This document shows, piece after piece, positions 1-64,000 of a stretch of DNA of 64,000 nt; within the stretch, counting starts at the first letter, position 1; each line of letters starts with the position of its first letter. The notes below the pieces were generated by a model. The model saw only the letters and a program-made list of their open reading frames with translations, searched no databases and was not told the DNA's origin. The DNA comes from [Actinomadura] parvosata subsp. kistnae. Lineage in GTDB: Bacteria > Actinomycetota > Actinomycetes > Streptosporangiales > Streptosporangiaceae. The stretch lies in the NCBI RefSeq assembly GCF_900323885.1, contig NZ_OOHJ01000030.1, positions 682,001 through 746,000 on the forward strand. The letters are read 5' to 3'. Both the position numbers and the translations under genes were made by a program.

Positions 1-1
1 C

Positions 2-115
2 CACGGCGTGTACGGCATGACCGAGTGCACCACGAAGGTCATGGACACCTACCTCATCTCGCCGGCCACCCCGGTCACGGGCAACCGCTGCCCGGCGGAG
101 GAGCCCCAGGGCTAG
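2..115 (+). CDS. C-terminal end of an alpha/beta hydrolase (TAP-like), partial
   Basis: The window opens inside a gene whose last 37 codons are readable before the TAG at 113-115. The tail contains the segment CTTKVMDTYLISP followed by GNRC. This resembles the C-terminal TAP-like domain of secreted tripeptidyl-aminopeptidase-type alpha/beta hydrolases, where a Cys-containing stretch and a short DxYL element precede the terminal Cys. The catalytic part lies outside the window, so the assignment rests on this tail alone. Confidence 0.5.
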   Translation, partial: HGVYGMTECTTKVMDTYLISPATPVTGNRCPAEEPQG

Positions 116-136
116 GCCGGGACCGTCGTTCCCCGC

Positions 137-178
137 CCCTCAGGGTGCGGCCCTCAGGGTGGGGCCCTCAGGGTGGGG
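137..178. repeat. 14-bp tandem repeat, three copies, over a stop codon
   Basis: Three head-to-tail copies of CCCTCAGGGTGSGG start at 137, 151 and 165. Each copy contains the palindrome CCCTCAGGG. The stop codon of the minus-strand CGNR gene (168-170) lies in the third copy, so the repeat spans the gap between two convergent gene ends. It may act as a weak terminator, but there is no T-tract. Confidence 0.7.
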
Positions 179-689
179 AACGGCGGGCGCGGTGGCGGCG
201 GACCGCGTCGCGGTTGGCGCACGGGTGGGAGCAGTAACGCTGCCGGGCCGTGCGCGAGGTGTCGGCGAAGATGGTGTCGCAGTCGGCGGCGGCACAGCGG
301 CCGAGCCGGTCCATGCCGCGGCTGACGAGGTGCAGCGCGGTGCCCACGGAGATCAGCGCGAACAGCACCGCGCCGAGCGGCTGGTCGTCGTCGCGATAGT
401 GCAGGTGCCAGCCGTGGGCGTGGTCGGTCATCCGGGGATAGGCGGCCGACCGGGCCAGCATCTCGTTGACCAGCTTGGCCCGTTCTTGCTCGCCCGTGGC
501 GTCGACGACCCGCGTCCAGGCGTCGATGACGGCGAGGGTCCGGCCGAGGTCGGCCGGCTCGACGGGGCGTTCCAGCACGAGACCGGCCGCGCGGCAGCGG
601 CCGGCGAGCTCGTCGGCGCTGCGTGGCGGGTGGTTCGCCAGCTCCGCGGCGAAGTTCACCACATCCGCGCCGTAAGGGTTGAGGTGCAC
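168..689 (-). CDS. CGNR zinc-finger / ABATE-domain transcriptional regulator
   Basis: A 173-residue protein of the actinobacterial stress-regulator type with an N-terminal ABATE domain (about residues 1-125) and a C-terminal zinc finger. The finger shows C-x4-C (RCAAADC) and then YCSHPCANR. The name-giving CGNR tetrad therefore reads CANR here, followed by the usual basic tail RRHRARR. The family is thought to bind DNA through the finger; ligand and targets are unknown. It is divergent from the MFS gene at 716 with only 26 bp between starts, so it probably controls that transporter (inference). Confidence 0.85.
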   Translation of the reverse strand: MHLNPYGADVVNFAAELANHPPRSADELAGRCRAAGLVLERPVEPADLGRTLAVIDAWTRVVDATGEQERAKLVNEMLARSAAYPRMTDHAHGWHLHYRDDDQPLGAVLFALISVGTALHLVSRGMDRLGRCAAADCDTIFADTSRTARQRYCSHPCANRDAVRRHRARRSPP

Positions 690-715
690 AAGCTCATTAC
701 AACAGCCTGGACGGC

Positions 716-1882
716 ATGACGCGAACCGCGCGATACCGCTGGGTCATCCTGGGTGTCGCCACCTTCACCCAGGCCGCGACCGGGTTCTTCGTGCAGGGCA
801 TCGGCGCGATGAGCGTTCACCTGCAACGCGACCTGGAGCTGAACACGACCCAGCTGGGCCTGCTGCTGTCGGCCGCCCAGCTCCTCCCCCTGGCCGGGCT
901 GCTCGTGGCGGGCCGGCTGCTGGACCGCCACGACGAACGCTGGGTCGTCGGCATCGGCGCTCTCGTGGTCGCCGCCGCGCTCGCCCTGGCCGGCGTGGCC
1001 CCGGGATACCTGTCGCTGCTGGCCGTCCTGCTGATCGTCGGCGCCGGGTACAGCACGATCCAGCCGGGCGGCAGCAAGTCGGTGGCGTCGTGGTTCGGCG
1101 CCTCGCAGCGCGGGCTGGCCATGGGTATCCGCCAGGCGGGGCTCCCGCTCGGCGGCGCCCTCGCCGCCTTCGTGCTCCCCGCCATGGCGGCGGCCTACGG
1201 CTGGCGGTCGACGGTGCTGGCCGGCGCGGTCATCGCCCTGGCGGGCGCCGTCGCCTTCATGACCCTCTACCGCCGCCCGCCGAACCGGCGTCCCGTGCCG
1301 GCGACCTCCCGCGTGCGGCTGGAGCTGTTGCGCGAGCCGTACATGAAGAAGATCGTCCTGTCCGGGACGAGCATGGTGTCGGTGCACAGCGGCCTGGGCG
1401 TCCTCACCGTCCTGTACCTGCACGAGGTGACGTCACTGAGCGCCGCCGTGGCGGCCCTGGTGTACGTCGCCGTCCAGTGCGCGGGCGCGCTGGGCCGCAT
1501 CTGCCTGGCCGCCTGGAGCGACCGCCACGCCGCGGGCCGCTACGCCTGCGTCCTGACCTGCCTGATCGCCGTGATCATCGGGATGCTGGCGCTGACGACC
1601 CCGCTCGGCCGCTCCCCCGTCGCGGCCTGCCTGCTCTTCGTCTGGCTCGGCTTCTTCGGGATCGGCTGGTACGGGCCCTGGATCACCTACGCGGCCGAGT
1701 CGGCGCCGCCGGACCACACCGGGTTCGCCCTCGGCCTGGCCATGGCGGTCAACCAGGTGGCGATCGTCCTGGCGCCCTTCGTGCTGGGCCTGCTCACGGA
1801 CCTGACCGGCGGCTTCGCCCCCGCGTGGATCCTGCTCTCCGCCCTGACCGCCGTCACCCTGGTCGCGACCGTCCGCCTGTGA
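716..1882 (+). CDS. MFS transporter
   Basis: A 388-residue integral membrane protein with about 12 hydrophobic segments, of normal length for the major facilitator superfamily. After helix 2 it has the loop RLLDRHDERW, a variant of the family loop-2/3 motif. A second charged loop (SDRHAAGR) follows the middle of the protein. The overall look is closest to the CynX/NimT-like or oxalate/formate-type branch, but the substrate cannot be read from sequence. The start is ATG 716, directly beside the divergent CGNR regulator. Confidence 0.85.
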   Translation: MTRTARYRWVILGVATFTQAATGFFVQGIGAMSVHLQRDLELNTTQLGLLLSAAQLLPLAGLLVAGRLLDRHDERWVVGIGALVVAAALALAGVAPGYLSLLAVLLIVGAGYSTIQPGGSKSVASWFGASQRGLAMGIRQAGLPLGGALAAFVLPAMAAAYGWRSTVLAGAVIALAGAVAFMTLYRRPPNRRPVPATSRVRLELLREPYMKKIVLSGTSMVSVHSGLGVLTVLYLHEVTSLSAAVAALVYVAVQCAGALGRICLAAWSDRHAAGRYACVLTCLIAVIIGMLALTTPLGRSPVAACLLFVWLGFFGIGWYGPWITYAAESAPPDHTGFALGLAMAVNQVAIVLAPFVLGLLTDLTGGFAPAWILLSALTAVTLVATVRL

Positions 1883-1901
1883 CGGACGTCACCGCCCGCC
1901 C

Positions 1902-1928
1902 TGTCACGCGACCGCGACGACCGGTGTC
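1902..1928 (+). promoter_or_regulatory. Putative ECF41-type promoter
   Basis: TGTCACG at 1902-1908 is followed after 16 bp by TGTC at 1925-1928. As I recall, ECF41 promoters have a TGTCACA -35 element and CGTC -10 element about 16 bp apart, so each box here has one mismatch. The -10 element ends 8 bp before the ATG at 1937, so the transcript would be almost leaderless. The downstream operon contains an ECF41 factor, which fits autoregulation. Confidence 0.55.
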
Positions 1929-1936
1929 TTGGGGGC

Positions 1937-3118
1937 ATGACAGGACACAACACCTCCCACAAGGTCGTGGTCATCGGTGGCGGTTATGCCGGAACGCTGG
2001 CGGCCAACCGGCTGCGCGTGCGCGACGACGTCGCCGTCACCCTGGTCAACCCGCGGCCGGAGTTCGTCGAACGCATCCGGCTGCACCAGTTCGTGGCCCG
2101 TACCGGACAGGCCACGATCGACTACGGCACGCTGCTCGGCGAGGGCGTCGAGCTGGTCGTGGACAGCGCGACCCGCATCGACACCGCCGCCCGCCAGGTG
2201 CTGCTGGCCTCGGGCGGCGCGCTGGACTACGACTACGTCATCTACGCCGTCGGCAGCACCGGCGCGGTCCCCTCGGTGCCGGGCGCGGCCGAGCACGCCT
2301 GGCCCCTCGCGGACCTGGAGTCCGCGCGGCGGCTGCGCGCCCGGCTGGACGAGCTGCCGCCCGGCGCTCCCGTCACGGTGGTCGGCGGCGGGCTCACCGG
2401 CGTCGAGACGGCCGCCGAGCTGGCCGAGCGGGGCCGCGCGGTCGCGCTGGTCTGCGGCCGGACCCTGGCGCCCTACCTCAGCTCAGGGGGACGCCGGTAC
2501 GTCGCCAAGTGGCTGGCCCGCCACGGTGTCACCGTGCTGGAGGGCGTCACGGTGACCGAGGTCCGGCCGGAGGCGATCGTCCTGGACGATGGCGGGGTGC
2601 GTCCGAGCGTGCTGACCATCTGGACGGTCGGTTTCGGGCTGCCGGAGCTGGCGGCGGCGAGCGGGCTGCGTACCGACGCGCTCGGCCGGCTGCTCACCGA
2701 CGAGACGCTGACCAGCGTGGACGACGAGCGCGTCGTCGCGGCGGGCGACGCCGCCGCACCGTCGGGCCGGCCGCTGCGGATGAGCGGCTACGCCGCGGGG
2801 CCGCTCGGCGCGCAGGCCGCCGACACCGTGCTGAGCCGCATCGCGGGCACCGAGCCGGCGGCGATCGACCTGGCCTTCACCGGCGCGTGCGTCAGCCTCG
2901 GCCGGCACGCCGGCATCCGGCAGATCGCCGGCAAGGACGACAAGGCGGTGAACGTCTACATCCCCGGCCGCGCGGGTGCCATCATCAAGGAGATGACGTG
3001 CAGGTTCGTGGTGTCGAAGCGGATCCGCGGCGAGGCGCGCAAGCCCGGCTCCATGAGCTGGCCCAAGGGCGGCCCGCGCCCCGAGACACCCGCCACCGCC
3101 CCGGTCACCCCGGCATGA
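1937..3118 (+). CDS. NAD(P)/FAD-dependent oxidoreductase (NDH-2-like)
   Basis: A 393-residue pyridine-nucleotide-disulfide-type flavoprotein. An N-terminal FAD Rossmann motif GGGYAG lies at residues 14-19. A second dinucleotide motif, VVGGGLTGVETA, lies near residue 150 for NAD(P)H. A third FAD contact ends in AAGDAAA near residue 270. No redox CxxC pair is present, which fits the NDH-2/FSP1-like branch. Its stop overlaps the start of the sigma factor (ATGA at 3115-3118). ECF41 genes are typically linked to a carboxymuconolactone decarboxylase, oxidoreductase or epimerase, and this protein fills the oxidoreductase slot. Confidence 0.85.
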   Translation: MTGHNTSHKVVVIGGGYAGTLAANRLRVRDDVAVTLVNPRPEFVERIRLHQFVARTGQATIDYGTLLGEGVELVVDSATRIDTAARQVLLASGGALDYDYVIYAVGSTGAVPSVPGAAEHAWPLADLESARRLRARLDELPPGAPVTVVGGGLTGVETAAELAERGRAVALVCGRTLAPYLSSGGRRYVAKWLARHGVTVLEGVTVTEVRPEAIVLDDGGVRPSVLTIWTVGFGLPELAAASGLRTDALGRLLTDETLTSVDDERVVAAGDAAAPSGRPLRMSGYAAGPLGAQAADTVLSRIAGTEPAAIDLAFTGACVSLGRHAGIRQIAGKDDKAVNVYIPGRAGAIIKEMTCRFVVSKRIRGEARKPGSMSWPKGGPRPETPATAPVTPA

Positions 3119-4011
3119 GCGGCACCGACGAGCACGCCGAGCGCTTCACCGTGCTGCGGCCGCTGCTGTTCACCATCGTGTACGAGATCCTCGGCTCCGC
3201 GACCGAGTCCGACGACGTGCTGCAGGACAGCTACCTGCGGTGGGCCACGGTGGATCTCGCCACGGTGCGCGACACCCGGTCGTACCTGGCGCGGCTGGTG
3301 ACCCGCCAGGCGCTCAACGCCGTGCGGGCGAGCACGCGCCGCCGCGAGGAGTACGTCGGCTCGTGGCTGCCCGAGCCGCTGCTGCTGGCGGACGACGACG
3401 CGTCCGCCGACGTGGTGCTCGCCGAGTCGGTGTCGATGGCGATGCTCGTCCTGCTCGAAGCGCTCACCCCCGACGAGCGCGCGGTGTTCGTGCTGCGCGA
3501 GGTGTTCGGGTTCGACTACGACGAGGTCGCGTCGGCGGTCGGCAGGTCCGTGGTGACGGTGCGCCAGATGGCGCACCGCGCCCGCGGGCACGTGCAGGCG
3601 CGGCGCAGACGCTTCGGCCCCGTCGACGCCGAAACGACCACGCGCGTCACGGAGCAGTTCATGGCCGCGACGGCGACCGGCGACATGGAGGGGCTGCTCG
3701 CGCTGCTCGCGCCGGACGCCACCTGGACCGCCGACGGCGGCGGCAAGGTCACCGCGACCCGCCGGCCGGTGGTGGGCGCGCGGAACGTGGCCGCGCTCGT
3801 CATGGAGCTGTTCCGCGCGGGACGGGTGCCGGGCTCGCGCGTCGAGCCGGTCACCTGCAACCACGCGCCCGCGCTGGCCGCCTACGACGGCGATCGCCTG
3901 GCCGGCGTCTGCCTGCTCGAGATCGGCGACGGGAAGATCACCCACTTCTACGTCGTCCGCAACCCGGACAAGCTCCTCGCACTGACGGCTCCGCGCCGGA
4001 TCAGCCGGTAG
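3115..4011 (+). CDS. ECF41-family RNA polymerase sigma factor (SigJ-like)
   Basis: A 298-residue sigma-70 family factor. Regions 2 and 4 occupy roughly residues 10-165, followed by a SnoaL-like C-terminal domain. Three ECF41 hallmarks are visible: WLPEP (84-88), DGGGK (207-211) and NPDKL (283-287). In this group the C-terminal extension replaces an anti-sigma factor by modulating activity in cis. The gene is translationally coupled to the upstream oxidoreductase through an ATGA overlap. The FAD monooxygenase starts 32 bp downstream and may belong to the same operon. Confidence 0.93.
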   Translation: MSGTDEHAERFTVLRPLLFTIVYEILGSATESDDVLQDSYLRWATVDLATVRDTRSYLARLVTRQALNAVRASTRRREEYVGSWLPEPLLLADDDASADVVLAESVSMAMLVLLEALTPDERAVFVLREVFGFDYDEVASAVGRSVVTVRQMAHRARGHVQARRRRFGPVDAETTTRVTEQFMAATATGDMEGLLALLAPDATWTADGGGKVTATRRPVVGARNVAALVMELFRAGRVPGSRVEPVTCNHAPALAAYDGDRLAGVCLLEIGDGKITHFYVVRNPDKLLALTAPRRISR

Positions 4012-4043
4012 CGGTCCTTTTCACTTGATCAAGGAGTTCAACG

Positions 4044-5495
4044 ATGACCGACACCCAGGTGGTGATCGCCGGGGCGGGGCCGACGGGGCTGATGCTGGCG
4101 TGCGAGCTGGGGCTCGCCGGGATCGACGTGCTCGTCCTCGAACGGCTCCCCGAGCCTCGGACGGTGGAGTCGCGGGCCGGCGGCCTGCACATCCGCACGC
4201 TGGAGACGCTCGACCAGCGGGGCCTGCTCGACCGCTTCCTGGAGCGCGGACGGCCACGCCACGACGTGCACTTCTCCGGCCTCACGCTCGGCCTGTCCGG
4301 CGTGGCGACGCGGTATCCGTACGCGCTGCTCATCCTGCAGGCCGAGGTGGAGCGGCTGCTGGAGGAACGCGCGGCGCGGCTGGGGGTGCGGCTGCGCCGT
4401 GACGCCGAGGTGACGGGCTTCACCCAGTCCGGCACGGATGTCACGGTCGAGCTCGCCGACGGCTCGCGCGTCCGGGCCGGCTACCTCGTCGGCTGCGACG
4501 GCGGGCGCAGCACCGTGCGCCGGCTCGCCGGCATCGGCTTCCCCGGCACCCCGGCCACGATGACCGCGATGCTCGGCGACGTCGAGCTCGCCGAGCCGCC
4601 CGCGCACGACATCTTCCAGGAGCGGCGCGAGCACGGCAGGTTCTCGGTGCTGTCGTACGGCCCCGGCTGGTACCGGGTGCTGACCAACGAGTTCGGCCAC
4701 GTCGCCGGCCGGGACGAGCCGATGACCCTGGAAACCCTCCGCAAGGCCATGCTCACCATCGCCGGCACGGACTTCGGCATGCACTCGCCGCGCTGGCTCT
4801 CCCGCCACGGCGACGCGGCCCGCCAGGCCGACCGCTACCGCGACGGCCGGGTGCTGCTGGCCGGCGACGCCGCCCACGTCCACTTCCCGGCGGGCGGCCA
4901 GGGCCTGAACACCGGCGTGCAGGACGCGGTCAACCTCGGCTGGAAGCTCGCCGCCGTCGCCCACGGCCACGCCCCCGACTCGCTCCTCGACACCTACCAC
5001 GCCGAGCGGCACCCGGTCGCGGCCCGCGTCCTGCACAACACCCGCGCCCAGACCGCGCTCTGGCGGGTGGACGAGCACACCTCCGCGCTGCGCGAGGTGC
5101 TGGACGATCTCATCGGCATCGACGAGGTACGGCTCCGCCTGGCCGGCATGATCACCGCGACCGACCTCCGGTACCCGATGGACGGAACCGACGACCTCCT
5201 CGGCCGCCGCATGCCGGACCTCGACCTCGACCGGGGCCGCGTCTACGATCTCCTGCACCACGCCCATGCGGTCCTACTGGATCTCGGCGATCTTCCGGCG
5301 CTCGACGGCGTCGTGACCGGCTGGGCGGGCCGGGTCGATCTCGTCCGCGCCCACCCTGCCGGCGGCTCCGAGCTGGACGCCGTGCTCATCCGTCCCGACG
5401 GGCATGTCGCCTGGGTCGCCCGCTCCGGGCAGCGGCCGGACCTGGACGTGCTCCGGGCCGCGCTGACCACGTGGCTCGGCCCCGGCACGCGTTAG
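4044..5495 (+). CDS. FAD-dependent aromatic monooxygenase (PheA/TfdB type)
   Basis: A 483-residue class A flavoprotein hydroxylase. The N-terminal FAD motif GAGPTG is at residues 10-15. The mid-protein DG motif is in GCDGGRSTVRRLAG, and the second FAD motif is GRVLLAGDAAHVHFP with GGQGLNTGVQDA after it. The C-terminal about 120 residues form the thioredoxin-like tail typical of phenol or polyketide hydroxylases. It would use NADPH and oxygen to hydroxylate an aromatic substrate that cannot be named. Start ATG 4044 is preceded by AAGGAG. It probably belongs to the ECF41 operon. Confidence 0.85.
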   Translation: MTDTQVVIAGAGPTGLMLACELGLAGIDVLVLERLPEPRTVESRAGGLHIRTLETLDQRGLLDRFLERGRPRHDVHFSGLTLGLSGVATRYPYALLILQAEVERLLEERAARLGVRLRRDAEVTGFTQSGTDVTVELADGSRVRAGYLVGCDGGRSTVRRLAGIGFPGTPATMTAMLGDVELAEPPAHDIFQERREHGRFSVLSYGPGWYRVLTNEFGHVAGRDEPMTLETLRKAMLTIAGTDFGMHSPRWLSRHGDAARQADRYRDGRVLLAGDAAHVHFPAGGQGLNTGVQDAVNLGWKLAAVAHGHAPDSLLDTYHAERHPVAARVLHNTRAQTALWRVDEHTSALREVLDDLIGIDEVRLRLAGMITATDLRYPMDGTDDLLGRRMPDLDLDRGRVYDLLHHAHAVLLDLGDLPALDGVVTGWAGRVDLVRAHPAGGSELDAVLIRPDGHVAWVARSGQRPDLDVLRAALTTWLGPGTR

Positions 5496-5533
5496 CCCGC
5501 CTGTGCGGGCGCCGGCCCTGCGCGGTTCTCTGT

Positions 5534-5930
5534 TCAGCGGCCGGTGAGCTCGGCGAACCTGCGGGGTCGATGGTGCCGCCGAGAGGCGATCACGCCGACG
5601 CGCCGCTGCGGTCCCGGGACGTGGCCGGCCAGGAGGGCGGCCACGGGCGCTGGCGTCGAGCAGGCGGCGGTTGACGGCGGAGGTGATCTCGCCCGGGATG
5701 GGCAGGGCCTGGCCGTCGGCGATCGTCCGCGGCACGGGGATGGAGACGCGTTCCCCGCTCTCCAGCAAGCGCTTGGTGTCGTAGCCCTCCGCGGGCTCGA
5801 CGCCGACGACCTGGATCGCGGGGTGCAGCGTCCTGGCCGCGACGGCGCTGCCGGCGATGAGACCGCCGCCTCCGACGGGCACGATCAGCGCGCCAGTCTC
5901 TTTGAGCAGCTCAAGAGCGGCGGTGCTCTG
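5534..5930 (-). pseudogene. Relic of a threonine/hydroxyaspartate dehydratase (PLP fold II)
   Basis: Read on the minus strand, about 85 residues are intact, including PVGGGGLIAG (the PLP-phosphate loop) and VVGVEPAEGYDT, both characteristic of fold-type II serine/threonine dehydratases. The N-terminal half with the PLP lysine is missing. After NRRLLD the frame is lost, and PVAALLAGH and then FAELTGR-stop reappear in other frames, so there are at least two small deletions. The break on the N-terminal side coincides with the 26-bp tandem repeat. It is a decayed fragment with no expected activity. Confidence 0.8.
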
Positions 5931-6054
5931 CCCACCACGTTTCCCGGAGAGCTCTATCCGCCAGGTTTCCCGGAGAGCTCTGCCCGCCACGTTTCCCGGG
6001 GAGCTCTGCCCGCCACGTTTCCCGGGGAGCTCTGCCCACCGCGTTTCCCCGGAT
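5925..6054. repeat. 26-bp minisatellite, five tandem copies
   Basis: Five contiguous 26-bp units start at 5925, 5951, 5977, 6003 and 6029. The consensus begins GCTCTGCCCRCCACG and ends TTTCCCGGRGA. Units 3 and 4 are identical and the outer units differ by a few bases, so the array expanded recently. Across unit junctions the near-palindrome GGAGAGCTCT appears. It abuts the truncated end of the dehydratase relic and lies 41 bp from the msrA stop. Confidence 0.9.
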
Positions 6055-6095
6055 ACGCGTCGGCGCGCGGACTCGGAGTCCGCGCGCCGGAAATA

Positions 6096-6602
6096 TCAGG
6101 CCGTTTCCCGCTTCGGGAGCTTCCACCCGGGACGGGGGAAGTGGCAGGTGTAGCCGTTGGGGTACTTCTGCAGGTAGTCTTGATGCTCGGGCTCGGCCTC
6201 CCAGAAGTCGCCCGCCGGGGTGACCTCGGTGACGACCTTACCCGGCCACAGGCCCGAAGCGTCGACGTCGGCGATGGTCTCCTCGGCCACCCGCTTCTGC
6301 TCGTCGCTCGTGTAGAAGATCGCCGAGCGGTAGCTGGTGCCGATGTCGTTGCCCTGGCGGTTCTTCGTCGAGGGGTCGTGCACCTGGAAGAAGAACTCGA
6401 GCAGCTCGCGGAAGCTGGTCTTGTCGGGGTCGTAGACGACCTCGATGGACTCGGCGTGGGTGCCGTGGTTGCGGTAGGTGGCGTTCGGGACGTCGCCGCC
6501 GCTGTAGCCGACGCGCGTGGACACGACGCCGGGCTGGTGGCGGAACAACTCCTCCATGCCCCAGAAGCAGCCGCCGGCGAGAATCGCCTTTTCGGTGGTC
6601 AC
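6096..6602 (-). CDS. msrA: Peptide-methionine (S)-S-oxide reductase MsrA
   Basis: A 168-residue repair enzyme that reduces the S epimer of methionine sulfoxide in proteins with thioredoxin as donor. The signature GCFWG is at residues 11-15 with catalytic Cys12, followed by the conserved segments GYSGG and YRNHGTHAE. The protein is of normal length for a one-domain MsrA. It lies 9 bp downstream of msrB in the same direction, so the two epimer-specific enzymes form an operon. Confidence 0.96.
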
Positions 6603-6611
6603 GTCGTCTCC

Positions 6612-7124
6612 TTACTTGTCGGTGTCGCTCGCGAACAGGGTGCGGTATTCCCCGTACCCCTCCTGCTCCAGGTCATCGAGGTGGATGAACCGCAACGACG
6701 CGGAGTTGATGCAGTAGCGCAGCCCGCCCCTGTCGGCAGGACCGTCGTCGAAGACGTGCCCGAGGTGACTGTCCCCGTGCAACGAGCGGACCTCCACCCG
6801 GACCATCCCGTGGCTGAAGTCCTTACGCTCGACGACGTTCGGCTGGGCGATCGGCCCAGTGATGGGCCCGGTGACCGGCCCGCTGATCGGCCCGCTGATC
6901 GGCTTGGTGAAGCTCGGCCAGCCGGAGTGGCTGTCGTACTTGTCGACCGACGCGAACAGCGGCTCGCCGGACACGACGTCGACGTAGATGCCGGGCTCGT
7001 GGTTGTCCCAGTAGGCGTTGGCGAACGGGCGCTCGGTACCGTCCTGCTGGGTCACGCGGTACTGCTCCGGGTCGAGCCGCGAAACAGCTTCCGGGTTCTT
7101 GTGGTACTGGGTCTGCCGGGGCAC
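6612..7124 (-). CDS. msrB: Peptide-methionine (R)-S-oxide reductase MsrB
   Basis: A 170-residue reductase for the R epimer. Core blocks are [19 protein letters not shown] and [11 protein letters not shown], whose Cys is the catalytic residue. The usual zinc-binding CxxC positions read DVVSG, so it is of the zinc-free type. I prefer GTG 7124 because GGGAAGGGAAAG lies just upstream and the family consensus begins shortly after; a longer reading to 7205 is possible. Between FTKPI and NVVERKD it carries an unusual Gly-Pro repeat insertion. Confidence 0.93.
6850..6909. repeat. 12-bp in-frame repeat inside msrB, five copies
   Basis: Five 12-bp units of the form ATCGGCCCGCTG start at 6850, 6862, 6874, 6886 and 6898. 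On the minus strand they add successive SGPI, SGPV and TGPI tetrapeptides at a surface loop position of MsrB. Typical MsrB proteins have only a few residues (such as EPE) at this point. The reading frame is kept, so the enzyme may still fold. Confidence 0.85.
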
Positions 7125-7299
7125 AACTTTCCCTTCCCGGCCTTTCGGCACGAAGCTGGGGAACCAGGTGAAGCGCTCCTGGACGCGGAGATAGAGACAC
7201 TCCACGGGCCGGTTCTATTCCTACAGACACCCGCTTGCGCTCTCCCTCTGCAACCTCCGCGCCAAGGTCGCGTCCGGCCACCCACACGTCAGGTGAACA

Positions 7300-7668
7300 C
7301 CGCAGGTCACGTAGGGCTGCGGCGCAATGTCTGGAGGCCATTGGCCCCGGGACTGGTGCGGCCGGTGCTCGTCGTCATGGATCAGATACTCCTGCGGCAC
7401 GCGGGCCGGATCGTGGATCACGAACCGCAGCCCGGCGATGCGCTCCCCCAGGCCCATGCTCAGGTCGCGGGCCCGTTGCACCGTCCATGCCCCGGTCGGG
7501 TAGCCCAGGCGAGCCAACTCGCCTTGCAATCGGGAAGACTCGCGCCCACTGGCGGCGGTGGATCAGCCGCGATAACGCCGTGAGCCAGAGCCGGTCGGCG
7601 TGATTCCACCGCGGCCGAGCCGCCGACCTGGCGGCGGAGCGCCTGGTTCGATAGACAAGCGACAACAC
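7300..7668 (-). mobile_element. Degenerate integrase-core (DDE) transposase, remnant 1
   Basis: Minus-strand fragments in two frames match the order of an IS481/IS3-like integrase transposase. An N-terminal MLSLVYR and DRLWLTALSRLI piece is followed by GELARLGYPTGAWTV, then RDLSMGLGERIAGLRF and finally DDEHRPHQSRG near the C terminus. The intervening catalytic segments are absent, so several internal deletions and one frameshift have occurred. Terminal inverted repeats were not recognised. Confidence 0.7.
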
Positions 7669-7744
7669 TACAACGCGATGATCGCAGCCACCGCCCTGAC
7701 CTTAGCTCACAGCACGAAACCGCGTTTTCGAGCGAAACAAGGCC

Positions 7745-8040
7745 GAGACCATCCGCAGTGAGGATGCGACCGATGGTGCCCTCCCCTATCTGATGGCCGA
7801 GGCCCAGCAGTTCACCATGGATCCGCCGATGTCCATCGTGGGTTCTCTTCAGCCACCCGGATCACCAGATTACGCAGCCCATTCGGGACCGGTGGAGGGC
7901 TCGGCCATGCCTGGGTAAGTCCAGCGCTGGCTGATCAGACGGCGGCGCCTGGTCGACAAGGGCCCGGTGGTCGTGGCCGCAATCATCAATAGATACAGCA
8001 GGATGCAGAACCCCAGGACCTGGTACGCCGATCTGAGCAA
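7745..8040 (-). mobile_element. Degenerate integrase-type transposase, remnant 2
   Basis: A second transposase relic lies upstream of remnant 1 on the minus strand. Readable pieces are RRRLISQRWTYPG, then RVAEENPRW and IHGELLGLGHQIGEGTIG in shifted frames. This is the HTH-to-integrase linker order of a different integrase-core transposase. An in-frame stop and frameshifts separate the pieces. The C-terminal DDE part is missing, apparently lost at the junction with remnant 1. Confidence 0.65.
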
Positions 8041-8129
8041 TACCAAGTTTCGGGGGCGGTGCGGGGTCGGCTCTATCGAGAGGACTGGTGGGTGGCCGGC
8101 CGGCGTGGGCGTGGACGCCGACCGTCACC

Positions 8130-8321
8130 TCATCGATCGTCCCTGTCGGGAGCGCTCAGCCAGCGGCCGATCGACCCGGCGAACGTGATCACAGCTCCCG
8201 CCAGGATCAGCGACGAGCCGACCACCCCGCCCGGCTCGGGCGGCGTCGTGCGCGAGTAGATCAGCGCGCCGGTCATGAGAACGAAGCCGACCACCGTAAC
8301 GACCCACCACATCCTTCTCAC
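8130..8321 (-). CDS. Small two-helix membrane protein, hypothetical
   Basis: A 63-residue protein with two hydrophobic segments: WWVVTVVGFVLMTGALIY near the N terminus, and VVGSSLILAGAVITFAGSIG after a short polar loop rich in Pro and Gly. The start is GTG 8321, with ATG 8312 as an alternative. Codon use has the high third-position G+C of the region, which supports real coding. It lies inside a degenerate mobile-element zone and may be cargo. Function unknown. Confidence 0.5.
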   Translation of the reverse strand: MRRMWWVVTVVGFVLMTGALIYSRTTPPEPGGVVGSSLILAGAVITFAGSIGRWLSAPDRDDR

Positions 8322-8328
8322 GGACGCG

Positions 8329-8910
8329 CTACCCCCTGCCGGGCTGCCGGCTGTCTATCGTGGCGCTCTCGTGCCCATTGGTGACACGGTAGGTGACGAC
8401 ATTTCCATGGCCCTTGTTCACCGCCCCGATGGCGATGAAGAAGACTCCTGAGAACACGCTGACCATACCGCACGCAAGTCCTACCAGATGGGTTACCAAG
8501 ATGAACAGCGCGTACGCGCCCGTACCTCTCCAGCGCCTCGTACACATCCTTCGCCGGCGGGCAGTTCGATCCGCTGTAGCCGATGTCACCGGCACAATCC
8601 GTTTCACCGAACTTTTGCGCGCTTCATGTACCAGTCGTCGACGACCGGGCAATCTTTGGAGCTCTTAGCCTTGAGACAGCCGAGCATGCCGTCCTGTACG
8701 GGAACCAGCCGCGGCGCACTCGCCGGTAAATGTTCCTGAGCGAGCTTGGCGATCACCGTAGTGATCGAGGCGAGCCCGGCACCGGCAGTCTCAGCTTGAG
8801 AGCGCGGAGGCCGAAGCGGGAGGTCGCGTCAGCGTGGTGAGGGTGTTGAGGTCGGCGAGAAACTCACCGGCCAGTTGCTCGTTGGTGAACAGCTGGCTCG
8901 GCCTGGTCAT
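8329..8910 (-). pseudogene. Frameshifted hypothetical gene
   Basis: Natural-looking protein segments follow one another on the minus strand but in changing frames. They are an N-terminal NEQLAGEFLADLNTL (ATG 8910), then ITTVIAKLAQEHLPASAP and SSKDCPVVDDWYMKRAK, then TDCAGDIGYSGSNCPPAK with VYEALERY, and finally a hydrophobic helix VGLACGMVSVFSGVFFIAIG and a short tail. At least three indels would be needed to join them. The protein was probably a Cys-containing protein with a membrane segment. No family recognised. Confidence 0.4.
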
Positions 8911-8929
8911 CGGCGCGGGGTACCGCTGA

Positions 8930-9170
8930 TGCCGTACCGGTTCTGCCGTGCCTGTTCGAGGCCACCACGCCTGGTGAGACGTCGCGGCGGCGACCTGTCG
9001 CAGCTTCGCACGGGGATGCGTGCCGCGGATCGCCATGTGCAGGTGCGGCGTGAGCCGCCTCTGGGGCTCGACGGTGGCGGAGTACTGCACGTCATGGCCG
9101 CCACACGGACCGATCGACCGGCTTGGGAAGTGCAGCGCGTCTCACGGTGCCGTTCGGGTCGGCGACGGAG
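8930..9170 (-). pseudogene. Relic of a RepSA-like replication initiator (integrative element)
   Basis: On the minus strand the segment DVQYSATVEPQRRLTPHLH, followed by AIRGTHPRAKLRQVAAAT and SHQAWWP, matches the central block of RepSA/pSAM2-type replication initiators of actinomycete integrative and conjugative elements, as known from that family. Upstream a degraded ALHFP piece fits the preceding block. The rest of the about 450-residue protein is missing. The piece shows that an AICE-like element once occupied this site; no att site or integrase was found. Confidence 0.6.
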
Positions 9171-9219
9171 AGTTCGCCGGCGGCTGAGCCGGTTGACGAG
9201 GTTGTCTCAGGGGACTGCG

Positions 9220-9239
9220 TTACTGGCACGTGTTACCCA
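9220..9239 (+). promoter_or_regulatory. LacI-regulon operator 1 (upstream of lacI-type gene)
   Basis: TTACTGGCACGTGTTACCCA is centred on CACGTG (9227-9232). It matches three other palindromes in the window at 10344, 17425 and 17530 in the core and several flanking positions, and is the most divergent of the four. It lies 56 bp upstream of the GTG of the LacI-family gene, a place consistent with autoregulation. Confidence 0.6.
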
Positions 9240-9295
9240 CGGGCGGGCGGACGTTAGCATCGTCCCGACGGATGGACGGCGGGGGCGAGGGCAGA

Positions 9296-10288
9296 GTGGC
9301 GGACCAGAAAAAGGGCAAACGCCGCATCACCAGTGTGGACGTGGCGCGGGAGGCGGGGCTGTCGCGGGCCACGGTTAGTTTTGTCCTGAACGACACGCCG
9401 GGTCAGTCCATCCCCGAGGCCACCCGGCAGCGGGTGCTGCAGGCGGCGGCCCGACTGGGGTACACGCCCTACGCGCCTGCCCGTACGCTGCGCAGCGGCC
9501 GGAGCGACGTCGTGCTGTTCGTCCTGCCGGATTGGCCGCAGGGGCCCACCATGGCGGAGTTGGTCGACCGGGCCGCGCAGGTGCTGGCCGGCGCCGGGCT
9601 GACCCTCGTCACCCATGTGCACACCGGCCGGGACGACGATCTCGCGCGGCTGTGGACCGCGCTCGCCCCGGCGGCCGTGTTCGGCATGCGGCCGTTCACG
9701 GCCGGCGAAAGGGCCGGCATGAAGCGCGCGAACATCGCGGCCGTGCTGCCGTCCCCGGAGCAGAGCGGCCACGATGTCGGCTCGACCTTGTGGCTCAACG
9801 GCGTGGGCCGGCTCCAAGCGCAGTACCTGATCGGGAAGGGGCATACCCGGCTCGCCTACGTCCTGCCCGACGACCCCCGGCTGAGCGCGCTGGGTCAGGG
9901 GCGGGCCGAGGGAGCGGCGCAGGCGTGCGCGGAGGCCGGTCTGCCGGTGCCGATCGTCGCGACCATCCCCCTGGACGCCGCCGCGGCGGCCGAGACGGTG
10001 GCGGGCTGGCGGCGACCTCCGGGCGCCGTGTGCGCCTACAACGACGAGGTGGCCCTGGCGCTGCTGGCCGGCATGCGGAAGCTGGGCACGAGCCTGCCGG
10101 TGATCGGCGCCGACGACATTCCGGCGGCCCGCTTCGCGGTGCCGCCGCTCACCACGGTCGCCCAGGACAGCGGCGAGCTCGGCGCGCGCATCGCCGCCGC
10201 GCTGCTCAGGGCGCTGAACGGCGAGCCTTCGCAGCTTGACGTGCTGCCGGATGCCGGGATCCGGGTGGTCGAGCGGGAGTCCGCCTGA
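9296..10288 (+). CDS. LacI-family transcriptional regulator
   Basis: A regulator of about 330 residues. The N-terminal helix-turn-helix reads TSVDVAREAGLSRATVSFVL and continues into the hinge region, as in LacI/PurR proteins. The rest is a periplasmic-binding-protein-like effector domain with late conserved segments such as VCAYNDEVALALL and VIGADDIPAARF. I chose GTG 9296 because GAGGG lies just upstream and the DNA-binding domain begins about ten residues later; ATG 9272 is in frame. It heads the glycosidase locus. Four CACGTG palindromes there are its likely operators, with a released rhamnoside or glucoside as inducer (inference). Confidence 0.92.
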   Translation: MADQKKGKRRITSVDVAREAGLSRATVSFVLNDTPGQSIPEATRQRVLQAAARLGYTPYAPARTLRSGRSDVVLFVLPDWPQGPTMAELVDRAAQVLAGAGLTLVTHVHTGRDDDLARLWTALAPAAVFGMRPFTAGERAGMKRANIAAVLPSPEQSGHDVGSTLWLNGVGRLQAQYLIGKGHTRLAYVLPDDPRLSALGQGRAEGAAQACAEAGLPVPIVATIPLDAAAAAETVAGWRRPPGAVCAYNDEVALALLAGMRKLGTSLPVIGADDIPAARFAVPPLTTVAQDSGELGARIAAALLRALNGEPSQLDVLPDAGIRVVERESA

Positions 10289-10343
10289 AGGGGCCACGGC
10301 GGGCGACTCGGGCTCGGCCGTTCATGGTGCCCGGAGATCGACG

Positions 10344-10363
10344 TTACTATCACGTGTAAGTAG
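10344..10363 (+). promoter_or_regulatory. LacI-regulon operator 2 (upstream of esterase)
   Basis: TTACTATCACGTGTAAGTAG, a 20-bp palindrome-like site with CACGTG at 10351-10356, 36 bp upstream of the esterase ATG. The right half read as its complement, CTACTTACACGTG, is almost the left half of the site at 17530. Confidence 0.7.
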
Positions 10364-10399
10364 TGCAGATCGATACCCTGCCGGAGGCTGAGAACCCCC

Positions 10400-11230
10400 A
10401 TGTCCCCGCAAGACGTGACCGTTACCGGCGATCATCCGCCTGTCCCCGTGCGGGTGTATCCGGCGGCCGGGGAGCCTGGCAGGCCCGGTCTCGTCTGGAT
10501 GCACGGCGGCGGCTTCATCGGCGGCTCCCTGGACATGCCCGAAAGCGACGCGGTCTGCCGCGCGCTGGCCGCGAACGGGATCGCCTGCGTGAGCGTCGGC
10601 TATCGTCTGGTTCCGGGCTTCGGCGACCGTCGTGCCCAGCGCGCTTCCGACGCCGTCCGGTTCCCGCTTCCTCTCGACGACTGCGAACGTGCGTGGGCGT
10701 AGGCGCGGCACCACGTCGACGACCTCGGCGTCGACCCGTGCCGCCTGCACGTCGGCGGTGCCAGCGCGGGCGGGGCGCTGGCGGCGAGCCTCGCCCTGCG
10801 GCTGTACGACGGCTCCGCCCCGCCGCCGGCGAGCGTCGTCCTGGCCTATCCGCTCCTGCACGCGGCGCTCCCTCCGCTGAGCGCGGAGGCACGCCGCAGC
10901 CTGCGCGGCCTGCGGCGGCTCGGGACCTTCTCCCCCACCTCGGTGTCCTGGATGGCGCGCAACTACGTCGGGCGCGCGAACCTGGATCGGCTGCCGGAGG
11001 CGTTCCCCGGCGGCCGTGACCTCACAGGCTTCCCGCCGACGCTGATCGTCAACTCCGAGCGGGACAGCCTGCGCGCCTCCGGCGAGGCCTTCGCGGACGA
11101 ACTGCTCGCCCACGGGCGGCCCGTGGAGGTGAGCACGGAGCCGGCCACCTCCCACGGCCACCTGAACCGCCCGCGGCGAACGGCCTTCCACCGGACCATC
11201 AGCACCTTCAGCACATGGCTGTCCCGATAG
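10400..11230 (+). pseudogene. Alpha/beta-hydrolase esterase (HSL type) interrupted by an amber codon
   Basis: A hormone-sensitive-lipase-type esterase of about 276 codons. The oxyanion motif HGGGF is near residue 35. The nucleophile elbow GGASAGG, the acid in NSERDS and the histidine in TSHGH all come later. A TAG codon at 10700-10702 stands in the same frame between AWA and ARHHVDDLG. Relatives often have Trp there, so a TGG-to-TAG change is the simplest reading. The 100-residue product before the stop lacks the catalytic triad. Everything after the stop stays in frame to the TAG at 11228. It would remove acyl groups from plant glycosides if read through. Confidence 0.8.
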
Positions 11231-11306
11231 GCGCCCGGCGGCGGGCCCAGCGCGTCGGCGAGGGCAGGGCCGGCCGCCGTGGCCGAGGTCGGGTGAGCGC
11301 CGCAGG

Positions 11307-12089
11307 TCACATGTGAGCGCCGCCGTCGACGCGGATCTCGGTGCCGGTGATGAACGCGCCGTCGTCGGAGACGAGCATGGCGACGACGCCGGCGACGTTC
11401 TCGGGGCCGGGCAGGCCGTCGCTGATGGCGGAGGTCAGCTTGAGGAAGAGGTTCCAGTCGGTGTCCTCCGGTACGAGGGAGCCGATGTTGTTGGTGATGC
11501 CGCTGCTGATGCCGCCGGGCACGACGTTCACGGCACGCAGTCCCTGCTTGGAGTACTCCAGGGCGAGGCTGTGGGTGAAGGAGGCGATGCCGCCCTTGCT
11601 GGCCGAGTAGGCGGCCATGAACGGGTGGGCGTAGAAGGCGGCGGTGGAGCTGAAGTTCACCACGACGCCCCGGCCGGACTCCAGCAGGGCCGGCAGGGCG
11701 GCCCTGGTCATGAGGAAGGTTCCGGTCAGGTTGACGGTGATGATGCGGTTCCACAGCTCCAGGGAGCAGTCGTGGGTGTGCGCGCCGCGCAGGATGGCGG
11801 CGGTGTTGACCAGGGCGTCCAGGCCGCCGAGCGCGCTCACCGCCGAGGAGACCACCTCGGTGACCGAGCCTTCGTCGGCGATGTCGACGGGGGTGACGGT
11901 GAGCCGGTCGGCGGTGCCCTGCTCGGTCGCCAGGGCGAGCGTCTGCTTCAGACCGTCCTCGGCGATGTCCGCGGCCACCACGCGGGCGCCTTCGGCCAGC
12001 AGCCGGAGCGCGGTGGCCTGGCCGATGCCGGAGGCGGCGCCGGTGATGAGGATGCGGCGGTCGGTGAGTCGCTGCATGAGAGGGTTCAC
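11307..12089 (-). CDS. SDR-family oxidoreductase
   Basis: A 260-residue classical short-chain dehydrogenase. The cofactor motif GAASGIG is at residues 17-23, followed by an acidic residue after beta-2 (ADIAED), which favours NAD(H). The active site shows NFSSTAAFY and then YSASK with the catalytic Tyr and Lys. The C terminus ends VDGGAHM as in sugar or 3-oxoacyl dehydrogenases. It is the last gene of the minus-strand GH78-GH3-SDR operon, so oxidation of a released sugar such as rhamnose or glucose is plausible but unproven. Confidence 0.9.
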   Translation of the reverse strand: MNPLMQRLTDRRILITGAASGIGQATALRLLAEGARVVAADIAEDGLKQTLALATEQGTADRLTVTPVDIADEGSVTEVVSSAVSALGGLDALVNTAAILRGAHTHDCSLELWNRIITVNLTGTFLMTRAALPALLESGRGVVVNFSSTAAFYAHPFMAAYSASKGGIASFTHSLALEYSKQGLRAVNVVPGGISSGITNNIGSLVPEDTDWNLFLKLTSAISDGLPGPENVAGVVAMLVSDDGAFITGTEIRVDGGAHM

Positions 12090-12108
12090 TCCGTTTCAGT
12101 TGATGACG

Positions 12109-12195
12109 CAGGTCAGATGGCACAGGTCAGATGGCACAGGTCAGACGGTGCAGGTCAGATGGCGGTGCAGGTCAGATGGCGGTGCAGGTCAGAGG
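12109..12195. repeat. 14/17-bp tandem repeat, six copies, over the GH3 stop codon
   Basis: CAGGTCAGA recurs at 12109, 12123, 12137, 12151, 12168 and 12185. The first spacings are 14 bp and the last two 17 bp, the longer unit having an extra GGT. The stop codon of the minus-strand GH3 gene (12172-12174) lies inside the array, so its last residues LTCTAI are repeat-encoded. The array fills most of the gap between the GH3 and SDR genes. Confidence 0.88.
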
Positions 12196-12406
12196 GAGGT
12201 CGGCGGCGGAGCGGCCGATGCGCAGCCGGTGCGGGCCGCTGGACGGCTTCCGCGGGGCCACGCCGATCCGTACCGTGATCGTCTGGCCCGGTGCGGCTTC
12301 GGCGGCGGCGAAGCCGGCCAGGCGCAGAGCGCCGTCCTGCTCCAGATACGCCTGGACGACCTCGCGGCCCGGCCGGTCGCCGGCGTTGCGGAGCGTCACC
12401 TCCACG

Positions 12407-12490
12407 GAGCCGTCCACCGGGCCGTCCACCGAGCCGTCCACCGAGCCGTCCACCGAGCCGTCCACCGAGCCGTCCACCGAGCCGTCCGCG
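12407..12490. repeat. 12-bp repeat inside the GH3 gene, seven copies
   Basis: Seven units of GAGCCGTCCACC start at 12407 and repeat every 12 bp, with one variant unit (GGG start) and a degenerate last unit. On the minus strand they encode repeated VDGS or VDGP tetrapeptides. They sit in the linker between the sandwich domain and the C-terminal fibronectin-like domain. The unit keeps the reading frame. Confidence 0.92.
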
Positions 12491-13733
12491 GCGTCGTCCA
12501 CGGTCTCGGCGCGCAGGTACTCCCAGGTGGTGTAGGACAGGCCGTGGCCGAACGGGAACAGCACGCCCTCGGGCCGGTAGGCGCGGTAGCCGATGCGGTC
12601 GCCCTCGGCGTAGTCGAGCACACCGTCGTCGTCGGGCCGCGTGGACAGGATCGGGACGTCGGCCTCGGTGGCGGGGAAGGTGGTGGGCAGCCGGCCGCCG
12701 GGTTCGGCGCCGGTCAGGACGTCGGCGATGGCGTCGCCGCCTTCCTGGCCGGGGAACCAGGACCACAGCAGCGCGGCCGGTTCGTGTGCCCAGGGCATCA
12801 ACCACGGCGCGCCGGCGTTCACCACGACCACGGTGCGGGGATTGGCCGCGCAGACCTGGCGGACCAGGTCGTCCTGCCGTCCGGGCAGGGTCAGGCCGGT
12901 GCGGTCGAGGCTCTCGGTTTCGGTGTCGGCGTCGCTGCCGACCAGGACGATCGCCACGTCGGCGGCGCGGGCCGCCGTGAGGGCGGCCTCCAGTTCTTTT
13001 TCGTCGGTGCCGCGCGGCGGCTCGTAGCCGAGCCCGGTCAGGGTGACCGGGTAGGGCAGGTTGCGTTGCGGGCTGATCAGCAGTTCGACGTCGATCGGGC
13101 CCGCGCCGGCGGTGAAGGTGAAGGTGTGGGAGGGCGGGTTCAGCAGCAGGGCGGCGATGTCGTCGCCCTCCTGGAGCCGTTCATGGAACTGGTCGGCGTT
13201 GCCGGGGACGCGCAGGGTGTGGCGGCCGGTGCCCAGGACCGACAGCCGGTGCAGGCCGGCGGCGGGCAGGGTGAGGCGGGTCCGGACGACCAGCTCGGCG
13301 ACCTCGTCGGCGAGGATGATCGGGAACCACCAGGGGGCGGGGTCGCGGTGCTCGGCCGTCAGGACGGTGCCGTCGGCCGTGCGGTGCTCCAGCCGTACGC
13401 CGTGCTCGCCGGTCTCGGGGTCGGTGGCCATACCGGGCGGCAGGGGCCGCAGCTTGGCGTGCGGGAAGACGCCGGCGTGGACGGTGATCTCGGTGTCCGC
13501 GCCGAGCACCCGGCGCAGCCCTTCGAGCGGCGTGACCACGTGCTCGGGGGTGACGTGGGCGCTGCCGCCGCCCTGGGCGGTGAACCGCACCGCGTTCGGC
13601 CCGATCAGCGCGACCTTGCGCAGACCCGGCGGCAGGGGCAGCAGGCCGTCGTTGCGCAGCAGGACCGAGCCGCGGATCGCCAGCTCGCGCAGGCGGTCGC
13701 GGACGTCGCCGGAACCGGCGGGGCCGGCGTGGC

Positions 13734-13805
13734 GGGGACGCCTTCGAGAGCGGGAACGCCTTCCAGAGCGGGGACGCCTTCCAGAGCGGGGACGCCTTCG
13801 AGAGC
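13734..13805. repeat. 18-bp repeat inside the GH3 gene, four copies
   Basis: Four 18-bp units, consensus GGGGACGCCTTCSAGAGC, start at 13734, 13752, 13770 and 13788. On the minus strand they encode ALEGVP repeats between the barrel and the sandwich domain. The single-base frameshift of the gene follows immediately in the direction of translation. Confidence 0.92.
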
Positions 13806-14673
13806 GCCGGTGCGCGCGGCCAACCGCAGGATCCGCAGCACCTTGTCGTCCACGACCTCGGCCGGGACGCGCCCGTCCTCGACCGCCGCCACCAGCGCGT
13901 CCCCCCAGGGCCCGTCCGGGCCTGGCATGACCAGGTCGAGCCCGGCCAGGGCGGTGGCCTCGCAGGATCGGGCGGCGGTCCAGTCGGAGACCACCACGCC
14001 GTCGAAGCCCCACTCCTGCTTGAGCACGCCGGTCAGCAGATCGCGGTGCTCGGTCATGCTCTCGCCGTTGACACGGTTGTAGGCGGCCATCACCGCCCAG
14101 ACGCCGGCCTCGCGCACCGCCGCCTCGAACGGCGGCAGGTACACCTCGCGCAGCGTGCGCTCGTCGATGCGGGCGTCGTAGGTCATCCGGTCGGTCTCGG
14201 AGTCGTTGCCGACGAAGTGCTTGACGGTCGCCGCCACCCCCGCCGACTGCACGCCCCGGATGAAGCCGACGGCGATGCGGGAGGTGAGCAGCGGGTCCTC
14301 GGAGTAGCACTCGAAGTGGCGGCCGCCGAGGGGTGAGCGGTGCAGGTTGACCGTGGGGGCGAGCAGGACGTGGACGCCCATCTCGCGGGCCCGGGCGCCC
14401 ATCAGCCGCCCGGCCTCGTAGGCGGTCTCCTCGTCCCAGGCCGCCGCCAGGGAGGTGGGGCTGGGGAACAGCAGCGAGGGCGGGGTGTCAGCGCCGAAGG
14501 AGGTGCCGCGCGGCCCGACGGGGCCGTCCGACAGGGCCAGCGCGGCCAGCCCGGCCGACGCCACCGGGGTCAGCGTCCAGGCGTCCGCCCCGGTGAGGAG
14601 GGCGACCTTCTCCTTCAGGGTCATGGCGGCGAGGCGGCGCAGCAGGTCCGCCTCATCGATCAACGGCACGGTG

Positions 14674-17409
14674 TCAGTCCTTCTGGAGCTCGGCGAAGCC
14701 GGTCTCGATCTCGGCGGGCAGGTGGTCGGCGTTCGGGATCAGGGCGATGGCCTCGCGGACGGTCATGTTCCGGGCGGCGGAGTCCAGGCCGGTCTCCACG
14801 TACTCGGCGATCTCCGGCAGGTGCCGGACGATGGCGTCGGTGACGACGCGCATCGCGCCGGGCCGGTCGGCCACCTCGGCCAGGGTGCTGTCCAGGGTGA
14901 GCGGCGCGGCGGCGGCTCGGGTCTCGGTGTAGGGGGAGGTCCAGCGGTGGGTGCCGGAGCCGACGGTGTGCCGGTCGCCGCCGGGCAGCGTGACGTGCGC
15001 GGTGGTGTTCGGCGGGACGACGGCTTCGACGGTGAGCGTGCCGTCGTCGATGCGCCAGGAGGCGGCGGCCAGGCCGTAGGGGGTGCGCAGCCGGGCGGCG
15101 GCATGGGTGAGCCCGCCGCCGGGCCTGGGCCGTACGGAGATCTCCCGGTAGCCCGGCGCGGCCGGGGCCAGCCCCGCGACCGTGCGGTGCAGCCAGTCGG
15201 CGACGGCGCCGAAGGCGTAGTGGTTGAAGGAGGTCATGCCGCTGGGGTTGACGGTGCCGTCGGGCAGCAGGCTGTCCCAGCGTTCCCAGATCGTGGTGGC
15301 GCCCTGCGTGACCGGATACAGCCAGGACGGGCACTCGCGCTGCAGCAGCAGCCGGTACGCGGCCTCCGTCTCCCCCGCCTCGGCCAGGGCGTCGCAGATG
15401 AGCGGGGTGCCGACGAAACCGGTGGCGATCTTGTAGCCGCTCGCGCGGACCAGCTCCACCAGGCGGGCGGCGGCGCGGGCGCGCCGGTCCGGCTCGGGGA
15501 GCAGGGCGAACTCCAGGGCCAGGGCGTAGGCGGTGGGCGAATCGCTCAGCAGCCGCCCTGAGCCGGTGACGTACTCGGCGGTGAAGGCGCGGCGCACCTG
15601 GCCGGCGAGCTCCCGATGGGGAGCGGCGTCCTGCCCGATGGCCTCGGCCGCCCGGGCGAGCAGGTCGGCCGAGCGGGCGAAGTAGGCGGTGGCGACGATC
15701 TCGGGATAGGTGCGGGCCTGCTCGGGCCGGTTGGCGGGCGCGGCGGGGTCGAGCCAGTCGCCGAACTGGAAGCCGCTGTCCCAGAGCCGGTCCGGCCCGG
15801 CCAGGCCGGCGACGTGCTCGACCCAGGCGCGCATGCTCGCGAACTGCCGTCGCAGGATGCCGGTGTCGCCGTAGCGGCGATACAGCACCCACGGGACGAT
15901 CACGGCGGCGTCGCCCCAGGCCGCGGCGGCGTTGGAGGCGGAGGTGACGTTCGGCACGACGTGCGGCACCAGGCCGTCCTCGCGCTGCTCGGCGGCCAGG
16001 TCGGCGAGCCAGGAGGACAGGAAGCCGGCGCTGTCGAACAGGAACGACGCCGTGGGGGCGAAGACCTGCAGATCGCCCGTCCAGCCCAGGCGCTCGTCAC
16101 GTTGCGGGCAGTCGGTGGGCACGTCGAGGAAGTTGCCGCGCATGCTCCGCACGACGTTCTCGTGCAGCCGGTTGACGAGCGGGTCGGAGCAGTCGAACCA
16201 GCCGGTGCGCTCCAGGTCGGAGTGGCAGACGACGGCGACCACGTCGTCCACCGGCCCCGACACCTCGGCGTAGCGGAAGCCGTGGAAGGTGAAGCGCGGC
16301 TCCCACGTCTCCCCCTGCTTGTCGCCGCGCAGGAGGTAGGTGTCGGTGGCCTTGGCGGTGCGCAGCGGTGCGACGCACAACTCGCCGTCCTGAAGGATCT
16401 CAGCGTGCCGCAGCGTCACCCGGTCACCGGCGGAACCGCGGGCGGTGATCCTGAGGCGGCCGACCAGGTTCTGGCCGAAATCGTAGACGGTGGCGCCGCT
16501 CGGGGTGACGCGCTTCTCGACGGGGGCCAGGGTCTCGGTGCGGCGCACCGGCGGCCCTTCCGGCGCCACCAGGGTGCCCAGGTCGTGCTCCACGATCTCG
16601 ACCGGCGACCAGCCGGAGTCGTCGTAACCGGGCGACGACCAGCCTTCGCGTTCCAGGCGGGCGTCGTGGGTCTCGCCGTCGTACAGGTCGGAGGAGAGCA
16701 GGGGCCCGGACGCGGCCCGCCACGACTCGTCGGTCACGAAACGCTCTGCCGTGCCGTCGTCGTAGGCGATCTCCAGCTGGGCCAGCCAGGCGAGCCGGTC
16801 GCCGTACAGGGCCCGCTTGCCCTCGAAGCCCAGCCGTCCCCGGTACCAGCCGTCGCCCAGGGTCGCGCCCAGGCAGTTGGTCCCCTCGCGCAGCAGGCCC
16901 GTCACGTCGAAGGTCTGGTAGCGCAGGCGGTGCCGGTAGGCGGTCCAGCCGGGCGCCAGCACGTGGTCGCCGACGATCTCGCCGTTCAGCTCCGCCTCGT
17001 ACACGCCCAGGGCGGTGGTGTAGAGCCGGGCGGCGCGCACGCCCCGGCGGACCTCGAACTCGCCGCGCAGCAGCGAGCCCTCCCCCGGGCTGACGAACGC
17101 GGCCGACCAGTCCTCCCGCGCCAGCAGCCCCGCCTCCACGTGCGCGGGCTCGCTCCACGCCGACCAGCCGCCGGGGCCTTCGACGCGCACCCGCACCGCC
17201 ACGCGCTCGCGCGATGCCAGCGGCGCGAACGGCCAGGGCACCAGGACCGATTCGGCCGACTCGACCCGGACCCGCTCGCCCCGGGCCTCGACCTCATAGG
17301 CGCTCTGCCGCCAGTCCGGCGTGCCGGTCTCGACCGACCAGGACAGGCGGGGTGTGGGGGTGCCGATGCCCAGCGGTTCACGCAGGTGCTCGAATCGGAC
17401 GGTGATCAC
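14674..17409 (-). CDS. GH78 alpha-L-rhamnosidase
   Basis: An inverting rhamnosidase of about 911 residues. N-terminal beta domains (including DGWYRGRLGFEG) precede an (alpha/alpha)6 barrel with CPQRDERLGWTGD, which contains the likely general acid Glu. TIWERWDS contributes the likely general base Glu, and a C-terminal beta domain follows. After it comes a helical extension starting LTLDSTLAEV, also found on the GH3 at 18976. No signal peptide is seen, so it probably acts in the cytoplasm on imported glycosides. I chose GTG 17409 (GGGAGGG upstream); the in-frame start at 17457 would overlap the operator. First gene of the minus-strand operon. Confidence 0.93.
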   Translation of the reverse strand: MITVRFEHLREPLGIGTPTPRLSWSVETGTPDWRQSAYEVEARGERVRVESAESVLVPWPFAPLASRERVAVRVRVEGPGGWSAWSEPAHVEAGLLAREDWSAAFVSPGEGSLLRGEFEVRRGVRAARLYTTALGVYEAELNGEIVGDHVLAPGWTAYRHRLRYQTFDVTGLLREGTNCLGATLGDGWYRGRLGFEGKRALYGDRLAWLAQLEIAYDDGTAERFVTDESWRAASGPLLSSDLYDGETHDARLEREGWSSPGYDDSGWSPVEIVEHDLGTLVAPEGPPVRRTETLAPVEKRVTPSGATVYDFGQNLVGRLRITARGSAGDRVTLRHAEILQDGELCVAPLRTAKATDTYLLRGDKQGETWEPRFTFHGFRYAEVSGPVDDVVAVVCHSDLERTGWFDCSDPLVNRLHENVVRSMRGNFLDVPTDCPQRDERLGWTGDLQVFAPTASFLFDSAGFLSSWLADLAAEQREDGLVPHVVPNVTSASNAAAAWGDAAVIVPWVLYRRYGDTGILRRQFASMRAWVEHVAGLAGPDRLWDSGFQFGDWLDPAAPANRPEQARTYPEIVATAYFARSADLLARAAEAIGQDAAPHRELAGQVRRAFTAEYVTGSGRLLSDSPTAYALALEFALLPEPDRRARAAARLVELVRASGYKIATGFVGTPLICDALAEAGETEAAYRLLLQRECPSWLYPVTQGATTIWERWDSLLPDGTVNPSGMTSFNHYAFGAVADWLHRTVAGLAPAAPGYREISVRPRPGGGLTHAAARLRTPYGLAAASWRIDDGTLTVEAVVPPNTTAHVTLPGGDRHTVGSGTHRWTSPYTETRAAAAPLTLDSTLAEVADRPGAMRVVTDAIVRHLPEIAEYVETGLDSAARNMTVREAIALIPNADHLPAEIETGFAELQKD

Positions 17410-17424
17410 TCGGACGAACCCTCC

Positions 17425-17444
17425 CTGCTTACACGTGTTAGTGC
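17425..17444 (-). promoter_or_regulatory. LacI-regulon operator 3 (upstream of GH78 operon)
   Basis: CTGCTTACACGTGTTAGTGC, with CACGTG at 17432-17437, lies 16 bp upstream of the GH78 start codon. Together with the copy 86 bp further on (17530) it controls the divergent promoter region of the rhamnosidase operon and the MFS operon. Confidence 0.75.
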
Positions 17445-17529
17445 CGTCACCGTACACCCTGAACGAGCCGGACCGTCAACCCACCGACGACCGGCGCCAC
17501 GGAACCTGCCCGGAATGATGTTCCGACAC

Positions 17530-17549
17530 CTACTTGCACGTGTTAGTAG
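17530..17549 (+). promoter_or_regulatory. LacI-regulon operator 4 (upstream of MFS operon)
   Basis: CTACTTGCACGTGTTAGTAG is the best palindrome of the four: CTACT-N10-AGTAG surrounds CACGTG at 17537-17542. It lies 54 bp before the ATG of the MFS gene. Consensus from the four sites is CTACTWRCACGTGTTAGTAG. Confidence 0.8.
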
Positions 17550-17602
17550 CCCGTGGTTAACATCCGGGACACATCTCCGCCTCTTCCCTCTGTGGGGTCC
17601 AC

Positions 17603-18877
17603 ATGAGCCTGCACCCCGGTGGCAGCGCATCGCCAACACCCACCCTCCCGAGGGTGGGCCCTCGATACATCTGGTTGATGGTCCTGGGCCAGTTCGGGGT
17701 CTTCATGGCCTTCATCACGCCGCTGGCCATCTCCCTGTCCGTCAAGGTCAACCAGCTCGCACCCGGACGCGAGGAGTATCTCGGCTACATCACCGGCATC
17801 GGCGCTCTCGTGCCGCTCCTGATCGGACCCCTGTCCGGCACCTGGAGCGACCGCACCCGCACCCGGCTGGGCCGCCGCCGCCCCTTCATCATCGGCGGCA
17901 TGCTGGTGGGCGTCGTCTCCCTCGTCGTCATGGCGACGGCGCCCAGCGTCCTCGTCCTCGGCGCCGGCTGGGTGCTGGCCCAGCTCGGCTGGGGCACCAC
18001 CTTCGGCGGATTGAACAGCTCCCAGGCCGACCGGCTGCCCGAGGAACAGCGCGGCAAGGTGGCCGGGCTGTGCGGCTTCGCCACGCTGGTCGCACCGGTT
18101 GCGGGAGTCGCCCTGGCCGGAGCCCTGGGCGGGGATCCCCTGCTGCTGTTCCTCGTCCCGGGCGCGGTCGGCGTAGTGTCCGTGGTGTTGTTCGTCTGGC
18201 TGGTCGGCGAGGCCGACAGCCGCGGCCTGCCCGCCGCCGAGCCGCTGACCGCCCGGTCGCTGCTGCTGAAGTACACCTGGAGCGTACGGCGCTTTCCCGA
18301 CTTCTCCCTCAACTGGCTGGGCCGCTTCGCCTTCTACTTCGGGCTCACGCTCAACACCACTTTCACCGCCTTCTTCTTCGCCTCCCGGCTGGACGTCACC
18401 GTCGAGCAGGTCGCGGGCACCATCGCGGCGATCTCCGGCATCGGCGTGCTGGCCACCGCCGGAGGCGCGCTGGGCGGCGGCTTCCTGTCGGACAAGCTGC
18501 GCCGCCGCCGCGTGTTCGTCCTGGCCGCCGGCGTGATCTACGCCCTGGGCACGGTCACCATGGCGCTGTCGTCCGACGTGCCGCTGCTCTTCACCGGATC
18601 GATCATCAGCTCGCTGGGCCTGGGCGTGTTCTCCGCCGTGGACCAGGCCCTCGCCCTCGACGTGCTGCCCGAGCGGGAGACCCACGCGGGCCGCTACCTG
18701 GGCGTCTTCGGCTTCGCCACCTCCATACCGCAATCCGCCGCGCCGTTCCTCGCGCCCCTGCTCCTGGCCGTCGGGGCGGGCGGCGCGGAGAAGAACTACA
18801 CGTTGCTCTACCTGGTGGCGGCCGCCTGCACGCTGGCCGGCGGCCTGATCGTCCTTCGCATCAAATCCGTCCGCTGA
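17603..18877 (+). CDS. MFS sugar/glycoside transporter (GPH/SLC45-like)
   Basis: A 424-residue, 12-helix carrier. The cytoplasmic loop after helix 2 reads GPLSGTWSDRTRTRLGRRRP, the arrangement seen in glycoside-pentoside-hexuronide and SLC45-type sugar:proton symporters. A second SDKLRRRR loop follows helix 8. It is the first gene of a plus-strand group with GH3 and GH78 genes and has its own CACGTG operator, so it very likely imports the oligosaccharide or rhamnoside that the cytoplasmic glycosidases cleave. Confidence 0.88.
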   Translation: MSLHPGGSASPTPTLPRVGPRYIWLMVLGQFGVFMAFITPLAISLSVKVNQLAPGREEYLGYITGIGALVPLLIGPLSGTWSDRTRTRLGRRRPFIIGGMLVGVVSLVVMATAPSVLVLGAGWVLAQLGWGTTFGGLNSSQADRLPEEQRGKVAGLCGFATLVAPVAGVALAGALGGDPLLLFLVPGAVGVVSVVLFVWLVGEADSRGLPAAEPLTARSLLLKYTWSVRRFPDFSLNWLGRFAFYFGLTLNTTFTAFFFASRLDVTVEQVAGTIAAISGIGVLATAGGALGGGFLSDKLRRRRVFVLAAGVIYALGTVTMALSSDVPLLFTGSIISSLGLGVFSAVDQALALDVLPERETHAGRYLGVFGFATSIPQSAAPFLAPLLLAVGAGGAEKNYTLLYLVAAACTLAGGLIVLRIKSVR

Positions 18878-18895
18878 GGAGCGGCCGTCCGTGAC

Positions 18896-18979
18896 GTGAG
18901 GCCGCCGCGTACTCCCCTCGCGTTCAGCCCCGGCGTCTCCGACGAACTGCGCAACGACCTGAAGGAAGCCCTCTCGTGA
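18896..18979 (+). CDS. Possible 27-residue coupling ORF before the GH3 gene
   Basis: A GTG-initiated ORF of 27 codons ends in AFSPGVSDELRNDLKEAL plus one Ser. Its TGA overlaps the GTG of the GH3 gene (GTGA at 18976-18979). The ribosome-binding site is weak. It might couple translation between the MFS and GH3 genes or be chance; no family was recognised. Confidence 0.22.
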   Translation: MRPPRTPLAFSPGVSDELRNDLKEALS

Positions 18980-21120
18980 ACCTGCAAGACAAGGCGTCCC
19001 TGCTGTCCGGCCGGGATTTCTGGAGCACCAAGCCGGTCGGCGACGTGCCCGCCGCCGTGCTGAGCGACGGCCCGCACGGCGTGCGCCGGCAGACCGGGGA
19101 AGCCGACCACGTCGGCATCCACGAGAGCCTGCCCGCCACCTGCTTTCCTCCCGCGGTGGCGGTCGGCTCCAGCTGGGATCCGGCCGTCGCCGGCCGGCTG
19201 GCCGCCGCCGTGGCCGTCGAGGCGCGCGCGCTGGACGTCCAGATCAACCTGGGGCCGGGGGTGAACATCAAGCGCTCGCCGCTGTGCGGGCGCAACTTCG
19301 AGTACTACTCCGAGGACCCGCTGCTCACCGGCGTGCTGGCCGCCGCCCACGTCGAGGCGCTGCAGGCGGGCGGCGTCGGCGCGTCGGTCAAGCACTTCGC
19401 GGCCAACAACCAGGAGACCGGCCGCATGCGGGTCAGCGCCGAGATCGACGAGCGCACCCTGCGCGAGATCTACCTGCCGGCCTTCGAACGCGTCGTCAAG
19501 CACGCCAGGCCTGCGACCGTCATGGCCGCCTACAACAAGGTCAACGGTGTCTACGCCAGCCAGCATCCCTGGTTGCTCACCCGGGTGCTGCGCGAGGAAT
19601 GGGGGTTCGACGGCGTCGTGGTCTCCGACTGGGGCGCCGTCAACGACCGGGTCGCGGCGCTGAAGGCCGGGCTGGACCTGGAGATGCCCGGCAACCCCGC
19701 GAACGACGCCATGATCGTCCAAGCGGTCCGGGACGGCGAGCTGGACGAGGCGGTCGTCGACCGCTCCGTCGCGCGGGTGCGCGCCATGGTGCGTGCCTGG
19801 CGGCCGGAGCCTGCCGCGTTCGACGCCGATGCCCATCACGCGCTGGCCCGCGAGCTGGCCGCGGAATGCGCCGTGCTGCTGAAGAACGACGGTGACACGC
19901 TGCCCATCAGGGCGGACGTACAGACGATCGCGGTCCTCGGGCCCTTCGCCACCGAGCCGCGGTTCCAGGGCGGTGGCAGCTCCCACGTCACCCCCACCCG
20001 CGTCGACAGCCCGCTGGAGGAGATCAGGAGGCTCGCCGGCGACCGGGTCGTCACCGCCGACCCCGACGACGCCGACCTGGCGATCGTCTTCGCCGGGCCG
20101 GCCGACCTCGACGAATCGGAGGGGTACGACCGGGCGGGCCTCGATCTGCCCGCCGAACAGGTCGAGCTGATCCGCGCCACCGCCGCCGCGGCTCGCCGTA
20201 CCGTCGTGGTCCTGTCCAACGGCGGGGTGGTGTCGCTGGAGGGCTGGCACGACGAGGTGGACGCCATCCTGGAGGGGTGGCTGCTCGGCCAGGCGGGCGG
20301 GGGCGCGATCGCCGATCTGCTGTTCGGCGTCGCCGCGCCCTCCGGGCGGCTGGCGGAGACCATCCCGATGCGGCTGCAGGACACCGCCAGTTACCTGAAC
20401 TTCCCCGGTGAGCAGGACGTGGTCCGCTACGGCGAGGGCGTCATGGTGGGTTACCGCTACCACGAGACGGCCGGGCGGCCGGTCCGCTATCCCTTCGGCC
20501 ACGGGCTCACGTACACGACTTTCGCGGTCAGCGACCTCACGGTGCGGGTCACCGGCGACGACAGCGCGCGCGTCTCCGTCACCGTCGCCAACACCGGCCG
20601 GCGGTACGGCAAGCACGTCGTCCAGCTCTATGTCGCCACGCAGGCCGGGCCGGTCCGCCGCCCGGCTCGCGAGCTGCGCGCCTTCACCAAGGTCGGCCTC
20701 GAACCCGGCCGGTCCACGACCGTGACCTTCGACCTGGACGCCCGCGCCTTCGCCTACTGGGACGTCAAGGAGGGCCGCTGGCTGGTCGCGCCGGGCGACT
20801 ACACCGTCCAGATCGGTGAGAACGCCTCGGCGGTCGTCGCCGAGGAGACGATCGAGCTCGCCGGTGAGGTGATCGCCAGGGAGCTCACCCTGGACTCCAG
20901 CGTCGGGGAATGGTTCGCGCACCCGCAGGTGGGCCCGGTGCTCATGCGGCACGTCGCGGCCACCATGACCGAGGAGCAGCGGGCCGCGGCGGCCGAGCAC
21001 CAGGACCTGCTCAGGATGATCGAGTCGCTGCCCATGCACCAGTTCCTCAGCCCCATGGGCGTGCGGCTCCCGGACCAGGCCGTGCGGGAGATGATGGAGC
21101 TGAGCCGGAGGCCGCAGTGA
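18976..21120 (+). CDS. GH3 beta-glucosidase
   Basis: A 714-residue family 3 glycosidase without signal peptide. The barrel contains VKHFAANNQETGR and the nucleophile Asp in GFDGVVVSDWGAV. The sandwich domain starts near NDGDTLPI, and a fibronectin-like domain contains YPFGHGLTYTTF. It ends with a helical extension beginning LTLDSSVGEW that resembles the C-terminal extension of the GH78 at 14674. GTG 18976 has GAAGGAAG upstream. The stop overlaps the next GH78 start (GTGA). Likely removes terminal glucose, or xylose, after rhamnose is trimmed. Confidence 0.93.
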   Translation: MNLQDKASLLSGRDFWSTKPVGDVPAAVLSDGPHGVRRQTGEADHVGIHESLPATCFPPAVAVGSSWDPAVAGRLAAAVAVEARALDVQINLGPGVNIKRSPLCGRNFEYYSEDPLLTGVLAAAHVEALQAGGVGASVKHFAANNQETGRMRVSAEIDERTLREIYLPAFERVVKHARPATVMAAYNKVNGVYASQHPWLLTRVLREEWGFDGVVVSDWGAVNDRVAALKAGLDLEMPGNPANDAMIVQAVRDGELDEAVVDRSVARVRAMVRAWRPEPAAFDADAHHALARELAAECAVLLKNDGDTLPIRADVQTIAVLGPFATEPRFQGGGSSHVTPTRVDSPLEEIRRLAGDRVVTADPDDADLAIVFAGPADLDESEGYDRAGLDLPAEQVELIRATAAAARRTVVVLSNGGVVSLEGWHDEVDAILEGWLLGQAGGGAIADLLFGVAAPSGRLAETIPMRLQDTASYLNFPGEQDVVRYGEGVMVGYRYHETAGRPVRYPFGHGLTYTTFAVSDLTVRVTGDDSARVSVTVANTGRRYGKHVVQLYVATQAGPVRRPARELRAFTKVGLEPGRSTTVTFDLDARAFAYWDVKEGRWLVAPGDYTVQIGENASAVVAEETIELAGEVIARELTLDSSVGEWFAHPQVGPVLMRHVAATMTEEQRAAAAEHQDLLRMIESLPMHQFLSPMGVRLPDQAVREMMELSRRPQ

Positions 21121-23702
21121 ACATGCCGAACCGGCTGAGGGTGGACCATCTGAGCGAAGTGCTGGGCACCGACGTCGCCCGGCCGTGCCTGTCCTGGTGG
21201 CTGCCCGCAGGATCGGCCCGTCAGCTCGCCTACCGGATCCGCACCCAGGACTGGGACTCCGGCCGGATCGACAGCGACCGGAGCGTGCTGGTTCCCTACG
21301 CCGGGCCGGAACCGGCCGCCGGTCAGCGGGTCACCTGGCAGGTCAAGGTCTGGACCGATCTCGGCGAGAGCGACTGGTCCGCGCCCTCGTTCTGGGAGCG
21401 GACGATCGGCGCCTGGACGGCCCGCTGGATCGAACCGGCCGAGGACGGCACGCCCGAGCCCGGCAGACGCCCCGCCTACCTGCTGCGGCACGAGTTCACC
21501 CTCGACGCGGTGCCTGCCAGGGCGCGCCTGTACGCCACGGCGCACGGCGTCTACGAGGTGTTCGTCAACGGCGTGCGCGTCGGCGACCAGGAGCTCACGC
21601 CGGGCTTCACCGCCTACCGCTCCCGCCTGCACGTGCAGACCTATGACGTCGGCGCGCAGTTGCGCGCGGGATCCAACGTCATCGGCGCGGTGCTGTCGGA
21701 CGGCTGGTACCGGGGACGGACCGGCTACGAGCGGGTCCCCGACGGGTACGGCACGCGCACCGCCTTCCTCGCCGAACTCCACACCGGCAACACGGTGATC
21801 GGTACCGGCCCGGACTGGCGCTCGGCCACCGGGGAGATCGTCGCCGCCGACCTCATGGACGGCCAGGAGAACGATTTCTCCCGTGCGATCCCGGGCTGGT
21901 CGCGCCCCGGGCTGGACGTCGGCGCCTGGCAGGAGGTGGGGCTGCCGGACCTGACGGCCGAGGGCAGGCTGACCACCAGCCCCGCCCCGCCCGTCCGCCG
22001 GATCGAAACGCTCGCGCCGGTGGCGATCGCCAGCCCGCGCCCCCGCGTTCAGGTGGTGGATTTCGGGCAGGCCATCAACGGCTGGGTACGGCTGAGCGCA
22101 CCGCCCGGGCAGGTCACCCTGACCCACGGGGAGGCACTCGGCCCCGACGGCGACCTCACCATGGACCACCTGGCGGCCGTGGACCACGCCACCGGGACGA
22201 AGCTCGACACCGGGCAGCGGGACCGGGTCACCGCCGCGGGCGGCGAGGTGTTCGAGCCGCGCCACACCACGCACGGCTTCCGCTACGTGCGCGTCGAGGG
22301 CCACGACGGGCCACCGGACGTCGAAGCCGTGGTCGTCCACACCGACCTGCGCCGCACCGGCTGGTTCACGTGCAGCGACGAACGGATCAACCGGCTGCAC
22401 GAGGCGGCGGTGTGGAGCTTCCGCGGCAACGCCTGCGACATCCCCACCGACTGCCCCACCCGCGAACGCGCCGGCTTCACCGGCGACTGGCAGGTCTTCC
22501 TGCCCACGGCCGCGTTCCTGTACGACGTGGCCGGGTTCTCGATCAAGTGGCTGCGCGATCTCACGGCCGACCAGTGGCCGGACGGGCGCGTCCCCAACTG
22601 GGCCCCGGAGCCGGGCCACGACCGGCGCGCGGACGAGACCTACGCCTACATGAACGGGTCGGCGGGATGGGGTGACGCCGCCGTCATCGTGCCCTGGCAG
22701 ACCTACCTCGCCTACGCCGACGAGCGCGTTCTGGCCGAGCAGTACGCGTCCATGACCCGATGGGTCGATTTCGCCGCCACCCGCGCCCGCGAGGGCCGCC
22801 ATCCCGAGCGCGCCGCCGCCCGCCCGCGACCGGCTGCGCACGAGGAGTACCTGTGGGACACGGGCTTCCACTGGGGCGAATGGACCGAGCCGCGGCAGGA
22901 CCAGCCGTTCTGGGCCATCGACCAGGGAATCGTGGCCACCGCGTACCTCCACCTGTCCGCGAAGCTGCTCGCCTGCACCGCCGCGGTGCTGGGCAGGGAC
23001 GCCGACGAGGCCCGCTACGCGGCCTACGCGGACAACGTCCTGGCCGCGTGGCGGGCGGAGTTCATCCGCGCCGACGGGACGCTGACCGTCGACACCCAGG
23101 CCACCCACGTGCGCGCGCTCGCGTTCGGCCTCGTGCCGCCGCGACTGCGCGAGCGGACCGCGCTGCGCCTGGTCGAGCTGATCCGGGCGGACGGCACGCA
23201 CCTGGGCACCGGGTTCCTCGCCACGCCGTTCCTCCTGCCGGTGCTCGCCGACACCGGCCATCTCGACGTCGCCTACGAGCTGCTGTTCCAGGACAGTGTC
23301 CCGTCGTGGCTCGCGATGATCGACCGCGGCGCCACCACGATCTGGGAGGACTGGGACGCCGTCGCCGACGACGGCACCCCGAAATCGTCCCAGAACCACT
23401 ACAGCAAGGGTGCGGTCGTCTCCTTCCTGCACCGCTACGTCGCCGGCATCCGGCCGCGCGACGACGCGCCGGGTTACCGGCACTTCGACATCCACCCTCA
23501 GCCCGGCGGCGGCCTCACCTCCGCCGAAGCCCGGCTCGACTGCCCCTACGGGCGGATCGCCGGCCGCTGGCGGATCGACGGCGGCACGTTCCACCTCACC
23601 GCCACCGTCCCGCCCGGCACCCGCGCCACCCTCACCCTCCCGGACGGAACCACCGCCGACGTCGGCCCGGGCCGGCACCACTACACCTGCCCGGCCGCAT
23701 GA
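21117..23702 (+). CDS. GH78 alpha-L-rhamnosidase, second copy
   Basis: A second inverting rhamnosidase of about 861 residues, clearly divergent from the one at 14674. Conserved blocks are DGWYRGRTGYE, the acid-loop TRERAGFTGDWQ (Glu kept, the preceding Asp of the RDER motif absent) and TIWEDWDAV with the likely base Glu. The C-terminal beta domain is followed directly by the stop, without the helical extension of the other copy. GTG 21117 overlaps the GH3 stop and has GGAGG five bases upstream; ATG 21123 is the alternative. Two GH78 enzymes in one regulon suggest two rhamnosidic linkages or substrates. Confidence 0.92.
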   Translation: MNMPNRLRVDHLSEVLGTDVARPCLSWWLPAGSARQLAYRIRTQDWDSGRIDSDRSVLVPYAGPEPAAGQRVTWQVKVWTDLGESDWSAPSFWERTIGAWTARWIEPAEDGTPEPGRRPAYLLRHEFTLDAVPARARLYATAHGVYEVFVNGVRVGDQELTPGFTAYRSRLHVQTYDVGAQLRAGSNVIGAVLSDGWYRGRTGYERVPDGYGTRTAFLAELHTGNTVIGTGPDWRSATGEIVAADLMDGQENDFSRAIPGWSRPGLDVGAWQEVGLPDLTAEGRLTTSPAPPVRRIETLAPVAIASPRPRVQVVDFGQAINGWVRLSAPPGQVTLTHGEALGPDGDLTMDHLAAVDHATGTKLDTGQRDRVTAAGGEVFEPRHTTHGFRYVRVEGHDGPPDVEAVVVHTDLRRTGWFTCSDERINRLHEAAVWSFRGNACDIPTDCPTRERAGFTGDWQVFLPTAAFLYDVAGFSIKWLRDLTADQWPDGRVPNWAPEPGHDRRADETYAYMNGSAGWGDAAVIVPWQTYLAYADERVLAEQYASMTRWVDFAATRAREGRHPERAAARPRPAAHEEYLWDTGFHWGEWTEPRQDQPFWAIDQGIVATAYLHLSAKLLACTAAVLGRDADEARYAAYADNVLAAWRAEFIRADGTLTVDTQATHVRALAFGLVPPRLRERTALRLVELIRADGTHLGTGFLATPFLLPVLADTGHLDVAYELLFQDSVPSWLAMIDRGATTIWEDWDAVADDGTPKSSQNHYSKGAVVSFLHRYVAGIRPRDDAPGYRHFDIHPQPGGGLTSAEARLDCPYGRIAGRWRIDGGTFHLTATVPPGTRATLTLPDGTTADVGPGRHHYTCPAA

Positions 23703-23711
23703 GCTCTGTTC

Positions 23712-24920
23712 TCAACGACGGTCTCCGAGCCAGGCCGCTTCGAGGATGGCGGTCAGGCTGGCGGTGTCGGTCGGGCCCGGATGGTTCTGGATCAAGCGGG
23801 TGACGCCACTGGCCAGCTCCGCGAAGCGGGGGAGGTCGGCGCGTGCCACGCCGATGTCCGCCAAGGTAGGAGGGATGCCGATGCCGGCGAGGAGCCCGTC
23901 CAGCCAGGTGAGGAACGCATCCGCGGCCTCGGCGTCCGAGGCGTCGCTCACGTCGAGCCCGCACACCCGGGCGAGGACGGCCAGCCGGTCGCCGATGGCG
24001 TCCCTGGCCGCGTCCAGCGCGTAGGGCAGCAGCAGCCCGACGCCCAGGCCGTGCGGGGTGTGGGTGGCCGCGCCGATGGGGTACTGGAGCGCGTGCGGAG
24101 CCGCGTTGCCCGCGTGGGAGAACGCTAGCCCGGCCAGCATGGACCCGTAGGACATGTCGGCGCGCGCGTCCTTGTCGCCGCCGTCCCTGACGACATGCGG
24201 CAGGCTGCGGGCGATCCGCTCCGCGGCCAGGAGCGCGTAGTGGTCGGTGACCGGGTTGCGGCCGAGGAAGACCTGTTCCACCGGGTCGCGCGGCCCGTGG
24301 GCGCGGGGCCGCGCGGTGTAGCTCTCCACCGCGTGGCAGAACGCGTCGATGCCGGAGTGGGCGGTGACGGTCGCCGGGCAGGTGTAGGTGAGCTCGGGGT
24401 CGACGATGGCGAAGTCAGGCACGATGTGGACGCTGGAGACCCCCACCTTCAGCGCGCGGTCCGGGTCGGTCAGCACCGAGACGGGCGTGAGCTCGGAGCC
24501 GGTGCCTGATGTCGTCGGGACCGCGACGAGAGGCGTCGTCGGCCCCGGCACCTTCGACTCCCCGTAGAAGTCGCGCGGCGTCCCGCCGTGGCACCGGATG
24601 ACGCCGACGATCTTGGCGAGGTCGATCACCGTGCCGCCCCCGACGGCGAGGATGACGTCGGCGTCCACCTCCGCGGCGGCCGAGACGGCCAGGGCGACAT
24701 CGGTGAGCGGCACGTCCGGAGTCGCGTCGGCGAACACGCCGACGACCTCGACCTTCTCCCGTACGGCGGCCACGATCCCGGCCACGCCCGGCTGCCCCAG
24801 CAGGACCCGGTCGGTCACGATGAGGGCTCGCGAGCCGCACTCGGCCACCACTCGCGGGATGTTCTGCGCGACCCCTTCGCCCACGATCAGCTGGCGTGGT
24901 CCGCGGACGGTCTCAAGCAT
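23712..24920 (-). CDS. Iron-containing alcohol dehydrogenase
   Basis: A 402-residue group III dehydrogenase. GGGTVIDLAK provides the NAD(P) binding loop, VPTTSGTGSE is the family signature, and DAFCHAVES with the later HALQYPIGAATH supply metal-binding His residues. It is the last gene of the minus-strand ABC importer operon and follows the aldehyde dehydrogenase, so the pair should convert an imported or derived alcohol through an aldehyde to an acid. A 4-hydroxybutyrate or 1,2-diol route would fit. Substrate unknown. Confidence 0.9.
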   Translation of the reverse strand: MLETVRGPRQLIVGEGVAQNIPRVVAECGSRALIVTDRVLLGQPGVAGIVAAVREKVEVVGVFADATPDVPLTDVALAVSAAAEVDADVILAVGGGTVIDLAKIVGVIRCHGGTPRDFYGESKVPGPTTPLVAVPTTSGTGSELTPVSVLTDPDRALKVGVSSVHIVPDFAIVDPELTYTCPATVTAHSGIDAFCHAVESYTARPRAHGPRDPVEQVFLGRNPVTDHYALLAAERIARSLPHVVRDGGDKDARADMSYGSMLAGLAFSHAGNAAPHALQYPIGAATHTPHGLGVGLLLPYALDAARDAIGDRLAVLARVCGLDVSDASDAEAADAFLTWLDGLLAGIGIPPTLADIGVARADLPRFAELASGVTRLIQNHPGPTDTASLTAILEAAWLGDRR

Positions 24921-24989
24921 GTCAGTGCCTCTCTGGAACGTCGGCGGTGATGTGCCGATGCCCGGCGGGCGCCCGGAGCAGCGGGCCGG

Positions 24990-26450
24990 TCACGGGAGGT
25001 CGATCGCCGCGTAGGTGACGTCGAGATACTCGAGGATGCCCTCGTGCGACCCCTCCTTGCCGATCCCGGACTGCTTCACCCCGCCGAACGGAGCCGACGG
25101 GTCCGAGATCAGGCCGCGGTTGACGCCGAGCATCCCCGTCTCCAGCCGCTCGGCGAACCGGAGCGCCCGCTGGAGGTCACGGGTGAAGACGTATCCGGCC
25201 AGGCCGTGCTCGCTGTCGTTGGCCTTCGCGATCACCTCGTCGTCGGAGGTGAACGAGATGATCGGGGCCACCGGGCCGAAGATCTCCGCCTTCAGCATCC
25301 GCGCGTCGTCGGGCACGTCGACGAGGACCGTGGGCGGGTAGAAGTGGCCCGGCCCGTCCGGGCGCTCGCCGCCCACCAGGACCCGGGCTCCGCGATCGAC
25401 GGCGTCGGCGACGAGCTCGTCGATCTTGGTGACCGCGGCCTCGTCGATCAGCGCGCCGACGTCCACGCCGTCGTCCAGACCATGGCCCACCGAGAGCGCG
25501 GCCATCCGCTTGGCGAAGCGTGCCGTGAACTCCTCGCGCACCGGCTCCTCGACGTAGATGCGGTTGGCCGCGATGCAGGACTCCCCGAGGTTGCGCATCT
25601 TGGCCACCATGGCGCCGTCGAGCGCGACGTCCAGGTCCGCGTCGGCACACACGATCAAGGCCGCGTTGCCGCCCAGTTCCATGGAGGTGCGCAGCACGTT
25701 GTCCGCCGCCTGCCGGAGCAGCACGCGCCCGACCTCGGTCGACCCGGTGAACGACAGCTTGCGGGTCCGGCGGTCGGCCAGCAGGGCCGAGACCACCTCG
25801 CCGGCACGCGTGGTCGTCACGACGTTGACGACGCCCGGAGGAACGCCGGCCTCCTCCATGATCCGGGCCAGGAACAGCATGGTGAGGGGCGTCTGGGCGG
25901 CCGGCTTGGTGATCGTCGTACAGCCCGCCGCCAGCGCGGGAGCGAGCTTGCGGGCGCCCATGGCCAGCGGAAAGTTCCATGGGGTCACGAAGACGCACGG
26001 TCCGACCGGCCTCGGCACGGTGAGGATGCGATATCCACCGTTGGGAGCGGTGTTGTAGCGTCCCTCGACGCGCACCGCCTCCTCGGCGAACCAGCGGAAG
26101 AACTCGGCGCCGTAGGCCACCTCTCCGCGAGCCTCCGCCAGCGGCTTGCCCATCTCGAGCGTTATCAGCCGGGCGACCTCCTCGGCCCGCTCGGTCAGTG
26201 CCCGGTACGTCGCGGTCAGCAGCTCCGACCGTTTTCGCGGTGGGGTCGCCGCCCACTCCGCCATGGCCTGGCTCGCCGCGTCCAGGGCGGCGAGCCCGTC
26301 GACGACGTCGGCGTCCGCCACCTCGGCGATGGTCCTGCCGGTGGCCGGGTCCTCGACGGCGAAGGTGGCCGCGCCGGCGGCGTCGCGCCAGGCGTCGCCG
26401 ATCCGGAGCCGCCGGTGCTCGGGGGCCAGGACGTCCATGGGGTCACTCAT
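24990..26450 (-). CDS. NAD(P)-dependent aldehyde dehydrogenase (succinate-semialdehyde type)
   Basis: A 486-residue ALDH with catalytic Glu258 in MELGGNAA and Cys292 in GESCIAANR, and the cofactor loop SFTGSTEVG. Length and the GabD-like segments (NFPLAMGARKLAPALAAG, KQSGIGKEG) suggest the succinate-semialdehyde dehydrogenase branch. AGGAGG stands before ATG 26450. It lies between the ABC ATPase genes and the iron alcohol dehydrogenase in one operon. Confidence 0.92.
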   Translation of the reverse strand: MSDPMDVLAPEHRRLRIGDAWRDAAGAATFAVEDPATGRTIAEVADADVVDGLAALDAASQAMAEWAATPPRKRSELLTATYRALTERAEEVARLITLEMGKPLAEARGEVAYGAEFFRWFAEEAVRVEGRYNTAPNGGYRILTVPRPVGPCVFVTPWNFPLAMGARKLAPALAAGCTTITKPAAQTPLTMLFLARIMEEAGVPPGVVNVVTTTRAGEVVSALLADRRTRKLSFTGSTEVGRVLLRQAADNVLRTSMELGGNAALIVCADADLDVALDGAMVAKMRNLGESCIAANRIYVEEPVREEFTARFAKRMAALSVGHGLDDGVDVGALIDEAAVTKIDELVADAVDRGARVLVGGERPDGPGHFYPPTVLVDVPDDARMLKAEIFGPVAPIISFTSDDEVIAKANDSEHGLAGYVFTRDLQRALRFAERLETGMLGVNRGLISDPSAPFGGVKQSGIGKEGSHEGILEYLDVTYAAIDLP

Positions 26451-26500
26451 TGCGTCGCCTCCTGTGATGCTCTCGGTGATGTCCGGCGTGACCTCAGCGG

Positions 26501-27573
26501 TTACCTCCCGGCCTCGGACAGCGCCAGCCCGGTGTCCGCGTCGAACAGGTGCGCGCGGTCCAGGTCGACCGTGACGAGCAGCCGCTCGCCCGGCGTGCCG
26601 GTGACGGTGGTTCGTGCCTTGACCTTGAGGATCTGCGTCCCCACCCGGACGTCGACCACCGTCCGGTCACCGAGCGGCTCGAGGCCGTAGAGCTCGCCCG
26701 GCAGCGACGCGTCGCCCCGCTGCTCGACGGACAGGTCCTCCGCGCGCAGGCCCAGCAGCAGCGGACGGCCGTCCTCAGCCGTGGTCCAGCGGGGCCGCGG
26801 CAGCGTCCAGCCTTCCCCGACCAGGCGATCTCCCTCGGCGTGGCAGGCGAGCAGGCCGATCGGCGGGCTCCCGACGAATCCCGCGACCCACTGGTTGGCC
26901 GGACGCTCGTACACCTCGGCCGGCGTTCCGACCTGTTGCACCTTTCCCTCCTTGAGCACCGCGACCTGGTCGGCCATGGACAGCGCCTCGACCTGGTCGT
27001 TGGTCACGTAGATGAAGGTCGCTCCGAGGCTGCGGTGAATGCGGGTGAGCTCGGTGCGCATCTCGACGCGGAGCTTGAGGTCGAGGTTCGTCAGCGGCTC
27101 GTCCATGAGGAACGCGCGCGGCTGCCGGACCAGCGCCCGGGCCAGGGCGACCCGCTGCATCTCACCGCCCGACAACTGCGCGGGACGACGCTGCAGCAGA
27201 CGCTCGATGTGCAGCAGGCTCGACATCCGCTCGACGGCGGCGGCGATCTCGCTCGGGGAGCAGCGGCGGGCCCGCAGCGGCGAAGCGATGTTCTCGTACG
27301 CCGTGTGCCGCGGGTAGAGGGCGTAGTTCTGGAAGACCATGGCCAGGTCGCGGGCGGCCGGGCTGTCACCGGTCGCGTCCCTCCCGTCCAGGTGCACCGA
27401 CCCGGCGTCGAGCTTCTCGAGGCCGGCGATCGCTCGCAGGGTCGTCGTCTTGCCCGCCCGGAGGGCCCGAGCACGACGAAGAACGAGCCGTCCGGTATGT
27501 CGAGCGTCACCCCGTCCAGGGCCTGGACCTTGCCGAAGGACTTGCTCAGCCCGCGCACCGCCACGGTTCCCAT
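26501..27573 (-). pseudogene. ABC sugar importer ATPase (MalK/UgpC type), frameshifted in Walker A
   Basis: From ATG 27573 the protein starts as a normal importer ATPase up to VVLGPSG. At about 27452-27460 one base is missing in a G/C run, turning the expected GAGKTTT into another frame. The other frame then continues perfectly with VFQNYALYP (Q loop), LSGGEMQRVALARAL (signature), FLMDEP (Walker B) and a MalK-type regulatory domain to the stop at 26501. A restored protein would have about 357 residues. The loss strikes the catalytic P-loop, so the gene is dead unless this is a sequence error. The intact paralogue lies directly upstream. Confidence 0.88.
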
Positions 27574-28640
27574 CAGGCCACCAGCTCTTCCGTACTCACG
27601 TCGTAGACCGGCGGGGGCCCGCCGGTGTGCCGCAGCCCGACCGGTGCGTCAGCGGCGAAACGGACGGTCGGTGGCATCCGCACCCGTACGTCGCGGTGTC
27701 CGTCGTGGTCGACCACGTAGATGATCTCGTCGCCCAGCCACTCCGCCGAGACCACGCGGGCCGGGACCGAATGCTCCGCCCCTGGCTCCGTGACCTCCAG
27801 CGCCTCCGGCCGGACGCCCGCGACCAGGCGACGGTCGCGCGGCAGGTCCGGCGGTGGCGTGAGGGCCAGCCCGCCCTGGCTGCGCAGCTTCCCGTCGGCC
27901 ACCTCCACCTCGATCAGGTTCATCGGCGGGGAGCCGATGAACGCGGCGCAGAACAGGCTCGCCGGACGGTCGTAGACTTCCAGCGGCGTGCCGATCTGCT
28001 CGACGCGGCCCTTGTTGAGTATGGCGATCCTGTGGCCGAGCGACATCGCCTCGACCTGGTCGTGAGTGACGTAGACCATCGTCGTCCCCAGCTCCCCTTG
28101 CAGGTGCTTGATCTCCGTGCGCATGTCCGCCCGCAGCTCCGCGTCCAGATTGGTGAGGGGTTCGTCCATGAGGAACGCGCGCGGCCGGCGCACCAGGGCG
28201 CGGGCGAGCGCGACGCGCTGCTGCTCCCCGCCGGACAGCCGGTGCGGCCGCCGGTCCAGGAGCGGGCCGAGCCGCATCAGCCGGGCGGCCTCCTCGACCC
28301 GCTCGCGCACCTCCGCCTTCGGCAGTCCCTCGGCCCGCAGCGGGAACGCCAGGTTGTCGCGGGTTCTCAGGTGCGGGTAGAGAGCGTAGAACTGGAACAC
28401 CATGGCGATGTCACGGTCGGCCGGCGGCAGGTCGTTGACCAGCGTGTCGCCGATGCGGATGTCGCCCGTCGTCTGCCTCTCCAGGCCGGCTACGGCCCGC
28501 AGTGTGGTCGTCTTGCCGCAACCCGAAGGGCCGAGCATCACGAACAGCTCGCCGTCGCGGATCGACAGGTCCACGTGGTCGACCGCGACCGTCCCGTCCG
28601 GGTAGCGCTTGTGCAGGGCGCTCACCTCGATGCCCGCCAT
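27573..28640 (-). CDS. ABC sugar importer ATPase (MalK/UgpC type)
   Basis: A 355-residue ATPase with Walker A GPSGCGKTTT, signature LSGGEQQRVALARAL, Walker B FLMDEP, the H-loop histidine in YVTHDQVEAM, and a C-terminal OB-fold regulatory domain. It overlaps the permease gene upstream and the second ATPase gene downstream by one to three bases, so translation is coupled. With the frameshifted paralogue next door it may have to drive the importer as a homodimer. Confidence 0.94.
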   Translation of the reverse strand: MAGIEVSALHKRYPDGTVAVDHVDLSIRDGELFVMLGPSGCGKTTTLRAVAGLERQTTGDIRIGDTLVNDLPPADRDIAMVFQFYALYPHLRTRDNLAFPLRAEGLPKAEVRERVEEAARLMRLGPLLDRRPHRLSGGEQQRVALARALVRRPRAFLMDEPLTNLDAELRADMRTEIKHLQGELGTTMVYVTHDQVEAMSLGHRIAILNKGRVEQIGTPLEVYDRPASLFCAAFIGSPPMNLIEVEVADGKLRSQGGLALTPPPDLPRDRRLVAGVRPEALEVTEPGAEHSVPARVVSAEWLGDEIIYVVDHDGHRDVRVRMPPTVRFAADAPVGLRHTGGPPPVYDVSTEELVA

Positions 28641-29551
28641 CAGCGTCGCACCGCCCCGAGCGTCACGCCGGCGACGAGGTGCTTGCGCACCAGGTAGGCG
28701 AAGACGAGCACCGGCAGGGCGAACACCACGGAGGCGGCGGCCACGAGACCCCAGTCCACCGTGGTTCCGCCGATGAGGCCGGCGATGGCGGGCGGGGCCG
28801 TCCGCACGTCGTCGCTGGAGGTGAGGAAGATGGCGAACACGAACTCGTTCCACGAGAAGATGAGGGCGAAGACCGCCGTCGCGGCGATGCCGGGCAGGAG
28901 CAGGGGAAGGGTGAACCGCCAGAACGCCTGCAGGCGGGTGTAGCCGTCGAGCATGGCGGCGTCCTCGTACTCCGCGGGCACCTCGTCGACGAACCCCTTC
29001 ATCATCCAGATCGTGAACGGGACGTTGAAGGCGGTGTAGATGAGGATCAGGCCGAGCTTGGTGTCGATGAGCCCGACCTGGCGGTACATGAGGAAGATCG
29101 GGATCACGACCACCACGGGCGGCATGAAGCGGGTGGACAGGATGAAGAACAGCTGGTCCTTCTTGGCCTTCACGGAGAAGCGTGAGTAGGCCCAGGCCGC
29201 CGGGACCCCCAGCACGGTGGCCAGCGCCGTGGAGACCCCGGCGACCAGGACGGAGTTGAGGAACGAGGCGGACAAGGTCGAACGCCCGCCGCCGGAGGCG
29301 ACGAACACGTCCTTGAAATGCTCCATGGTGACCTTGAAGTCGAAGAACTTGGCCGGGATGGCGTAGACGTCCCGGTTCTCCTTGATGGACGTCTCGATCA
29401 TCCACAGCACCGGGAAGAGCATCACGACGGCCAGCACGGTCAGCAGCGCGACCTCCAGCACGGCGCGGCCCCGGCCGCCGAAGCGGCGCGAGGGGGGCGC
29501 GTGATCCCGGGCAGGACCTGTGGACACGGCCTCGTCGACGGAGAGGGCCAT
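28640..29551 (-). CDS. Carbohydrate ABC transporter permease (MalG type)
   Basis: A 303-residue inner-membrane permease with about six helices. The EAA-type loop near residue 200 reads EYEDAAMLDGYTRLQAFWRFTLP cut by the usual Gly, the contact site for the ATPase. It follows the first permease with an ATG/TGA overlap. MalG-type permeases pair with a MalF-type partner in carbohydrate uptake. Confidence 0.93.
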   Translation of the reverse strand: MALSVDEAVSTGPARDHAPPSRRFGGRGRAVLEVALLTVLAVVMLFPVLWMIETSIKENRDVYAIPAKFFDFKVTMEHFKDVFVASGGGRSTLSASFLNSVLVAGVSTALATVLGVPAAWAYSRFSVKAKKDQLFFILSTRFMPPVVVVIPIFLMYRQVGLIDTKLGLILIYTAFNVPFTIWMMKGFVDEVPAEYEDAAMLDGYTRLQAFWRFTLPLLLPGIAATAVFALIFSWNEFVFAIFLTSSDDVRTAPPAIAGLIGGTTVDWGLVAAASVVFALPVLVFAYLVRKHLVAGVTLGAVRR

Positions 29552-30501
29552 CAGTCCTCCTTGAGCTTGTTCAAGTAGCGCAGGTAGAGCTGGGTGAGGA
29601 CGATGACGACGAGAACCATGAGGATCCCGTACGCCGAGGCGGTCCCGGTGTTGAAGCCCAGGAACGCGACCTTGTAGACGTGGAACGACAACGTCTCCGT
29701 GGAGACCCCCGGGCCTCCGCTGGTGAGGATGTAGACGAGGTCGAACAGCCGGAAGGCCTCGATGGCCCGGAACAACACGGCGATGAGCAGCAGGGGCCAC
29801 ACCAGCGGAAGGGTGATGGTGCGGAACTGGAACCACTGGGACGCCCGGTCGATCGCGGCGGCCTCGTACAGGTACTTGGGCACCGCGGTGAGGCCCGCGA
29901 GCGCGATGAGCATGATGAACGGCGTCCACTGCCAGGTGTCGACCAGGATCAGCGAGATCAGTGCCGTGCGCTGCCGGGTGAGCCACTCCACCTGCCCCAG
30001 GCCGAGCGAGCCGAGCATGCTGTTGATCACGCCGAACTGCGCGTCGAGCATGAAGCGCCAGAACAGCCCGACCACGACCGGCGACAGCATCATCGGAACC
30101 AGGAACAGGGTGGTCAGCAGCCCTCGTCCGTGCGTGCGCCGTGAGATCAGGTAGGCGATGGTGAAGCCGAGCACGGTCTGCAGGGTGACCGCGCCGGCCA
30201 CGTAGATCAACGTCGTCAGGGCCCGCTGGTGGACCTGCGGCGACGTCAGGATGGCGGTGTAGTTCTCGAACCAGAGGAATTGGGCGGTGCCCCCGCGGGT
30301 GGCCGAGTAGTCGGTGAAGGACAGGTACAACGCCCACAGCAACGGGAACACCGACATGGCGAGCAACAGCAGCAGCGCCGGAGAGGTGAAGGCCACGGCG
30401 AGCCCGCGGTCGCTCAGGCGGCTGGACCGGCCCGGTGCGGGCGGCGTCGCGGACGCCACCTGCCCGGGGTGGTCGGTCGTCAGGGGGGCGGAGTCGCTCA
30501 C
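29551..30501 (-). CDS. Carbohydrate ABC transporter permease (MalF/UgpA type)
   Basis: A 316-residue permease with six or seven hydrophobic segments and the cytoplasmic EAA-like loop YLYEAAAIDRASQWFQFRT. The start is GTG 30501, overlapping the stop of the binding-protein gene as GTGA. It forms the heterodimeric channel with the product of the next gene. Confidence 0.92.
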   Translation of the reverse strand: MSDSAPLTTDHPGQVASATPPAPGRSSRLSDRGLAVAFTSPALLLLLAMSVFPLLWALYLSFTDYSATRGGTAQFLWFENYTAILTSPQVHQRALTTLIYVAGAVTLQTVLGFTIAYLISRRTHGRGLLTTLFLVPMMLSPVVVGLFWRFMLDAQFGVINSMLGSLGLGQVEWLTRQRTALISLILVDTWQWTPFIMLIALAGLTAVPKYLYEAAAIDRASQWFQFRTITLPLVWPLLLIAVLFRAIEAFRLFDLVYILTSGGPGVSTETLSFHVYKVAFLGFNTGTASAYGILMVLVVIVLTQLYLRYLNKLKED

Positions 30502-31913
30502 AGTCCGCCGCCGCCCTTGCCACTGCCGGCGTTGAGCACGGCCTGCTGCTGCTTGGCGATGTCGTCGAGCGCGGCCTTCGGCGCCTTCGCGCCGTTGAGA
30601 GCCGCGTTCACGTTGGTGTTCTCGATGTCGACGAGGCGCGCGTACTCGGGCACGTTCCACATGTCCCGCATCCGCGGCACCGAGTCGGTGTACACCTGGT
30701 TGAACGGCGCGGCGTCGAGGAACTCGGGCGACTCCAGGGCGTCCGTACGCGAGGGCACGCCACCGGCCGCGGCCCACTTCTTCTGAATGTCACCCTGCTC
30801 GAACCACTTCATGAAGTTCAGGGCCTCCGCCTGGTTCGCCTCGGGCGAGTAGGCCGACACGTGCATCCCCATGCCGCCGAGAGGCACCAGGTTCGTCTTC
30901 TGGGCCGGCAGGGTGGCGAAGCCCAGCTTGTCGAGAATCTGCTCCCGCGTGGTGCCGAGCGTCGACTGCTTCGGGTCGAGCAGGCCGCCGCTCGCGGCGA
31001 TCCAGTTGAACGCGATGCAGGCCTTGCCCTGGGCGACCGCCGCGTTCACCTCGTCGATGAACCAGTTGCCTGAGCCCTTGGCGGTCAGCGGCTTCATCTT
31101 GTTGACCAGGACGTCCATCGCCTCCTGGCCCGCGGCGTCGTTGAGGACGCCGTCGATCTTGCGCGTCTTGGGGTCCCAGAGGTTGCCGCCGTAGACGCCG
31201 TTGACCGTGTTGTAGGTGACGGCCGCGGCGTCGGAGCCGTTGGCCTGGTGGAAGGCCAGCCCGCTGACGCCGGGGTTGTCCGCCTGGCACTTCTCGGCGA
31301 CGGAGATCATCTCGTCCCAGGTCTGCGGTGGCTTGTCGCCGATCAGGTCCTTGCGGTAGATCATCGTCCAGGTGTCGCCGAGCAGCGGCAGCCCGTACAG
31401 GCTGGCGTTCTCGTCGCGCTTGCCGGTCTCCGCCTGGGGGAACTGGCCGTAGGCCGCCAGCAGGTACGGGTTGTAGGCCTTGACGTCGATGTTCTTCTTG
31501 ACGAAGTCGGTGATGTCGAGGATGTTGCCGTTCGTCACGGCCTCGCCGATGTGCTGCGAGTCCAGGATCGGGATGTCGAAGTCGGTCTTGTGTGCGGCGA
31601 ACTGGGTGAACATCGCATCGTGCCAGTTCGCGTTCGGCACGGTCTTGACCTTGATGGTCACGTTCGGCCGCAGCTTGGCGTACTCGGCGTTCGCGAAGGC
31701 TTCCAGCGCGTGGGCGGGGGGCCAGTCGAACCAGATGAAGCTGAGGGTCAGCGGATCCTTGGTGAGCTCCGGGATGGTCGCCGGCGCCTTGGGGGCGCTG
31801 CCGTCCTGACCGCCGCAGGCCGCCAGGGTCGTGGCCGCCAACATGGCCGCCGTAGCCAGCCGCGCCTTTCGACCGGGAACCGACAATCGTCCTGTTCGCT
31901 TGGGATACCGCAT
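30498..31913 (-). CDS. ABC transporter extracellular solute-binding lipoprotein
   Basis: A 471-residue binding protein with a signal peptide ending in the lipobox LAAC, so Cys33 should be lipidated and anchor it outside the membrane. The mature part has the family 1 carbohydrate-binding-protein look (FANAEYAKLRPNVTIKVKTV; AVAQGKACIAFNW). It is the first gene of the importer operon and has the longest leader region, shared with the divergent GntR gene. The ligand is not readable; the dehydrogenases downstream hint at a polyol or small sugar acid. Confidence 0.92.
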   Translation of the reverse strand: MRYPKRTGRLSVPGRKARLATAAMLAATTLAACGGQDGSAPKAPATIPELTKDPLTLSFIWFDWPPAHALEAFANAEYAKLRPNVTIKVKTVPNANWHDAMFTQFAAHKTDFDIPILDSQHIGEAVTNGNILDITDFVKKNIDVKAYNPYLLAAYGQFPQAETGKRDENASLYGLPLLGDTWTMIYRKDLIGDKPPQTWDEMISVAEKCQADNPGVSGLAFHQANGSDAAAVTYNTVNGVYGGNLWDPKTRKIDGVLNDAAGQEAMDVLVNKMKPLTAKGSGNWFIDEVNAAVAQGKACIAFNWIAASGGLLDPKQSTLGTTREQILDKLGFATLPAQKTNLVPLGGMGMHVSAYSPEANQAEALNFMKWFEQGDIQKKWAAAGGVPSRTDALESPEFLDAAPFNQVYTDSVPRMRDMWNVPEYARLVDIENTNVNAALNGAKAPKAALDDIAKQQQAVLNAGSGKGGGGL

Positions 31914-32294
31914 CTTCTTGCCTGCTTTCTGGGGGGATTTGTGGAGCCTGGCCGCGTGCGTCGCCGAGCAGTTGCCGTTGGTCAGGCGTGTTGCCGGCTG
32001 TCGCGGGGGCTGATCAGCAGACCGGCGTCACGAGGACGCCGCGACTTCATGGGGCTTCAAGCAGTCGGGAAGTCCTTCGGTCCTGGTGCGGCCCGATGAC
32101 GAACCGAAGAGGACGTCGAGCATGCTCATAAGAGCTCCAACTGATCGAAGCGGAGCGATGGCGGGCGATTCCCCGATGGGTGAAGGATGGCTGGCGTCCG
32201 CCACCTTTCCTATACGATCCGGGTGGGAGCGTCAACATCTGCCATGCTGCGACCGATGCCGGCAGGTTCCCGAAGACGCAGGAAAGGACCTCAC
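31914..32294. other. Divergent control region between importer operon and GntR gene
   Basis: This 381-bp gap carries the promoters for the binding protein (minus) and the GntR regulator (plus). It has a possible 33-codon ORF on the minus strand (32028-32129). No clear palindromic GntR operator could be picked out by eye. The stretch CTATACGAT near 32210 is AT-richer than its surroundings and may be part of a promoter. Confidence 0.5.
32028..32129 (-). CDS. Possible 33-residue leader peptide
   Basis: ATG 32129 is preceded on the minus strand by TTGGAG with a five-base spacing. The ORF begins MSMLDVLFGSSSGRTR and ends VAASS. It points toward the solute-binding gene 114 bp further on. It could be a leader peptide or a small relic; no homologue is known to me. 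Confidence 0.25.
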   Translation of the reverse strand: MSMLDVLFGSSSGRTRTEGLPDCLKPHEVAASS

Positions 32295-33044
32295 GTGACG
32301 ATGGACGACGAAGCGATGATCGCGCGGCGCCGTGGGGCCATGACGGGCGGGATCCCGCGGGGAAGATCTCGCGGCCGGCTCGCCGACGAGGTGTACGACA
32401 CGCTGCTCGGACAGATGATGTCGCTACGGATCGAGCCGGGCTCCCGCGTCACGATCGACGCCCTGGCGCGAGAGCTGGGGGTCTCGCAGACGCCGATCCG
32501 GGACGCCCTGAACCGCATGGAGGCCGAGGGCCTGGTCGTGCGCGTGCCCCACGCCGGCTATCGCATTCCCCCCCAGATCACCCGCCACCGGTTCGAGGAC
32601 ATGCTCGAGGTCCGCCTGCTCCTCGAGCCGGCGGCGGCGCGCAGATCCGCGGAACGCGCATCGTTGCAGCAGGTGGCCGGCCTGCGGCGGCTGCTGGAGG
32701 AGATGGCGGAGCTGGAGGGGGGCGACGGGCTCATGGCCTATGGCGCCTTCGGGCTGCGCGACGCCGCCTTCCACGATCTCGTCGCCCAGAGCGCGGAGAA
32801 CCAGGTCATCCGCGAAGCGCTCGCCCGCCTGCACACGCACGTGCACCTGTTCCGGCTGCTCCACGACACCCAGGTCACCCACCTGGCCATGGCCGAGCAC
32901 GAGGAGGTCCTGACCGCGATCGCCGCGCGTGACCCCGACGCCGCCGCCTACGCCATGCGCCGGCACATCCTGCGGTCCGGCGAGCGGTTCCGGCGGTTGT
33001 TCGACGAGGCCGAGGGCGCGGGCGGAATGGCGGCGGAGGCTTGA
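32295..33044 (+). CDS. GntR-family regulator, FadR/FCD subfamily
   Basis: A regulator of about 249 residues. The N-terminal winged helix contains GSRVTIDALARELGVSQTPI and then REALNRM-like sequence (RDALNRMEAEGLV). The C-terminal FCD domain is all-helical and has HDLVAQSAENQVI and the metal-site pattern AEHEEVL and RRHI. GTG 32295 has GGAAAGGA upstream; ATG 32301 is two codons later. It is divergent from the importer operon and most likely represses it until a small carboxylate or sugar acid binds (inference). Confidence 0.9.
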   Translation: MTMDDEAMIARRRGAMTGGIPRGRSRGRLADEVYDTLLGQMMSLRIEPGSRVTIDALARELGVSQTPIRDALNRMEAEGLVVRVPHAGYRIPPQITRHRFEDMLEVRLLLEPAAARRSAERASLQQVAGLRRLLEEMAELEGGDGLMAYGAFGLRDAAFHDLVAQSAENQVIREALARLHTHVHLFRLLHDTQVTHLAMAEHEEVLTAIAARDPDAAAYAMRRHILRSGERFRRLFDEAEGAGGMAAEA

Positions 33045-33131
33045 CGGGCGGGCCGGGCCGGTGAATGCTAGGGCAACCCGATCGGATCGGATTGGATCCA
33101 CCTCACCCGCCCCAGATGCGAGGAGAAGCAG

Positions 33132-33701
33132 GTGCCCAGAGCGCTGCTCCTGACCGGCGACGCCGCCGAGGAGCTCGACACCATGTATCCCTACTATCGC
33201 GTGCAGGAGGGCGGCTGGGACGTCGACGTCTCGTCACGGACGATGCGTGACGTTCAGCTCGTCATCCACGAGTTCGACCCCGACTCCGACGCCTACGTGG
33301 AGAAGAACGGCCGGAAGCTGCCGGTCGACGTGCCCTGGGCCGAGGTCGACGTCGAGCGCTATGACGCCCTCATCATCCCCGGGGGACGCGCCCCCGAGTG
33401 GATCCGGGTCGACGCCGACGTCAGGCGCATCACCGAGCACTTCTTCGCGCGCAACCTCCCGATCGCGCTGATCTGCCACGGCGCGCAGGTGCCGGCCGTG
33501 TACGGGCTGCTGAAGGGCCGGAAGACGGCGTGCTTCCCGCCCATCACCGGTGACATGGAGAACGCGGGCGCGACGGTCATCGACGCTCCCGACGTCGTGG
33601 ACGGCAACCTTGTCTCCTGCAGGGGGTGGCCGGACATGCCGCAGTTCGGCAGGGCGATGATGGAGGTCTTCTCGAAGTCCGTCAGCTCCGCATCGGCATG
33701 A
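33132..33701 (+). CDS. DJ-1/PfpI family protein
   Basis: A 189-residue single-domain protein of the type 1 glutamine amidotransferase-like superfamily. The nucleophile elbow reads ALICHGAQV with the reactive Cys followed by His, and an upstream acidic residue lies near DALIIPGGRAPEW. Members act as proteases, glyoxalases or deglycases, so the exact activity is open. GTG 33132 has GAGGAGAAG upstream. It is followed by an alpha/beta hydrolase in the same direction. Confidence 0.88.
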   Translation: MPRALLLTGDAAEELDTMYPYYRVQEGGWDVDVSSRTMRDVQLVIHEFDPDSDAYVEKNGRKLPVDVPWAEVDVERYDALIIPGGRAPEWIRVDADVRRITEHFFARNLPIALICHGAQVPAVYGLLKGRKTACFPPITGDMENAGATVIDAPDVVDGNLVSCRGWPDMPQFGRAMMEVFSKSVSSASA

Positions 33702-33720
33702 GCGCACCTGGCCCGTCCCG

Positions 33721-34542
33721 GTGACGGCATCCCGGACCGTCACCGTCGGCGGCTCCCCCGTCCACGTCATGGAGAGCGGCACCGGGCCCGCGGTGCTGAT
33801 GCTGCACGGCTCGGGGCCCGGTACGACCGGATCCGGCGCCTGGGCGGCGACGGCACAGGCGCTGGGCACGTCCTGGCACCTGGTGGCTCCTGACCAGGCG
33901 GGGTTCGGCCGCACACCGCTCCCGGCCGGCTCCAGGGGCGGGCTCCGGCTGTGGACGGAGCAGGCCGCGGGCCTGATGGATGCTCTCGGCGCCGAGCGGT
34001 ACGCCGTGGTGGGCCACTCCATGGGCGGCGCCGTGGCGCTGGCGCTGGCGGCCGCGCGTCCCCGGCAGGTCACCCACGTCGTGGCGGTCTCGACGATGGG
34101 CGCCCCCGGGGCGCCGCTGTCCGCCGACCTCGACGCGATCTGGGCCGCCCCCGCCGACCCGCTCGGGGCACGGGACATGTTGAGCCGCCTCGTCCTCGAC
34201 CAGTCACTCGTGACCGAGTCGGCCGTCGCCGCCCGCGCGGCCGCGATGCGAGCCGGGGCGGCCGCATACGCGTCGCTGTTCCCTCCGCCCAGGGCCCGCT
34301 GGGCCGACGACCTCACCCTCCCGGCGCGAACGCTGGCAGAGGTGCGCGCGCCCGTGCTGCTCGTCCACGGCGCCGAGGACCGGGTCACCCCGCTCCGGAC
34401 GGCGGCCCTGCCCCTGCTCGAGCACCTGGCCGATGTCCGTCTGCACGTGCTCGGCCGATGCGGGCACGTGCCGGCGCTCGAGCACCCGCGCGACTTCCGG
34501 CGACTCCTGTCGTGCTTCCTCGGCCGGGAACGAGGTCTCTGA
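33721..34542 (+). CDS. Alpha/beta hydrolase (meta-cleavage-product hydrolase-like)
   Basis: A 273-residue hydrolase. HGSGPG near residue 29 is typical of C-C bond hydrolases acting on aromatic ring-cleavage products. Catalytic Ser is in GHSMGG, Asp in VHGAEDRVTP and His in GRCGHVPALE. No ring-cleavage dioxygenase lies nearby, so an ester or C-C substrate cannot be chosen between. It lies 19 bp after the DJ-1 gene, and an intrinsic terminator follows at 34732. Confidence 0.85.
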   Translation: MTASRTVTVGGSPVHVMESGTGPAVLMLHGSGPGTTGSGAWAATAQALGTSWHLVAPDQAGFGRTPLPAGSRGGLRLWTEQAAGLMDALGAERYAVVGHSMGGAVALALAAARPRQVTHVVAVSTMGAPGAPLSADLDAIWAAPADPLGARDMLSRLVLDQSLVTESAVAARAAAMRAGAAAYASLFPPPRARWADDLTLPARTLAEVRAPVLLVHGAEDRVTPLRTAALPLLEHLADVRLHVLGRCGHVPALEHPRDFRRLLSCFLGRERGL

Positions 34543-34731
34543 CTCATATCCGTGGGCCGCGGGTTCCGGTCCCGCCCGCCCTGCCATTAGGCATCTCCCG
34601 GACGGCGAGCTTCGCAGGCGTCCCCGTGTGGAAGTTTCACTAACAGCGCCGCGCTGACGACTGTGATGACGCGGGTACGACCGCCGCGTCGCGCGGCGTC
34701 ACATGCCCTGCGATCAGCCTGTTGATCCGCG

Positions 34732-34752
34732 GGGCGCGATCGGCGCCCTTTT
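34732..34752 (+). terminator. Intrinsic terminator
   Basis: GGGCGC (34732-34737) and GCGCCC (34743-34748) form a perfect 6-bp stem with loop GATCG, followed by TTTT. It lies 190 bp after the hydrolase stop and would end the GntR-DJ-1-hydrolase transcript. Confidence 0.65.
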
Positions 34753-35056
34753 ACGGGCCGTACGGAAACCGCGATTCACCGCTTGTTTCGGAGAGCGGTC
34801 CTTTATATGGGGCTGTCCAGTTCGCGGCCATTGTGTGATCCTCCCCTCGAGAAGGCATATCCCGCGGCGTCCCGGGCGCGCGGCCCGCGCACTCAGGATT
34901 GCGACCGGCGGCAGGGAGAGATGGGAAATCTTTTCTCAGAACAATGTGGCTTACGCCGATAAAAGCACCATGGTGTCGTACGTGCCCGCCTCACCCCGGT
35001 CAGGCCGGACGTCGAGGCCGGCAACTCTGGCGAGACCTCCACAGAAAGGGAACCCC
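34753..35056. other. Non-coding upstream region of a secreted protein gene
   Basis: This stretch is less G+C-rich than its neighbours (for example TCCTTTATATGGGG near 34800 and GATAAAAGC near 34960). No convincing ORF, RNA gene or repeat was seen. It probably carries the promoter and a long leader of the secreted protein at 35057. Confidence 0.45.
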
Positions 35057-35542
35057 ATGATCGCTGGCAATCTGATCCGCCGGGCACTGGCGGCCGGCGT
35101 GATGCTGGCCACCACCGCCGCGATGGTCGTGACCACGCAGCAGCCCGCCGCCGCCTCGACCCTGACGCTCAACGCCACGGTGGACTGCCTCAACGTCAAC
35201 TACTCCGGCGACACCCGCGACTGGTACGCCTCGTACGTGGCGGTCGGCTCCGCGCCTCCTTCGTACGGCGTGACGATGCCCTACAGCTCGATGGTCGCGA
35301 ACCCGGCGAACCACTCGTGGTCGTTCACGATCAGCCTGCCCGGCGGCAGCACCTCGGTGAGCGTGTCGGCCATCTGCAGCGGCGGTCACCAGTACGACCA
35401 GGTCGGCTGGACCAACGGACCGGCGATCAGCATTCCCTCCTCGGCCACGACCCTGACCGCGACCTGGGGCTGCTCCACCCAGCAGGTCTACCCCGGGCCC
35501 TACATCACCGGCTGCAGCGCGCAGTCCTACTCCTACAGCTGA
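35057..35542 (+). CDS. Small secreted Cys-containing protein, hypothetical
   Basis: A 161-residue protein with a clear Sec signal peptide (basic MIAGNLIRR start, hydrophobic core, cleavage after AAAS near residue 34). The mature part is rich in Ser, Thr, Tyr and Gly and has four Cys, at DCLN, ICSG, WGCS and GCSA, probably two disulfides. It looks like a small extracellular beta protein. AGAAAGGG precedes ATG 35057. No family recognised. Confidence 0.8.
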   Translation: MIAGNLIRRALAAGVMLATTAAMVVTTQQPAAASTLTLNATVDCLNVNYSGDTRDWYASYVAVGSAPPSYGVTMPYSSMVANPANHSWSFTISLPGGSTSVSVSAICSGGHQYDQVGWTNGPAISIPSSATTLTATWGCSTQQVYPGPYITGCSAQSYSYS

Positions 35543-35714
35543 GGCTCCCGCCTCCCCGGAAGGCCGTCCGCTTTCACCGCGGGCGGCCTGCTCGCATGCG
35601 GGCACGGATACCGCGCCCGTCACCAGCTCTGTCAGCGGCGGTGCGGAAGAACGGGTGCGGCCCAACCCCCGCCGAGACGTTCGCCGGGGGCTGGGCCGCT
35701 GTCCGGTCGCGTGG

Positions 35715-37559
35715 TCACGCGCTGGTGCAGGTGTATCCGGTCGGCAGGGCCGTGTTGCCGCTGGGGCGGCTGGCCTGGAAGCCGAAGCTGGTGGTGCTGG
35801 CTCCGGGGGCGAGCGTGCCGTTGTGGCTCACGCTCTTGGCCGTGACGGTCTGGCCGCTGGTGGTGACGGTGGCGTTCCACGAGCCGGTCAGCGTGTGCCC
35901 GGCCGGGAGCGTGAACGTGACCGTCCAGTTGGTGATCGTCGAGGTGCTCGTGTTGGTGATGGTCAGCGGCTGGATCACATAGCCGGTGCCCCACTGGCTC
36001 TGCACGGTCGGCGTCGCCGAGCAGGCTCCGGTGCTGGTGCCGCTGGTGGTGACCTGGACGGTGTCGGACACCGGCGAGAGGTTGCCGGCGGCGTCCCGCG
36101 CGCGGACCTGGTAACGGTAGGTGGTGCTCGGGGTCAGGCCCGTGTCGCTGTACGAGGTCGTGGCCGAGGTGCCGACCTGGGCGAAGGTGCCGCCGCTGGC
36201 CCCGGGTGCGCGCAGGATGTCGTAGCCGGCGACCCCCACGTCGTCCGTGGAAGCGGTCCAGGACAGGGTGGTGCCGCTGGCCGTGGTGCCGGAGGCCGCC
36301 AGCCCGCCGGGGGCGGTGGGTGGCGTGGTGTCGCCGCCGGTGGAGGTCGTGGTGAACGTGACGATCGCGGAGTTGGCCGACAGGTTGCCCGCGCCGTCGC
36401 GTGCTCGTACGTAGACCTGGTATTCGGTCTCGGCGGTCAGCCCGGTCAGGGTGATCGAGTTGGTGGCGGACTGGCCGAGCTGCGGGTCGGTGGCGCCCTG
36501 CTCCCGGTAGACGTTGTAGCCGGCCAGGCCGGAGCCGCCCTGGTCGGTGGAGGCGGTCCAGGTCAGCGTGGCGCTGGTGGCGGTCACGTTGGCCGCGACG
36601 GGGGTGCCCGGCGTGGTCGGCGGGGTGGTGTCGTTCGTGCTCTGGAACTGGTTGAAGAAGTTCCACACCACTGTCTTGGTCCAGGTCCGTGCGCCGTCGT
36701 CGGCGGTGGACCCGTCCACTGGACCAGGGGTGTGCCCCCCGTCGAACGCCGCCCACACGACCGGGTACCCGGATCGGCATCCCGAGTAGGTGGTGACGAC
36801 GTGCGTCAGGCTGCCCTGCGCCGGCTCGGGCGGATTCTGGGCCGTGCACCCGTTGTTCCTGACGAACGTGTCGCGCAGCGACCGGCCCTGAGAGATGTTG
36901 AGCACGTTGTCCCTGATGCCGTGCAGCCCGATGTAGGCGATGGGCTGGGTGCCGCCGCTGCATCCGCTGAGCTGCGCGCCGGAGTAGACCGCGACCGCGC
37001 GGAAGACCGACGCCCGGGCGCAGGCCAGGGCGTAACTCATGCCGCCGCCGTAGCTGAAGCCTCCGGCGAACAGCTGCGTGGTGTCGACGCACAGGTCCGC
37101 TTCGATCAGCCTGACCAGGTCGTCGACGAAGGTCAGGTCCTGCCCGCCGGAATTCGCCCAGCCGTTGTTCAGCCCCTGGGGGGCGACGAAGATCGCAGTG
37201 TTGTTCGCCAGTTGCCTGAGCCCGTAGTAAGACCAGGTGAATCCGCTGCTCCCGCCCGTGTCGACGTCGTTGGCGGTGCCGTTGAGCCAGTGGAAACCGA
37301 AGATCAACCGGTAGGGGTTGGTGTTGTTGTAGTTGTCGGGAATTCTCAGGATGAAGGAGCGACTCTGGCCGCCGCTCTGGATCGACTGCGCACCACTTCT
37401 GAGTGTCGGAGTCTTGCCGCATCCTGCCGTCGCAGCGGCGGCGGCGCTCGCCGCGCGTGACGTGGTCGCGCTGCTGCCCAGCGCCGTACCGCCGGTGGCC
37501 ACCGCGAGAAGCAGCGCCGCGATGACAGCGGCGAGGACGGATTTACGCCGCATCATCAC
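35715..37559 (-). CDS. Secreted CE1-type esterase (feruloyl esterase/PHB depolymerase-like) with FnIII and CBM2
   Basis: A 614-residue modular secreted enzyme. A signal peptide (about 1-40) is followed by a polyhydroxybutyrate-depolymerase/feruloyl-esterase-like alpha/beta hydrolase. Its nucleophile elbow is GGFSYGGG and its late His is in DGGHTPGP. Two fibronectin III domains follow, each starting DTTPPT. A C-terminal family 2 carbohydrate-binding module begins CSATPTVQSQWGTGY. Typical role: cleave ferulate esters from arabinoxylan while bound to cellulose or xylan. AGGTGAG precedes the start. Confidence 0.92.
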   Translation of the reverse strand: MMMRRKSVLAAVIAALLLAVATGGTALGSSATTSRAASAAAAATAGCGKTPTLRSGAQSIQSGGQSRSFILRIPDNYNNTNPYRLIFGFHWLNGTANDVDTGGSSGFTWSYYGLRQLANNTAIFVAPQGLNNGWANSGGQDLTFVDDLVRLIEADLCVDTTQLFAGGFSYGGGMSYALACARASVFRAVAVYSGAQLSGCSGGTQPIAYIGLHGIRDNVLNISQGRSLRDTFVRNNGCTAQNPPEPAQGSLTHVVTTYSGCRSGYPVVWAAFDGGHTPGPVDGSTADDGARTWTKTVVWNFFNQFQSTNDTTPPTTPGTPVAANVTATSATLTWTASTDQGGSGLAGYNVYREQGATDPQLGQSATNSITLTGLTAETEYQVYVRARDGAGNLSANSAIVTFTTTSTGGDTTPPTAPGGLAASGTTASGTTLSWTASTDDVGVAGYDILRAPGASGGTFAQVGTSATTSYSDTGLTPSTTYRYQVRARDAAGNLSPVSDTVQVTTSGTSTGACSATPTVQSQWGTGYVIQPLTITNTSTSTITNWTVTFTLPAGHTLTGSWNATVTTSGQTVTAKSVSHNGTLAPGASTTSFGFQASRPSGNTALPTGYTCTSA

Positions 37560-37602
37560 TCACCTGCCTGTGGCACCGCCGGGAAGGACGGCGCCAGGGC
37601 GT

Positions 37603-37616
37603 TGGTAGCGTTAACA
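37603..37616 (-). promoter_or_regulatory. Putative LacI-type operator before the esterase gene
   Basis: TGGTAGCGTTAACA, an imperfect palindrome (five of seven positions match between halves), lies 44 bp upstream of the esterase start. It resembles operators of actinomycete sugar regulators of the CebR type, but differs from the CACGTG sites of the rhamnosidase regulon. Confidence 0.35.
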
Positions 37617-37990
37617 TGAGCTGGATCAGTCCTCTCATCCATGCGGAACCGGCGTGATCGGAGGGCATGACGAAAAAACCGCGTCGTCGTTCACATCGCT
37701 TTGCCGCGCCCGTTCCTGCCGATCGGTGGTGGTGCGACGGAGCAAATACGAGGCATGCGGATCCGTCAAGGCGCGGGTCGCTCCACTGACGTTACGAGCG
37801 GCACTCCCACGCCGTTTACTGGCACGTATCGCGTCGTTCGACCTGAGAACATATTGAAAGTTTCACGGCAAGGCTCCCAGAAAGCCATGAGGCCGCATTC
37901 AACCCTTTCGACGACGCGTGGCTTTCCCCGGTGGTAAGTCAGCAACATGTCAACGCGCGTAGTGCCCAAGCCGCGGTAGGCATAAGCGAG
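37617..37990. other. Intergenic region without recognised features
   Basis: 374 bp between the esterase promoter and the end of arsC. Short ORFs occur in several frames but none has a ribosome-binding site together with a natural-looking protein. No repeat or strong hairpin was seen. Confidence 0.5.
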
Positions 37991-38419
37991 TCAGTCAGGC
38001 AGCAACTCGCTGAGCAGTTTCTCCACTCGGGAGCGGATGTCGTCACGGATGAGGCGGACGGTGTCGATGCCTTGGCCTGCCGGGTCGTCGAGCTTCCAGT
38101 CCTCATACCGTTTGCCGGGGAAGATCGGGCAGGCGTCGCCGCAGCCCATGGTGATGACCACGTCGGAGGCCTCGACCGCGTCGACGGTGAGAACCTTGGG
38201 CCGGGCGGCGGTGATGTCGATGCCGGCCTCGGCCATGGCCTCGACGGCGGCCCGGTTGACCTCCTCGGCCGGCGCGGAGCCGGCCGAGCGGACCTCGATC
38301 CGGTCGCCGGCCAGGTGGGTGAGCCAGCCGGCGGCCATCTGGGAGCGTCCGGCGTTGTGGACGCAGACGAACAGGACGGACGGCTTGCCGGCGGGGGTCT
38401 CGGCGGCGTTCTCAGGCAT
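37991..38419 (-). CDS. arsC: Thioredoxin-coupled arsenate reductase ArsC
   Basis: A 142-residue low-molecular-weight-phosphatase-fold arsenate reductase. The P-loop is CVHNAGRS with nucleophile Cys19. The two further redox cysteines lie in MGCGDACP (Cys93 and Cys97), as in the Staphylococcus/Bacillus type that hands electrons from thioredoxin. It converts arsenate to arsenite. It lies 120 bp downstream of the molybdoenzyme gene on the same strand in an arsenic-themed group. Confidence 0.93.
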   Translation of the reverse strand: MPENAAETPAGKPSVLFVCVHNAGRSQMAAGWLTHLAGDRIEVRSAGSAPAEEVNRAAVEAMAEAGIDITAARPKVLTVDAVEASDVVITMGCGDACPIFPGKRYEDWKLDDPAGQGIDTVRLIRDDIRSRVEKLLSELLPD

Positions 38420-38539
38420 GGGCAGGCTCCTTGGCGATGAACAGGCGGCCAGGCTGACGTAGGCCGAGGTCCTGATGCGGGAGACGGCCCTCGCTTCGGA
38501 CGCAGGGAGCGCCGCCGCGCCATCGGGACAGGCAAGAGG

Positions 38540-41038
38540 TCAGGGCACCTTCCGGAGTCTGCAGGCGAAGCACTTGTACGCCTGCTGCCCCGAAAGGTTG
38601 TCATAGAACTGGTCGTCCACCAGCGTGTTGGCCGCCTCGTAGTGGGGATCGCCGAAGATGTCGCCCACTTTCTGCGCAGGTCCGAACGTGTTGGGCAGGA
38701 ATATGGTGTCGGTCCGGATGCCGGGCTCGATGAGGGCGGTGCCGGTCACCGCGCCGCGCGGGCTCTCCACCAGCACCGCGTCGCCGTCGGCGATGCCGTA
38801 CCGGGCGGCGGTGTCGGGATGGATCTGGATCAGGCGGATCCCGTTGAGCTGCTCGCCGGTGTACGTCCAGTGCGTCACTCCGGCGAAGTGCACGACGCTG
38901 GGGCGGCCGGTCATGCCCATCAGCGGATATCGCCGGTGCACCCGCCCGTCTCCGGGGGTGCCGAGCCGGACGGGCCGGGTCAGCGCATGAGGATTGACGG
39001 GGTTGGTGACGAACGCGTCGCCGTAGGTCAGCGTCGGGTGCGCGCCGGTCACCTCTGGGTGGGTGAAGAACACGGGAAGCGCGCCGTGCCCGCTGGGCGC
39101 GAGCCGGCTCTCCAAGGCGGTGGTGAAGATCTCCACCTTGCCGCTGGGGGTGAGGAACCGGTTGCCGGAGCCGAGCGAGCGGGCGGCCTGGTACCAGGAG
39201 GGATGATCGAGGTAGAGGGTGCTCACGCCTGGATGCCCGGTGGCGGGGCAGGGCCAGCGCAGCGGCTCGGTGCGGGCGCGCAGGCGGTCGCGGGTCATGC
39301 CGGCGGCGCTGGGGGTGTTGGCGACGAAGGCGGCCCACAGCTTGTTGTAGTCGGTCCATTCGAGAGGGAGGGCGTCCGTCCAGTACGCCGGCGGGTGCCG
39401 GCGGTCGTTGCGCGCGAGCGCGTGTGCCAGCCCGATGAAGATCTCGGTGTCGGAGCGTGATTCGCCGACTCTGGGCACGGCGGCGTCCTGCCAGCGGATG
39501 GCGCGGTCGTCACGCCGCATGTAGACGCCCTCGAACTCCATGCCGCTGCACACCGGCAGGATGACGTCGGCGTAGTGGGCGGCCTCCTCCATGAACAGCC
39601 CTGTGTAGACGTAGAAGTCCAGCTTCTCTAACGCGCGGCGGACCTTGCCGGTGTTGGCCGAGCTGATGAGGGGGTTGCCTTCGGTCATGACGGCTCGCAG
39701 CCGGTACGGCCGTCCGGTGAGAATGGCGTCGGCGAACGCGTCGGGGCCGACGGGGAGGGCCGGGCCGGGTTCGGGGACTCCGGCCTTCAGCGGAGGCAGG
39801 CCGAGCTCGCCGGGCCAGGTGTTGTGCATGAAGTTGCAGCCGCCGCCCGGCACGCCGACGTTGCCGGTGATCGCGGCCAGCATCGCGATGGCCCGGTAGG
39901 TGTCGAACGCGCCGAGCTGGTGTGAGATCCCGGCGTTGCAGAAGATCGCCGCCGGCTTCGCCGTGGCGTACTCCCTGGCGATCCGGCGGATCGTGGTGGC
40001 CGCGACCCCGGTCACCCCGGCGGCCCACTCCGGTGTGTAACCCTTGCCTGTCACGTGATCGCGGAGCTCCTCGAAGCCCACCACCCACTGGCGGACGAAG
40101 GCCCGGTCGTGCAGCTCCTCGCTGATGACCTCGTGCAGCATGCCGAGGACAAGGGCGAGGTCGGTGTGCGGTTTGGGCGCGATCCAGTCGTCCGCGAGCG
40201 CGCCGGTGGGCGTGCGCCGGGGATCTACCACGACCAGCCGGGCACGGGTGCGCTGCCGGGCCCGCAAGAGGTAGGCGAAGGTGACGGGGTGCGTCTCCGC
40301 CTGGTTGGTGCCGAGCATCAGCAGGTAGCGGGCCGCCCCCAGGTCTTCCCTGCCGGTGGTGGGATCGACGCCGTACCCGTTGGTGAAATTGCCCAGCCCG
40401 AACGTCACCGCGAGCGCGTTGCCGCCCGCATCGTTGCACACGGGGCCGACGTCGGTGTCGTTCGGGCTGCCGAGCAGGCTGAACAGGCGATGTGCCAGCG
40501 CGCCGGCGCCGCGCGGCATGCGCCCTGTGGTGCGGTTGGCGATCGCTCGCGCCTCCCCGCTGTCGCGCAGGTCGAGGAATCGGGTGGCGATGAGGTCGAG
40601 TGCCGTGTCCCAGGTCACGGGCTCGAACCGGGAGTCCGGGTCTCCCTTCGCCCCGCCGGTCCGGCGCAGCGGGCTGGTCAGCCGCAGCGGGTTGTAGGCC
40701 AGTTGCGGCATCATGGAGGCCTTGACGCACAGGTTGCCGTCCTGGACGGGGTCCGCCCGCTCCCCGCGTACATCGATGATCCGGCCGGCCTTCATCCGGA
40801 TCTCCAGCCGGCAGTCGCAGTTGCAGAACTGGCAGGCGCCCGCCACCGTCCTGTCCGGTCGCAGGGCCGCGGAGCCTTCGGTGAAGTCGGGCATCGACGC
40901 GTCGCCCGTCGCGGGCGCGGCCTGCGCGGCGTACGGGACGAGGGTGGGCAGTGCGCCCGCGATCGCGCCCGTCCCGCCCAGGACCGCTCCCCGCAGCACC
41001 GACCTGCGCGAAGGAGGATCGGGTCGTGGCTCGTTCAT
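38540..41038 (-). CDS. Tat-exported molybdopterin oxidoreductase
   Basis: An 832-residue DMSO-reductase-superfamily enzyme. SRRSVLRG at residues 10-17 is a twin-arginine signal. The iron-sulfur motif is C69-x2-C72-x3-C76 with a fourth Cys at 104, so a [4Fe-4S] cluster is expected. MLGTNQAETHPV is a bis-MGD binding segment like that of nitrate reductases, and VGPVCNDAGGNA may give the Mo ligand Cys. No beta subunit gene is adjacent. Nitrate reductase-like or arsenic-oxidoreductase activity are both possible; the neighbours arsC and arsR favour an arsenic role (inference). AAGGA precedes ATG 41038. Confidence 0.88.
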   Translation of the reverse strand: MNEPRPDPPSRRSVLRGAVLGGTGAIAGALPTLVPYAAQAAPATGDASMPDFTEGSAALRPDRTVAGACQFCNCDCRLEIRMKAGRIIDVRGERADPVQDGNLCVKASMMPQLAYNPLRLTSPLRRTGGAKGDPDSRFEPVTWDTALDLIATRFLDLRDSGEARAIANRTTGRMPRGAGALAHRLFSLLGSPNDTDVGPVCNDAGGNALAVTFGLGNFTNGYGVDPTTGREDLGAARYLLMLGTNQAETHPVTFAYLLRARQRTRARLVVVDPRRTPTGALADDWIAPKPHTDLALVLGMLHEVISEELHDRAFVRQWVVGFEELRDHVTGKGYTPEWAAGVTGVAATTIRRIAREYATAKPAAIFCNAGISHQLGAFDTYRAIAMLAAITGNVGVPGGGCNFMHNTWPGELGLPPLKAGVPEPGPALPVGPDAFADAILTGRPYRLRAVMTEGNPLISSANTGKVRRALEKLDFYVYTGLFMEEAAHYADVILPVCSGMEFEGVYMRRDDRAIRWQDAAVPRVGESRSDTEIFIGLAHALARNDRRHPPAYWTDALPLEWTDYNKLWAAFVANTPSAAGMTRDRLRARTEPLRWPCPATGHPGVSTLYLDHPSWYQAARSLGSGNRFLTPSGKVEIFTTALESRLAPSGHGALPVFFTHPEVTGAHPTLTYGDAFVTNPVNPHALTRPVRLGTPGDGRVHRRYPLMGMTGRPSVVHFAGVTHWTYTGEQLNGIRLIQIHPDTAARYGIADGDAVLVESPRGAVTGTALIEPGIRTDTIFLPNTFGPAQKVGDIFGDPHYEAANTLVDDQFYDNLSGQQAYKCFACRLRKVP

Positions 41039-41058
41039 GGCTGTCCTTCGCAGAGGGG

Positions 41059-42189
41059 TCAGCAGTCGCCGCCGCAGCCGCAACTTGGGGCCGACGGATC
41101 AGGAGCGGCGAGGCGGTGCACCGGCAGCGGGTAGGCGGGCTGGAAAGCCCGCTCACCGGCGCGCCGCTCGACCTGCGCGGCGGCGGCCTCGGTGGCCTCC
41201 CGCACCGCGGCGTCGACGGCCTCGTCCAGTTCGCCGGGCTTGCACGCGACGCGCGCGTTGATCCGGGCCTCCGCCTCGGGCAGCGGCCCCGGAGCCGGGC
41301 CGTCCGCCACGGGCGCTCCCCCGGCGCGGGTCAGGCTGAGCCTCGTGAGGACGCCCGGAGCGTGCAGGCTCACCTTGGCGTGGCCGACGGTCCAGCCCAT
41401 CCGAAGGGCGGTCCGGGACAAGTGCTCCAGCAGCGTACGTGCCCACAGGTCGCCGTCGAGACCTTCGTCCGCGCGCACCACGAGGGTCTGATTCAGCCAG
41501 GCGAGCGCGGCCTCGGCCCGGGCGTAACGGTTGTAGTCGATCTCCACGTTGCGCGGCGCGGGCGGCTCGCCCAGCCAGGCGTTCATCAGCTGGTCGAGCC
41601 CTCTGCCCGATCTCGCCGAGTACCCGACCACCGTCGCGGCGGGGTACCGGACATGCAGGTCGTCGAGGGTGTCCCTGATCGTGTCCGGGTCGAGGAGGTC
41701 GATCTTGTTCAGTGCGATGACGTCGGCCTCTTCGAGCTGCTTGCCGAAGAGGTAGGAGAGGTCGGCGTCCCCGTTGTGCGCGGCGGTCTCGCGCAGGGCC
41801 GCGAGCCGCTCCGGATCGACGACCGTCATGAGCGAACCGGCCGTGAAGGTGTCGCCGTAGTACCTCCGGAGCGGCCGCAGGACGGTCGCCTGCAAGTCGG
41901 CGCAGCTGCCCACCGCCTCCGCGAGCAGCGTCTCGACCCGGTGGTTGTCGATCAGCTCCCGCGCCACGTCGAGGAGATCGTCGAAGCGGCAGCAGAAGCA
42001 GCCGCCCGTGACCTCCCCGGCCTCGCTGGAGGCGGATCGGGCCAGCCGGGTGTCGACGAGGTCGCTTCCCTGATCGTTCGTGATCACCGCCACCCGTTCG
42101 CCGTTCGTCCGCAGGCGCCTCGCGACCTCGACGAGCGTGGTGGTCTTGCCGGCTCCGAGAAAGCCGCTGAGCGTCATGAATTCAATCAT
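41059..42189 (-). CDS. CobW/P47K-family GTPase (metal chaperone)
   Basis: A GTPase of about 376 residues. The P-loop is GFLGAGKTTT (residues 9-18), the family metal motif GCFCC has Cys64, 66 and 67, and NKIDLLDPD serves base recognition. The C-terminal domain ends in SCGCGGDC, an extra Cys-rich metal-binding tail. Such G3E GTPases deliver zinc, cobalt or other metals to client enzymes. It lies 20 bp upstream of the molybdoenzyme gene and probably belongs to its operon, so it might serve maturation of that enzyme or metal homeostasis under arsenic stress. Confidence 0.9.
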   Translation of the reverse strand: MIEFMTLSGFLGAGKTTTLVEVARRLRTNGERVAVITNDQGSDLVDTRLARSASSEAGEVTGGCFCCRFDDLLDVARELIDNHRVETLLAEAVGSCADLQATVLRPLRRYYGDTFTAGSLMTVVDPERLAALRETAAHNGDADLSYLFGKQLEEADVIALNKIDLLDPDTIRDTLDDLHVRYPAATVVGYSARSGRGLDQLMNAWLGEPPAPRNVEIDYNRYARAEAALAWLNQTLVVRADEGLDGDLWARTLLEHLSRTALRMGWTVGHAKVSLHAPGVLTRLSLTRAGGAPVADGPAPGPLPEAEARINARVACKPGELDEAVDAAVREATEAAAAQVERRAGERAFQPAYPLPVHRLAAPDPSAPSCGCGGDC

Positions 42190-42281
42190 TTTGCTCGCCT
42201 CACTGACCGATGCTTTTGTCGCACGATAACGACGGACCGAGCGGCCGATCAAGCCGTTCAATTACATGGCCGTCTAATTAG

Positions 42282-42638
42282 CTATCCGGGCAGGAGCACA
42301 GCCGTTCTGGCCTGCCCGTCCAGCAGAATCGACAGCTCGGCCAGCTTTTCCGGCACGGCTCGATAATGGATCCAGGTGCCTTGGCGCCGGCTTTCGATGA
42401 GGCCCGCCTTGCGCAGCACCTTCAGGTGGTGCGAAATCGTGGGCGCCGCCAGGTCGAAGGCCTTCGTCAGGTCGCACACGCACGGCTCCCCGTAAGCGGC
42501 GATCATCGATATCAGCTCAAGTCGTACGGGGTCGCCCAGGGCCTTGAACACCTCGGCGAGACTGCCGGCCTCACGGCTGGTCAGCGGTGGTACGGGGGCG
42601 GAGATCCGGCAGACGGCGGTGACATCAGGCTCCAGCAC
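42282..42638 (-). CDS. arsR: ArsR-family metalloregulator
   Basis: A 118-residue winged-helix repressor. The alpha-3 metal motif reads EPCVCDL with Cys53 and Cys55, the classical As(III)/Sb(III) site. The recognition helix is in APTISHHLKVLRKAGL. It should repress the CobW-molybdoenzyme-arsC unit and possibly the divergent PiT gene until arsenite binds. Start GTG 42638 is tentative. Confidence 0.92.
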   Translation of the reverse strand: MLEPDVTAVCRISAPVPPLTSREAGSLAEVFKALGDPVRLELISMIAAYGEPCVCDLTKAFDLAAPTISHHLKVLRKAGLIESRRQGTWIHYRAVPEKLAELSILLDGQARTAVLLPG

Positions 42639-42740
42639 CAGATCAGGGTGACAGGAGGCCTTTGCCCGGACAAGCCGCCCGCCACCGGCCCCGCCAAACA
42701 GAATTCGACGTCCTTCTATTTACGGTCGTTCACCGACGCG

Positions 42741-42760
42741 TAATTGCGAGTTAATTGACG
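42741..42760. promoter_or_regulatory. Possible ArsR-type operator (AATTA-rich)
   Basis: TAATTGCGAGTTAATTGACG stands between the divergent arsR and PiT genes. A related AATTA pair (CAATTACATGGCCGTCTAATT at 42259-42279, minus its last base) lies before the CobW gene. These AT-rich, partly symmetric boxes stand out in a 72% G+C region and sit where ArsR would act. Symmetry is imperfect. Confidence 0.3.
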
Positions 42761-42805
42761 CCCCTTTTATCGTCGGCGGGACGTCGAGCGGATCGGAGGC
42801 GGATC

Positions 42806-43870
42806 ATGACCGTCGTGATCTTCATTCTTCTCGTCGGCCTGGCGGCCGCGAACGGCGGCAATGACGTTCCCAAGGGAGTGGCGACGCTCGGCGGAGCAGG
42901 GGTCGCGAGCTACCGCACCGCCGTCGTCTGGGGAACGGTGACCACGCTGGCCGGATCCCTGTGCTCCCTGGCCCTGGCCGACCGGATGACCGCGCTGTTC
43001 TCGAAGGGCATCGTCAGTGCGCCCGCGACCGACCCGTTCGCCTTCGCGGTCCTCCTGGGGACGGCGAGCTGGATCGTGCTCGCCACGTTCCTCCGCCTGC
43101 CGGTCTCGACCACGCACGCCCTGGTCGGCTCGCTGATCGGCGCCGGAGTGCTGCTGGGGAGCTCGTCGGGATCAAGCGTGCACGTCGAAGTGCTGGGCAG
43201 CAAGGTCGTGCTTCCGTTGCTCGCGAGCATCGCGGTCGCGTACGTGTTGTCCGCGGTGCTCAGGCAGGTCGCACGGCGCTTCACCAGACCGGACCGATGC
43301 ACCTGCGCCCAGGCCGAGGCCGAGGTGATCAGCGTGCCCACCGGCGGCGGCGTCCAGGTCGGCACCGTCACCACATGCGCGGTCCACCGCGACCGGACGG
43401 CCCGCGGATTCGACGTGGTGACGGCGGCGCACTGGTTGTCCAGCGGGGCCGCGAGCTTCGCCCGCGGGCTGAACGACACACCGAAGATCGTGGCCATCGG
43501 CACGTTCTCCCTGGTGCCGGCCGGGATGACGATCACGCAGGTGCTCCTGGCCGTCGCCCTGGCCATGGTCGTGGGCTCGCTCGTCGGCGGCCTCCGAGTG
43601 GCGCGGCGGCTGGGCGAGGACGTGGTCAAGATGTCGCACGTGGAGGGGCTGACGGCGAACCTCACCACCGCTGTCCTGGTCGGATTCGGCGCCGGCGCGG
43701 GAATGCCGATGTCCACCACCCAGGTCTCGACGGGCGCGATCGCCGGGATCGCGGGGCGCGACGTCGGACGGCTGAACCGCCGCTCCTTGCGCGACTTCCT
43801 CCTGGCCTGGACGGCGACGCCGCTGATCGCCGCAGGCGTGGCCGCGCTGGCCTTCCTGCTGGTGCGATAG
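42806..43870 (+). CDS. PiT-family inorganic phosphate transporter
   Basis: A permease of about 354 residues with the duplicated PiT signature GGNDVPKG near the N terminus and GLNDTPK in the second half, and about ten helices. A hydrophilic central loop contains CTC and TTC cysteine pairs. PiT carriers move metal-phosphate with protons and are a main entry for arsenate. Its divergence from arsR suggests coordinated phosphate/arsenate handling. ATG 42806 has GGAGG upstream. Confidence 0.92.
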   Translation: MTVVIFILLVGLAAANGGNDVPKGVATLGGAGVASYRTAVVWGTVTTLAGSLCSLALADRMTALFSKGIVSAPATDPFAFAVLLGTASWIVLATFLRLPVSTTHALVGSLIGAGVLLGSSSGSSVHVEVLGSKVVLPLLASIAVAYVLSAVLRQVARRFTRPDRCTCAQAEAEVISVPTGGGVQVGTVTTCAVHRDRTARGFDVVTAAHWLSSGAASFARGLNDTPKIVAIGTFSLVPAGMTITQVLLAVALAMVVGSLVGGLRVARRLGEDVVKMSHVEGLTANLTTAVLVGFGAGAGMPMSTTQVSTGAIAGIAGRDVGRLNRRSLRDFLLAWTATPLIAAGVAALAFLLVR

Positions 43871-44041
43871 CCGACGGCGGGAGGGGTGCCATCAGGCGTC
43901 CTTTCCGCCCGCCCGCGTTATCGCGGAAAATTCGTTGTGCTTCGTGGCGGCCGGCGACATCGACGCCCGCCGAAAGAAACATCGAACAAGTGCCTGCGGG
44001 ATAAAATACCGATCCTCCGAATAATGGCGAAGGGCATTGTC

Positions 44042-44731
44042 ATGGCACCCTTCTACAAAGTATTCGACCTGCCACCGGCCGCCCCGTCCGTCCTGGCCGA
44101 GTTCGCGACCCTTCCGCTGGATCCGTACACCGGCGGGCGGCAGCGCAGCAGACGGTTCTCCCAGTACCGCCTGCGGCTCGACCCCGAGCCTCGTCAGTGG
44201 CGGCTCTCGCTGCTGCCGCATCGGCCGTTCCTCCAGCCGCCCACAGTCAACACCCTGGTCGGCGGCATACCGCGGGAGCTGGAGCCGCTGCGGATCGACC
44301 CGACGCCGCAGATCCACACGGCGGCCCGCCAGATCGGCCTGGACGAAGGTCATGACTGGCACATCAACGTGCACCAGTGCCGGGTGAAGGTCGGCCCGGG
44401 TGTCGCCGGCGTGTCCGTGCCCGAGGGGCCGCACCGCGACGGCCACGACTTCGCGATGCTCGCCGTCTTCGCCCGGCACAACATCTCCGGCGGCGAGAAC
44501 CAGTTGATGCCGCTCGGCGGCGGAGAGCCGTTCTTCCGCGTGACGTTGCAGCCGAACCAGGCTCTGGCCTTCGACGACACGGCCATGTGGCACACGGCGA
44601 CCGACCTGGAGTCGCTCGACGGCGGCTTCGGGCATCGCGACCTGTGGATCGTGGTGTTCAACCGGTGGGACCGCAGGAAGTACGGGGAGGAGTTCGAGGC
44701 CCGGGCCGTCGCGGGAAGAGCCGCCTCATGA
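44042..44731 (+). CDS. 2OG-Fe(II) dioxygenase, amino-acid hydroxylase type
   Basis: A 229-residue enzyme of the 2OG-Fe dioxygenase family that includes the Bacillus L-isoleucine 4-hydroxylase. The iron triad is H131-x-D133 (PHRDGHDF) and H184 (MWHTA); Arg199 (GHRD) should bind 2-oxoglutarate. The family hydroxylates free aliphatic or sulfur amino acids. GAAGGG before ATG 44042 favours this start over ATG 44024. The last codons lie in a 44-bp tandem duplication, and the TGA overlaps an ATG. The following PLP enzyme suggests hydroxylation of a methionine- or homoserine-derived amino acid. Confidence 0.85.
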   Translation: MAPFYKVFDLPPAAPSVLAEFATLPLDPYTGGRQRSRRFSQYRLRLDPEPRQWRLSLLPHRPFLQPPTVNTLVGGIPRELEPLRIDPTPQIHTAARQIGLDEGHDWHINVHQCRVKVGPGVAGVSVPEGPHRDGHDFAMLAVFARHNISGGENQLMPLGGGEPFFRVTLQPNQALAFDDTAMWHTATDLESLDGGFGHRDLWIVVFNRWDRRKYGEEFEARAVAGRAAS

Positions 44732-44795
44732 CGCACCCGCGGACCCGCGCTGTCGCGGGAGGAGCCGCCTCATGACGCACCCGCAGACCCGGGCC
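44708..44795. repeat. 44-bp tandem duplication across a stop/start junction
   Basis: Copy 1 is 44708-44751 and copy 2 is 44752-44795; both begin GTCGCGGGARGAGCCGCCTC and differ at only a few positions. Each copy contains ATG, once at 44728 (overlapping the dioxygenase stop) and once at 44772 (the PLP gene start). The unit is not a multiple of three, so the first ATG no longer reads into the PLP gene. Confidence 0.93.
44728..44775 (+). CDS. 15-codon coupling ORF created by the duplication
   Basis: ATG 44728 opens a frame encoding MTHPRTRAVAGGAAS with its TGA at 44773-44775 overlapping the next ATG (44772). Stops and starts overlap as ATGA at both ends, so ribosomes could pass from the dioxygenase through this mini-ORF into the PLP gene. 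It is a by-product of the 44-bp duplication. Confidence 0.5.
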   Translation: MTHPRTRAVAGGAAS

Positions 44796-45932
44796 GTCCG
44801 GGCGTGGGCGCCGCCACCGCCGACCTCGCGTCCGGTGGCCGTTCCCCTCTACCAGACCTCGACCTTCGCCTTCGAGGACCCCGACGCCTGCGCGGAAGGG
44901 CTGCGTCATCCCGACCGCGGCTACTCGTACACCCGGCATTCCAACCCCACCACCAGGGCCCTGGAGACGGCCGTCGCCGATCTGGAAGGCGGCGTCGCGG
45001 CGCTCGCGACCGCCTCCGGCATGGGAGCGATCAACGCGGTGCTGCTGGCCCTGCTCCGTTCCGGTGACCACCTCATCGTGCAGCGGCGCGTGTACGGCGG
45101 CACCCAGAGCGTGCTCATGCGCCTGGCGGAGCGCTTCGGCGTCGCCGTCACGCGAATCTCGGGTGCGGACGCCGGTGAGCTGGCCGCCGCGGTCAGACCG
45201 GAGACCAGGCTCCTCTACCTGGAGACGATCGCCAATCCGACGACCGAGGTCGCCGACCTGCCCGCGCTGCTGGCGGCGGGCCGGGCGGCCGGGCTGGTCT
45301 GCGTGGTGGACAACACCTTCGCCACCCCGATGTTGTGCCGGCCGATCGAGTACGGCGCGGACGTGGTCGTGCATTCGGCCACCAAGTACCTGGGCGGCCA
45401 CGACGACGTGGTCGCGGGCTTGGCCGTCTTCGCCAGCCGTGACGTGCACGAGCGGGTGTGGCACCTCGCGGCGGACCTGGGTGCGGTGGTGGATCCGTTC
45501 GCGTCCTGGCTGGTTCTGCGCGGGCTGAAGACGCTCGCCCTGCGCGTGGAACGCCACTGCGAGAACGCCGGCCGCCTGGCGCACCTGCTGGAGGGGCATC
45601 CTCGGGTCGCCCACGTGCGCTGGCCGGGGCTGCCCAGCCATCCGAGCCACGCCGTGGCGCGGCGGATCCTCGACGGCTATGGCGGGGTGTTGTCGTTCGA
45701 GGTGGACGGCGACGTGCGCGCGTTCCTCGTCCGGCTGCGCTGCGCGGAGCTGGCGACGTCCCTGGGCGGCCCGCAGACTCTGGTGCTTCATCCGGCGACG
45801 ACCTCGCACCGGGAGCTCGACGAGGCTGAGCTTCGCGCCGCGGGGATCAGCCCTGGGACGCTCCGCGTCTCCGCCGGTCTGGAGCACCATGAGGATCTTC
45901 TGGCCGACTTCGCCCAGGCTCTCAAGGCGTAG
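44772..45932 (+). CDS. Cys/Met-metabolism PLP enzyme (cystathionine gamma-synthase/lyase type)
   Basis: A 386-residue fold-type I trans-sulfuration enzyme. SYTRHSNPTT and ASGMGAINAVL bind the cofactor phosphate, DNTFATPML holds the Asp that contacts the pyridine nitrogen, and HSATKYLGGH carries the PLP Lys. Family reactions include gamma-synthesis, gamma-elimination (methionine lyase) and sulfhydrylation. It is translationally coupled to the 2OG amino-acid hydroxylase. Its end overlaps the convergent regulator gene by 11 bp. Confidence 0.92.
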   Translation: MTHPQTRAVRAWAPPPPTSRPVAVPLYQTSTFAFEDPDACAEGLRHPDRGYSYTRHSNPTTRALETAVADLEGGVAALATASGMGAINAVLLALLRSGDHLIVQRRVYGGTQSVLMRLAERFGVAVTRISGADAGELAAAVRPETRLLYLETIANPTTEVADLPALLAAGRAAGLVCVVDNTFATPMLCRPIEYGADVVVHSATKYLGGHDDVVAGLAVFASRDVHERVWHLAADLGAVVDPFASWLVLRGLKTLALRVERHCENAGRLAHLLEGHPRVAHVRWPGLPSHPSHAVARRILDGYGGVLSFEVDGDVRAFLVRLRCAELATSLGGPQTLVLHPATTSHRELDEAELRAAGISPGTLRVSAGLEHHEDLLADFAQALKA

Positions 45933-46902
45933 CGGCCTCGTCCACGAGGGAGTCCCCCAGCGGGGTCCGCCGGTAGAGGACGCGATACCCGGCGCGCGAC
46001 CGGTCGAGCAGCCCGGCCTCGCGCAGCACCGCCAAGTGATCGCCCACGGTGCCGACGGACAGGCGCAGACCGGCCGCGAGCTGGCTCGTGGTGGCCGGCT
46101 CGCGCAGCTCGTCCAGCAGCCGGGCGCGGGTCCTGCCCATGAGCCTGGCCAGCGCGGACAGGCGGTCGCCTGTCGAGGGCTCGAAGGCGGAGCGGTGCCC
46201 GGCCGGGTAGACGAGGGTGCAGGGCCACGGCTCGTCGGCGTAGACGGCGAAACCGGGCCAGACGAAGGCGCTCGGCACGAGGAGCAGCCCACGTGGCGCG
46301 GTGAGCCGGTCGTCGGGAGCGCAGCGGGCCAGCTCAAGACCTCCTGCTCGCCACCGGATCCGCGGGTGCAGGTCGCCCAGGGTCTTGGCCCATCCGGCGC
46401 GCCCGAGCATCGCGGCGTGGGCGGTGACGTCCCGTTCGTAGGCGGAGCGGATACGGGGCCAGTGCGGAGCGAGCAGGCGGTCCCACGCGTGGGCGAGCGC
46501 GTCGGCGATCACCTCCACGATCTCCGCGCCGGCGAGCGTCGCGCGGATGCCGGCGTCCGTGACCGGGCGGGCTTCCAGGCAGGCCCTGATCTCCTCCCGG
46601 GCCAGCGCCAGCGGCGTGGCGCGGACGGCCGCCAGATCGTCGGCGAAGGTCTGGGCCATGCTGTGCGGCGGCGGGGTGATGAAGCCGGCGTGGTACGTGC
46701 CGCCCTGCAACGCGAGCAGCACGGCGCATCCGGCATGCTGCCGCAGCTCGTCGTAGGCGGGCGAAAGGCGGCGTACCCAGGTCTGGGCGGGGTATCCGCG
46801 GGACCTGCCGCTGAGCACCCGGAGCACGCCCATGAGCTCGAACAGCGGCGACACGGCGAAGCGGCTCGTGGCCAGCTCCTCCGACGACAGCTCTATCCGC
46901 AT
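45922..46902 (-). CDS. ArsR-type winged-helix regulator with DUF5937-like N terminus
   Basis: A 326-residue protein whose last 80 residues form a winged helix (TSQLAAGLRLSVGTVGDHLAVLREAGLL). The long N-terminal part, beginning MRIELSSEELATSRFAVSP, is typical of a common actinobacterial repressor group. It follows the MoaD-like gene after 51 bp in the same direction and may regulate the BNR-MoaD end of the operon or the dioxygenase-PLP pair it converges with. Confidence 0.82.
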   Translation of the reverse strand: MRIELSSEELATSRFAVSPLFELMGVLRVLSGRSRGYPAQTWVRRLSPAYDELRQHAGCAVLLALQGGTYHAGFITPPPHSMAQTFADDLAAVRATPLALAREEIRACLEARPVTDAGIRATLAGAEIVEVIADALAHAWDRLLAPHWPRIRSAYERDVTAHAAMLGRAGWAKTLGDLHPRIRWRAGGLELARCAPDDRLTAPRGLLLVPSAFVWPGFAVYADEPWPCTLVYPAGHRSAFEPSTGDRLSALARLMGRTRARLLDELREPATTSQLAAGLRLSVGTVGDHLAVLREAGLLDRSRAGYRVLYRRTPLGDSLVDEAATP

Positions 46903-46953
46903 GGCGTCCGCGCTCCTCAGGCTTTCCCCCGCCCGGCGTGCACCGTGGCCGGA

Positions 46954-47256
46954 TCAGCCGCCGGCCATGGCGCCGACGATGAGGAAGGGCTCCACCCCGG
47001 TGCGGATCATGCTGGGCAGCGGGCTGTCCGGCGGGTCGAAGGACACGTCCTCCCCGCAGGCGAAGAACTTGACGAGCGCTCTGCGCCGGCCCGTGCTCTG
47101 GTCGCGGATCGTCCCGCGCAGCATGGGGTAGCTCGCTTCGAGCGCGTCCAGCAGCAGGCGCTGGGTGGCTCCTTCTTCGCCGTCGAACTGCAGCGTCACT
47201 TCGCCGTTGACGCTCGCGAGGCGGCGCAGGTGAGTGGGGAGCACGACCCGGATCAT
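46954..47256 (-). CDS. MoaD/ThiS-like ubiquitin-fold protein ending in Gly-Gly
   Basis: A 100-residue beta-grasp protein. The C terminus GAMAGG ends in the Gly-Gly needed for adenylation and thiocarboxylate formation in sulfur carriers. The LRRLA and [11 protein letters not shown] segments fit a MoaD/ThiS fold. No E1-like adenylating enzyme is in the window. Its ATG overlaps the BNR-protein stop (ATGA). MoaD-like plus BNR-repeat pairs are, from memory, a recurring actinobacterial combination of unknown function. Confidence 0.85.
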
Positions 47257-48374
47257 GGCAGGGTCTGCGCTTCCACGGAGAGCACGGCGGGCAGGTGGGC
47301 GGCGACGGCCTCCCAGGAGTCGCCCTCGTCGGCCGAGGCGAACACCTGGCCCCCGGTCGTGCCGAAGTAGACGCCGCAGGGGTCGAGGGAGTCGACGGTC
47401 ATCGCGCCGCGGAGCACGTTGACGTAGCAGCGGTCCTCCGGAAGGCCCTTGGTGAGCGGCTCCCACTCGTGGCCGCCCGTGCGGCTGCGATAGACCCGCA
47501 GCTCGCCGTCGAGGGGATAGTGCTCCGACTCGCTCTTGATCGGCACGACGTAGACGGTGTCGGGCTCGTGCGCGTGGACCACGATGGGGAAGCCGAAGGC
47601 GGCGGGCAGGTCTCCGCTGATGTCCTCCCAGGAGTCGCCGCCGTCATCGCTACGGTCGACGTCCCAGTGCTTCTGCATGAAGAGCACGTCGGGACGCGAG
47701 GGATGCGTCGCCACCCGGTGCACGCAGTGGCCGACCTCGGCACGGGGGTCCGGCAGGTCCCGCGAGTACAGGCCGCGGTTTCTCGGTTCGAAGGTGATCC
47801 CGCCGTCGTCGGATCGGAACAGGCCCGCGGCGGAGACGGCGGCGAAGATCCGCTCCGGGCGGGTGGGGTCCAGGACGACGGTGTGCAGGCACAGCCCGCC
47901 GCCGCCCGGCTCCCAGGTCTGTGCCGACTCGTGCTCCCGCAGCGCCGTCAGCTCCGTCCAGGTGTGGCCGCCGTCCGACGTGCGGAACAGGGCCGCGTCC
48001 TCGACCCCCGCGTACACCGTGTCCGGGTCGGTCGGGGACGGCTGGAACTGCCACACCCGTGCGAACTCCCAGCGATGCGGGGTGGCGTCGCCCCAGTGCC
48101 AGCGGTGGGTGCCGGGCGGGCTCTGGTAGCCGAAGTCGTTGCCCACCGGACGCCAGGTCTCGCCGCCGTCGTCGGAGCGCTGGACCACCTGGCCGAACCA
48201 CCGCGTCGACTGGGAGGCGTACAACCGTCGCGGGTCGGCGGGCGAGCCCGTGATGTGGTAGATCTCCCAGCCCGGGAAGTGCGGGCCGGTGATGTCCCAC
48301 TGCCGGCGCGCGGCGTCCGAGGTCATCACGAAGGCGCCCTTGCGGGTGCCCACCAGCAGGCGTATCCGGCTCAT
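47253..48374 (-). CDS. BNR/WD40-YVTN-type beta-propeller protein
   Basis: A 373-residue propeller with repeated Asp-box motifs: [39 protein letters not shown] and SADEGDSW. There is no signal peptide. Related sequences are often called exo-alpha-sialidase, but the RIP motif and the catalytic Arg triad of sialidases were not recognised, so an enzyme activity is not claimed. Both ends overlap their neighbours as ATGA, so it is cotranslated with the hydroxylase and MoaD-like genes. Confidence 0.85.
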
Positions 48375-49399
48375 CGGGCTCCTCCCACGGGCGACAGGGC
48401 CTGGGCGTCCAAGGTCCGGGAGAACGTCCGGTCACCTGCTCGCGTGCGCAGGACCACCTGCGTGCTCCCGGCCTCGTCGTGCCGCACCTGAACGGTCCGC
48501 TCCCCCGTCCAGCCCGCGAACCGGAACTCGCCGGCGCCTCGGTGGACGAGCCCGTAGACAGGCTCGCCGTTCACGTACAGGCCGAGCCCGCCGGCGTGCC
48601 GGTCGACACTCGCCGGCACGCCGGGCTGATCCTCCAGGAACGCGCCTTCCGGCTCCTCCCACGAGCGGAACGACTCCGGCAGCGTGAAGCGGCACCGGAG
48701 CCTCTCCAGCGCGTCGCGGCCCAGCGGAGCCGCCTCCGGCTCGAAGATCGTGCTCCGGTGCACGGCCGCGCCGTGGAAGACGGGCGGGAAGAGGGCCAGC
48801 AGCGCGGGCGTGACCAGCGAGTCGATGACGAGGTGGACGCGCACGTCGGTGCCCGTGTTCTCGACCATGTGGCCGCGGGTGAAGTCGGCGTACCAGACGG
48901 TGCCCGGCGGCCAGCAGTGGACCTCGCCGGCGATCGTCAGCGTCGCCTCGGGCATCGTCACGATGGGGACGTGCAGCCGCACCGACCCCCAGGGCAGCCC
49001 GACCTTGGTGTCGCTGTGCAGCGGCGTACGCGCGCCGGGACCGAGCGCCATCAGCCGCACGGACGCCAGTCGCGCCGGGATCGCCTTCAGCACCTCGGCC
49101 AGATGGGGCAGCCGGGCCAGCCACGGGGTGTCGGCGAAGTCCGCCAGGTCCGGTCCCCCCGCGTCCCCCCGATCACCGTCGCCGCCGATGCTCCGCAGCG
49201 GCACGGTCCTCCAGTCGAGCTTCGTGGCGTAGTCGCCCAGCCCGTCGCCCGACACGATGCGGATCTCCTTCCAGGCCGTCGCCTTCACCTGGTCGAGGTC
49301 TTCGAGCAGGCGCGCGATGTCGAAGGAGAGGTCCAGCTGAGCGGTCGGCGGCAGTGTCGCCAGGATGGGCGCCTGTGGCCAGGGATCGACGGCTGACAT
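48371..49399 (-). CDS. Aspartyl/asparaginyl beta-hydroxylase-like 2OG oxygenase
   Basis: A 342-residue protein. Its central domain (about 100-200) has the cupin features of AspH-type oxygenases: HSDTKVG with His128, RGHMVEN with His177 as second iron ligand, and Arg187 in VRVHLVID for 2-oxoglutarate. The C-terminal 140 residues are of unknown fold. It lies 24 bp behind the P450 gene in the RiPP operon. The precursor MRYRH has no Asp or Asn, so Arg, His or a later intermediate may be the target, or a free amino acid (inference). Confidence 0.85.
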
Positions 49400-49423
49400 G
49401 GGCTTACCTCCCGTACTGGCGCG

Positions 49424-50566
49424 TCAGCGTGGACGAGCTGTGACGAACATGTGGTTCAGGCCGCGCAGCGTGCCTGTGGGACGTTGCACCGGCGGCTCGG
49501 CGAGGGTGAGGCGGTAGCGCTCGGAGAGCTGGGTGAGCACCGGCATGTGCAGCGACTGGGCGAGGTGCGCGCCGATGCACGCGTGCACGCCCTTGCCGAA
49601 GCCCAGATGGGGGTTGGACTCCCGGGTGAAGTCGAGGTCGTCCGGCCGGCTGAAGACGGCCGGGTCCCGGTTCGCCGCGGCGGGCACGAGGAGGACCTCC
49701 GTGCCCCTGAGGATCTCCTTGCCGCCGAGCGTGACCGTCTCGGCGCAGCCGCGCGTGTCCACCTGCACGGCGCCGGAGTGGCGGATGAGCTCGTTGTAGA
49801 CCTGGTTGCTCACCTTGAGCGGCTCGTCGAGGTTGAGCAGGTTCCGTTCGACGAGGGTGCGGGTGATGCAGCTCAACGTGCTGCTGGAGGAGAGGAACCC
49901 GGCGACGAACATCTGCCGGAGGGCGTTGAGCACGTAACCCGTCAGCGGGCCCGTCCTGCCGAAGTCGACGTGCGCGAGCAGGCCGGTCGGAGGGGGGTTG
50001 ATCGCGTACGGCGCCAGGACGCTGGTGCAGTACCGGCGGGCCTCGACGCCCGGCTCCAGCAGATCCGGGTTGAGCCCGAAGTCCATGCTCAGCACCAGGC
50101 GGCGCTGGGCTTCGTGGAACTTGGCCTCGTCGCCGAAATGGGGGATGCCGAAGAACAGGCACATGCTCCTGAGCGCGAGCGGCTCGTTGAACTGCTTGAC
50201 GTAGTCGAAGCGCTCGAGGTTCACCTCGGCGAGCAGCTCGTCCGCGACCCTGGAGCAGTCCTCGATCCACGCGGGCATGTCGATGTTCCGCATGGCCTCG
50301 ATGAGCAGGTGCCGGACCTCGGTGTGCTCGGGGGCGTCCAGCGTCTGCAGCCCCAGGATGTCCTCCGGAGCCTCCTCGCCGATCTTCCGGTAGTCGTTGA
50401 TGAACGTCTCCGGGTCCCCGAGGATGCGGATGCAGTCGGCGTGCCTGGTGACGATCCAGGCGTTGAGCTGCTCGTGCCAGTGGACGGGGTCCTCGCGCTG
50501 CAGGTGCCGGTACACCGAGTAGGGGTCGGCGAGCATGCTCGGCGAGATGGGTGAGAAGATCTCCAC
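49424..50566 (-). CDS. Cytochrome P450, probable peptide biaryl crosslinking enzyme
   Basis: A 380-residue bacterial P450. The heme loop is FGKGVHACIG with axial Cys330. The I-helix reads FVAGFLSSSSTL, lacking the usual acidic residue-Thr pair, a feature also seen in P450s that form radical crosslinks rather than insert oxygen. GTG 50566 is preceded by CCCGGAG. It lies 17 bp after the ATP-grasp gene and downstream of the MRYRH gene. In biarylitide clusters the only dedicated enzyme is such a P450, which joins the Tyr and His side chains of M-R-Y-x-H. I infer the same role here. Confidence 0.85.
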   Translation of the reverse strand: MEIFSPISPSMLADPYSVYRHLQREDPVHWHEQLNAWIVTRHADCIRILGDPETFINDYRKIGEEAPEDILGLQTLDAPEHTEVRHLLIEAMRNIDMPAWIEDCSRVADELLAEVNLERFDYVKQFNEPLALRSMCLFFGIPHFGDEAKFHEAQRRLVLSMDFGLNPDLLEPGVEARRYCTSVLAPYAINPPPTGLLAHVDFGRTGPLTGYVLNALRQMFVAGFLSSSSTLSCITRTLVERNLLNLDEPLKVSNQVYNELIRHSGAVQVDTRGCAETVTLGGKEILRGTEVLLVPAAANRDPAVFSRPDDLDFTRESNPHLGFGKGVHACIGAHLAQSLHMPVLTQLSERYRLTLAEPPVQRPTGTLRGLNHMFVTARPR

Positions 50567-50583
50567 GTTTCGCTCCGGGAGTT

Positions 50584-51969
50584 TCAGACGACGAAGACGG
50601 GGCCGCAGCCGCCGTTCTTGACGCGGCGGCTCGGACGCCCGAACGGCGGGCTCTTGCGGACGATGGCCGCGGGCACGGCGGCGCCGACCGCGAAGTAGCC
50701 GTAGTCCACATATGTCGGCTCGCTGACCAGCGAACCGTCCTTGATGATGGAGGCCATGGTCGGGTGTGACCTCGCGATCCGCTGCACCATCCACGCCTCG
50801 CCGGCGGCCACGGCCTCGTCCAGCGCCGCCAGCCAGCGTGCGGAATCGGTCTCGCAGCCGATCGTCACGCCGCGGCCTCCGTACCCGGCGCCGGGCTTGA
50901 GCACCAGGGACTCGCGGTGGTCCGCGCACCACTTCAGCAGGTCCACGCGACGGCCGTCGACGTCGGCCGGGACGTCCTCGATGACCCGCGTCCACGGCAC
51001 GAACGTCGCGAGCACGTCCCGCAGCCGGGCCGGCAGCGTGCCCGCGTCCAGCTCCTCGGAGACGGTGGCGAGAATGGTCTTGTTGAGCGCGATGGCGTCG
51101 TCGAGATCGTCCACGATCACCACGCGTCCCGCGCGGCCCGCCTCCAGGATCGGCGCGAGCAAGGGGTAGTTGCCGATGGGGTCGGGCTCCTCACCGGCGA
51201 CCCGGTAGAGCAGGGAGCACCGTTCGCCCTTGTACGCCACCCCGCCGTCGCCGACGTCGAGGTCCTCGACGGCGGCCGCTTCGGCGCGCAGCCCGTGCCG
51301 CCGCAGCTCCTGGGAGAGACCGTGGCAGTCGTCGCACGGGCCCCCGAGATCCGCCTTGAACTCGATGACCAGGATGCGCGCCGCGGCCGGCGACTCCCCC
51401 GCTTCCACCAGCCGTTCCCGCAGGTAGGCGGCGAGCGTGGCGACCACGTCCGTGCGGTACGCATCCCGCTTGCGCAGGAAGTCGCCGATGATCAGCGACT
51501 GCTCGAAGAGCCGGCCCAGGATGTCGGCATCGGGCATGTAGCCGCAGGAGGAGCCGGCGTTGGGCTCCACCATGGTGAGGTCGTCGTCGTGGATGACCAC
51601 GTCGGGGCGGGCGATGGTCATCCAGCGCGGCCTGCGCGCCGGGTCGACGTAGCCGAACGTCGGCTCCTCCAGCCGCAGCGCCTGCGCCAGCCGGTGCCAG
51701 GATCCGCGCAGGCGGCCGTCGAAGATCAGGTCGAGCGCCTCCTGGAAGGCCCGATGGCAGCGCGCGAAGCGCTCGGCCACCTCTTTCGGCAGCAGCGCGG
51801 GGGGCACCGGCATGCGTTCGCCGACACAGCAGCTCAGGCGGCTGTCGCGGAGCCCGGACAACGCGTCGCCGGCGTCGTCGAAGTATTCCGCCAGCTCGGT
51901 GGCGTGCTCCCGCGCGTACGCCTGCATCTCGGAATTCAGCGCGTTGATTCGCTGCTCTAACGTCTGCAC
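50584..51969 (-). CDS. ATP-grasp ligase
   Basis: A 461-residue protein with the ATP-grasp nucleotide loop SLVLKPGAGYGGRGV in the last third, and NAGSSCGYMPDAD earlier, a layout reminiscent of glutathionylspermidine-synthase or circularly permuted ATP-grasp proteins. Such enzymes activate a carboxylate as acyl phosphate and join it to an amine or thiol. GTG 51969 follows GAGGAGAG; a longer in-frame reading to 52056 would overlap the hairpin. Being between precursor and P450, it could cap, extend or cyclise the peptide (inference). Confidence 0.83.
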   Translation of the reverse strand: MQTLEQRINALNSEMQAYAREHATELAEYFDDAGDALSGLRDSRLSCCVGERMPVPPALLPKEVAERFARCHRAFQEALDLIFDGRLRGSWHRLAQALRLEEPTFGYVDPARRPRWMTIARPDVVIHDDDLTMVEPNAGSSCGYMPDADILGRLFEQSLIIGDFLRKRDAYRTDVVATLAAYLRERLVEAGESPAAARILVIEFKADLGGPCDDCHGLSQELRRHGLRAEAAAVEDLDVGDGGVAYKGERCSLLYRVAGEEPDPIGNYPLLAPILEAGRAGRVVIVDDLDDAIALNKTILATVSEELDAGTLPARLRDVLATFVPWTRVIEDVPADVDGRRVDLLKWCADHRESLVLKPGAGYGGRGVTIGCETDSARWLAALDEAVAAGEAWMVQRIARSHPTMASIIKDGSLVSEPTYVDYGYFAVGAAVPAAIVRKSPPFGRPSRRVKNGGCGPVFVV

Positions 51970-52006
51970 CGGCTCTCCTCGACGGATCTCGTGCTTTTTA
52001 CGCCGT

Positions 52007-52044
52007 CCCCTGTCCGGCCGTGACACGCGCCCGGCGGACAGGGG
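52007..52044 (-). promoter_or_regulatory. Hairpin between precursor and ATP-grasp gene
   Basis: CCCCTGTCCG (52007-52016) and CGGACAGGGG (52035-52044) pair perfectly over 10 bp with an 18-base loop that can extend the stem. It lies about 40 bases after the MRYRH stop codon. No U-tract follows, so it may be an attenuating or mRNA-stabilising element that keeps precursor output above enzyme output, as in other RiPP operons. Confidence 0.6.
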
Positions 52045-52086
52045 GCGGCCGTTCATTTGTCAGGTCATTTTCCGGCGTGTCTCACT

Positions 52087-52104
52087 TCAGTGGCGGTAAC
52101 GCAT
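52087..52104 (-). CDS. Five-codon RiPP precursor gene, peptide MRYRH (biarylitide type)
   Basis: ATG CGT TAC CGC CAC TGA on the minus strand encodes Met-Arg-Tyr-Arg-His. A perfect Shine-Dalgarno AAGGAGG (52117-52111) stands six bases upstream. Known biarylitide precursors are 18-bp genes such as MRYYH, in which a P450 links Tyr-3 and His-5 and the N-terminal Met-Arg is removed. This peptide fits M-R-Y-x-H at every fixed position, with Arg as variable residue. Its operon contains a P450. No leader peptide is needed. Predicted product: a crosslinked Tyr-Arg-His tripeptide, possibly modified further. Gene too short for normal gene callers. Confidence 0.85.
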   Translation of the reverse strand: MRYRH

Positions 52105-52110
52105 GGTCCA

Positions 52111-52117
52111 CCTCCTT
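52111..52117 (-). promoter_or_regulatory. Perfect ribosome-binding site of the pentapeptide gene
   Basis: AAGGAGG read on the minus strand, with spacer TGGACC before ATG 52104. It is stronger than the sites of most neighbouring genes and is the main evidence that translation starts at this ATG rather than upstream in the same frame. Confidence 0.85.
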
Positions 52118-52147
52118 GACGGACAGCTAGCTGAGCGGGTGCGATTC

Positions 52148-52205
52148 CATTCCCAGGAAAAGCCGAACGGCAATCCGTATCGCTTTTCGGCTGTGCCGGG
52201 AAATG
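52148..52205 (-). promoter_or_regulatory. Long imperfect inverted repeat before the pentapeptide gene
   Basis: Arms 52148-52167 and 52186-52205 pair at 16 of 20 positions with an 18-base loop. The innermost AGCCGAA/TTCGGCT and outermost CATT/AATG match exactly. It begins two bases after the radical SAM stop and ends 43 bases before the precursor ATG. It may separate expression of the two genes by attenuation or RNA processing. Confidence 0.55.
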
Positions 52206-52207
52206 GC

Positions 52208-53458
52208 TCAGCAGCGGACGCAGCAACGGCCGGCGCCCGCCTCCACGGCCTGCTGGTGGCGTTCTGCCCACAGCTCGTCCACCGCCGGGTCAGGGTGGGT
52301 CCAGTCGTAATGGAAGCCACGGTCGATCAGCTCGACGCCGTCCAGCCAGCCCGATCCGAGGAGGGGCGACCCTTTGTAGAGCAGCAGCCTGGTCTGGCGT
52401 GCGGTGGGGTCCACCGAGGCGGCGATCCCGGTCTCTTCGAGGAAGCTCTCCAGCGCCCGGATCTCCTCCAGGCCGACCCAGGGGGTGAAGGTGATGAACG
52501 AGGGGCGCAGCTCGAAGCCGGTCGCCTGCGCCACCCGGATGGCCTGCTTGATGCCGGGCACGTCGATGCCCTTGTCGAAGATCCGCAGCAGCTTGTCCGA
52601 CGGGAATTCCAGGGCGGAGGTCACCACCCGCAGGCCGAGCTCGGTCATCCGGCCGAGCTCGGCCTCGAACTCGAGGATGTGGTCGAAGCGGGTGGTGATC
52701 TCGAACGTCACCGGCCCCAGCCGCTCGGCCACCGCCTCCATGGCGGTCAGCGCGTGGCGGCGGGTGTTGAAGAACTCGGCGTCGACGAAGACGAAGTGCC
52801 CGGCGCCCTGCGCGGCGAGCTGCGTGGCGTCGGCGAGGATGACGTCCGGGTCGATCGGGATGGCCGTGACCCCGTAGGAGGCGTAGACGGCGCAGTAGCT
52901 GCAGCGGTGATGGCAGCCTCGGGTCGCCTCGATGTTGCCCATCAGCCCGAACTTCGTGGTGTGCGCCGGGTAGTCGGTGAGCGGCGGGAACAGGTCACGG
53001 GCGGGCACCTGCCACTGCCGTGCCGCATGCCGCTTGGGCCTGACCCGCGAGCCCCCGGTGATGACGCCGCCGAGCTCGCCGGGCGTGACCTCGCCACGAG
53101 CGCAGGCGACCAGGTCCGCGGCCATGCCCTCGGGCTCGTCCACGATCACGCCGTCGGTGACGGCCGACAGAGCGGCCGCGTTGAGCCAGGCGTACTGGCC
53201 GAAGGCGAGCACGCGCCGCGCTCCCGCGGCCTTGAACCGGGCGGCCAGGTGCGCGCCCGCTTCGATTCCCTCGAAGGAGGGGATCGAGATCAGCACCAGA
53301 TCGAAGCCGCCGCCGGGAAAGTCGAGGGGAAAGCCGCCGGCGTCCCACCCGGTCACTTCGGCGCCGGCGCCCCGCAGGGAGCCGGCGGCACTCGCGGCCA
53401 GAACCGGCTGCAACTCGGCTTCGAAAGCCGAAACAACTGCGATGGACGGACCGCTCAT
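52208..53458 (-). CDS. Radical SAM enzyme with B12-binding-like N terminus and RCCVRC tail
   Basis: A 416-residue protein. Residues 1-150 form a Rossmann-like, cobalamin-domain-type region. The radical SAM cluster motif is C182-x3-C186-x2-C189 in TRGCHHRCSYC. The protein ends in RCCVRC, three cysteines in the last five residues. Short Cys tails define some known radical SAM groups (as I recall, CUAEP/CCAEP-tail and RCCLKC-tail families; ArsL of arsinothricin biosynthesis may be related). ATG 53458 has AAGGGAGG upstream. It precedes the pentapeptide gene by 103 bp. Peptide or heteroatom chemistry is possible; the substrate is unknown. Confidence 0.85.
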   Translation of the reverse strand: MSGPSIAVVSAFEAELQPVLAASAAGSLRGAGAEVTGWDAGGFPLDFPGGGFDLVLISIPSFEGIEAGAHLAARFKAAGARRVLAFGQYAWLNAAALSAVTDGVIVDEPEGMAADLVACARGEVTPGELGGVITGGSRVRPKRHAARQWQVPARDLFPPLTDYPAHTTKFGLMGNIEATRGCHHRCSYCAVYASYGVTAIPIDPDVILADATQLAAQGAGHFVFVDAEFFNTRRHALTAMEAVAERLGPVTFEITTRFDHILEFEAELGRMTELGLRVVTSALEFPSDKLLRIFDKGIDVPGIKQAIRVAQATGFELRPSFITFTPWVGLEEIRALESFLEETGIAASVDPTARQTRLLLYKGSPLLGSGWLDGVELIDRGFHYDWTHPDPAVDELWAERHQQAVEAGAGRCCVRC

Positions 53459-53576
53459 CGAAAGCCTGCCTCCCTTGCACGGGCTCGCGCCTTTCGTGAA
53501 CCGACGCGCCATTCTGACACGGCAGGCCCGGGCACCGGCGTGTTCGCGTTTACCGGAAATTGCCGCCGGGAAATTC

Positions 53577-54872
53577 TCAGGATTTGTTGGGCGCGGCCAT
53601 ACCGGCGGAAATGTCATCCGCAACCACGCCCGGCGTCGGCAGCAGCGCCCTCTTCGGCAGCAACGGACCCGCCATCGCCGTGGTGATCAGTGCCATCAAC
53701 ACCATGAGTGTGAACATGGCGCCGTCCAGGACACCGAGGCTGACCCCCACATTGAGAATGATCAGTTCGGTCAGGCCCCGCGTGTTCACGAGGATGGCCA
53801 AGGTCCCCGACTCGCGCCGGCTCATCCCGGAGATCAGGGCGGGCCCGGCCGCGCCCAGCATCTTCCCGGCGCAGGCCACCAGCACGATGGCCGCCAGCTG
53901 CAGGTATTCACCGCCGGTCAGGGCACTGATGTCGACGCTCAGCCCGGTGACGATGAAGAACACCGGCATGAGGATGAGGCTGACGTTGGCGAGCGGCACC
54001 CTCAGCCCTTGCCGCAGCACCTCGGCGGGCTCGCGCGGCATGGCGACCCCGAAGGCGAATGCCCCGAAGATGGGATGGATCCCGATCAGCGTGGTGGCGT
54101 ACGACGAGATGAGCACGCCGGCGCACAGCACCACCACCAGGAACGGCGAGACGCGCTCCTGAGCCCACCGGCCGATCACCGCCTTCAGCAACGGACGTAC
54201 CAGCAGGGCCATCACCAGGACGTACGCGGCGGCGAGGCCCGCCGTCCGCAGGAAGCCGGCGAGATCCCCCGACGTGGCGAGTGCCGCCACGAGTGCCAGC
54301 AGACACCAGGCCAGGACGTCGTCGATCGCGGCGCTCGCCAGCGCCAGGGCTCCGGCCCGGGTGAACATGAGCCAGTTGTCGGCCAGGATCCTGGCCAGCA
54401 CGGGGAACGCCGTGATCGACATCGCGGTCCCGAGGAAGAGGGCGAACGCGGCCAGCGACACGCGTTCGCCGTTGACCACCGCGTGGTGCTCGTACAGCAC
54501 GAGACCCAGGGCCACGCCCAGGCCGAAGGACAGGGCGATCGAGGACAGGGAGACCGCGGCGGCCGTCTTCTTCTGACTGCTGATCAGCTTGTGCTCGAAC
54601 TCCCAGCCCACCCCGAACATGAAGAACAGCAGCCCTACCTGGGCGATCATCTTCAGGTGCGGGCGCGCCTCGTCCGGGAAGATCACCCGCGTGGGGTCGC
54701 CCGGCAGCAGGCCGAGCAGGCTCGGACCGAGCGCGATGCCCGCGAGGATCTCGCCGATGACGGTGGGCTGGCGGAACCTGGTGACCAGCCGTCCCAGGAC
54801 GGCTCCGACGACGAGGATCAGCGCGACGTCGGCGATGACCACGGCGCCGACGAGTTCACTGCGGTCGTGCAT
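53577..54872 (-). CDS. Cation:proton antiporter (CPA2/Kef type)
   Basis: A 431-residue membrane protein with about 12-13 helices. The family core motif is FGVGWEFEHKL after helix 3, and the ion site lies around AIDDVLAWCLLA, with two consecutive Asp as in electrogenic CPA2 antiporters. No C-terminal TrkA-N domain is present. It lies 27 bp downstream of the MFS exporter gene on the same strand. Such antiporters are common in antibiotic clusters, where they may support export or self-protection. Confidence 0.9.
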   Translation of the reverse strand: MHDRSELVGAVVIADVALILVVGAVLGRLVTRFRQPTVIGEILAGIALGPSLLGLLPGDPTRVIFPDEARPHLKMIAQVGLLFFMFGVGWEFEHKLISSQKKTAAAVSLSSIALSFGLGVALGLVLYEHHAVVNGERVSLAAFALFLGTAMSITAFPVLARILADNWLMFTRAGALALASAAIDDVLAWCLLALVAALATSGDLAGFLRTAGLAAAYVLVMALLVRPLLKAVIGRWAQERVSPFLVVVLCAGVLISSYATTLIGIHPIFGAFAFGVAMPREPAEVLRQGLRVPLANVSLILMPVFFIVTGLSVDISALTGGEYLQLAAIVLVACAGKMLGAAGPALISGMSRRESGTLAILVNTRGLTELIILNVGVSLGVLDGAMFTLMVLMALITTAMAGPLLPKRALLPTPGVVADDISAGMAAPNKS

Positions 54873-54899
54873 GCGTGCCTACCCCTCAGCGGACGCCTG

Positions 54900-56258
54900 T
54901 TACCTGGTCTCCGTGGGACGAGGGGTACGTACGAGGCTCGGGTCGTCCGTCTCTGTCCGGACCCTCGTCGCGGGCCGCGCATTGCCGGTGCCCGAGCAGG
55001 AGCACGGGGCGCCGGCCACCTGCTTGAGCGGCACCGCCAGGGCCCGCCCGACGAGGACGACCCCGAGCACCGCGGCGACACCGCCGCTCAGTGCTATCAC
55101 CGTGGCGACCGGTACGGCCAGTGCCACCGCCCCGGACACGGCCGGCCCGATCCCCTGCACGGTCATCAGCCCGGTGCTGCGCAGCCCGAAGGCGAGGCCG
55201 CGCTTGTCCTCCGGGACGGAGTCCACGAACCGCAGCTCAAGCCCGAGATCGTAGGCCAGGCCGATGCCGCTGAGCACGAGGAACGCGCCGATGACCGCCA
55301 CCGGCAGGTCGAAGAGCAGCGCGACCAGCGGCAGCCCCGCGACGAGGGGCAACCACAAGGTGAGCCGATCGCGCAACGTGACGTCGGTGACCTTCCCGAA
55401 CGCCAGGTTGCTCACCATCATGCCGACCGCCAGGCACGCGAGCAGCACGCCGGCGACGGAGGCCGGATGGCCGTTCTCGGCGGTGTACGGCACGATCAGC
55501 GCCTCCGCGCCCGTCACCAGCCCCGGCGGGATCCATTTGGCGAGCAGCAGCGTGAGCACGGACGAGGTCCCGAGCAGCTGGAAGTTCTGCCGCCAGCTGT
55601 CCGCGAACGTGGACAGCCTGCGGCCGGACGGCGGGGCGCCGGCCGGTGCGGGTGCGGCAGGCAGGTCGGGCAGCCCGATCCGGATCATCAGCACGCTGCT
55701 GAGGTGGAAGGCGGCGCTGAGCACGATGGTCGTCTCCGCGCCGAACGCGGCGACGCTGAAACCCGCCAGCGCGTTGCCGACGAGCTGGGCGGCCAGTGGC
55801 GCGCTGCACCACAACGCCCGTCCTTTGACGTAGTCGTCGCCGGCGAGCACCTCGGCCACCAAGCGGCTCGACGCGCCCTGGTAGAGCGGGGTCACCAGGG
55901 CGACCATCGCGACGAGGATCAGGCTCACGGCCACCGGTGGCCGCCCCAGCCCGATGACGAGCCCGACGCTCGCGTCGATGGCGAACAACGTCGTGAGCAG
56001 GGGCCTGGGACGCAGCCGGTCGGCGAGCGTGCCGAGCAGGCTGGAGCCGAGCATCTGCGGCACGAACGTGATGCTGTACGCGACGGCCGACCAGAGAGGC
56101 GATCCGGTGATGGCGAAGACCGAGACCGCCAGAGCGAGCGCCCGGACCGAGTCGCCGGTGACGGCGAGCGAACGGGTCAGGAAGAGCATGCGGAATGCGG
56201 GTTGCGCGAGCACGCGCCGATACGTCGAACGCTGCAGCCGATTACTGACCTCTGCCAT
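54900..56258 (-). CDS. MFS transporter, probable exporter of the cluster product
   Basis: A 452-residue, 12-helix carrier. Loop 2/3 reads GTLADRLRPRPL, and the sequence around AVSVFAITGSPLWSAVAYS resembles actinomycete drug-export MFS proteins. The hydrophilic C terminus contains a short APCSCSGTG segment. It is downstream of the StrR-type regulator gene with 110 bp between them and is the natural candidate for secretion of the finished peptide. Confidence 0.88.
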   Translation of the reverse strand: MAEVSNRLQRSTYRRVLAQPAFRMLFLTRSLAVTGDSVRALALAVSVFAITGSPLWSAVAYSITFVPQMLGSSLLGTLADRLRPRPLLTTLFAIDASVGLVIGLGRPPVAVSLILVAMVALVTPLYQGASSRLVAEVLAGDDYVKGRALWCSAPLAAQLVGNALAGFSVAAFGAETTIVLSAAFHLSSVLMIRIGLPDLPAAPAPAGAPPSGRRLSTFADSWRQNFQLLGTSSVLTLLLAKWIPPGLVTGAEALIVPYTAENGHPASVAGVLLACLAVGMMVSNLAFGKVTDVTLRDRLTLWLPLVAGLPLVALLFDLPVAVIGAFLVLSGIGLAYDLGLELRFVDSVPEDKRGLAFGLRSTGLMTVQGIGPAVSGAVALAVPVATVIALSGGVAAVLGVVLVGRALAVPLKQVAGAPCSCSGTGNARPATRVRTETDDPSLVRTPRPTETR

Positions 56259-56368
56259 GCCGTCAGTATCTGGCGGCCCACATGCATCGCAAGAGTTTCG
56301 CCCACCACCGTAAGTCCCCTGGCCGGCCGGCAGGACGCGGGGGGTTCACCGCCTCCTGCCAGGGCGTT

Positions 56369-57475
56369 TCACGGGCTCGGGCTCGGAAGGGCCTGGGCGG
56401 GGCTCGCGGCCACCGGCTGGGACCGGCAGCATGCGGAGTCCTGCGCGTGTTCGAGCTGGCAGGCGAAATCCTGCCACTTACTGGCCACCTGACGCGCGAT
56501 CGTCGCAACGGAGTGACGGCAGTGCTCCGGCATGCTGTCGAGGAAGGTCTCCCAGTCCTTATTGTCAATGGCGTGCAGATGCAGCCAGCGCAGGAAGAGC
56601 CGGCCGGTGTCGGTGTACTTCAGCGACGGGTCCTTCGTCAGGCGCGCGAGCATCGCGTCCAGGCAGGCGGTCTCCTTCGACAGCGCGATCTGCGACGCCG
56701 ACTTCGCCGGTAAGGCCAAGGGGAGCGTCCGCCCATTCGTCTCGCGCCTGCCCGGCACGGGATCGTCGCCGCGGAGCATCCGCTGCCGGACGTCGTGAGC
56801 CGTCGCCAGGGACACACCCGACGCCTCCGCGACCCTGCGCAGCGGCTTCGTCGGCTCGGCCGCGAGAATCTCCGCGGCCCGCCGACGCCCGTCGGCCGCG
56901 CTCATGGGCCGCGTCCGGCCGTCCAGCCCCAGCCGCTCGTTCGACTGCGGGATTTCCGAACTCGAACGGATCGCCCGGACGGTCTTGTCCGACAGACCCG
57001 TCCGCGTGGCGATGGCACGATCCGACCAGTGCGGATGAGACTTGATGATGCGGTCCGCAGCCGCCCGGCGATCGGCATGCGTCAGCGGCATGCCGTGAGT
57101 GACGTTGCGTTCGACGGAGACGACGAACGCGTCCTCCTCGGTGCCATCGTAGAAGTAGGCGGTGATGCTGCCCTTGCCGTTCAACTGCGCGGCGCGAACA
57201 CGATGTGCGCCGTCGATCACGCGCATCGTGCCGCGTTGCACGAGAATGGGCGGCAGCGACAGGTCGATCTCCGCCAGTCGCTGCACATGCTCGCGATCCT
57301 GGCCGTTCAGCCGCGGAGAGGCGTCGAGCACGAGCTGATCAAGCGGCACCCGGATCGCCGGTTGCTGTTCCCACGGCGCATGTCCCATCGACGCGACTTC
57401 TGGCACCTGCTGCTGTGCAGTCCGACCGGACTGGTGGTTCGGGTCCTGCATGCATGCCCCCGCATGGACTCTCAC
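56369..57475 (-). CDS. StrR-like ParB-domain pathway-specific regulator
   Basis: A 368-residue protein. The N-terminal ParB/Srx-like domain shows PLDQLVLDASPRL and later TMRVIDGAHRVRAAQLNG. The helix-turn-helix region is WSDRAIATRTGLSDKTVRAIR. This is the arrangement of StrR, NovG and the glycopeptide-cluster activators. A C-terminal Trp/His-rich part (LRWLHLHAIDNKDW) is longer than in StrR. It heads the minus-strand cluster and probably activates it. GTG 57475 is tentative; an ATG eight codons later is possible. A StrR-box-like sequence lies inside the gene. Confidence 0.88.
   Translation of the reverse strand: MRVHAGACMQDPNHQSGRTAQQQVPEVASMGHAPWEQQPAIRVPLDQLVLDASPRLNGQDREHVQRLAEIDLSLPPILVQRGTMRVIDGAHRVRAAQLNGKGSITAYFYDGTEEDAFVVSVERNVTHGMPLTHADRRAAADRIIKSHPHWSDRAIATRTGLSDKTVRAIRSSSEIPQSNERLGLDGRTRPMSAADGRRRAAEILAAEPTKPLRRVAEASGVSLATAHDVRQRMLRGDDPVPGRRETNGRTLPLALPAKSASQIALSKETACLDAMLARLTKDPSLKYTDTGRLFLRWLHLHAIDNKDWETFLDSMPEHCRHSVATIARQVASKWQDFACQLEHAQDSACCRSQPVAASPAQALPSPSP
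56939..56967. promoter_or_regulatory. StrR-box-like inverted repeat inside the regulator gene
   Basis: GTTCGACTG and AACTCGAAC are separated by 11 bases. The StrR operator consensus, as I recall it, is GTTCGACTG-N11-CAGTCGAAC, so the left half is perfect and the right half has seven of nine positions. It lies within the coding region of the StrR-like gene itself. No equally good copy was found by eye before the biosynthetic genes. Confidence 0.5.
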
Positions 57476-57866
57476 ACCGAACGATGACCCCCACCTAGGC
57501 CAGCTAGTTTGTCATCCGTGGAATCACTTGAGTAGCACGGGAAGACAGTGTTCGGGTCGCTGTTCGATAGTGCTTTGACACTGAAACGCCTCGTCATCGC
57601 GCCGCGCGAACCGCGGGTCGCACTGGATATCGAGTTCATAACGGCCGGCCGTCCCACGCGTGCCACCTGGGCCATCCCGCCTCGACCGAAGACTCCTTGA
57701 CAGGTGCTCGGTGATGACTGATAATACGTCGGCCGCACGTTAATGATCTTGCTTGGGGATCGGGATCATCGCCGTCGGTGACATGAGCACGCCCGAAGCC
57801 CCGACCGCCGGACCTCGCAGACCAGCTCGGCCGCGGGAGCAGCCCGCGCACGGTTACGGTCATGGC
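57476..57866. other. Intergenic region upstream of the StrR-like gene
   Basis: 391 bp between divergent genes. It contains a possible 50-codon ORF on the plus strand (57548-57700) and an AT-richer part around 57710-57745 (ACTGATAATACG, CGTTAATGATC) that may be the promoter for the gene at 57867. No clear operator palindrome was seen. Confidence 0.45.
57548..57700 (+). CDS. Possible 50-residue protein
   Basis: GTG 57548, with GGGAAG four bases upstream, opens a frame reading FGSLFDSALTLKRLVIAP and later ALDIEFITAGRPTRATWAI before TGA 57698. Composition is protein-like but no family is recognised. It may be a relic. Confidence 0.25.
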   Translation: MFGSLFDSALTLKRLVIAPREPRVALDIEFITAGRPTRATWAIPPRPKTP

Positions 57867-58991
57867 ATGAAGATCATCGCTGTGGAGGATTACTGGCCGG
57901 AGTACGGGACGATCGTCGTCCGGGACACCTGGGGCGAGGAGCCGGTGGTGGAAACGGACCTGCCCCTGCTCGGCGAGCACGACCTGGACGCGCAGCCCGG
58001 CGGCACGATCGCCAAGGCCGGCGCCGGATGGTTACAGGCGTCCTCCCGGGACGGGCGCCACCGCGTACACCTGGAAGCCCATCACACCGCCCCGCCCCTC
58101 GACGACGGGTGGGACGACGTGGTCGAGACGCCGTACCACTGCGGCACCGGCGCCGTCTACCTGACCAGCGTCATGAGCAGCGACCTGTACGCCGGCACCC
58201 CGCTGCGACTCGGCGCACCCGGCCTGTACCGGGTCTGCGTCTCCTGCCGCCGCACACCACCGGAGATCCCCGGCTTCCAGGCGTCCGAGGGCGACCTGTG
58301 GCGGCTGCGGTTCTGGCCGGCCGCCCTGGAGCCGCCCCGCTGGCTGGCCCGCAGCCGCCCCGCCGTGCGGCCGGCGAGCACCGGCTGGCGAACGTGCCTC
58401 GGGTTGCCGGGCCAGGAGGTGCTGTACGCCGTCCAGCTCGCCGCGGCCACCGGCCACGCCACCGAGGACCGGATCGCCGCCGCCTACCAACCGTGGTCCA
58501 GCAGCTCCGGCGACTGGAACTCCCCCATCGACGACGACCTGTCGGGCTTCGCCGCCCAGCTCGGCGTGCCCGCCCCGGCCACCCGCCCGCACCTGCTCCC
58601 CCTCCTGACGGCCGCCGGCCTGCTGACCACCGAGACGGTGAACGGCGCGACCCGCTACCACCTGGCCCCCGACCCGCCACGGGCCGAGCAGGTGCTGAGC
58701 CTGCCCGCCGACCAGGTCGCCATGATCCGGCGGCGGGACGACCGCGAGCGCCACACCTGCTTCGCCGCCGACCTCGCCGCCCTGGCGGTATGGAGCCCGG
58801 GCGGCACCGTCACCGCGACACCGGAACAGCTCACCGACCGGCTGCTGGCCACGGCGGAGGACATCCGCGACACCATCCGCTACGGCGTCGAACGCGGCCT
58901 GCTCAGCATCCCCGAGAACGCCACCTTCACCGCCGAGCCCCGCCCACTGCGGCAACCCGAGGCCGGCCGCCCAGGGCACACGGCCCAGTAG
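57867..58991 (+). CDS. Hypothetical protein
   Basis: A protein of about 374 residues from ATG 57867 (MKIIAVEDYW); an in-frame ATG at 57783 would add a Pro/Arg-rich stretch that looks non-coding. The first 120 residues are beta-rich with VVETPYHCGTGAVYLTSV and GLYRVCVSCRR, a pattern seen in uncharacterised actinobacterial proteins. The C-terminal half is helical with HLLPLLTAAGLLTTE and ATRYHLAPDPP resembling a winged helix. No signal peptide or enzyme motif is seen. Confidence 0.65.
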   Translation: MKIIAVEDYWPEYGTIVVRDTWGEEPVVETDLPLLGEHDLDAQPGGTIAKAGAGWLQASSRDGRHRVHLEAHHTAPPLDDGWDDVVETPYHCGTGAVYLTSVMSSDLYAGTPLRLGAPGLYRVCVSCRRTPPEIPGFQASEGDLWRLRFWPAALEPPRWLARSRPAVRPASTGWRTCLGLPGQEVLYAVQLAAATGHATEDRIAAAYQPWSSSSGDWNSPIDDDLSGFAAQLGVPAPATRPHLLPLLTAAGLLTTETVNGATRYHLAPDPPRAEQVLSLPADQVAMIRRRDDRERHTCFAADLAALAVWSPGGTVTATPEQLTDRLLATAEDIRDTIRYGVERGLLSIPENATFTAEPRPLRQPEAGRPGHTAQ

Positions 58992-59051
58992 GGCTGTCGC
59001 GACCGCGCCCACCGCCATCTTCGGCGGCGAGCCGCGACCAGGGTGGCGATC

Positions 59052-59201
59052 ATGCTCCACCTGCTCGGCCTGCCGCTGTCCACCGCGCTCGGCGGGGCGC
59101 ACAACGCCTGCACCGGCGCCTTCACCGTCACGCCGGCCGGCGGCCTGGCCCTCGCCCTGGCGGCGATGGCGCTGCTGCCGCTGCTCGCCCGCAAGAAATG
59201 A
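59052..59201 (+). CDS. Possible 49-residue hydrophobic protein
   Basis: ATG 59052 opens a frame with one C-terminal hydrophobic helix (GGLALALAAMALLPLLA) ending in RKK, as in tail-anchored proteins. Its end overlaps the antisense 3' end of the LOG gene. A convincing ribosome-binding site is lacking. May be a relic of a surface protein anchor. Confidence 0.25.
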   Translation: MLHLLGLPLSTALGGAHNACTGAFTVTPAGGLALALAAMALLPLLARKK

Positions 59202-59778
59202 ACTCGCCGGGTACGTCGCCGCCGAGGCCTGCGACCTCACGCCGCAGGGACAGCGCCTCCAGGGCGGCGGGCAGGTTCGGCTCGACGACGACGTCCTTCA
59301 TGGCCGCCGGGGACAGGAATCCGTCGGCTGCGATGCCGTCGAGCGCCTTGAGCAAGGGGGTCCAGAAGCCGCCGGCGTTCAGGAAGCCCACCGGTTTGCG
59401 GTGGAAGCCGAGCCGGCGCCACGTCCACACCTCGAAGATCTCTTCGAGGGTGCCGAGCCCTCCGGGCAGGGCCAGGAAGGCGTCGGACCTGGCTGCCATG
59501 ATCGCCTTGCGCTCGTGCATCGTCTCGCAGACGTGCAGCTCGGTGATGCCGTCGTGGGCCCATTCGCGCTCGACCATGCTGCGGGGGATCACGCCGATCA
59601 CCTCGCCGCCGGCCTTGAGCGCCCCGTCGGCGAGCGCGCCCATGAGGCCGGCGCGCCCGCCGCCGTACACCACGCCGATCCCCCTGGCGGCGAGCTCGCG
59701 ACCGACGCCGGCGGCCAGGTCCGAGAAGGCGGGGTCGGCGCCGGGCGCCGAACCGGTGAAGATGGCGATGCGCTTCAT
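59128..59778 (-). CDS. LOG-family protein (cytokinin riboside phosphate phosphoribohydrolase type)
   Basis: A 216-residue Rossmann-fold protein with GGGRAGLMGALADGAL near residue 40 and the LOG signature PGGLGTLEE near residue 105, preceded by MHERKAIM. These enzymes release bases from nucleoside 5'-monophosphates. The last about 25 residues, rich in Pro and Arg, exceed the usual length and overlap a small plus-strand ORF. It is divergent from the XRE-cupin regulator with 71 bp between starts. Confidence 0.92.
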   Translation of the reverse strand: MKRIAIFTGSAPGADPAFSDLAAGVGRELAARGIGVVYGGGRAGLMGALADGALKAGGEVIGVIPRSMVEREWAHDGITELHVCETMHERKAIMAARSDAFLALPGGLGTLEEIFEVWTWRRLGFHRKPVGFLNAGGFWTPLLKALDGIAADGFLSPAAMKDVVVEPNLPAALEALSLRREVAGLGGDVPGEFISCGRAAAAAPSPPGRGPGRRPA

Positions 59779-59820
59779 GCGTCCCCCTTGCAGGTGCCGA
59801 TCAACGGCGGGAATCGTAGC

Positions 59821-59857
59821 GTTCTCATATCAGGGATAGAATCCCAGATATGAGAAC
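59821..59857. promoter_or_regulatory. 37-bp near-perfect palindrome over the XRE start codon
   Basis: Left arm GTTCTCATATCAGGGAT (59821-59837) and right arm ATCCCAGATATGAGAAC (59841-59857) are complementary at 16 of 17 positions with AGA between. The right arm contains the ATG at 59850. TAGAAT at 59837-59842 looks like a -10 box, which would make the mRNA leaderless. Bound protein would block both RNA polymerase and ribosome entry. Confidence 0.75.
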
Positions 59858-60416
59858 AGCGGCAGACTTGGAGAGCCGGCTCGCCGGGCGGCTCGCCGAC
59901 CTGCGGGTCGAACGCGGCTGGTCGCTGGACGAGCTGGCGGCCCAGGCGGGCGTGAGCCGTTCGACACTGTCGCGGCTGGAACGCGCGGAGATCAGCCCGA
60001 CGGCCGCGCAGCTGGGCAAGTTGTGCGCCGTCTACGGGCGGACGATGTCACAGCTTCTCGCCGAGGTGGAGTCGGAGCCGCCGCAACTGGTGCGCGCCGA
60101 CCGGCAGCAGGTGTGGCGGGACGAGGAGTCGGGCTTCACCCGGCGCTCGGTGTCCCCGCCGCACCCCGGGCTGAAGGCCGAGATCGTGGAGGGCCTCCTG
60201 CGGGCGGGGGCCGACATCCCGTACGACAGGCCGCCCGTACCGGGCCAGGAGCAGCACATCTGGGTGCTGGACGGCACGCTCGAGCTCACCGTGGACGGGC
60301 AGCGGCACGACCTCCAGGAGGGGGACTGCCTACGATTTCGCCTGTGGGGGCCGACGCGCTTCCGCAACCCCGGCCCCAGGGCCGTCCGGTACGCCGTGCT
60401 GGTCGTCCTGCCGTGA
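59850..60416 (+). CDS. XRE-family regulator with cupin domain
   Basis: A 188-residue regulator. An N-terminal XRE helix-turn-helix (about 10-65: WSLDELAAQAGVSRSTLSRLE) is followed by a C-terminal cupin (about 105-188: QEQHIWVLDGTLELTVDG and QEGDCLRFR). The cupin is expected to sense a small ligand. The start codon is inside a 37-bp palindrome, so autoregulation is very likely; the divergent LOG gene may be co-controlled. The GNAT gene follows after 19 bp. Confidence 0.92.
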   Translation: MRTAADLESRLAGRLADLRVERGWSLDELAAQAGVSRSTLSRLERAEISPTAAQLGKLCAVYGRTMSQLLAEVESEPPQLVRADRQQVWRDEESGFTRRSVSPPHPGLKAEIVEGLLRAGADIPYDRPPVPGQEQHIWVLDGTLELTVDGQRHDLQEGDCLRFRLWGPTRFRNPGPRAVRYAVLVVLP

Positions 60417-60435
60417 AACACCGTCAAGGAGTGCG

Positions 60436-60891
60436 ATGAACATCGTCGTGGACGACCTGTCCGGCCCCGAGATCGCGGCTTTCCTCAACGGGCACGTCGA
60501 GGAGATGAGGTCGATCACGCCGCCGGAGAGCGTGCACGCCCTCGACCTCGACGGGCTCCGCATCCCCGAGGTCACCTTCTGGTCGGCCATGGACGGCGGC
60601 TCGGTCGTGGCGTGCGGCGCGATCAAGAGGCTGGACGCGGCCCACGCCGAACTGAAGTCGATGCGCACCGCGTCCCACCGCAAACGCAGCGGGCTCGCGT
60701 CCCTGATGCTCAAGCACATTCTCACCGAGGCCAGGCGCATGGGCTTCACCCGGCTCAGCCTGGAGACCGGTTCGACCGACTTCTTCCTGCCGGCGAGAAG
60801 GCTCTACGAGAAATTCGGCTTCGACTACTGCGAACCCTTCGCCGACTACCGGCCCGACCCGCACAGCGTGTTCATGACCAGACTCCTCTGA
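60436..60891 (+). CDS. GNAT-family N-acetyltransferase
   Basis: A 151-residue acetyltransferase with the acetyl-CoA loop region around HRKRSGLASLMLKHIL and the fold's terminal strands LSLETGSTDFF and YEKFGFDYC. Single-domain acetyltransferases of this kind modify amines on small molecules or protein N termini. CAAGGAG precedes ATG 60436. It lies directly after the XRE-cupin regulator and is probably its partner gene. Biarylitides can be N-acetylated, but this gene is 8 kb away, so a link is speculative. Confidence 0.9.
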   Translation: MNIVVDDLSGPEIAAFLNGHVEEMRSITPPESVHALDLDGLRIPEVTFWSAMDGGSVVACGAIKRLDAAHAELKSMRTASHRKRSGLASLMLKHILTEARRMGFTRLSLETGSTDFFLPARRLYEKFGFDYCEPFADYRPDPHSVFMTRLL

Positions 60892-61168
60892 CCGAGCCGA
60901 ACGTCATCCCCCTTGTCACCCCCGAAGGGGCGCCGGAGGTGTGAGTTCGCGACATCGAGATCTTCCTGACGCCGGCCGAGGCCGGGCACAACCCGCAAGA
61001 CCTGCGCCCCTGCTCGACGCCTCCAAGGCCCGCCATCCCGCCTGCGACCTGCACCTCGCCACCTTCACGACGCCCCGCTCGCCCGCCGCGCACTCAGCTG
61101 GCGCACCGCAGACCGGCCGGCCCGCCACAGGCGCGGCCCAGGCCGGCGACTCACCGGGGGTGAGGTCC

Positions 61169-62140
61169 TCAGCGAGTGGTGTGGGTCGCGGTGAAGGTCA
61201 GGAGGGACGTGGCGGTCCGCTGCGGGTCCTCCAGCATCGGCGAGTGCCCGATGCCGGGCAGCACCTCGACGCGCGCGCCCGGTACGGCGCGGTAAGCGGC
61301 GGCCGAGGGGGCGGCCCGCCACCGCCGGTCCGCGGCGCCGAAGATGACCAGCAGCGGCTTGCCGAGTGCGGTGAGCCGGTCGGGCAGCGGGCGCCGCTCC
61401 AGGTAGTCGTCGGCGGCCTGTGAGGTCGCGGTGAGCGCGGAGTAGGTCATGCCGCGCACGTCGTCCACGAGCTGCGGCGGGATCTCGAAGCCGGGGCGGC
61501 TGAACGCGGTCTCCAGCCCCTGGAGAATGATCCCGTCGGTGCGCAGGCGCCACAGCGACTGCCCGACGACGGGGACGAACAGCAGGCGGCCGACGAACCC
61601 GTCCGAGATGAACGCGTCCAGGCTCAGTCCAGAGTCGATGAGCGCGAGCGCGCTCACCAGGTCGCGCCGCTGCTCGGCGAGAGCGGTGGCGACCGAGCCG
61701 CCGGTGGAGTGGCCGGCCACCACGGCGTGCCGCACGCCGAGCCGGTCCAGCGCCTGGCCGACCCGGCGCCCCTGCTCCTCGATGCCGTAGCCGCCGGCGG
61801 CCGGCTTGGCGGAGCGGCCGTGGCCGAGCAGGTCGATCCGGATGACGCGATGGTGTTCGGCCAGCGTCGGGACCAGCGGGTCCCACCAGCGGGCCGACCC
61901 GGCCAGCCCGTGGATCAGGACGAGGGCGGGAGCGTCGCGGGGGCCGTCCTGCCGCACGTGGACGCTTCCCCCGTCGAGGGGTAGCACCAGGTCCCCAGTG
62001 GCCCCGGCCTCCTGACGCGACACCAGCGCCGCGTTCGCCGGCAGCCCGGCGACGACGAGGAGCAGGGCCGACGCGGTCACGAGAACCTTCCACCCACGTT
62101 TCGGACGCCCGCCGTCAGGCGGTCGCGGGGAGACAGTCAT
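61169..62140 (-). CDS. Alpha/beta-fold hydrolase, membrane-anchored or secreted
   Basis: A 323-residue hydrolase with an N-terminal hydrophobic segment (VLVTASALLLVVAGLPANAA) acting as signal or anchor. The oxyanion motif is LIHGLAGS, nucleophile Ser is in VAGHSTGGS, Asp in VIFGAADRRW and His in PGIGHSPMLE. The 277 bp upstream of the stop side (60892-61168) hold no gene. Substrate unknown. Confidence 0.88.
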   Translation of the reverse strand: MTVSPRPPDGGRPKRGWKVLVTASALLLVVAGLPANAALVSRQEAGATGDLVLPLDGGSVHVRQDGPRDAPALVLIHGLAGSARWWDPLVPTLAEHHRVIRIDLLGHGRSAKPAAGGYGIEEQGRRVGQALDRLGVRHAVVAGHSTGGSVATALAEQRRDLVSALALIDSGLSLDAFISDGFVGRLLFVPVVGQSLWRLRTDGIILQGLETAFSRPGFEIPPQLVDDVRGMTYSALTATSQAADDYLERRPLPDRLTALGKPLLVIFGAADRRWRAAPSAAAYRAVPGARVEVLPGIGHSPMLEDPQRTATSLLTFTATHTTR

Positions 62141-62214
62141 GGGCGCAGTGTGGCCGCCCGCGCGTGCCGGAATCTTGAACGAATGTTCCCGGCGGCACGC
62201 TAGGTCGCGCGGCG

Positions 62215-62949
62215 TCAGACCTGGCCGATGCCGCCGTCGACGGGGAGGTCGATCCCGCTGACGAAGCTCGAGTCCGCGGAGGCGAGGAACAGGGCCGCCG
62301 AGGCGATCTCGTCCTCCGTGCCGAGGCGGCCGGCGGGTACCCGCGCGGCGATCCGCTCCTTGAAGCCCGGCGGCAGGTCCGCGAAGGCGGGGGTGTCGAT
62401 CGCGGCGGGGCTGAGGACGTTGACCCGGATCCCGCGCTCCTTCAGATCGGTGGTCCAGGTCCGGGCGAACGAGCGCAGCGCCGCCTTGCTCGCGGCGTAG
62501 ACCGTGGTGCCGGGATCACCCTTGTCCGCGGCACCCGAACCGATGAGCACGATCGAGGCGCCGTCGGACAACAGCGGCAGCAGTTTCTGCACGGTGAAGA
62601 ACGTCCCGCGCACGTTCACCCCGAACACGGCGTCGAACGACTCCTCGGTCACGTCGCCGATGTGCTCGTTCCACGTCCAGACGCCGGCGCTGGCGACGAG
62701 AACGTCCACCCGGCCGAACTCGGAGGCCACGACGTCGGCCAGGCGGAGCACGTCGGCGATCTCGCCCACGTCGCCGGCGACACCGGTCACGTCGTGGCCG
62801 ATGGCGGCCACCGCCGCGTCCAGGCGGTCCTGGCGGCGGCCGGTGATGACCACGTGCGCACCCTCCCGCACGAACGTCTTCGCCGTCGCCAGTGCCAGCC
62901 CGGAGGTCGCGCCGGTGATCACCGCGACCTTCCCGTCGAGCTTCGCCAT
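62215..62949 (-). CDS. SDR-family oxidoreductase
   Basis: A 244-residue classical SDR. Cofactor motif GATSGLA is at residues 13-19, with ITGRRQDRL after beta-2 favouring NADP(H). The Ser of SIVLIGSG and YAASK form the active site, and the end reads VDGGIGQV. ATG 62949 has GGGGAG upstream. Two TGAG/CTCA palindromes lie in its promoter, as expected for TetR-controlled SDR genes; the regulator gene itself is not in view. Confidence 0.9.
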   Translation of the reverse strand: MAKLDGKVAVITGATSGLALATAKTFVREGAHVVITGRRQDRLDAAVAAIGHDVTGVAGDVGEIADVLRLADVVASEFGRVDVLVASAGVWTWNEHIGDVTEESFDAVFGVNVRGTFFTVQKLLPLLSDGASIVLIGSGAADKGDPGTTVYAASKAALRSFARTWTTDLKERGIRVNVLSPAAIDTPAFADLPPGFKERIAARVPAGRLGTEDEIASAALFLASADSSFVSGIDLPVDGGIGQV

Positions 62950-62966
62950 GCCACTCCCCTGTCCCG

Positions 62967-63031
62967 AAGATGAGGCTGCTCTCATCTTTAGCGATCCCAC
63001 CGTAGCTCAAGATGAGGGTGCCCTCAAAGTT
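62967..63031 (-). promoter_or_regulatory. Paired TetR-type operators before the SDR gene
   Basis: AAGATGAG-N6-CTCATCTT (62967-62988) is a perfect palindrome. A second, degenerate copy begins AAGATGAG at 63009 and continues GGTGCCCTCAAAGTT. The centres lie 42 bp apart, four helical turns. The second copy overlaps the start of the metallo-beta-lactamase relic. Confidence 0.6.
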
Positions 63032-63059
63032 GAGGCATGCCGCAGTATTCACGAGCTTG

Positions 63060-63350
63060 ATCTACGAGGACAGCGTCGCGCCCCTCCACCAGGCCGGGCA
63101 GGTCGTGCTGTGGGACGGGCAGCATCGCATCGACGAGCACCTCACGCTGGAGTCCGCCCCGGGACACACTCCCGGCCCGTCCGTGCTGCGCCTCGCCTCG
63201 CGCGGTGAGCGGGCTCTCGGGCGGGCCGCCGACGAACGGGAGCTGCTCGTTCCCGCGCACTTCGGCGGTACGGGCGTGGTGGAAGTCCGGCGGGACGGCG
63301 ACCGGTTCGCCCTCGCCCCGCCGACGTCGTTCGAGGCCGAGCGCGCTTGA
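63060..63350 (+). pseudogene. Relic of a metallo-beta-lactamase-fold hydrolase
   Basis: The readable part starts YEDSVAPLHQAGQV and continues to LESAPGHTPGPSVLRL, the fourth-strand His motif of MBL proteins. It then jumps from GERAL directly to ADERELLVPAHFGG, which holds the last metal His. The N-terminal HxHxDH half is missing, and about 30-40 residues containing the metal Asp are deleted in the middle. Too short and incomplete to be active. Confidence 0.7.
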
Positions 63351-63415
63351 CGCGCCGCGCACCCCTCGATGACCGTCCGGAATAACTGGACAACACGTCC
63401 GGTTGCGGGGAGAGG

Positions 63416-63438
63416 TAAGTGGGCATTCCGTCCACTTA
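63416..63438 (+). promoter_or_regulatory. Palindrome before the luciferase-like gene
   Basis: TAAGTGG (63416-63422) and CCACTTA (63432-63438) form a perfect inverted repeat with a 9-bp spacer, 26 bp upstream of ATG 63465. The position suits an operator of a TetR- or HxlR-type repressor; none is adjacent within the window. Confidence 0.45.
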
Positions 63439-63464
63439 TATGACCTGCCTGGGAAGGACGCGCG

Positions 63465-64000
63465 ATGGACATGAGCAACGTCGGGATCGTGTTCGGCAGC
63501 TTGACGCCGCCGGAGGAGCTGACCGAGGGGGCGGCGCTGGCCGAACGCCTCGGCTTCGGCGAGCTGTGGTTCTCCGAGGACTGCTTCTTCACCGGCGGCC
63601 TGTCCGGGCTGACCCAGCTCCTGGCCGCCACCCGCGGGATCCCCGCCGGGCTGGGCCTGGCGAGCGTGATGACCCGGCACCCCGCGGTCCTGGCCATGGA
63701 GCTGGCCGGTCTGGCCCGGATGTACCCGGGGCGGACGCGGGCGGCCGTCGGGCTGGGCAACACGCACTGGCTCCGCCAGATGGGCCTCATGCCGGAACGC
63801 CCGCTGACCGCGGTCATCGAGACCGTCGAGGTTCTGCGCGAGCTGCTGAACGGCGCCACCGTCGACCGCCGGACGGCGACGCACCGGTTCGACGGGATCC
63901 GGCTGGAGTTCCCGCCCCGGCAGCCGCCGGAGCTGTGGGTCGGCGCGGTCAACCGGCGCGCGCTGCGGGCCGCGGCCACCGTCGCGGACGGGATCCTGCT
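63465..64000 (+). CDS. LLM-class flavin-dependent oxidoreductase, 5' part
   Basis: The first 178 residues of a bacterial luciferase-like monooxygenase. They show an early beta strand VGIVFGSLTPPEE, then LAERLGFGELWFSEDCF, then TRHPAVLAMELAGLARMYPG with AAVGLG, and later LWVGAVNRRALRAAATVADG. The family uses F420 or FMN. ATG 63465 has GGGAAGGA upstream. The gene runs out of the window at 64000. Confidence 0.88.
   Translation, partial: MDMSNVGIVFGSLTPPEELTEGAALAERLGFGELWFSEDCFFTGGLSGLTQLLAATRGIPAGLGLASVMTRHPAVLAMELAGLARMYPGRTRAAVGLGNTHWLRQMGLMPERPLTAVIETVEVLRELLNGATVDRRTATHRFDGIRLEFPPRQPPELWVGAVNRRALRAAATVADGIL

What the first reader, a model, noticed from the sequence alone, without database searches (positions are those of the whole stretch)
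48371..53458. Enlarged minimal-RiPP operon: radical SAM, pentapeptide, ATP-grasp, P450, AspH-like oxygenase
Known biarylitide clusters can be as small as precursor plus P450. Here the pentapeptide sits between a radical SAM enzyme and an ATP-grasp ligase, and the P450 is followed 24 bp later by an Asp/Asn beta-hydroxylase-like enzyme. Gene spacing (17 bp and 24 bp gaps, ATGA overlaps further on) indicates one transcription unit from the precursor onward. If all act on the tripeptide, the product would carry ligation and hydroxylation in addition to the crosslink, a combination I do not know from described biarylitides.
Basis: partly seen in the sequence, partly recalled or inferred. Interest (0 to 1): 0.88.

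Follow-up and report, generated by a model that had tools for sequence, protein, structure and literature searches.

The report
Arsenic gene island with tiny peptide
A soil bacterium carries an operon that appears to combine the enzyme type that attaches carbon to arsenic (as in the antibiotic arsinothricin) with the machinery for a five-amino-acid peptide, suggesting an arsenic-containing ribosomal peptide, a kind of product I found no report of.

Summary
The observed genes are real: rSAM, an 18-bp gene for MRYRH with a perfect Shine-Dalgarno, ATP-grasp, P450 and Asp/Asn-hydroxylase, in Nonomuraea. The operon and the identical pentapeptide recur in N. solani; all genes are under purifying selection. 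The P450 is a biarylitide P450 (54% to one paired with MRYYH). But "enlarged biarylitide cluster" misses the main point. The rSAM is a full-length relative of ArsL, the arsinothricin enzyme that puts SAM's aminocarboxypropyl group on arsenite, and keeps its RCCxxC tail. The block conserved between the two species also holds ArsR, a PiT phosphate/arsenate transporter, a molybdoenzyme and a CobW GTPase. In 72,556 plasmids that CobW occurs in 16 records, all arsinothricin islands (one truncated). A sister genus has the rSAM (53%), CobW, molybdoenzyme, arsC, ArsR, PiT and an ArsP-type permease without pentapeptide, P450 or ATP-grasp: a stand-alone arsenical module. Best reading: a hybrid cluster in which an arsenical amino acid is joined by a circularly permuted ATP-grasp ligase to a cross-linked YRH tripeptide. 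The arsenical and biarylitide halves are well supported; their joining is inferred. No paper in the library describes such a hybrid. No ArsM or ArsQ homologue lies in the island.

The parts
52208..53458 (-). ArsL-like radical SAM enzyme, 416 aa, CHHRCSYC cluster motif, C-terminal RCCVRC
   Evidence: NF040542 ArsL full length, 410 bits against cut-off 450; CUAEP model 234; 37-39% to RCCLKC/ArsL proteins
52087..52104 (-). Pentapeptide gene bytA-like, MRYRH-stop, with AAGGAGG Shine-Dalgarno just upstream
   Evidence: Sequence; identical in N. solani; only such ORF with SD in the window
52001..52050 (-). Conserved stem-loop between pentapeptide gene and ATP-grasp (possible attenuator or mRNA stabiliser; approximate limits)
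   Evidence: sequence changed between species but stem retained
50584..51969 (-). Circularly permuted ATP-grasp amide ligase, 461 aa (R121/D123/E135/N137 before K358-P)
   Evidence: No Pfam or NCBIfam match; family profile hits PDB 3n6x GspS-like 2e-8 and 9cjn Cp1B 2e-6; alignment
49424..50566 (-). Biarylitide-type cytochrome P450, 380 aa, I-helix VAGF, heme Cys motif GFGKGVHAC
   Evidence: PDB 9jv0/9jvf 444 bits; 54% to the P450 behind MRYYH in L088
48371..49399 (-). Aspartyl/asparaginyl beta-hydroxylase-like 2OG oxygenase, 342 aa
   Evidence: PF05118 1.5e-14
47253..48374 (-). BNR/VPS10-repeat protein, overlaps AspH by ATGA; role unknown
   Evidence: PF15902, PF02012; conserved in N. solani
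46954..47256 (-). Small protein of 100 aa, MoaD/ThiS-like by eye only (no Pfam match)
45922..46902 (-). DUF5937-ArsR-type HTH regulator
   Evidence: PF19361, PF12840
44772..45932 (+). Cys/Met-metabolism PLP enzyme, convergent
   Evidence: PF01053 1.7e-129; conserved in N. solani
44024..44731 (+). 2OG-Fe dioxygenase of the free-amino-acid hydroxylase type (PF10014)
   Evidence: 90.6% in N. solani
42806..43870 (+). PiT phosphate/arsenate transporter
   Evidence: PF01384 9e-55; homologues in AST island of Priestia and in G944
42282..42638 (-). ArsR/SmtB repressor with CVCDLT site
   Evidence: PF01022, NF033788; sequence
41059..42189 (-). CobW-family GTPase of the arsinothricin-island subfamily
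   Evidence: 34-39% to the GTPase of 16 plasmid AST islands and no other plasmid; only hit of the Alicyclobacillus GTPase in this genome
38540..41038 (-). Tat-type molybdopterin oxidoreductase, arsenic-associated in relatives
   Evidence: PF00384/PF01568/PF04879; next to arsC/ArsR/ACR3/PiT in relatives
37991..38419 (-). arsC-type arsenate reductase, next to the block (not conserved at this place in N. solani)
   Evidence: TIGR02689 93 bits
53577..54872 (-). CPA2-type antiporter
   Evidence: PF00999; conserved in N. solani
54900..56258 (-). MFS exporter
   Evidence: PF07690; conserved in N. solani
56369..57475 (-). ParB-like/HTH protein, last gene of the syntenic block

Best explanation
The locus is a hybrid organoarsenical-RiPP cluster. 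(1) PiT, ArsR and associated redox/GTPase proteins bring in, sense and handle arsenic (inferred from families and context). [quoted passage not shown] (3) The MRYRH pentapeptide is cross-linked Tyr-His by the P450, probably C-C, and trimmed to YRH (strong inference from family). (4) The circularly permuted ATP-grasp ligase forms an amide bond between the arsenical amino acid and the peptide (inferred). (5) The AspH-like oxygenase hydroxylates the peptide or the arsenical (speculative). (6) The MFS protein exports the product. The likely logic is a peptide-borne glutamate-mimic antibiotic, comparable to phosphinothricin peptides.
For: rSAM: ArsL model 410 bits full length, CUAEP only 234, RCC..C tail kept. 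CobW: 15 of 16 plasmid records with it also hold the RCCLKC rSAM, and the 16th is an IS-truncated remnant with ArsM. The Alicyclobacillus CobW finds only the island copy in this genome and in N. solani. PiT and ArsR homologues lie in the same Priestia island. The arsenic genes and the rSAM-to-AspH operon form one syntenic block in two species with different flanks, all genes at dN/dS 0.13-0.30. A sister genus has rSAM 52.5% (447.6 bits to ArsL, tail RCCIKC), CobW, molybdoenzyme, arsC, ArsR, PiT and ArsP_1 permease together. Biarylitide half: precursor conservation, P450 relatives each with MxYx[HY] genes. Ligase half: R-x-D...E-x-N residues that are essential in Cp1B are invariant. ArsL-type islands repeatedly carry ATP-grasp ligases, and Pgm1-type ligases in biarylitide clusters join nonproteinogenic amino acids to ribosomal peptides.
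Against: No ArsM or ArsQ homologue in the island; the best ArsM-like hit is about 550 kb away. The rSAM falls just under the ArsL cut-off and its branch is long; the tree does not settle whether it nests inside ArsL. The ATP-grasp is not homologous by sequence to those of the AST islands. The closest CobW relative within the genus (G463) has no arsenic genes nearby, so this family is not exclusive. Nothing in sequence shows that the two halves meet in one molecule; no metabolite data exist here.
Confidence: 0.52

Rival explanations
1. Two products, one locus: the rSAM/CobW/PiT/ArsR genes make a free arsenical amino acid, and the pentapeptide/P450/AspH make a separate biarylitide; the ATP-grasp serves only one of them.
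For: The arsenical module stands alone in G944 and biarylitide P450-precursor pairs stand alone in many genomes, so each half is self-sufficient.
Against: The pentapeptide and ligase lie directly behind the rSAM on one strand in both species, and the arrangement is conserved with different flanks.
Confidence: 0.2
2. Peptide-directed rSAM without arsenic: the enzyme transfers the aminocarboxypropyl radical to the peptide itself, for example to His as in diphthamide formation.
For: The radical chemistry of ArsL and Dph2 is alike (SAM C-gamma cleavage; PMC8552651, and my knowledge of diphthamide); the core peptide ends in His; the rSAM branch is long.
Against: As-type RCC..C tail retained; the nearest relative (G944) has no peptide gene but has arsC, ArsR, PiT and ArsP permease.
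Confidence: 0.1
3. Pentapeptide as scaffold: as with RufO, where the P450 nitrates Tyr on MRYLH and nitrotyrosine is released as a building block, the peptide is only a carrier for a modified amino acid.
For: RufO precedent (PMC13417212).
Against: No nitric-oxide synthase here; the P450 is closest to the MRYYH enzyme and not to the MRYLH/NOS type.
Confidence: 0.08
4. One reading: an ordinary biarylitide cluster enlarged by rSAM, ATP-grasp and AspH acting on the tripeptide; nearby arsenic genes are coincidental.
For: AspH and ATP-grasp do occur in biarylitide clusters.
Against: The rSAM type occurs in 1 of 394 actinomycete genomes and tracks arsenic genes across phyla.
Confidence: 0.1

Closest known systems
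Arsinothricin cluster arsQML (Burkholderia gladioli) and RCCLKC-rSAM islands of Priestia, Alicyclobacillus, Pantoea, Klebsiella
   Same: ArsL-type rSAM with RCCxxC tail; ArsR and PitA beside it (PMC8552651); in the islands also a CobW GTPase, MFS, PiT and an ATP-grasp
   Different: No arsM or arsQ homologue in the window island; extra pentapeptide, P450 and AspH; ATP-grasp of another subfamily
Biarylitides (byt clusters; BytO/MRYYH)
   Same: 18-bp MxYxH gene and BytO-type P450 (54%)
   Different: Precursor separated from the P450 by an ATP-grasp gene, with an ArsL-type rSAM in front; core YRH not found in the searchable literature
Pgm1-type biarylitide clusters (MxYDH) and the sav cluster (savT/savH)
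   Same: Biarylitide plus amide ligase and/or AspH; nonproteinogenic amino acid plus ribosomal peptide logic
   Different: LAL-type, not circularly permuted, ATP-grasp; no rSAM; Asp at position 4
Cp1B (E-64) / GspS-type ATP-grasp ligases
   Same: R-x-D and E-x-N motifs, lysine near the C-terminus; distant profile match
   Different: Only a distant profile match; substrate unknown
Bisenarsan (bsn) organoarsenicals of Streptomyces
   Same: Actinomycete organoarsenical made beside ars genes
   Different: C-As bond via iPGM/EPSPS-type enzymes, no SAM enzyme (PMC12159101)

Membership tests
Biarylitide gene cluster | Very short precursor gene encoding M-x-Y-x-[HWY] | tested here: met
   MRYRH, invariant between species
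Biarylitide gene cluster | P450 of the biarylitide clade encoded nearby | tested here: met
   54% to the P450 paired with MRYYH; 444 bits to 9jv0
Biarylitide gene cluster | Precursor and P450 tightly adjacent (rule with six published exceptions) | tested here: not met
   About 1.5 kb apart, ATP-grasp between (exceptions)
Biarylitide gene cluster | Tyr-His biaryl cross-link in the product | not testable with these tools
   V221 in the I-helix as in the MRYYH enzyme suggests C-C
Arsinothricin (arsQML) cluster | ArsL radical SAM enzyme | tested here: inconclusive
   410 bits against cut-off 450; RCCVRC tail; tree placement relative to ArsL unresolved
Arsinothricin (arsQML) cluster | ArsM methyltransferase in the cluster | tested here: not met
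   None in the island; best hit about 550 kb away
Arsinothricin (arsQML) cluster | ArsQ permease | tested here: not met
   No ArsQ match for any island gene; MFS and CPA2 transporters instead
Arsinothricin-type island (works like) | Arsenic genes beside the rSAM (ArsR, PiT, CobW GTPase) | tested here: met
Pgm1-type biarylitide cluster | Pgm1-family ATP-grasp and Asp at precursor position 4 | tested here: not met
   Arg at position 4; ATP-grasp has no Pfam match and circularly permuted motif order; Pgm1 itself was not compared

The most novel reading that the evidence does not exclude
A new class of natural product: a ribosomally encoded, P450-cross-linked peptide that carries a C-As amino acid (an arsenic-containing RiPP), built by fusing an ArsL arsenical module with the smallest known RiPP module.
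Probability: 0.45. Interest if true: 0.95.

Novelty: new variant of a known kind. Interest (0 to 1): 0.85.

Why it matters
Biarylitides have no known biological function (PMC13417212) and organoarsenical antibiotics are very few. A cluster that joins both would give biarylitides a role as carrier of a glutamate-mimic warhead, extend ArsL chemistry to actinomycetes, and bring arsenic into ribosomal peptides. It is directly testable by arsenic-specific mass spectrometry on gene deletions in two species.

Tried and rejected
BLAST of the window ATP-grasp against two AST-island ATP-grasps gave nothing, so I rejected the idea that they are the same ligase. A look for exact palindromes (7-base arms) as ArsR boxes found one only, between PiT and the 2OG gene; not pursued. 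The rSAM trees did not settle its place relative to ArsL and CUAEP proteins. AspH relatives mostly lie outside biarylitide loci, so AspH says little about the product. A literature search for the PDB entries 9jv0/9jvf/9jvj found nothing useful; naming that enzyme as Planomonospora BytO is inference. One search used a wrong family number and is irrelevant.
Full report
OBSERVATION. The finding's genes are present exactly as stated on the - strand. The pentapeptide gene is ATGCGTTACCGCCACTGA (52104-52087, MRYRH) behind AAGGAGGTGGACC. It is the only ORF of the form M-x-[YWH]-x-[HWY] with a Shine-Dalgarno in 64 kb. The only close relative of the ATP-grasp that a scan of genome contigs found is in Nonomuraea solani (86%), and its locus has the same genes in the same order with an identical MRYRH gene. 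In the alignment of the spacer the SD and the 18-bp gene form a 41-base invariant run within diverged sequence. All 16 genes of the shared block have dN/dS between 0.13 and 0.30. Within 54 Nonomuraea genomes only these two have the rSAM (apart from a distant CUAEP-type protein) and the close P450. The gap between pentapeptide and ATP-grasp (117 bp) contains a stem-loop retained in both species although its sequence changed, so the precursor may be transcribed at a different level from the enzymes.

THE BIARYLITIDE HALF. The P450 matches the crystallised enzyme 9jv0/9jvf with 444 bits, far above the next group (about 240 bits). A P450 whose first 130 residues equal that PDB chain lies in a genome of the same family (G629) directly behind an MRYYH gene; this is probably Planomonospora BytO (inference from motif and family). 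Of ten other P450 relatives scanned in Nonomuraea, eight have MRYLH, VRYLH, MRYAY or MRYVY genes beside them. At the I-helix position where the MRYLH enzymes have His, the window enzyme has Val (V221), as the MRYYH enzyme does; 9jvj carries His there. The published C-C linker SavB was predicted from similarity to BytO including I-helix residues (PMC13417212), so a C-C link is expected here. The same paper reports 277 biarylitide clusters, some with Pgm1 ATP-grasp ligases or an Asp/Asn hydroxylase, and no radical SAM enzyme in its main text. I found another cluster of that kind: MFYDH, a P450, an AspH-like protein and an LAL-type ATP-grasp, with a protein that looks like an amidinotransferase by eye (no Pfam match) (L112). 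AspH and ATP-grasp are therefore not new to biarylitides.

THE ARSENICAL HALF. The rSAM matches the ArsL model over its whole length with 410 bits (cut-off 450; the next model, CUAEP, 234) and ends in RCCVRC where ArsL-type proteins end in RCCLKC. ArsL of Burkholderia gladioli is required for hydroxyarsinothricin and is predicted to transfer the aminocarboxypropyl group of SAM to arsenite; its gene lies beside arsR and pitA (PMC8552651). The model hits only the window in 394 actinomycete genomes at E 1e-40. On plasmids, 16 records hold ArsL/RCCLKC relatives. The annotated ones lie in arsenic islands with ArsR, MFS or ArsQ, usually ArsM, a CobW-like GTPase, aquaporin, PiT, ArsN1 and, except in Pseudomonas, an ATP-grasp protein. 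The window block has the same kind of set about 10 kb from the rSAM: CobW, ArsR with a CVCDLT site, PiT, and a molybdoenzyme; arsC lies next to it.

LINKING THE TWO. (a) The synteny between the window and N. solani covers 38540-57475 and stops on both sides. (b) The CobW homologue (E 1e-30) occurs in 16 of 72,556 plasmids; 15 are RCCLKC-rSAM records, and the 16th is an IS1-truncated island that still has arsM, aquaporin and ars genes. The Alicyclobacillus copy finds only the island CobW in this 13.6-Mb genome and in N. solani. Caveat: G463 has a closer CobW without arsenic genes nearby. (c) The molybdoenzyme (71-77% identity) occurs in six other genomes of the family. In G944 it stands with PiT, ArsR, arsC, CobW (50%), an rSAM 52.5% identical to the window's (447.6 bits to ArsL; tail RCCIKC), a FemAB-like protein and an ArsP_1-family permease, with no pentapeptide, P450 or ATP-grasp. 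That is the arsenical module alone. In G905 and G932 it lies within about 15-20 kb of arsC, ArsR, PiT, an AhpD/CMD-like protein, three LAL-type ATP-grasps, an iPGM-like enzyme and a CTP-synthase-like protein (iPGM and ACR3 confirmed in G905). The last two recall bisenarsan-type arsenical clusters. Amide ligases therefore recur beside more than one type of organoarsenical locus.

THE LIGASE. The ATP-grasp has no Pfam or NCBIfam match. Its family is circularly permuted by motif order: R121, D123, E135 and N137 precede K358-P. A family profile reaches a GspS-like protein (2e-8) and Cp1B of E-64 biosynthesis (2e-6). In Cp1B the residues R139, D141, E163 and N165 surround the active site and are needed for activity (PMC12568646); the same pattern is invariant here. 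It is therefore probably an active amide ligase. It is not detectably related by BLAST to two AST-island ATP-grasps, and in plasmids it has only weak matches in Streptomyces. Relatives in Nonomuraea and Streptomyces stand near NRPS and other biosynthetic genes.

MECHANISM. Shown: genes, conservation, family assignments, arsenic context. Inferred: arsenite to an AST-OH-like amino acid by the rSAM; cross-linking and trimming of MRYRH to YRH; amide bond between the two by the ATP-grasp; hydroxylation by AspH; export by MFS. The joining step is the weakest. I put about 0.8 on arsenic chemistry by this rSAM, 0.95 on biarylitide-type cross-linking, and 0.5 on one joint product. Without ArsM or ArsQ homologues and with an rSAM just under the cut-off, the locus should not be filed as an arsinothricin cluster; it works like one.

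NOVELTY. The literature library holds no paper on both biarylitides and arsenic apart from one incidental co-mention, none on arsinothricin with ATP-grasp, and none with MRYRH. The components are of known kinds; the combination is new as far as I could test. If one molecule holds both, it would be the first arsenic-containing RiPP I know of.

Noticed in passing
L126 + L131 (G944, same family, another genus): Stand-alone ArsL-like rSAM locus (tail RCCIKC) with ArsP_1 permease, FemAB-like protein, CobW, molybdoenzyme, arsC, ArsR and PiT: a candidate actinomycete organoarsenical cluster in its own right.
   Followed up: partly
L124/L133 (G932) and L125/L132 (G905): Molybdoenzyme, arsC, ArsR, PiT, CMD-like, three tandem LAL-type ATP-grasps, ABC transporters, iPGM-like and CTP-synthase-like genes (ACR3 confirmed in G905): looks like a bisenarsan-type organoarsenical peptide cluster.
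   Followed up: partly
L112:6829-12973: Biarylitide locus MFYDH + P450 + AspH-like + probable amidinotransferase + LAL-type ATP-grasp in an actinomycete of the same class.
   Followed up: partly
L068 (second locus of N. solani): MRYLH pentapeptide with RufO-like P450 and what reads like a nitric-oxide synthase gene: probable nitrotyrosine locus.
   Followed up: no
L056:13605-14924: N. solani has an L-lysine 6-transaminase (TIGR03251, above cut-off) inserted between PiT and the 2OG dioxygenase, absent from the window.
   Followed up: no
window 43902-43929: Palindrome TTTCCGC-N14-GCGGAAA between PiT and the 2OG dioxygenase gene.
   Followed up: no
L070, L071, L073, L076 (AST islands): Small uncharacterised proteins with CC motifs (tails SSCCS, SSCCK, or internal CC pairs) recur in arsinothricin islands; possible arsenic carriers.
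   Followed up: no
L083 (G463): A CobW gene related to the island CobW, next to a Tat protein whose N-terminus reads MCRNDGSCCAPAG, with no arsenic genes nearby.
   Followed up: partly

Follow-up and report, generated by a model that had tools for sequence, protein, structure and literature searches.

The window, a 64,000-nt stretch of [Actinomadura] parvosata subsp. kistnae DNA, contains on its minus strand an 18-bp gene for the pentapeptide MRYRH that is, with a probability we put at roughly 90%, the precursor gene of a biarylitide-type RiPP, whose core would be cross-linked and then hydroxylated and extended by a ligase. The features of the window that bear on this reading are listed here, with the basis of each assignment in parentheses.

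37991..42638, minus strand: genes for an ArsC-like phosphatase-fold protein, a molybdopterin oxidoreductase, a CobW GTPase and an ArsR regulator (profile matches; synteny in relatives)
45922..46902, minus strand: ArsR-type HTH regulator, DUF5937 (domain match; 83% in Nonomuraea solani)
47253..48374, minus strand: protein with BNR/sortilin-like repeats, whose gene overlaps the end of that for the hydroxylase (domain match; 90% in N. solani)
48371..49399, minus strand: aspartyl/asparaginyl beta-hydroxylase-type protein (PF05118; homologues at other biarylitide loci)
49424..50566, minus strand: biarylitide-clade P450 of predicted BytO type, 380 aa (PDB matches, tree, precursors of relatives)
50584..51969, minus strand: 461-aa protein with a GTG start, predicted ATP-grasp ligase with a glutathione/glutathionylspermidine synthetase fold (predicted structure; 86% homologue in N. 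solani, 52% in G127)
52002..52049, minus strand: GC-rich stem-loop between the precursor and ligase genes (folds here and in N. solani)
52087..52104, minus strand: bytA-type precursor gene, MRYRH (sequence; sole such ORF of the genome; conserved)
52111..52117, minus strand: Shine-Dalgarno AAGGAGG (sequence; identical in N. solani)
52208..53458, minus strand: ArsL-like radical SAM protein with the tail RCCVRC (NF040542, 410 bits; start codon and tail; neighbours of homologues)
53577..54872, minus strand: CPA2-type antiporter (PF00999; retained in N. solani)
54900..56258, minus strand: MFS transporter, possible exporter (PF07690; retained in N. solani)

Read directly, the gene (ATG-CGT-TAC-CGC-CAC-TGA) runs from an ATG at 52104-52102 to a stop codon ending at 52087, and a 6-nt spacer separates the ATG from the Shine-Dalgarno at 52117-52111; the minus-strand sequence over both elements is gtcAAGGAGGtggaccATGCGTTACCGCCACTGA. 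In the whole 13.56-Mb genome ATGMRNTAYNNNCAYTRA occurs once, at the MRYRH gene, as compared to no occurrence of the reversed control, and the same gene is the single genomic occurrence of the class ATG-(K/N/S/R/Q/H)-TAY-NNN-CAY-TRA, as it is of that class with GGAG in front. In 20 Mb of DNA simulated with an order-3 Markov model fitted to the window, no such ORF arose. N. solani has the same region, with cluster proteins ~84-92% identical to those of the window, and there the block of Shine-Dalgarno and ORF is identical at 38 of 38 positions; the spacers flanking this block are 71% and 74% identical and the third codon positions of the gene that follows the precursor 75%. A chance ORF is ruled out by the uniqueness in the genome, the simulation and the conservation in N. 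solani. The initial annotation, made from the sequence alone, had described a five-codon MRYRH gene with AAGGAGG six bases upstream, and the direct reading, the genome-wide search and the conservation confirm that this gene is real.

The cluster is conserved in two Nonomuraea species. It is partly conserved in G127 (locus L022), which belongs to a different genus of the same family; there MRYIH stands at the equivalent position behind a purine-rich AAAGGGA and precedes the same set of ligase, P450 and hydroxylase genes (52%, 43% and 54% identity to the window genes, respectively). Among these syntenic relatives position 4 differs (Arg or Ile) and Tyr3 and His5 are kept, a pattern that would be expected of a substrate for cross-linking. 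The MRYRH core itself is not unique to the genus, as two other genera of the family carry it, G292 (L042/L056, two copies) and G034 (L034/L055). The P450s adjoining these latter loci have Ala/His/Glu I-helix residues and are of a probable C-N type, and it may be that one and the same core receives two kinds of cross-link. The string MRYRH had no occurrence in the main texts of the mostly open-access papers searched, and it may have been reported elsewhere.

The P450 ORF (49424-50566) has a GTG start and lies 1,520 nt from the pentapeptide gene on the same strand. Among all PDB sequences it is closest to 9jv0/9jvf and 9jvj (E 1e-131 to 1e-132), followed by 22yx and entries for RufO and P450Blt (E 1e-69 to 1e-72); the remaining matches begin at 3e-30, a gap of ~40 orders of magnitude in E-value. 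Entry 9jv0 is almost identical to a P450 of G200 that adjoins a gene for MRYYH, the Planomonospora biarylitide precursor. The PDB codes for RufO (8SPP, 9DUJ, 9EBY) and P450Blt (8U2M) are those named in PMC12186263. A survey of 343 genomes of the family for relatives of this P450 gave 29 further loci (L024-L052), 25 of which have an 18-bp MxYxH/Y gene with a Shine-Dalgarno within 1.5 kb, one of them with a GTG start. With N. solani and G127, in which the ligase gene separates the pentapeptide gene from the P450, such genes are found near 27 of the 29 relatives, as compared to none of seven loci of other P450s from the same genome. The search of genome contigs with the P450 returned N. solani as its sole match. 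The survey also turned up a tandem pair of MRYIH genes behind a single P450 (L029), a candidate precursor VRYLH with a GTG start and a strong Shine-Dalgarno before a RufO-side P450 (L027, position 1360, and L054 in G137), and two loci with MRYWY-clade P450s (L049, L050) that have no pentapeptide gene within 1.5 kb, where one may lie further out.

In a maximum-likelihood tree the P450s of the window and N. solani join the MRYYH P450 and 9jv0 with support 100/99, and the G127 P450 joins this group with 100/100, apart from the other P450s of the genome. Taken together with the precursors of its relatives, this placement leads us to assign the window P450 to the biarylitide P450s, co-encoded with an 18-bp M-x-Y-x-H/Y gene that has its own ribosome-binding site. 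The initial annotation had inferred a biarylitide from the pentapeptide and from a P450 1.5 kb downstream in the same direction, and had proposed a search for 18-bp M-R-Y-x-H ORFs near relatives of that P450. Its reading gains support from the outcome of that search, from the P450 clade and from the retention of the pentapeptide in syntenic relatives (MRYRH in N. solani, MRYIH before the ligase-P450-hydroxylase set in the other genus). In P450Blt, His234 directs C-N bonding (PMC10929621); the corresponding residue is Val in the P450s of the window, N. solani, the MRYYH locus and G127, and also in 9jv0. For SavB, a C-C link was expected by similarity to Planomonospora BytO and was then found (PMC13417212). 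Because of this Val and the BytO/SavB precedent a C-C bond between Tyr and His is predicted, and by analogy the window P450 probably makes it.

The Planomonospora biarylitides (MRYYH, BytO; G200, 9jv0) share with the window the M-R-Y-x-H pattern, a strong Shine-Dalgarno and Gln and Val at the I-helix positions, and their type of P450 is the closest to that of the window outside the genus (54% identity). The Planomonospora precursor, however, stands directly before its P450, whereas the window has a ligase gene in between, more tailoring genes and Arg at position 4. The usual criterion for such clusters, a precursor within ~500 bp of the P450, is exceeded here by the 1,520 nt, although the criterion is not a defining one and the MRYWY clade is an exception to it. 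Among 277 biarylitide clusters, separation of precursor and P450 was described only for six MRYWY clusters (PMC13417212), and since the two genes are separated in the two Nonomuraea clusters and in G127, it seems that these three were outside that set or that the statement omits them. The MRYWY clade of Stackebrandtia nassauensis (PMC13417212) has a similar distance of ~1.4-1.5 kb, but its precursor lies downstream of the P450, its core ends in Tyr, sulfotransferases are common and its P450s form a separate clade of the tree. The 1.5-kb distance counts against the biarylitide reading, as does the charged Arg at position 4; the biarylitide P450 AchB did not accept Glu at that position, in a trial that did not extend to Arg (PMC13417212).

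The RufO P450 uses the same kind of pentapeptide (PMC13417212), and it is conceivable on that account that the window P450 nitrates Tyr3 and supplies nitrotyrosine rather than a cross-link. We find this scarcely credible: the P450 lies outside the RufO clade and its I-helix residues are unlike the A/H/E of RufO, grounds on which we reject a RufO-like nitration, and nitric oxide synthase was not found among the annotated neighbours. Very improbable, too, is a role for the ORF as a regulatory leader peptide of a ligase-P450 operon, with the stem-loop at 52002-52049 as its attenuator. The arrangement of a short ORF followed by a stem-loop is what such a leader would have, and the N. solani counterpart of the stem-loop folds as well, with a different loop. 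The residues of the ORF nevertheless fit the biarylitide motif, its P450 falls in the clade that acts on that motif, position 4 varies among relatives around a constant Tyr and His, and no T run of the terminator type was seen behind the stem. In both species the folding energies of the whole stretches were not beyond those of shuffled sequence, and the stem-loop is for this reason weak evidence of any kind; it is possible that it acts as a partial terminator or stabiliser, and possible that it controls the ratio of precursor to enzyme. A promoter scan found nothing.

The ligase gene (50584-51969) sits between the pentapeptide gene and the P450 gene. Its product has no Pfam match above cut-off, and its scores against the circularly permuted ATP-grasp families fall short of the gathering thresholds (18.2 bits for PF04174, gathering 23.1; 15.0 for PF14403, gathering 32). 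A single-sequence PDB search gave nothing useful. An AlphaFold2 model based on 18 full-length homologues (pLDDT 83, pTM 0.86), used in place of an earlier one from cropped homologues that was set aside (pLDDT 56), matches eukaryotic glutathione synthetases with Foldseek E-values down to 1e-16 and aligns to YgiC, YjfC and glutathionylspermidine synthetase with VIA-align Z of 23-26 over 356-374 residues at 3.5-4.0 A; the model thus has a full-length fold of the glutathione-synthetase type (VIA-align Z 21-26, ~350-410 residues). From the model, we regard the 461-aa protein as a ligase with this fold, a shared fold being no proof of reaction. Enzymes with the glutathione-synthetase fold take a short peptide or an acid, whose carboxylate they activate for coupling to an amine. 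Cp1B, which the model also matches, makes such an amide in E-64 biosynthesis (PMC12568646). The biarylitide clusters with a Pgm1 ligase (Asp4; PMC13417212) likewise have an ATP-grasp ligase beside the precursor, but the ligase of an MRYDH locus has PreAtp-grasp (PF18604, 1e-22). The matches of the window ligase, taken up to an E-value of 1, do not include this family, and the window ligase is probably of another type. Homologues at ~30% identity occur in G286 and G265, where homologues of the other cluster genes are absent around them.

Directly downstream of the P450 gene is that of the hydroxylase-type protein, homologues of which are found at the biarylitide loci of G127 (MRYIH), G292 (MRYRH), G213 (MRYLH) and G296 (MRYDH). 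The sav cluster of Saccharothrix variisporea (MRYVH) has a BytO-like P450 that makes a C-C link and an Asp/Asn beta-hydroxylase, savH, as the counterpart; it also has an amidinotransferase, where the window instead has an ATP-grasp ligase and a radical SAM enzyme, and its expression with the related hydroxylase gave the unmodified cross-linked peptide only (PMC13417212), which counts against the pathway proposed below.

In the biosynthesis that we propose, which has more steps than that of minimal systems with two genes, the ribosome would make MRYRH and the BytO-type P450 would join Tyr3 and His5 oxidatively with the loss of 2 H, most likely through a C-C bond. A protease encoded elsewhere would cut off Met-Arg to leave a cyclic, positively charged Tyr-Arg-His tripeptide; the lack of a protease gene near the cluster counts against this scheme. 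The Asp/Asn-hydroxylase-type oxygenase would hydroxylate the peptide, the glutathione-synthetase-like ligase would couple the tripeptide, presumably to an amino acid or an amine, through a further amide bond, and the MFS protein (54900..56258) may export the product. Our confidence is high that MRYRH is translated and then cross-linked between Tyr and His by the P450, and moderate for the C-C link, the removal of Met-Arg by a host protease, the hydroxylation and the extension by the ligase. What the analysis shows is the gene, how it is conserved, and the family or fold to which each enzyme belongs; from these we infer the cross-linking and its type, the order of steps, the partner of the ligase and export by the MFS protein. 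The initial annotation had described a minimal RiPP precursor with a P450, leaving out the ligase, radical SAM and hydroxylase-type genes, and had named a Tyr-Arg-His biarylitide as the product. The product class stands, but the cluster is not minimal: its ligase and hydroxylase-type genes make it probable that the bare cross-linked tripeptide is not the end of the pathway.

The radical SAM gene, which is retained in N. solani, lies 103 nt upstream of the precursor in the same direction. Its product aligns over its full length to the NCBIfam model for ArsL, NF040542, at 410.3 bits, and because the cut-off is 450 we term it ArsL-like only; it has the CX3CX2C motif as CHHRCSYC and a C-terminal RCCVRC (RCCLKC in the name of the model). 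According to the NF040542 model, ArsL is predicted to transfer the aminocarboxypropyl group of SAM to arsenite in arsinothricin biosynthesis, and enzymatic transfer of this group by ArsL is restated in a review (PMC12159101). ArsL-like genes are rare (five of 343 genomes of the family), and a possible amide-forming protein adjoins the gene in every locus read. The homologue in G071, at 447.6 bits, adjoins an ArsP_1 permease and a FemAB-like protein, and the ArsC-like, molybdopterin, CobW and PiT genes that accompany it are 80, 71, 50 and 61% identical to window genes at 38-44 kb. These arsenic-type genes of the window, 10-15 kb from the biarylitide genes, are possibly the arsenic half of the locus; in N. 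solani the molybdopterin, CobW, ArsR and PiT genes adjoin the biarylitide genes. Two further stretches were seen in this part of the window. A 2OG-Fe dioxygenase (43886-44731; PF10014, 89% in N. solani) adjoins the arsenic-type genes and could be part of the pathway. At 23712-31913, genes for an Fe-alcohol dehydrogenase, an aldehyde dehydrogenase and an ABC transporter are ~93% identical to genes by the G071 ArsL-like gene and were not found in the N. solani stretches compared; as G071 is another genus, this block looks, from its sequence, like a recent horizontal transfer.

It is possible, though doubtful, that the ligase couples the cross-linked tripeptide to an arsenic-containing amino acid similar to hydroxyarsinothricin, which would give an arsenic-bearing RiPP conjugate. 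By the correspondingly tentative route, the ArsL-like enzyme would move the 3-amino-3-carboxypropyl group of SAM onto arsenite and the ATP-grasp ligase would couple the product. Such a conjugate extends the biarylitide reading and does not oppose it. It draws on the position of the ArsL-like gene, its amide-forming neighbours, the company that it keeps in G071 and the occurrence of the molybdopterin gene in exactly those two of 55 genus genomes that have the radical SAM gene. The calculated chance of this last coincidence by random placement is 1 in 1,485, but both species share one inherited block and it is thus not independent evidence; the co-occurrence comes down to a block that two related species have in common, together with one other genus. 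All of this support is by genomic association, the ArsL score is below cut-off, the molybdopterin protein cannot be assigned clearly to arsenic chemistry, and a scan of genes surrounding the cluster found neither arsM, arsQ nor ArsP. The arsQML cluster of Burkholderia gladioli (PMC8552651) resembles the window in encoding a radical SAM protein of ArsL type whose tail is rich in Cys, and differs from it in having arsM and arsQ and in making arsinothricin, a free amino acid, with no precursor peptide gene. In G127, moreover, the ligase, P450, hydroxylase and MRYIH genes occur with no ArsL-like gene found at the threshold used, from which it follows that the ligase does not need the radical SAM enzyme. 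A different and rather unlikely role for this enzyme, with arsenic uninvolved, would be modification of the peptide itself, e.g., by an aminocarboxypropyl group on a side chain, as a histidine receives one in diphthamide. In favour of this role, the gene of the enzyme immediately precedes that of the precursor, the related G127 locus has a RiPP-type radical SAM C-methyltransferase (TIGR03975) nearby, and in G050 and G341 the radical SAM gene has a FemAB-like neighbour and no molybdopterin homologue accompanies it. The nearest described family nonetheless acts on arsenite, and homologues exist with no biarylitide P450 or precursor nearby. In the literature searched, "biarylitide" and "arsen-" came together in one database description only.

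We know of no biological role for the biarylitides, and those of their products that have been published are, to our knowledge, cross-linked tripeptides with little or no further modification. From the biarylitide cluster of the window it seems that the tripeptide may also serve as an intermediate, to be extended by a glutathione-synthetase-like ligase. The cluster also adds a second lineage with a precursor gene far from the P450, and because of this distance mining rules restricted to ~500 bp miss such precursors. Should the ArsL-like enzyme be part of the pathway, two rare branches of natural-product chemistry would be joined in it, and there would be a testable idea of what the peptide is for. 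The cluster is best read as a more elaborate variant of the known biarylitide RiPP family, with an arsenic-related lead that deserves a direct test.

What the first reader, a model, noticed from the sequence alone, without database searches (positions are those of the whole stretch)
52208..53458. Radical SAM enzyme ending in RCCVRC next to the pentapeptide gene
The protein combines a cobalamin-domain-like N terminus, a CxxxCxxC cluster and three cysteines in the last five residues. Short Cys or selenocysteine tails mark a few radical SAM groups, some tied to arsenic natural products. The tail could hold a metal or arsenical or an auxiliary cluster, or shuttle sulfur. An arsenic locus lies only 10 kb away, so an arsenic-containing product is a speculative possibility.
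Basis: partly seen in the sequence, partly recalled or inferred. Interest (0 to 1): 0.72.

Follow-up and report, generated by a model that had tools for sequence, protein, structure and literature searches.

The report
Arsenic-antibiotic enzyme inside RiPP cluster
A soil actinobacterium (same genus as Nonomuraea solani) carries a divergent relative of ArsL, the enzyme that makes the arsenic antibiotic arsinothricin, directly beside a five-codon peptide gene, its P450 and an ATP-grasp ligase, which suggests, but does not show, a peptide natural product carrying an arsenic amino acid.

Summary
The minus-strand ORF 53458..52208 (416 aa) has CHHRCSYC and ends RCCVRC. It matches the ArsL model NF040542 (arsinothricin radical SAM, named for its RCCLKC tail) over its full length at 410 bits, below the curated cut-off of 450. 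R and three Cys of the tail are invariant in 11 of 11 homologues down to about 35% identity, and the protein groups with an annotated ArsL against CUAEP-tail proteins at 100/100. Only one of the positions fixed in the nine other ArsLs is changed in both Nonomuraea copies. ArsL-type C-As chemistry is therefore the best reading; it is inferred, not shown.

The surroundings are the surprise. The next gene is an 18-nt pentapeptide (MRYRH), followed by a circularly permuted ATP-grasp, a biarylitide-type P450 and an Asp/Asn hydroxylase. The order is conserved in N. solani. Five other actinobacterial arsL loci have a FemAB-like protein in that slot; neither Nonomuraea genome has a homologue. Bacillus-type and Pantoea loci carry amino-acid ligases. 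I propose an arsinothricin-type amino acid joined to a biarylitide (about 0.4). The main rival is plain adjacency: a sister peptide cluster exists without arsL.

Cobalamin use is not supported: the fold matches but no DxHxxG motif is present.

The parts
52208..53458 (-). ArsL-like radical SAM enzyme with RCCVRC tail (416 aa)
   Evidence: NF040542 full-length match, 410 bits vs cut-off 450; tail and 73 positions invariant in 11 homologues; tree
52087..52104 (-). bytA-like pentapeptide gene ATGCGTTACCGCCACTGA, MRYRH, with AAGGAGG upstream
   Evidence: Only match in 64 kb, none in shuffles; roughly 40-nt block around start and RBS identical in N. solani while flanks differ by indels
50584..51969 (-). 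circularly permuted ATP-grasp ligase (amide-bond former, inferred); start chosen at GTG 51969, the start of the conserved alignment
   Evidence: Weak CP_ATPgrasp_1 match; profile weakly matches GspS-like 3n6x, ligase Cp1B 9cjn, homoglutathione synthetase; 86% identity in N. solani, 52-53% in G127
49424..50566 (-). cytochrome P450 of the biarylitide type
   Evidence: PDB best 9jv0 (444 bits) and a group at about 239 bits including 8spc/8spp (identified as P450Blt from memory), other P450s 109 bits or less
48371..49399 (-). Asp/Asn beta-hydroxylase-like protein
   Evidence: PF05118, 55 bits; 54% homologue in the G127 pentapeptide cluster
53577..54872 (-). CPA2-type cation/proton antiporter upstream of arsL, same strand (role unclear)
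   Evidence: TIGR00932, below cut-off; conserved order in N. solani
54900..56258 (-). MFS exporter, same strand (role unclear)
   Evidence: TIGR00900, below cut-off; conserved order in N. solani
41059..42261 (-). CobW-like GTPase of the kind found near arsL in other phyla; true start probably near 42192
   Evidence: 36-50% identity over about 90% of its length to arsL-linked GTPases of Pantoea, Priestia, Alicyclobacillus, Phycicoccus, G071
42282..42638 (-). ArsR-type regulator
   Evidence: Sequence; homologue near arsL in L037
42755..43870 (+). PiT-type phosphate (arsenate?) transporter
   Evidence: 61% homologue in L037; a PiT gene also in the Priestia arsL locus
38540..41083 (-). molybdopterin oxidoreductase with Tat-like signal, function uncertain
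   Evidence: PF00384; 71% homologue near arsL in L037
38060..38500 (-). ArsC-type arsenate reductase (approximate span)
   Evidence: TIGR02691, 78 bits, below cut-off

Best explanation
The protein is an ArsL-type radical SAM enzyme. [quoted passage not shown] the RCCVRC tail probably binds or delivers As(III). Next to it a biarylitide pathway translates MRYRH, the P450 links Tyr3 to His5, and the leader is removed. I propose that the circularly permuted ATP-grasp ligase joins the arsenic amino acid to the peptide, giving an arsenic-carrying biarylitide, perhaps a 'Trojan horse' like bialaphos. Shown here by computation: family placement, tail conservation, pentapeptide gene, gene order, and the usual presence of putative amide-forming enzymes beside arsL. 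Inferred: C-As bond formation, the role of the tail, the cross-link, the ligation, and the product.
For: NF040542 full-length match, 410 bits. Tail RCC-[VIL]-[KR]-C in 11 of 11 homologues. 73 positions invariant across 11 ArsLs and only one of the positions fixed in the nine others changed in both Nonomuraea copies. ArsL clade split from CUAEP at 100/100. ArsL shown to be required for AST-OH in PMC8552651. arsL and the pentapeptide gene are 103 nt apart on one strand; order kept in N. solani; dN/dS 0.22 for arsL. A FemAB-like protein fills this slot in five other actinobacterial loci, with no homologue in G000 or G175. L-amino-acid-ligase-like ATP-grasp genes in Alicyclobacillus, Priestia and Pantoea arsL loci. 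The window's ATP-grasp profile weakly matches amide ligases such as Cp1B of E-64 biosynthesis. Arsenic genes that neighbour arsL in G071 lie nearby in both Nonomuraea genomes.
Against: The score is below the curated cut-off of the ArsL model. The ATP-grasp/P450/hydroxylase/pentapeptide set also occurs in G127 without arsL, beside a TIGR03975 methyltransferase instead, so the ligase need not use an arsenic substrate. The arsL-pentapeptide pairing is seen in only two related species, possibly one event. No arsM or arsQ lies in the cluster. The FemAB-like proteins may be acetyltransferases for self-resistance rather than peptide formers. The ATP-grasp structure model failed (pLDDT 34).
Confidence: 0.42

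Rival explanations
1. Adjacent but separate pathways: the ArsL-like enzyme makes free hydroxyarsinothricin (with or without methylation by an ArsM elsewhere), while the pentapeptide cluster makes an arsenic-free biarylitide that the ATP-grasp caps with some other acid.
For: The pentapeptide/ATP-grasp/P450/hydroxylase module exists without arsL in G127. The arsenic genes 8-15 kb away, and the CobW gene in 13 further genomes without a comparable ArsL match, show an arsenic function that does not need the peptide. An ArsM-ArsN1 fusion lies elsewhere on the same contig.
Against: Same-strand neighbours 103 nt apart, kept in two species; the slot is otherwise filled by a conserved arsL partner that both genomes lack.
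Confidence: 0.42
2. The enzyme has switched substrate and transfers the aminocarboxypropyl group to the peptide itself (for example to His5, as Dph1-Dph2 does to a histidine of EF2).
For: It sits beside a His-containing peptide gene; aminocarboxypropyl radical formation for a histidine modification has a precedent in diphthamide synthesis (PMC11048331).
Against: The tail and essentially all ArsL-invariant positions are unchanged; the closest homologues outside the genus (74-75%) have no such pentapeptide nearby.
Confidence: 0.06
3. A different radical SAM reaction unrelated to arsenic: the tail ligates an auxiliary cluster or shuttles sulfur.
For: Score below the curated ArsL cut-off; the function of the tail in this clade is untested.
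Against: Tail and clade conservation; repeated arsenic-gene neighbours in homologous loci of three phyla.
Confidence: 0.1

Closest known systems
ArsL (arsinothricin biosynthesis radical SAM, NF040542; Burkholderia gladioli, PMC8552651)
   Same: Full-length alignment, CX3CX2C, RCCxxC tail at the very C terminus, arsenic genes in the neighbourhood
   Different: About 35-37% identity to proteobacterial/bacillar members; under the curated cut-off; RCCVRC instead of RCCLKC; no arsQ/arsM in the cluster; sits beside a pentapeptide/P450/ATP-grasp set
Biarylitides (bytA/bytO; PMC13417212, PMC12951456)
   Same: Five-codon gene MRYxH with Tyr3/His5 and a P450 of the same sequence group; a hydroxylase is also seen in the MRYVH cluster of Saccharothrix
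   Different: Arg at position 4; circularly permuted ATP-grasp and ArsL-like neighbour; the main text of that survey mentions neither MRYRH nor a radical SAM nor arsenic
Pgm1-type ligases in biarylitide clusters (47 BGCs, PMC13417212)
   Same: ATP-grasp amide ligase beside a pentapeptide gene; ribosomal peptide joined to a non-proteinogenic amino acid
   Different: No PGM1 domain found by Pfam in the window's enzyme; weak relation to circularly permuted ATP-grasp types instead
CUAEP/CCAEP-tail radical SAM proteins (NF040546)
   Same: Sister group with similar architecture and a Cys/Sec tail
   Different: 234 vs 410 bits; other tail; separate clade at 100/100
Bisenarsan pathway (Streptomyces)
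   Same: Organoarsenic secondary metabolism in actinomycetes
   Different: C-As bond thought to be made without SAM-dependent enzymes, according to PMC12159101

Membership tests
ArsL (NF040542, rSAM_RCCLKC) | Full-length profile match | tested here: met
   Residues 7-416 on profile 2-423 of 423, 410.3 bits
ArsL (NF040542, rSAM_RCCLKC) | Curated equivalog cut-off of 450 bits | tested here: not met
   410.3 bits; the related actinobacterial matches found (L007, L008, L009, L011) score 405-447
ArsL (NF040542, rSAM_RCCLKC) | CX3CX2C cluster motif | tested here: met
   CHHRCSYC, residues 182-189
ArsL (NF040542, rSAM_RCCLKC) | C-terminal RCCxxC tail | tested here: met
   RCCVRC; R, C, C, C invariant in 11 of 11
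ArsL (NF040542, rSAM_RCCLKC) | Groups with annotated ArsL against the sister CUAEP family | tested here: met
   100/100 support, one change
ArsL (NF040542, rSAM_RCCLKC) | Operon with arsQ/arsM | tested here: not met
   tblastn finds neither in the window from 36 kb on; ArsM-ArsN1 fusion elsewhere in the genome
ArsL (NF040542, rSAM_RCCLKC) | Transfers aminocarboxypropyl to As(III) | not testable with these tools
   Needs enzyme assay
Biarylitide RiPP | Five-codon precursor with aromatic residues at 3 and 5 | tested here: met
   MRYRH at 52104..52087
Biarylitide RiPP | Adjacent biarylitide-type P450 | tested here: met
   Best PDB matches are 9jv0 and a group including 8spc/8spp, far above other P450s; identification of that group as P450Blt is from memory
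Biarylitide RiPP | Cross-linked peptide product | not testable with these tools
   Needs mass spectrometry
Cobalamin-dependent radical SAM | DxHxxG cobalamin motif in the N-terminal domain | tested here: not met
   No match in residues 1-180 of any homologue; not all such enzymes need it, so cobalamin is unsupported rather than excluded
CUAEP/CCAEP-tail radical SAM (NF040546) | CUAEP/CCAEP tail and curated cut-off | tested here: not met
   234 bits vs cut-off 500; tail RCCVRC
Pgm1-type ligase | Recognisable PGM1 domain | tested here: inconclusive
   Only a weak CP_ATPgrasp_1 match in Pfam

The most novel reading that the evidence does not exclude
A ribosomal peptide natural product that carries a C-As amino acid: an arsinothricin-type residue made by a divergent ArsL is ligated to a P450-cross-linked YRH tripeptide by a circularly permuted ATP-grasp enzyme. 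Across bacteria, arsL would then be a module that is paired with interchangeable amide-forming enzymes (L-amino-acid ligases, FemAB-like proteins, or a RiPP ligase).
Probability: 0.4. Interest if true: 0.88.

Novelty: new variant of a known kind. Interest (0 to 1): 0.7.

Why it matters
Known arsenic natural products are few. An arsL relative beside a pentapeptide cluster would extend arsinothricin chemistry to an actinomycete RiPP and offer a candidate function for biarylitides, which PMC13417212 says have shown no activity in assays. It also gives a testable idea: arsinothricin-type amino acids may be commonly made as peptide conjugates, as phosphinothricin is in bialaphos. The strictly conserved RCCxxC tail makes the question of how ArsL handles As(III) directly testable by mutation.

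Tried and rejected
AlphaFold model of the ATP-grasp with two sequences was useless (pLDDT 34), so it was not searched. The tail of the ArsL model is at pLDDT 36, so its position relative to the active site cannot be read. VIA-align lists B12-type radical SAM enzymes and AprD4 as fold neighbours, which shows fold, not cobalamin use. Sigma-70-type promoter scan found nothing (chance level). Class-wide samples of 394 genomes each found no further arsL (E 1e-70) or ATP-grasp (E 1e-50). The idea that the CobW GTPase is an ArsL-specific partner was weakened: 16 of 338 family genomes have it and only 3 of the 5 ArsL genomes do (enrichment p 0.0008). An earlier thought that the ATP-grasp is tied to ArsL was weakened by G127. 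The JACS 2024 ArsL mechanism paper is not held in the library.

Full report
Observation. It has CHHRCSYC at residues 182-189 and ends GAGRCCVRC, with Cys at 412, 413 and 416. The genome holds one copy.

Family. In NCBIfam the best match is NF040542, 'rSAM_RCCLKC, arsinothricin biosynthesis radical SAM protein ArsL', over 7-416 of the protein and 2-423 of 423 in the profile, 410.3 bits against a curated cut-off of 450. CUAEP-tail proteins follow at 234 bits, all others at 40 bits or less. The tail RCC-[VIL]-[KR]-C closes all 11 ArsL-type homologues examined: two Nonomuraea, two MAGs, G071, Lentzea, Phycicoccus, and plasmid copies from Pseudomonas amygdali (annotated arsL), Alicyclobacillus, Priestia and Pantoea. 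In a tree the 11 separate from four CUAEP-type proteins at 100/100. 73 positions, including R411, C412, C413 and C416, are invariant in all 11; of the positions fixed in the nine others, only one (T320S) is changed in both Nonomuraea copies. dN/dS between the two Nonomuraea copies is 0.22. Because the cut-off is missed, I file it as a divergent ArsL-like, RCCxxC-tail protein and not as a certified ArsL.

N-terminal domain. A model from six sequences (pLDDT 74.6, tail 36) matches AprD4, MgmA, TsrM and OxsB. No DxHxxG motif is present in any homologue. The cobalamin-like fold is confirmed; cobalamin use is not supported.

Pentapeptide cluster. 103 nt after the arsL stop lies ATGCGTTACCGCCACTGA (MRYRH) with AAGGAGG upstream, the only match to its pattern in 64 kb. 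About 40 nt around it are identical in N. solani while the flanks carry indels. Then follow a circularly permuted ATP-grasp, a P450 and an Asp/Asn hydroxylase, all on the minus strand. The P450's closest solved relatives are 9jv0 and a group including 8spc/8spp; that this group is P450Blt of biarylitide biosynthesis is from memory. The ATP-grasp profile weakly matches a GspS-like protein, homoglutathione synthetase and Cp1B, the last an ATP-grasp ligase studied in E-64 biosynthesis (PMC12568646). Biarylitides come from five-residue precursors cross-linked by a P450 (PMC13417212; PMC12951456); a hydroxylase accompanies MRYVH in Saccharothrix, and 47 clusters carry another ATP-grasp, Pgm1.

Link between the two. 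For: adjacency on one strand, kept in N. solani together with the genes on both sides. In G071, Lentzea, Phycicoccus and both MAGs, the gene right after arsL is a FemAB-like protein (Pfam match checked for three of them); neither G000 nor G175 has a homologue at 1e-5. Alicyclobacillus, Priestia and Pantoea arsL loci carry ATP-grasp genes related to L-amino-acid ligases. So arsL is often beside a putative amide-forming enzyme, and in Nonomuraea that place is taken by the pentapeptide and its ATP-grasp. Against: G127 has the pentapeptide (MRYIH), ATP-grasp (52%), P450 (44%) and hydroxylase (54%) without arsL, and with a TIGR03975 C-methyltransferase instead. Both arsL and this ATP-grasp were found only in the window's own genome in class-wide samples of 394, so the pairing may be a single event.

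Arsenic genes. ArsC, a molybdo-oxidoreductase, a CobW-like GTPase, ArsR and a PiT transporter lie at about 38-44 kb; in G071 homologues of these lie directly beside arsL and its FemAB-like neighbour. N. solani keeps the molybdo-oxidoreductase, CobW, ArsR and PiT genes in the same order. The CobW-like GTPase is full-length related to those in arsL loci of other phyla but also occurs in 13 family genomes in which the ArsL search found no comparable match, so it is enriched, not specific. The genome has an ArsM-ArsN1 fusion elsewhere.

Mechanism. In PMC8552651 only arsL of the tested genes was needed for hydroxyarsinothricin from As(III), with aminocarboxypropyl transfer from SAM proposed; a later review counts this transfer as catalysed by the radical SAM enzyme (PMC12159101). 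I infer the same reaction here, with the tail binding or delivering As(III). Ligation to the cross-linked peptide is my proposal at about 0.4; independent neighbouring pathways are equally likely on present evidence.

Noticed in passing
L037 9451-10659, L005 11295-12509, L006 9713-10978, L039 8975-10186, L040 10842-12044: A FemAB-like protein sits directly downstream of arsL in all five non-Nonomuraea actinobacterial loci examined (PF04339 confirmed for L037, L005 and L039; the other two are their homologues); I know of no report of this partner.
   Followed up: partly
L045 3442-4674, L046 3656-4879, L047 8299-9615: ATP-grasp genes related to L-amino-acid ligases accompany arsL in Alicyclobacillus, Priestia and Pantoea, suggesting that arsinothricin peptides may be widespread.
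   Followed up: partly
window 41059-42261: CobW-like GTPase recurring near arsL across phyla; the window copy ends in a Cys-rich SCGCGGDC tail not seen in the other intact members compared.
   Followed up: partly
L072 4970-10989: A second pentapeptide cluster (MRYIH) with the same ATP-grasp, P450 and hydroxylase but a TIGR03975 radical SAM C-methyltransferase in place of arsL.
   Followed up: partly
L086 6618-7847: ArsM-ArsN1 fusion protein in the window's genome, far from the window on the same contig; a second, partial copy at L087 6802-8004.
   Followed up: no
window 38540-41083: Molybdopterin oxidoreductase with a Tat-like signal, 71% identical to one near arsL in L037; no known subfamily reached its cut-off.
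   Followed up: no
window 44772-45932 and 43886-44731: Met/Cys-type PLP enzyme (methionine gamma-lyase-like) and a 2OG-Fe dioxygenase lie between the arsenic genes and the peptide cluster, also in N. solani; role unknown.
   Followed up: no
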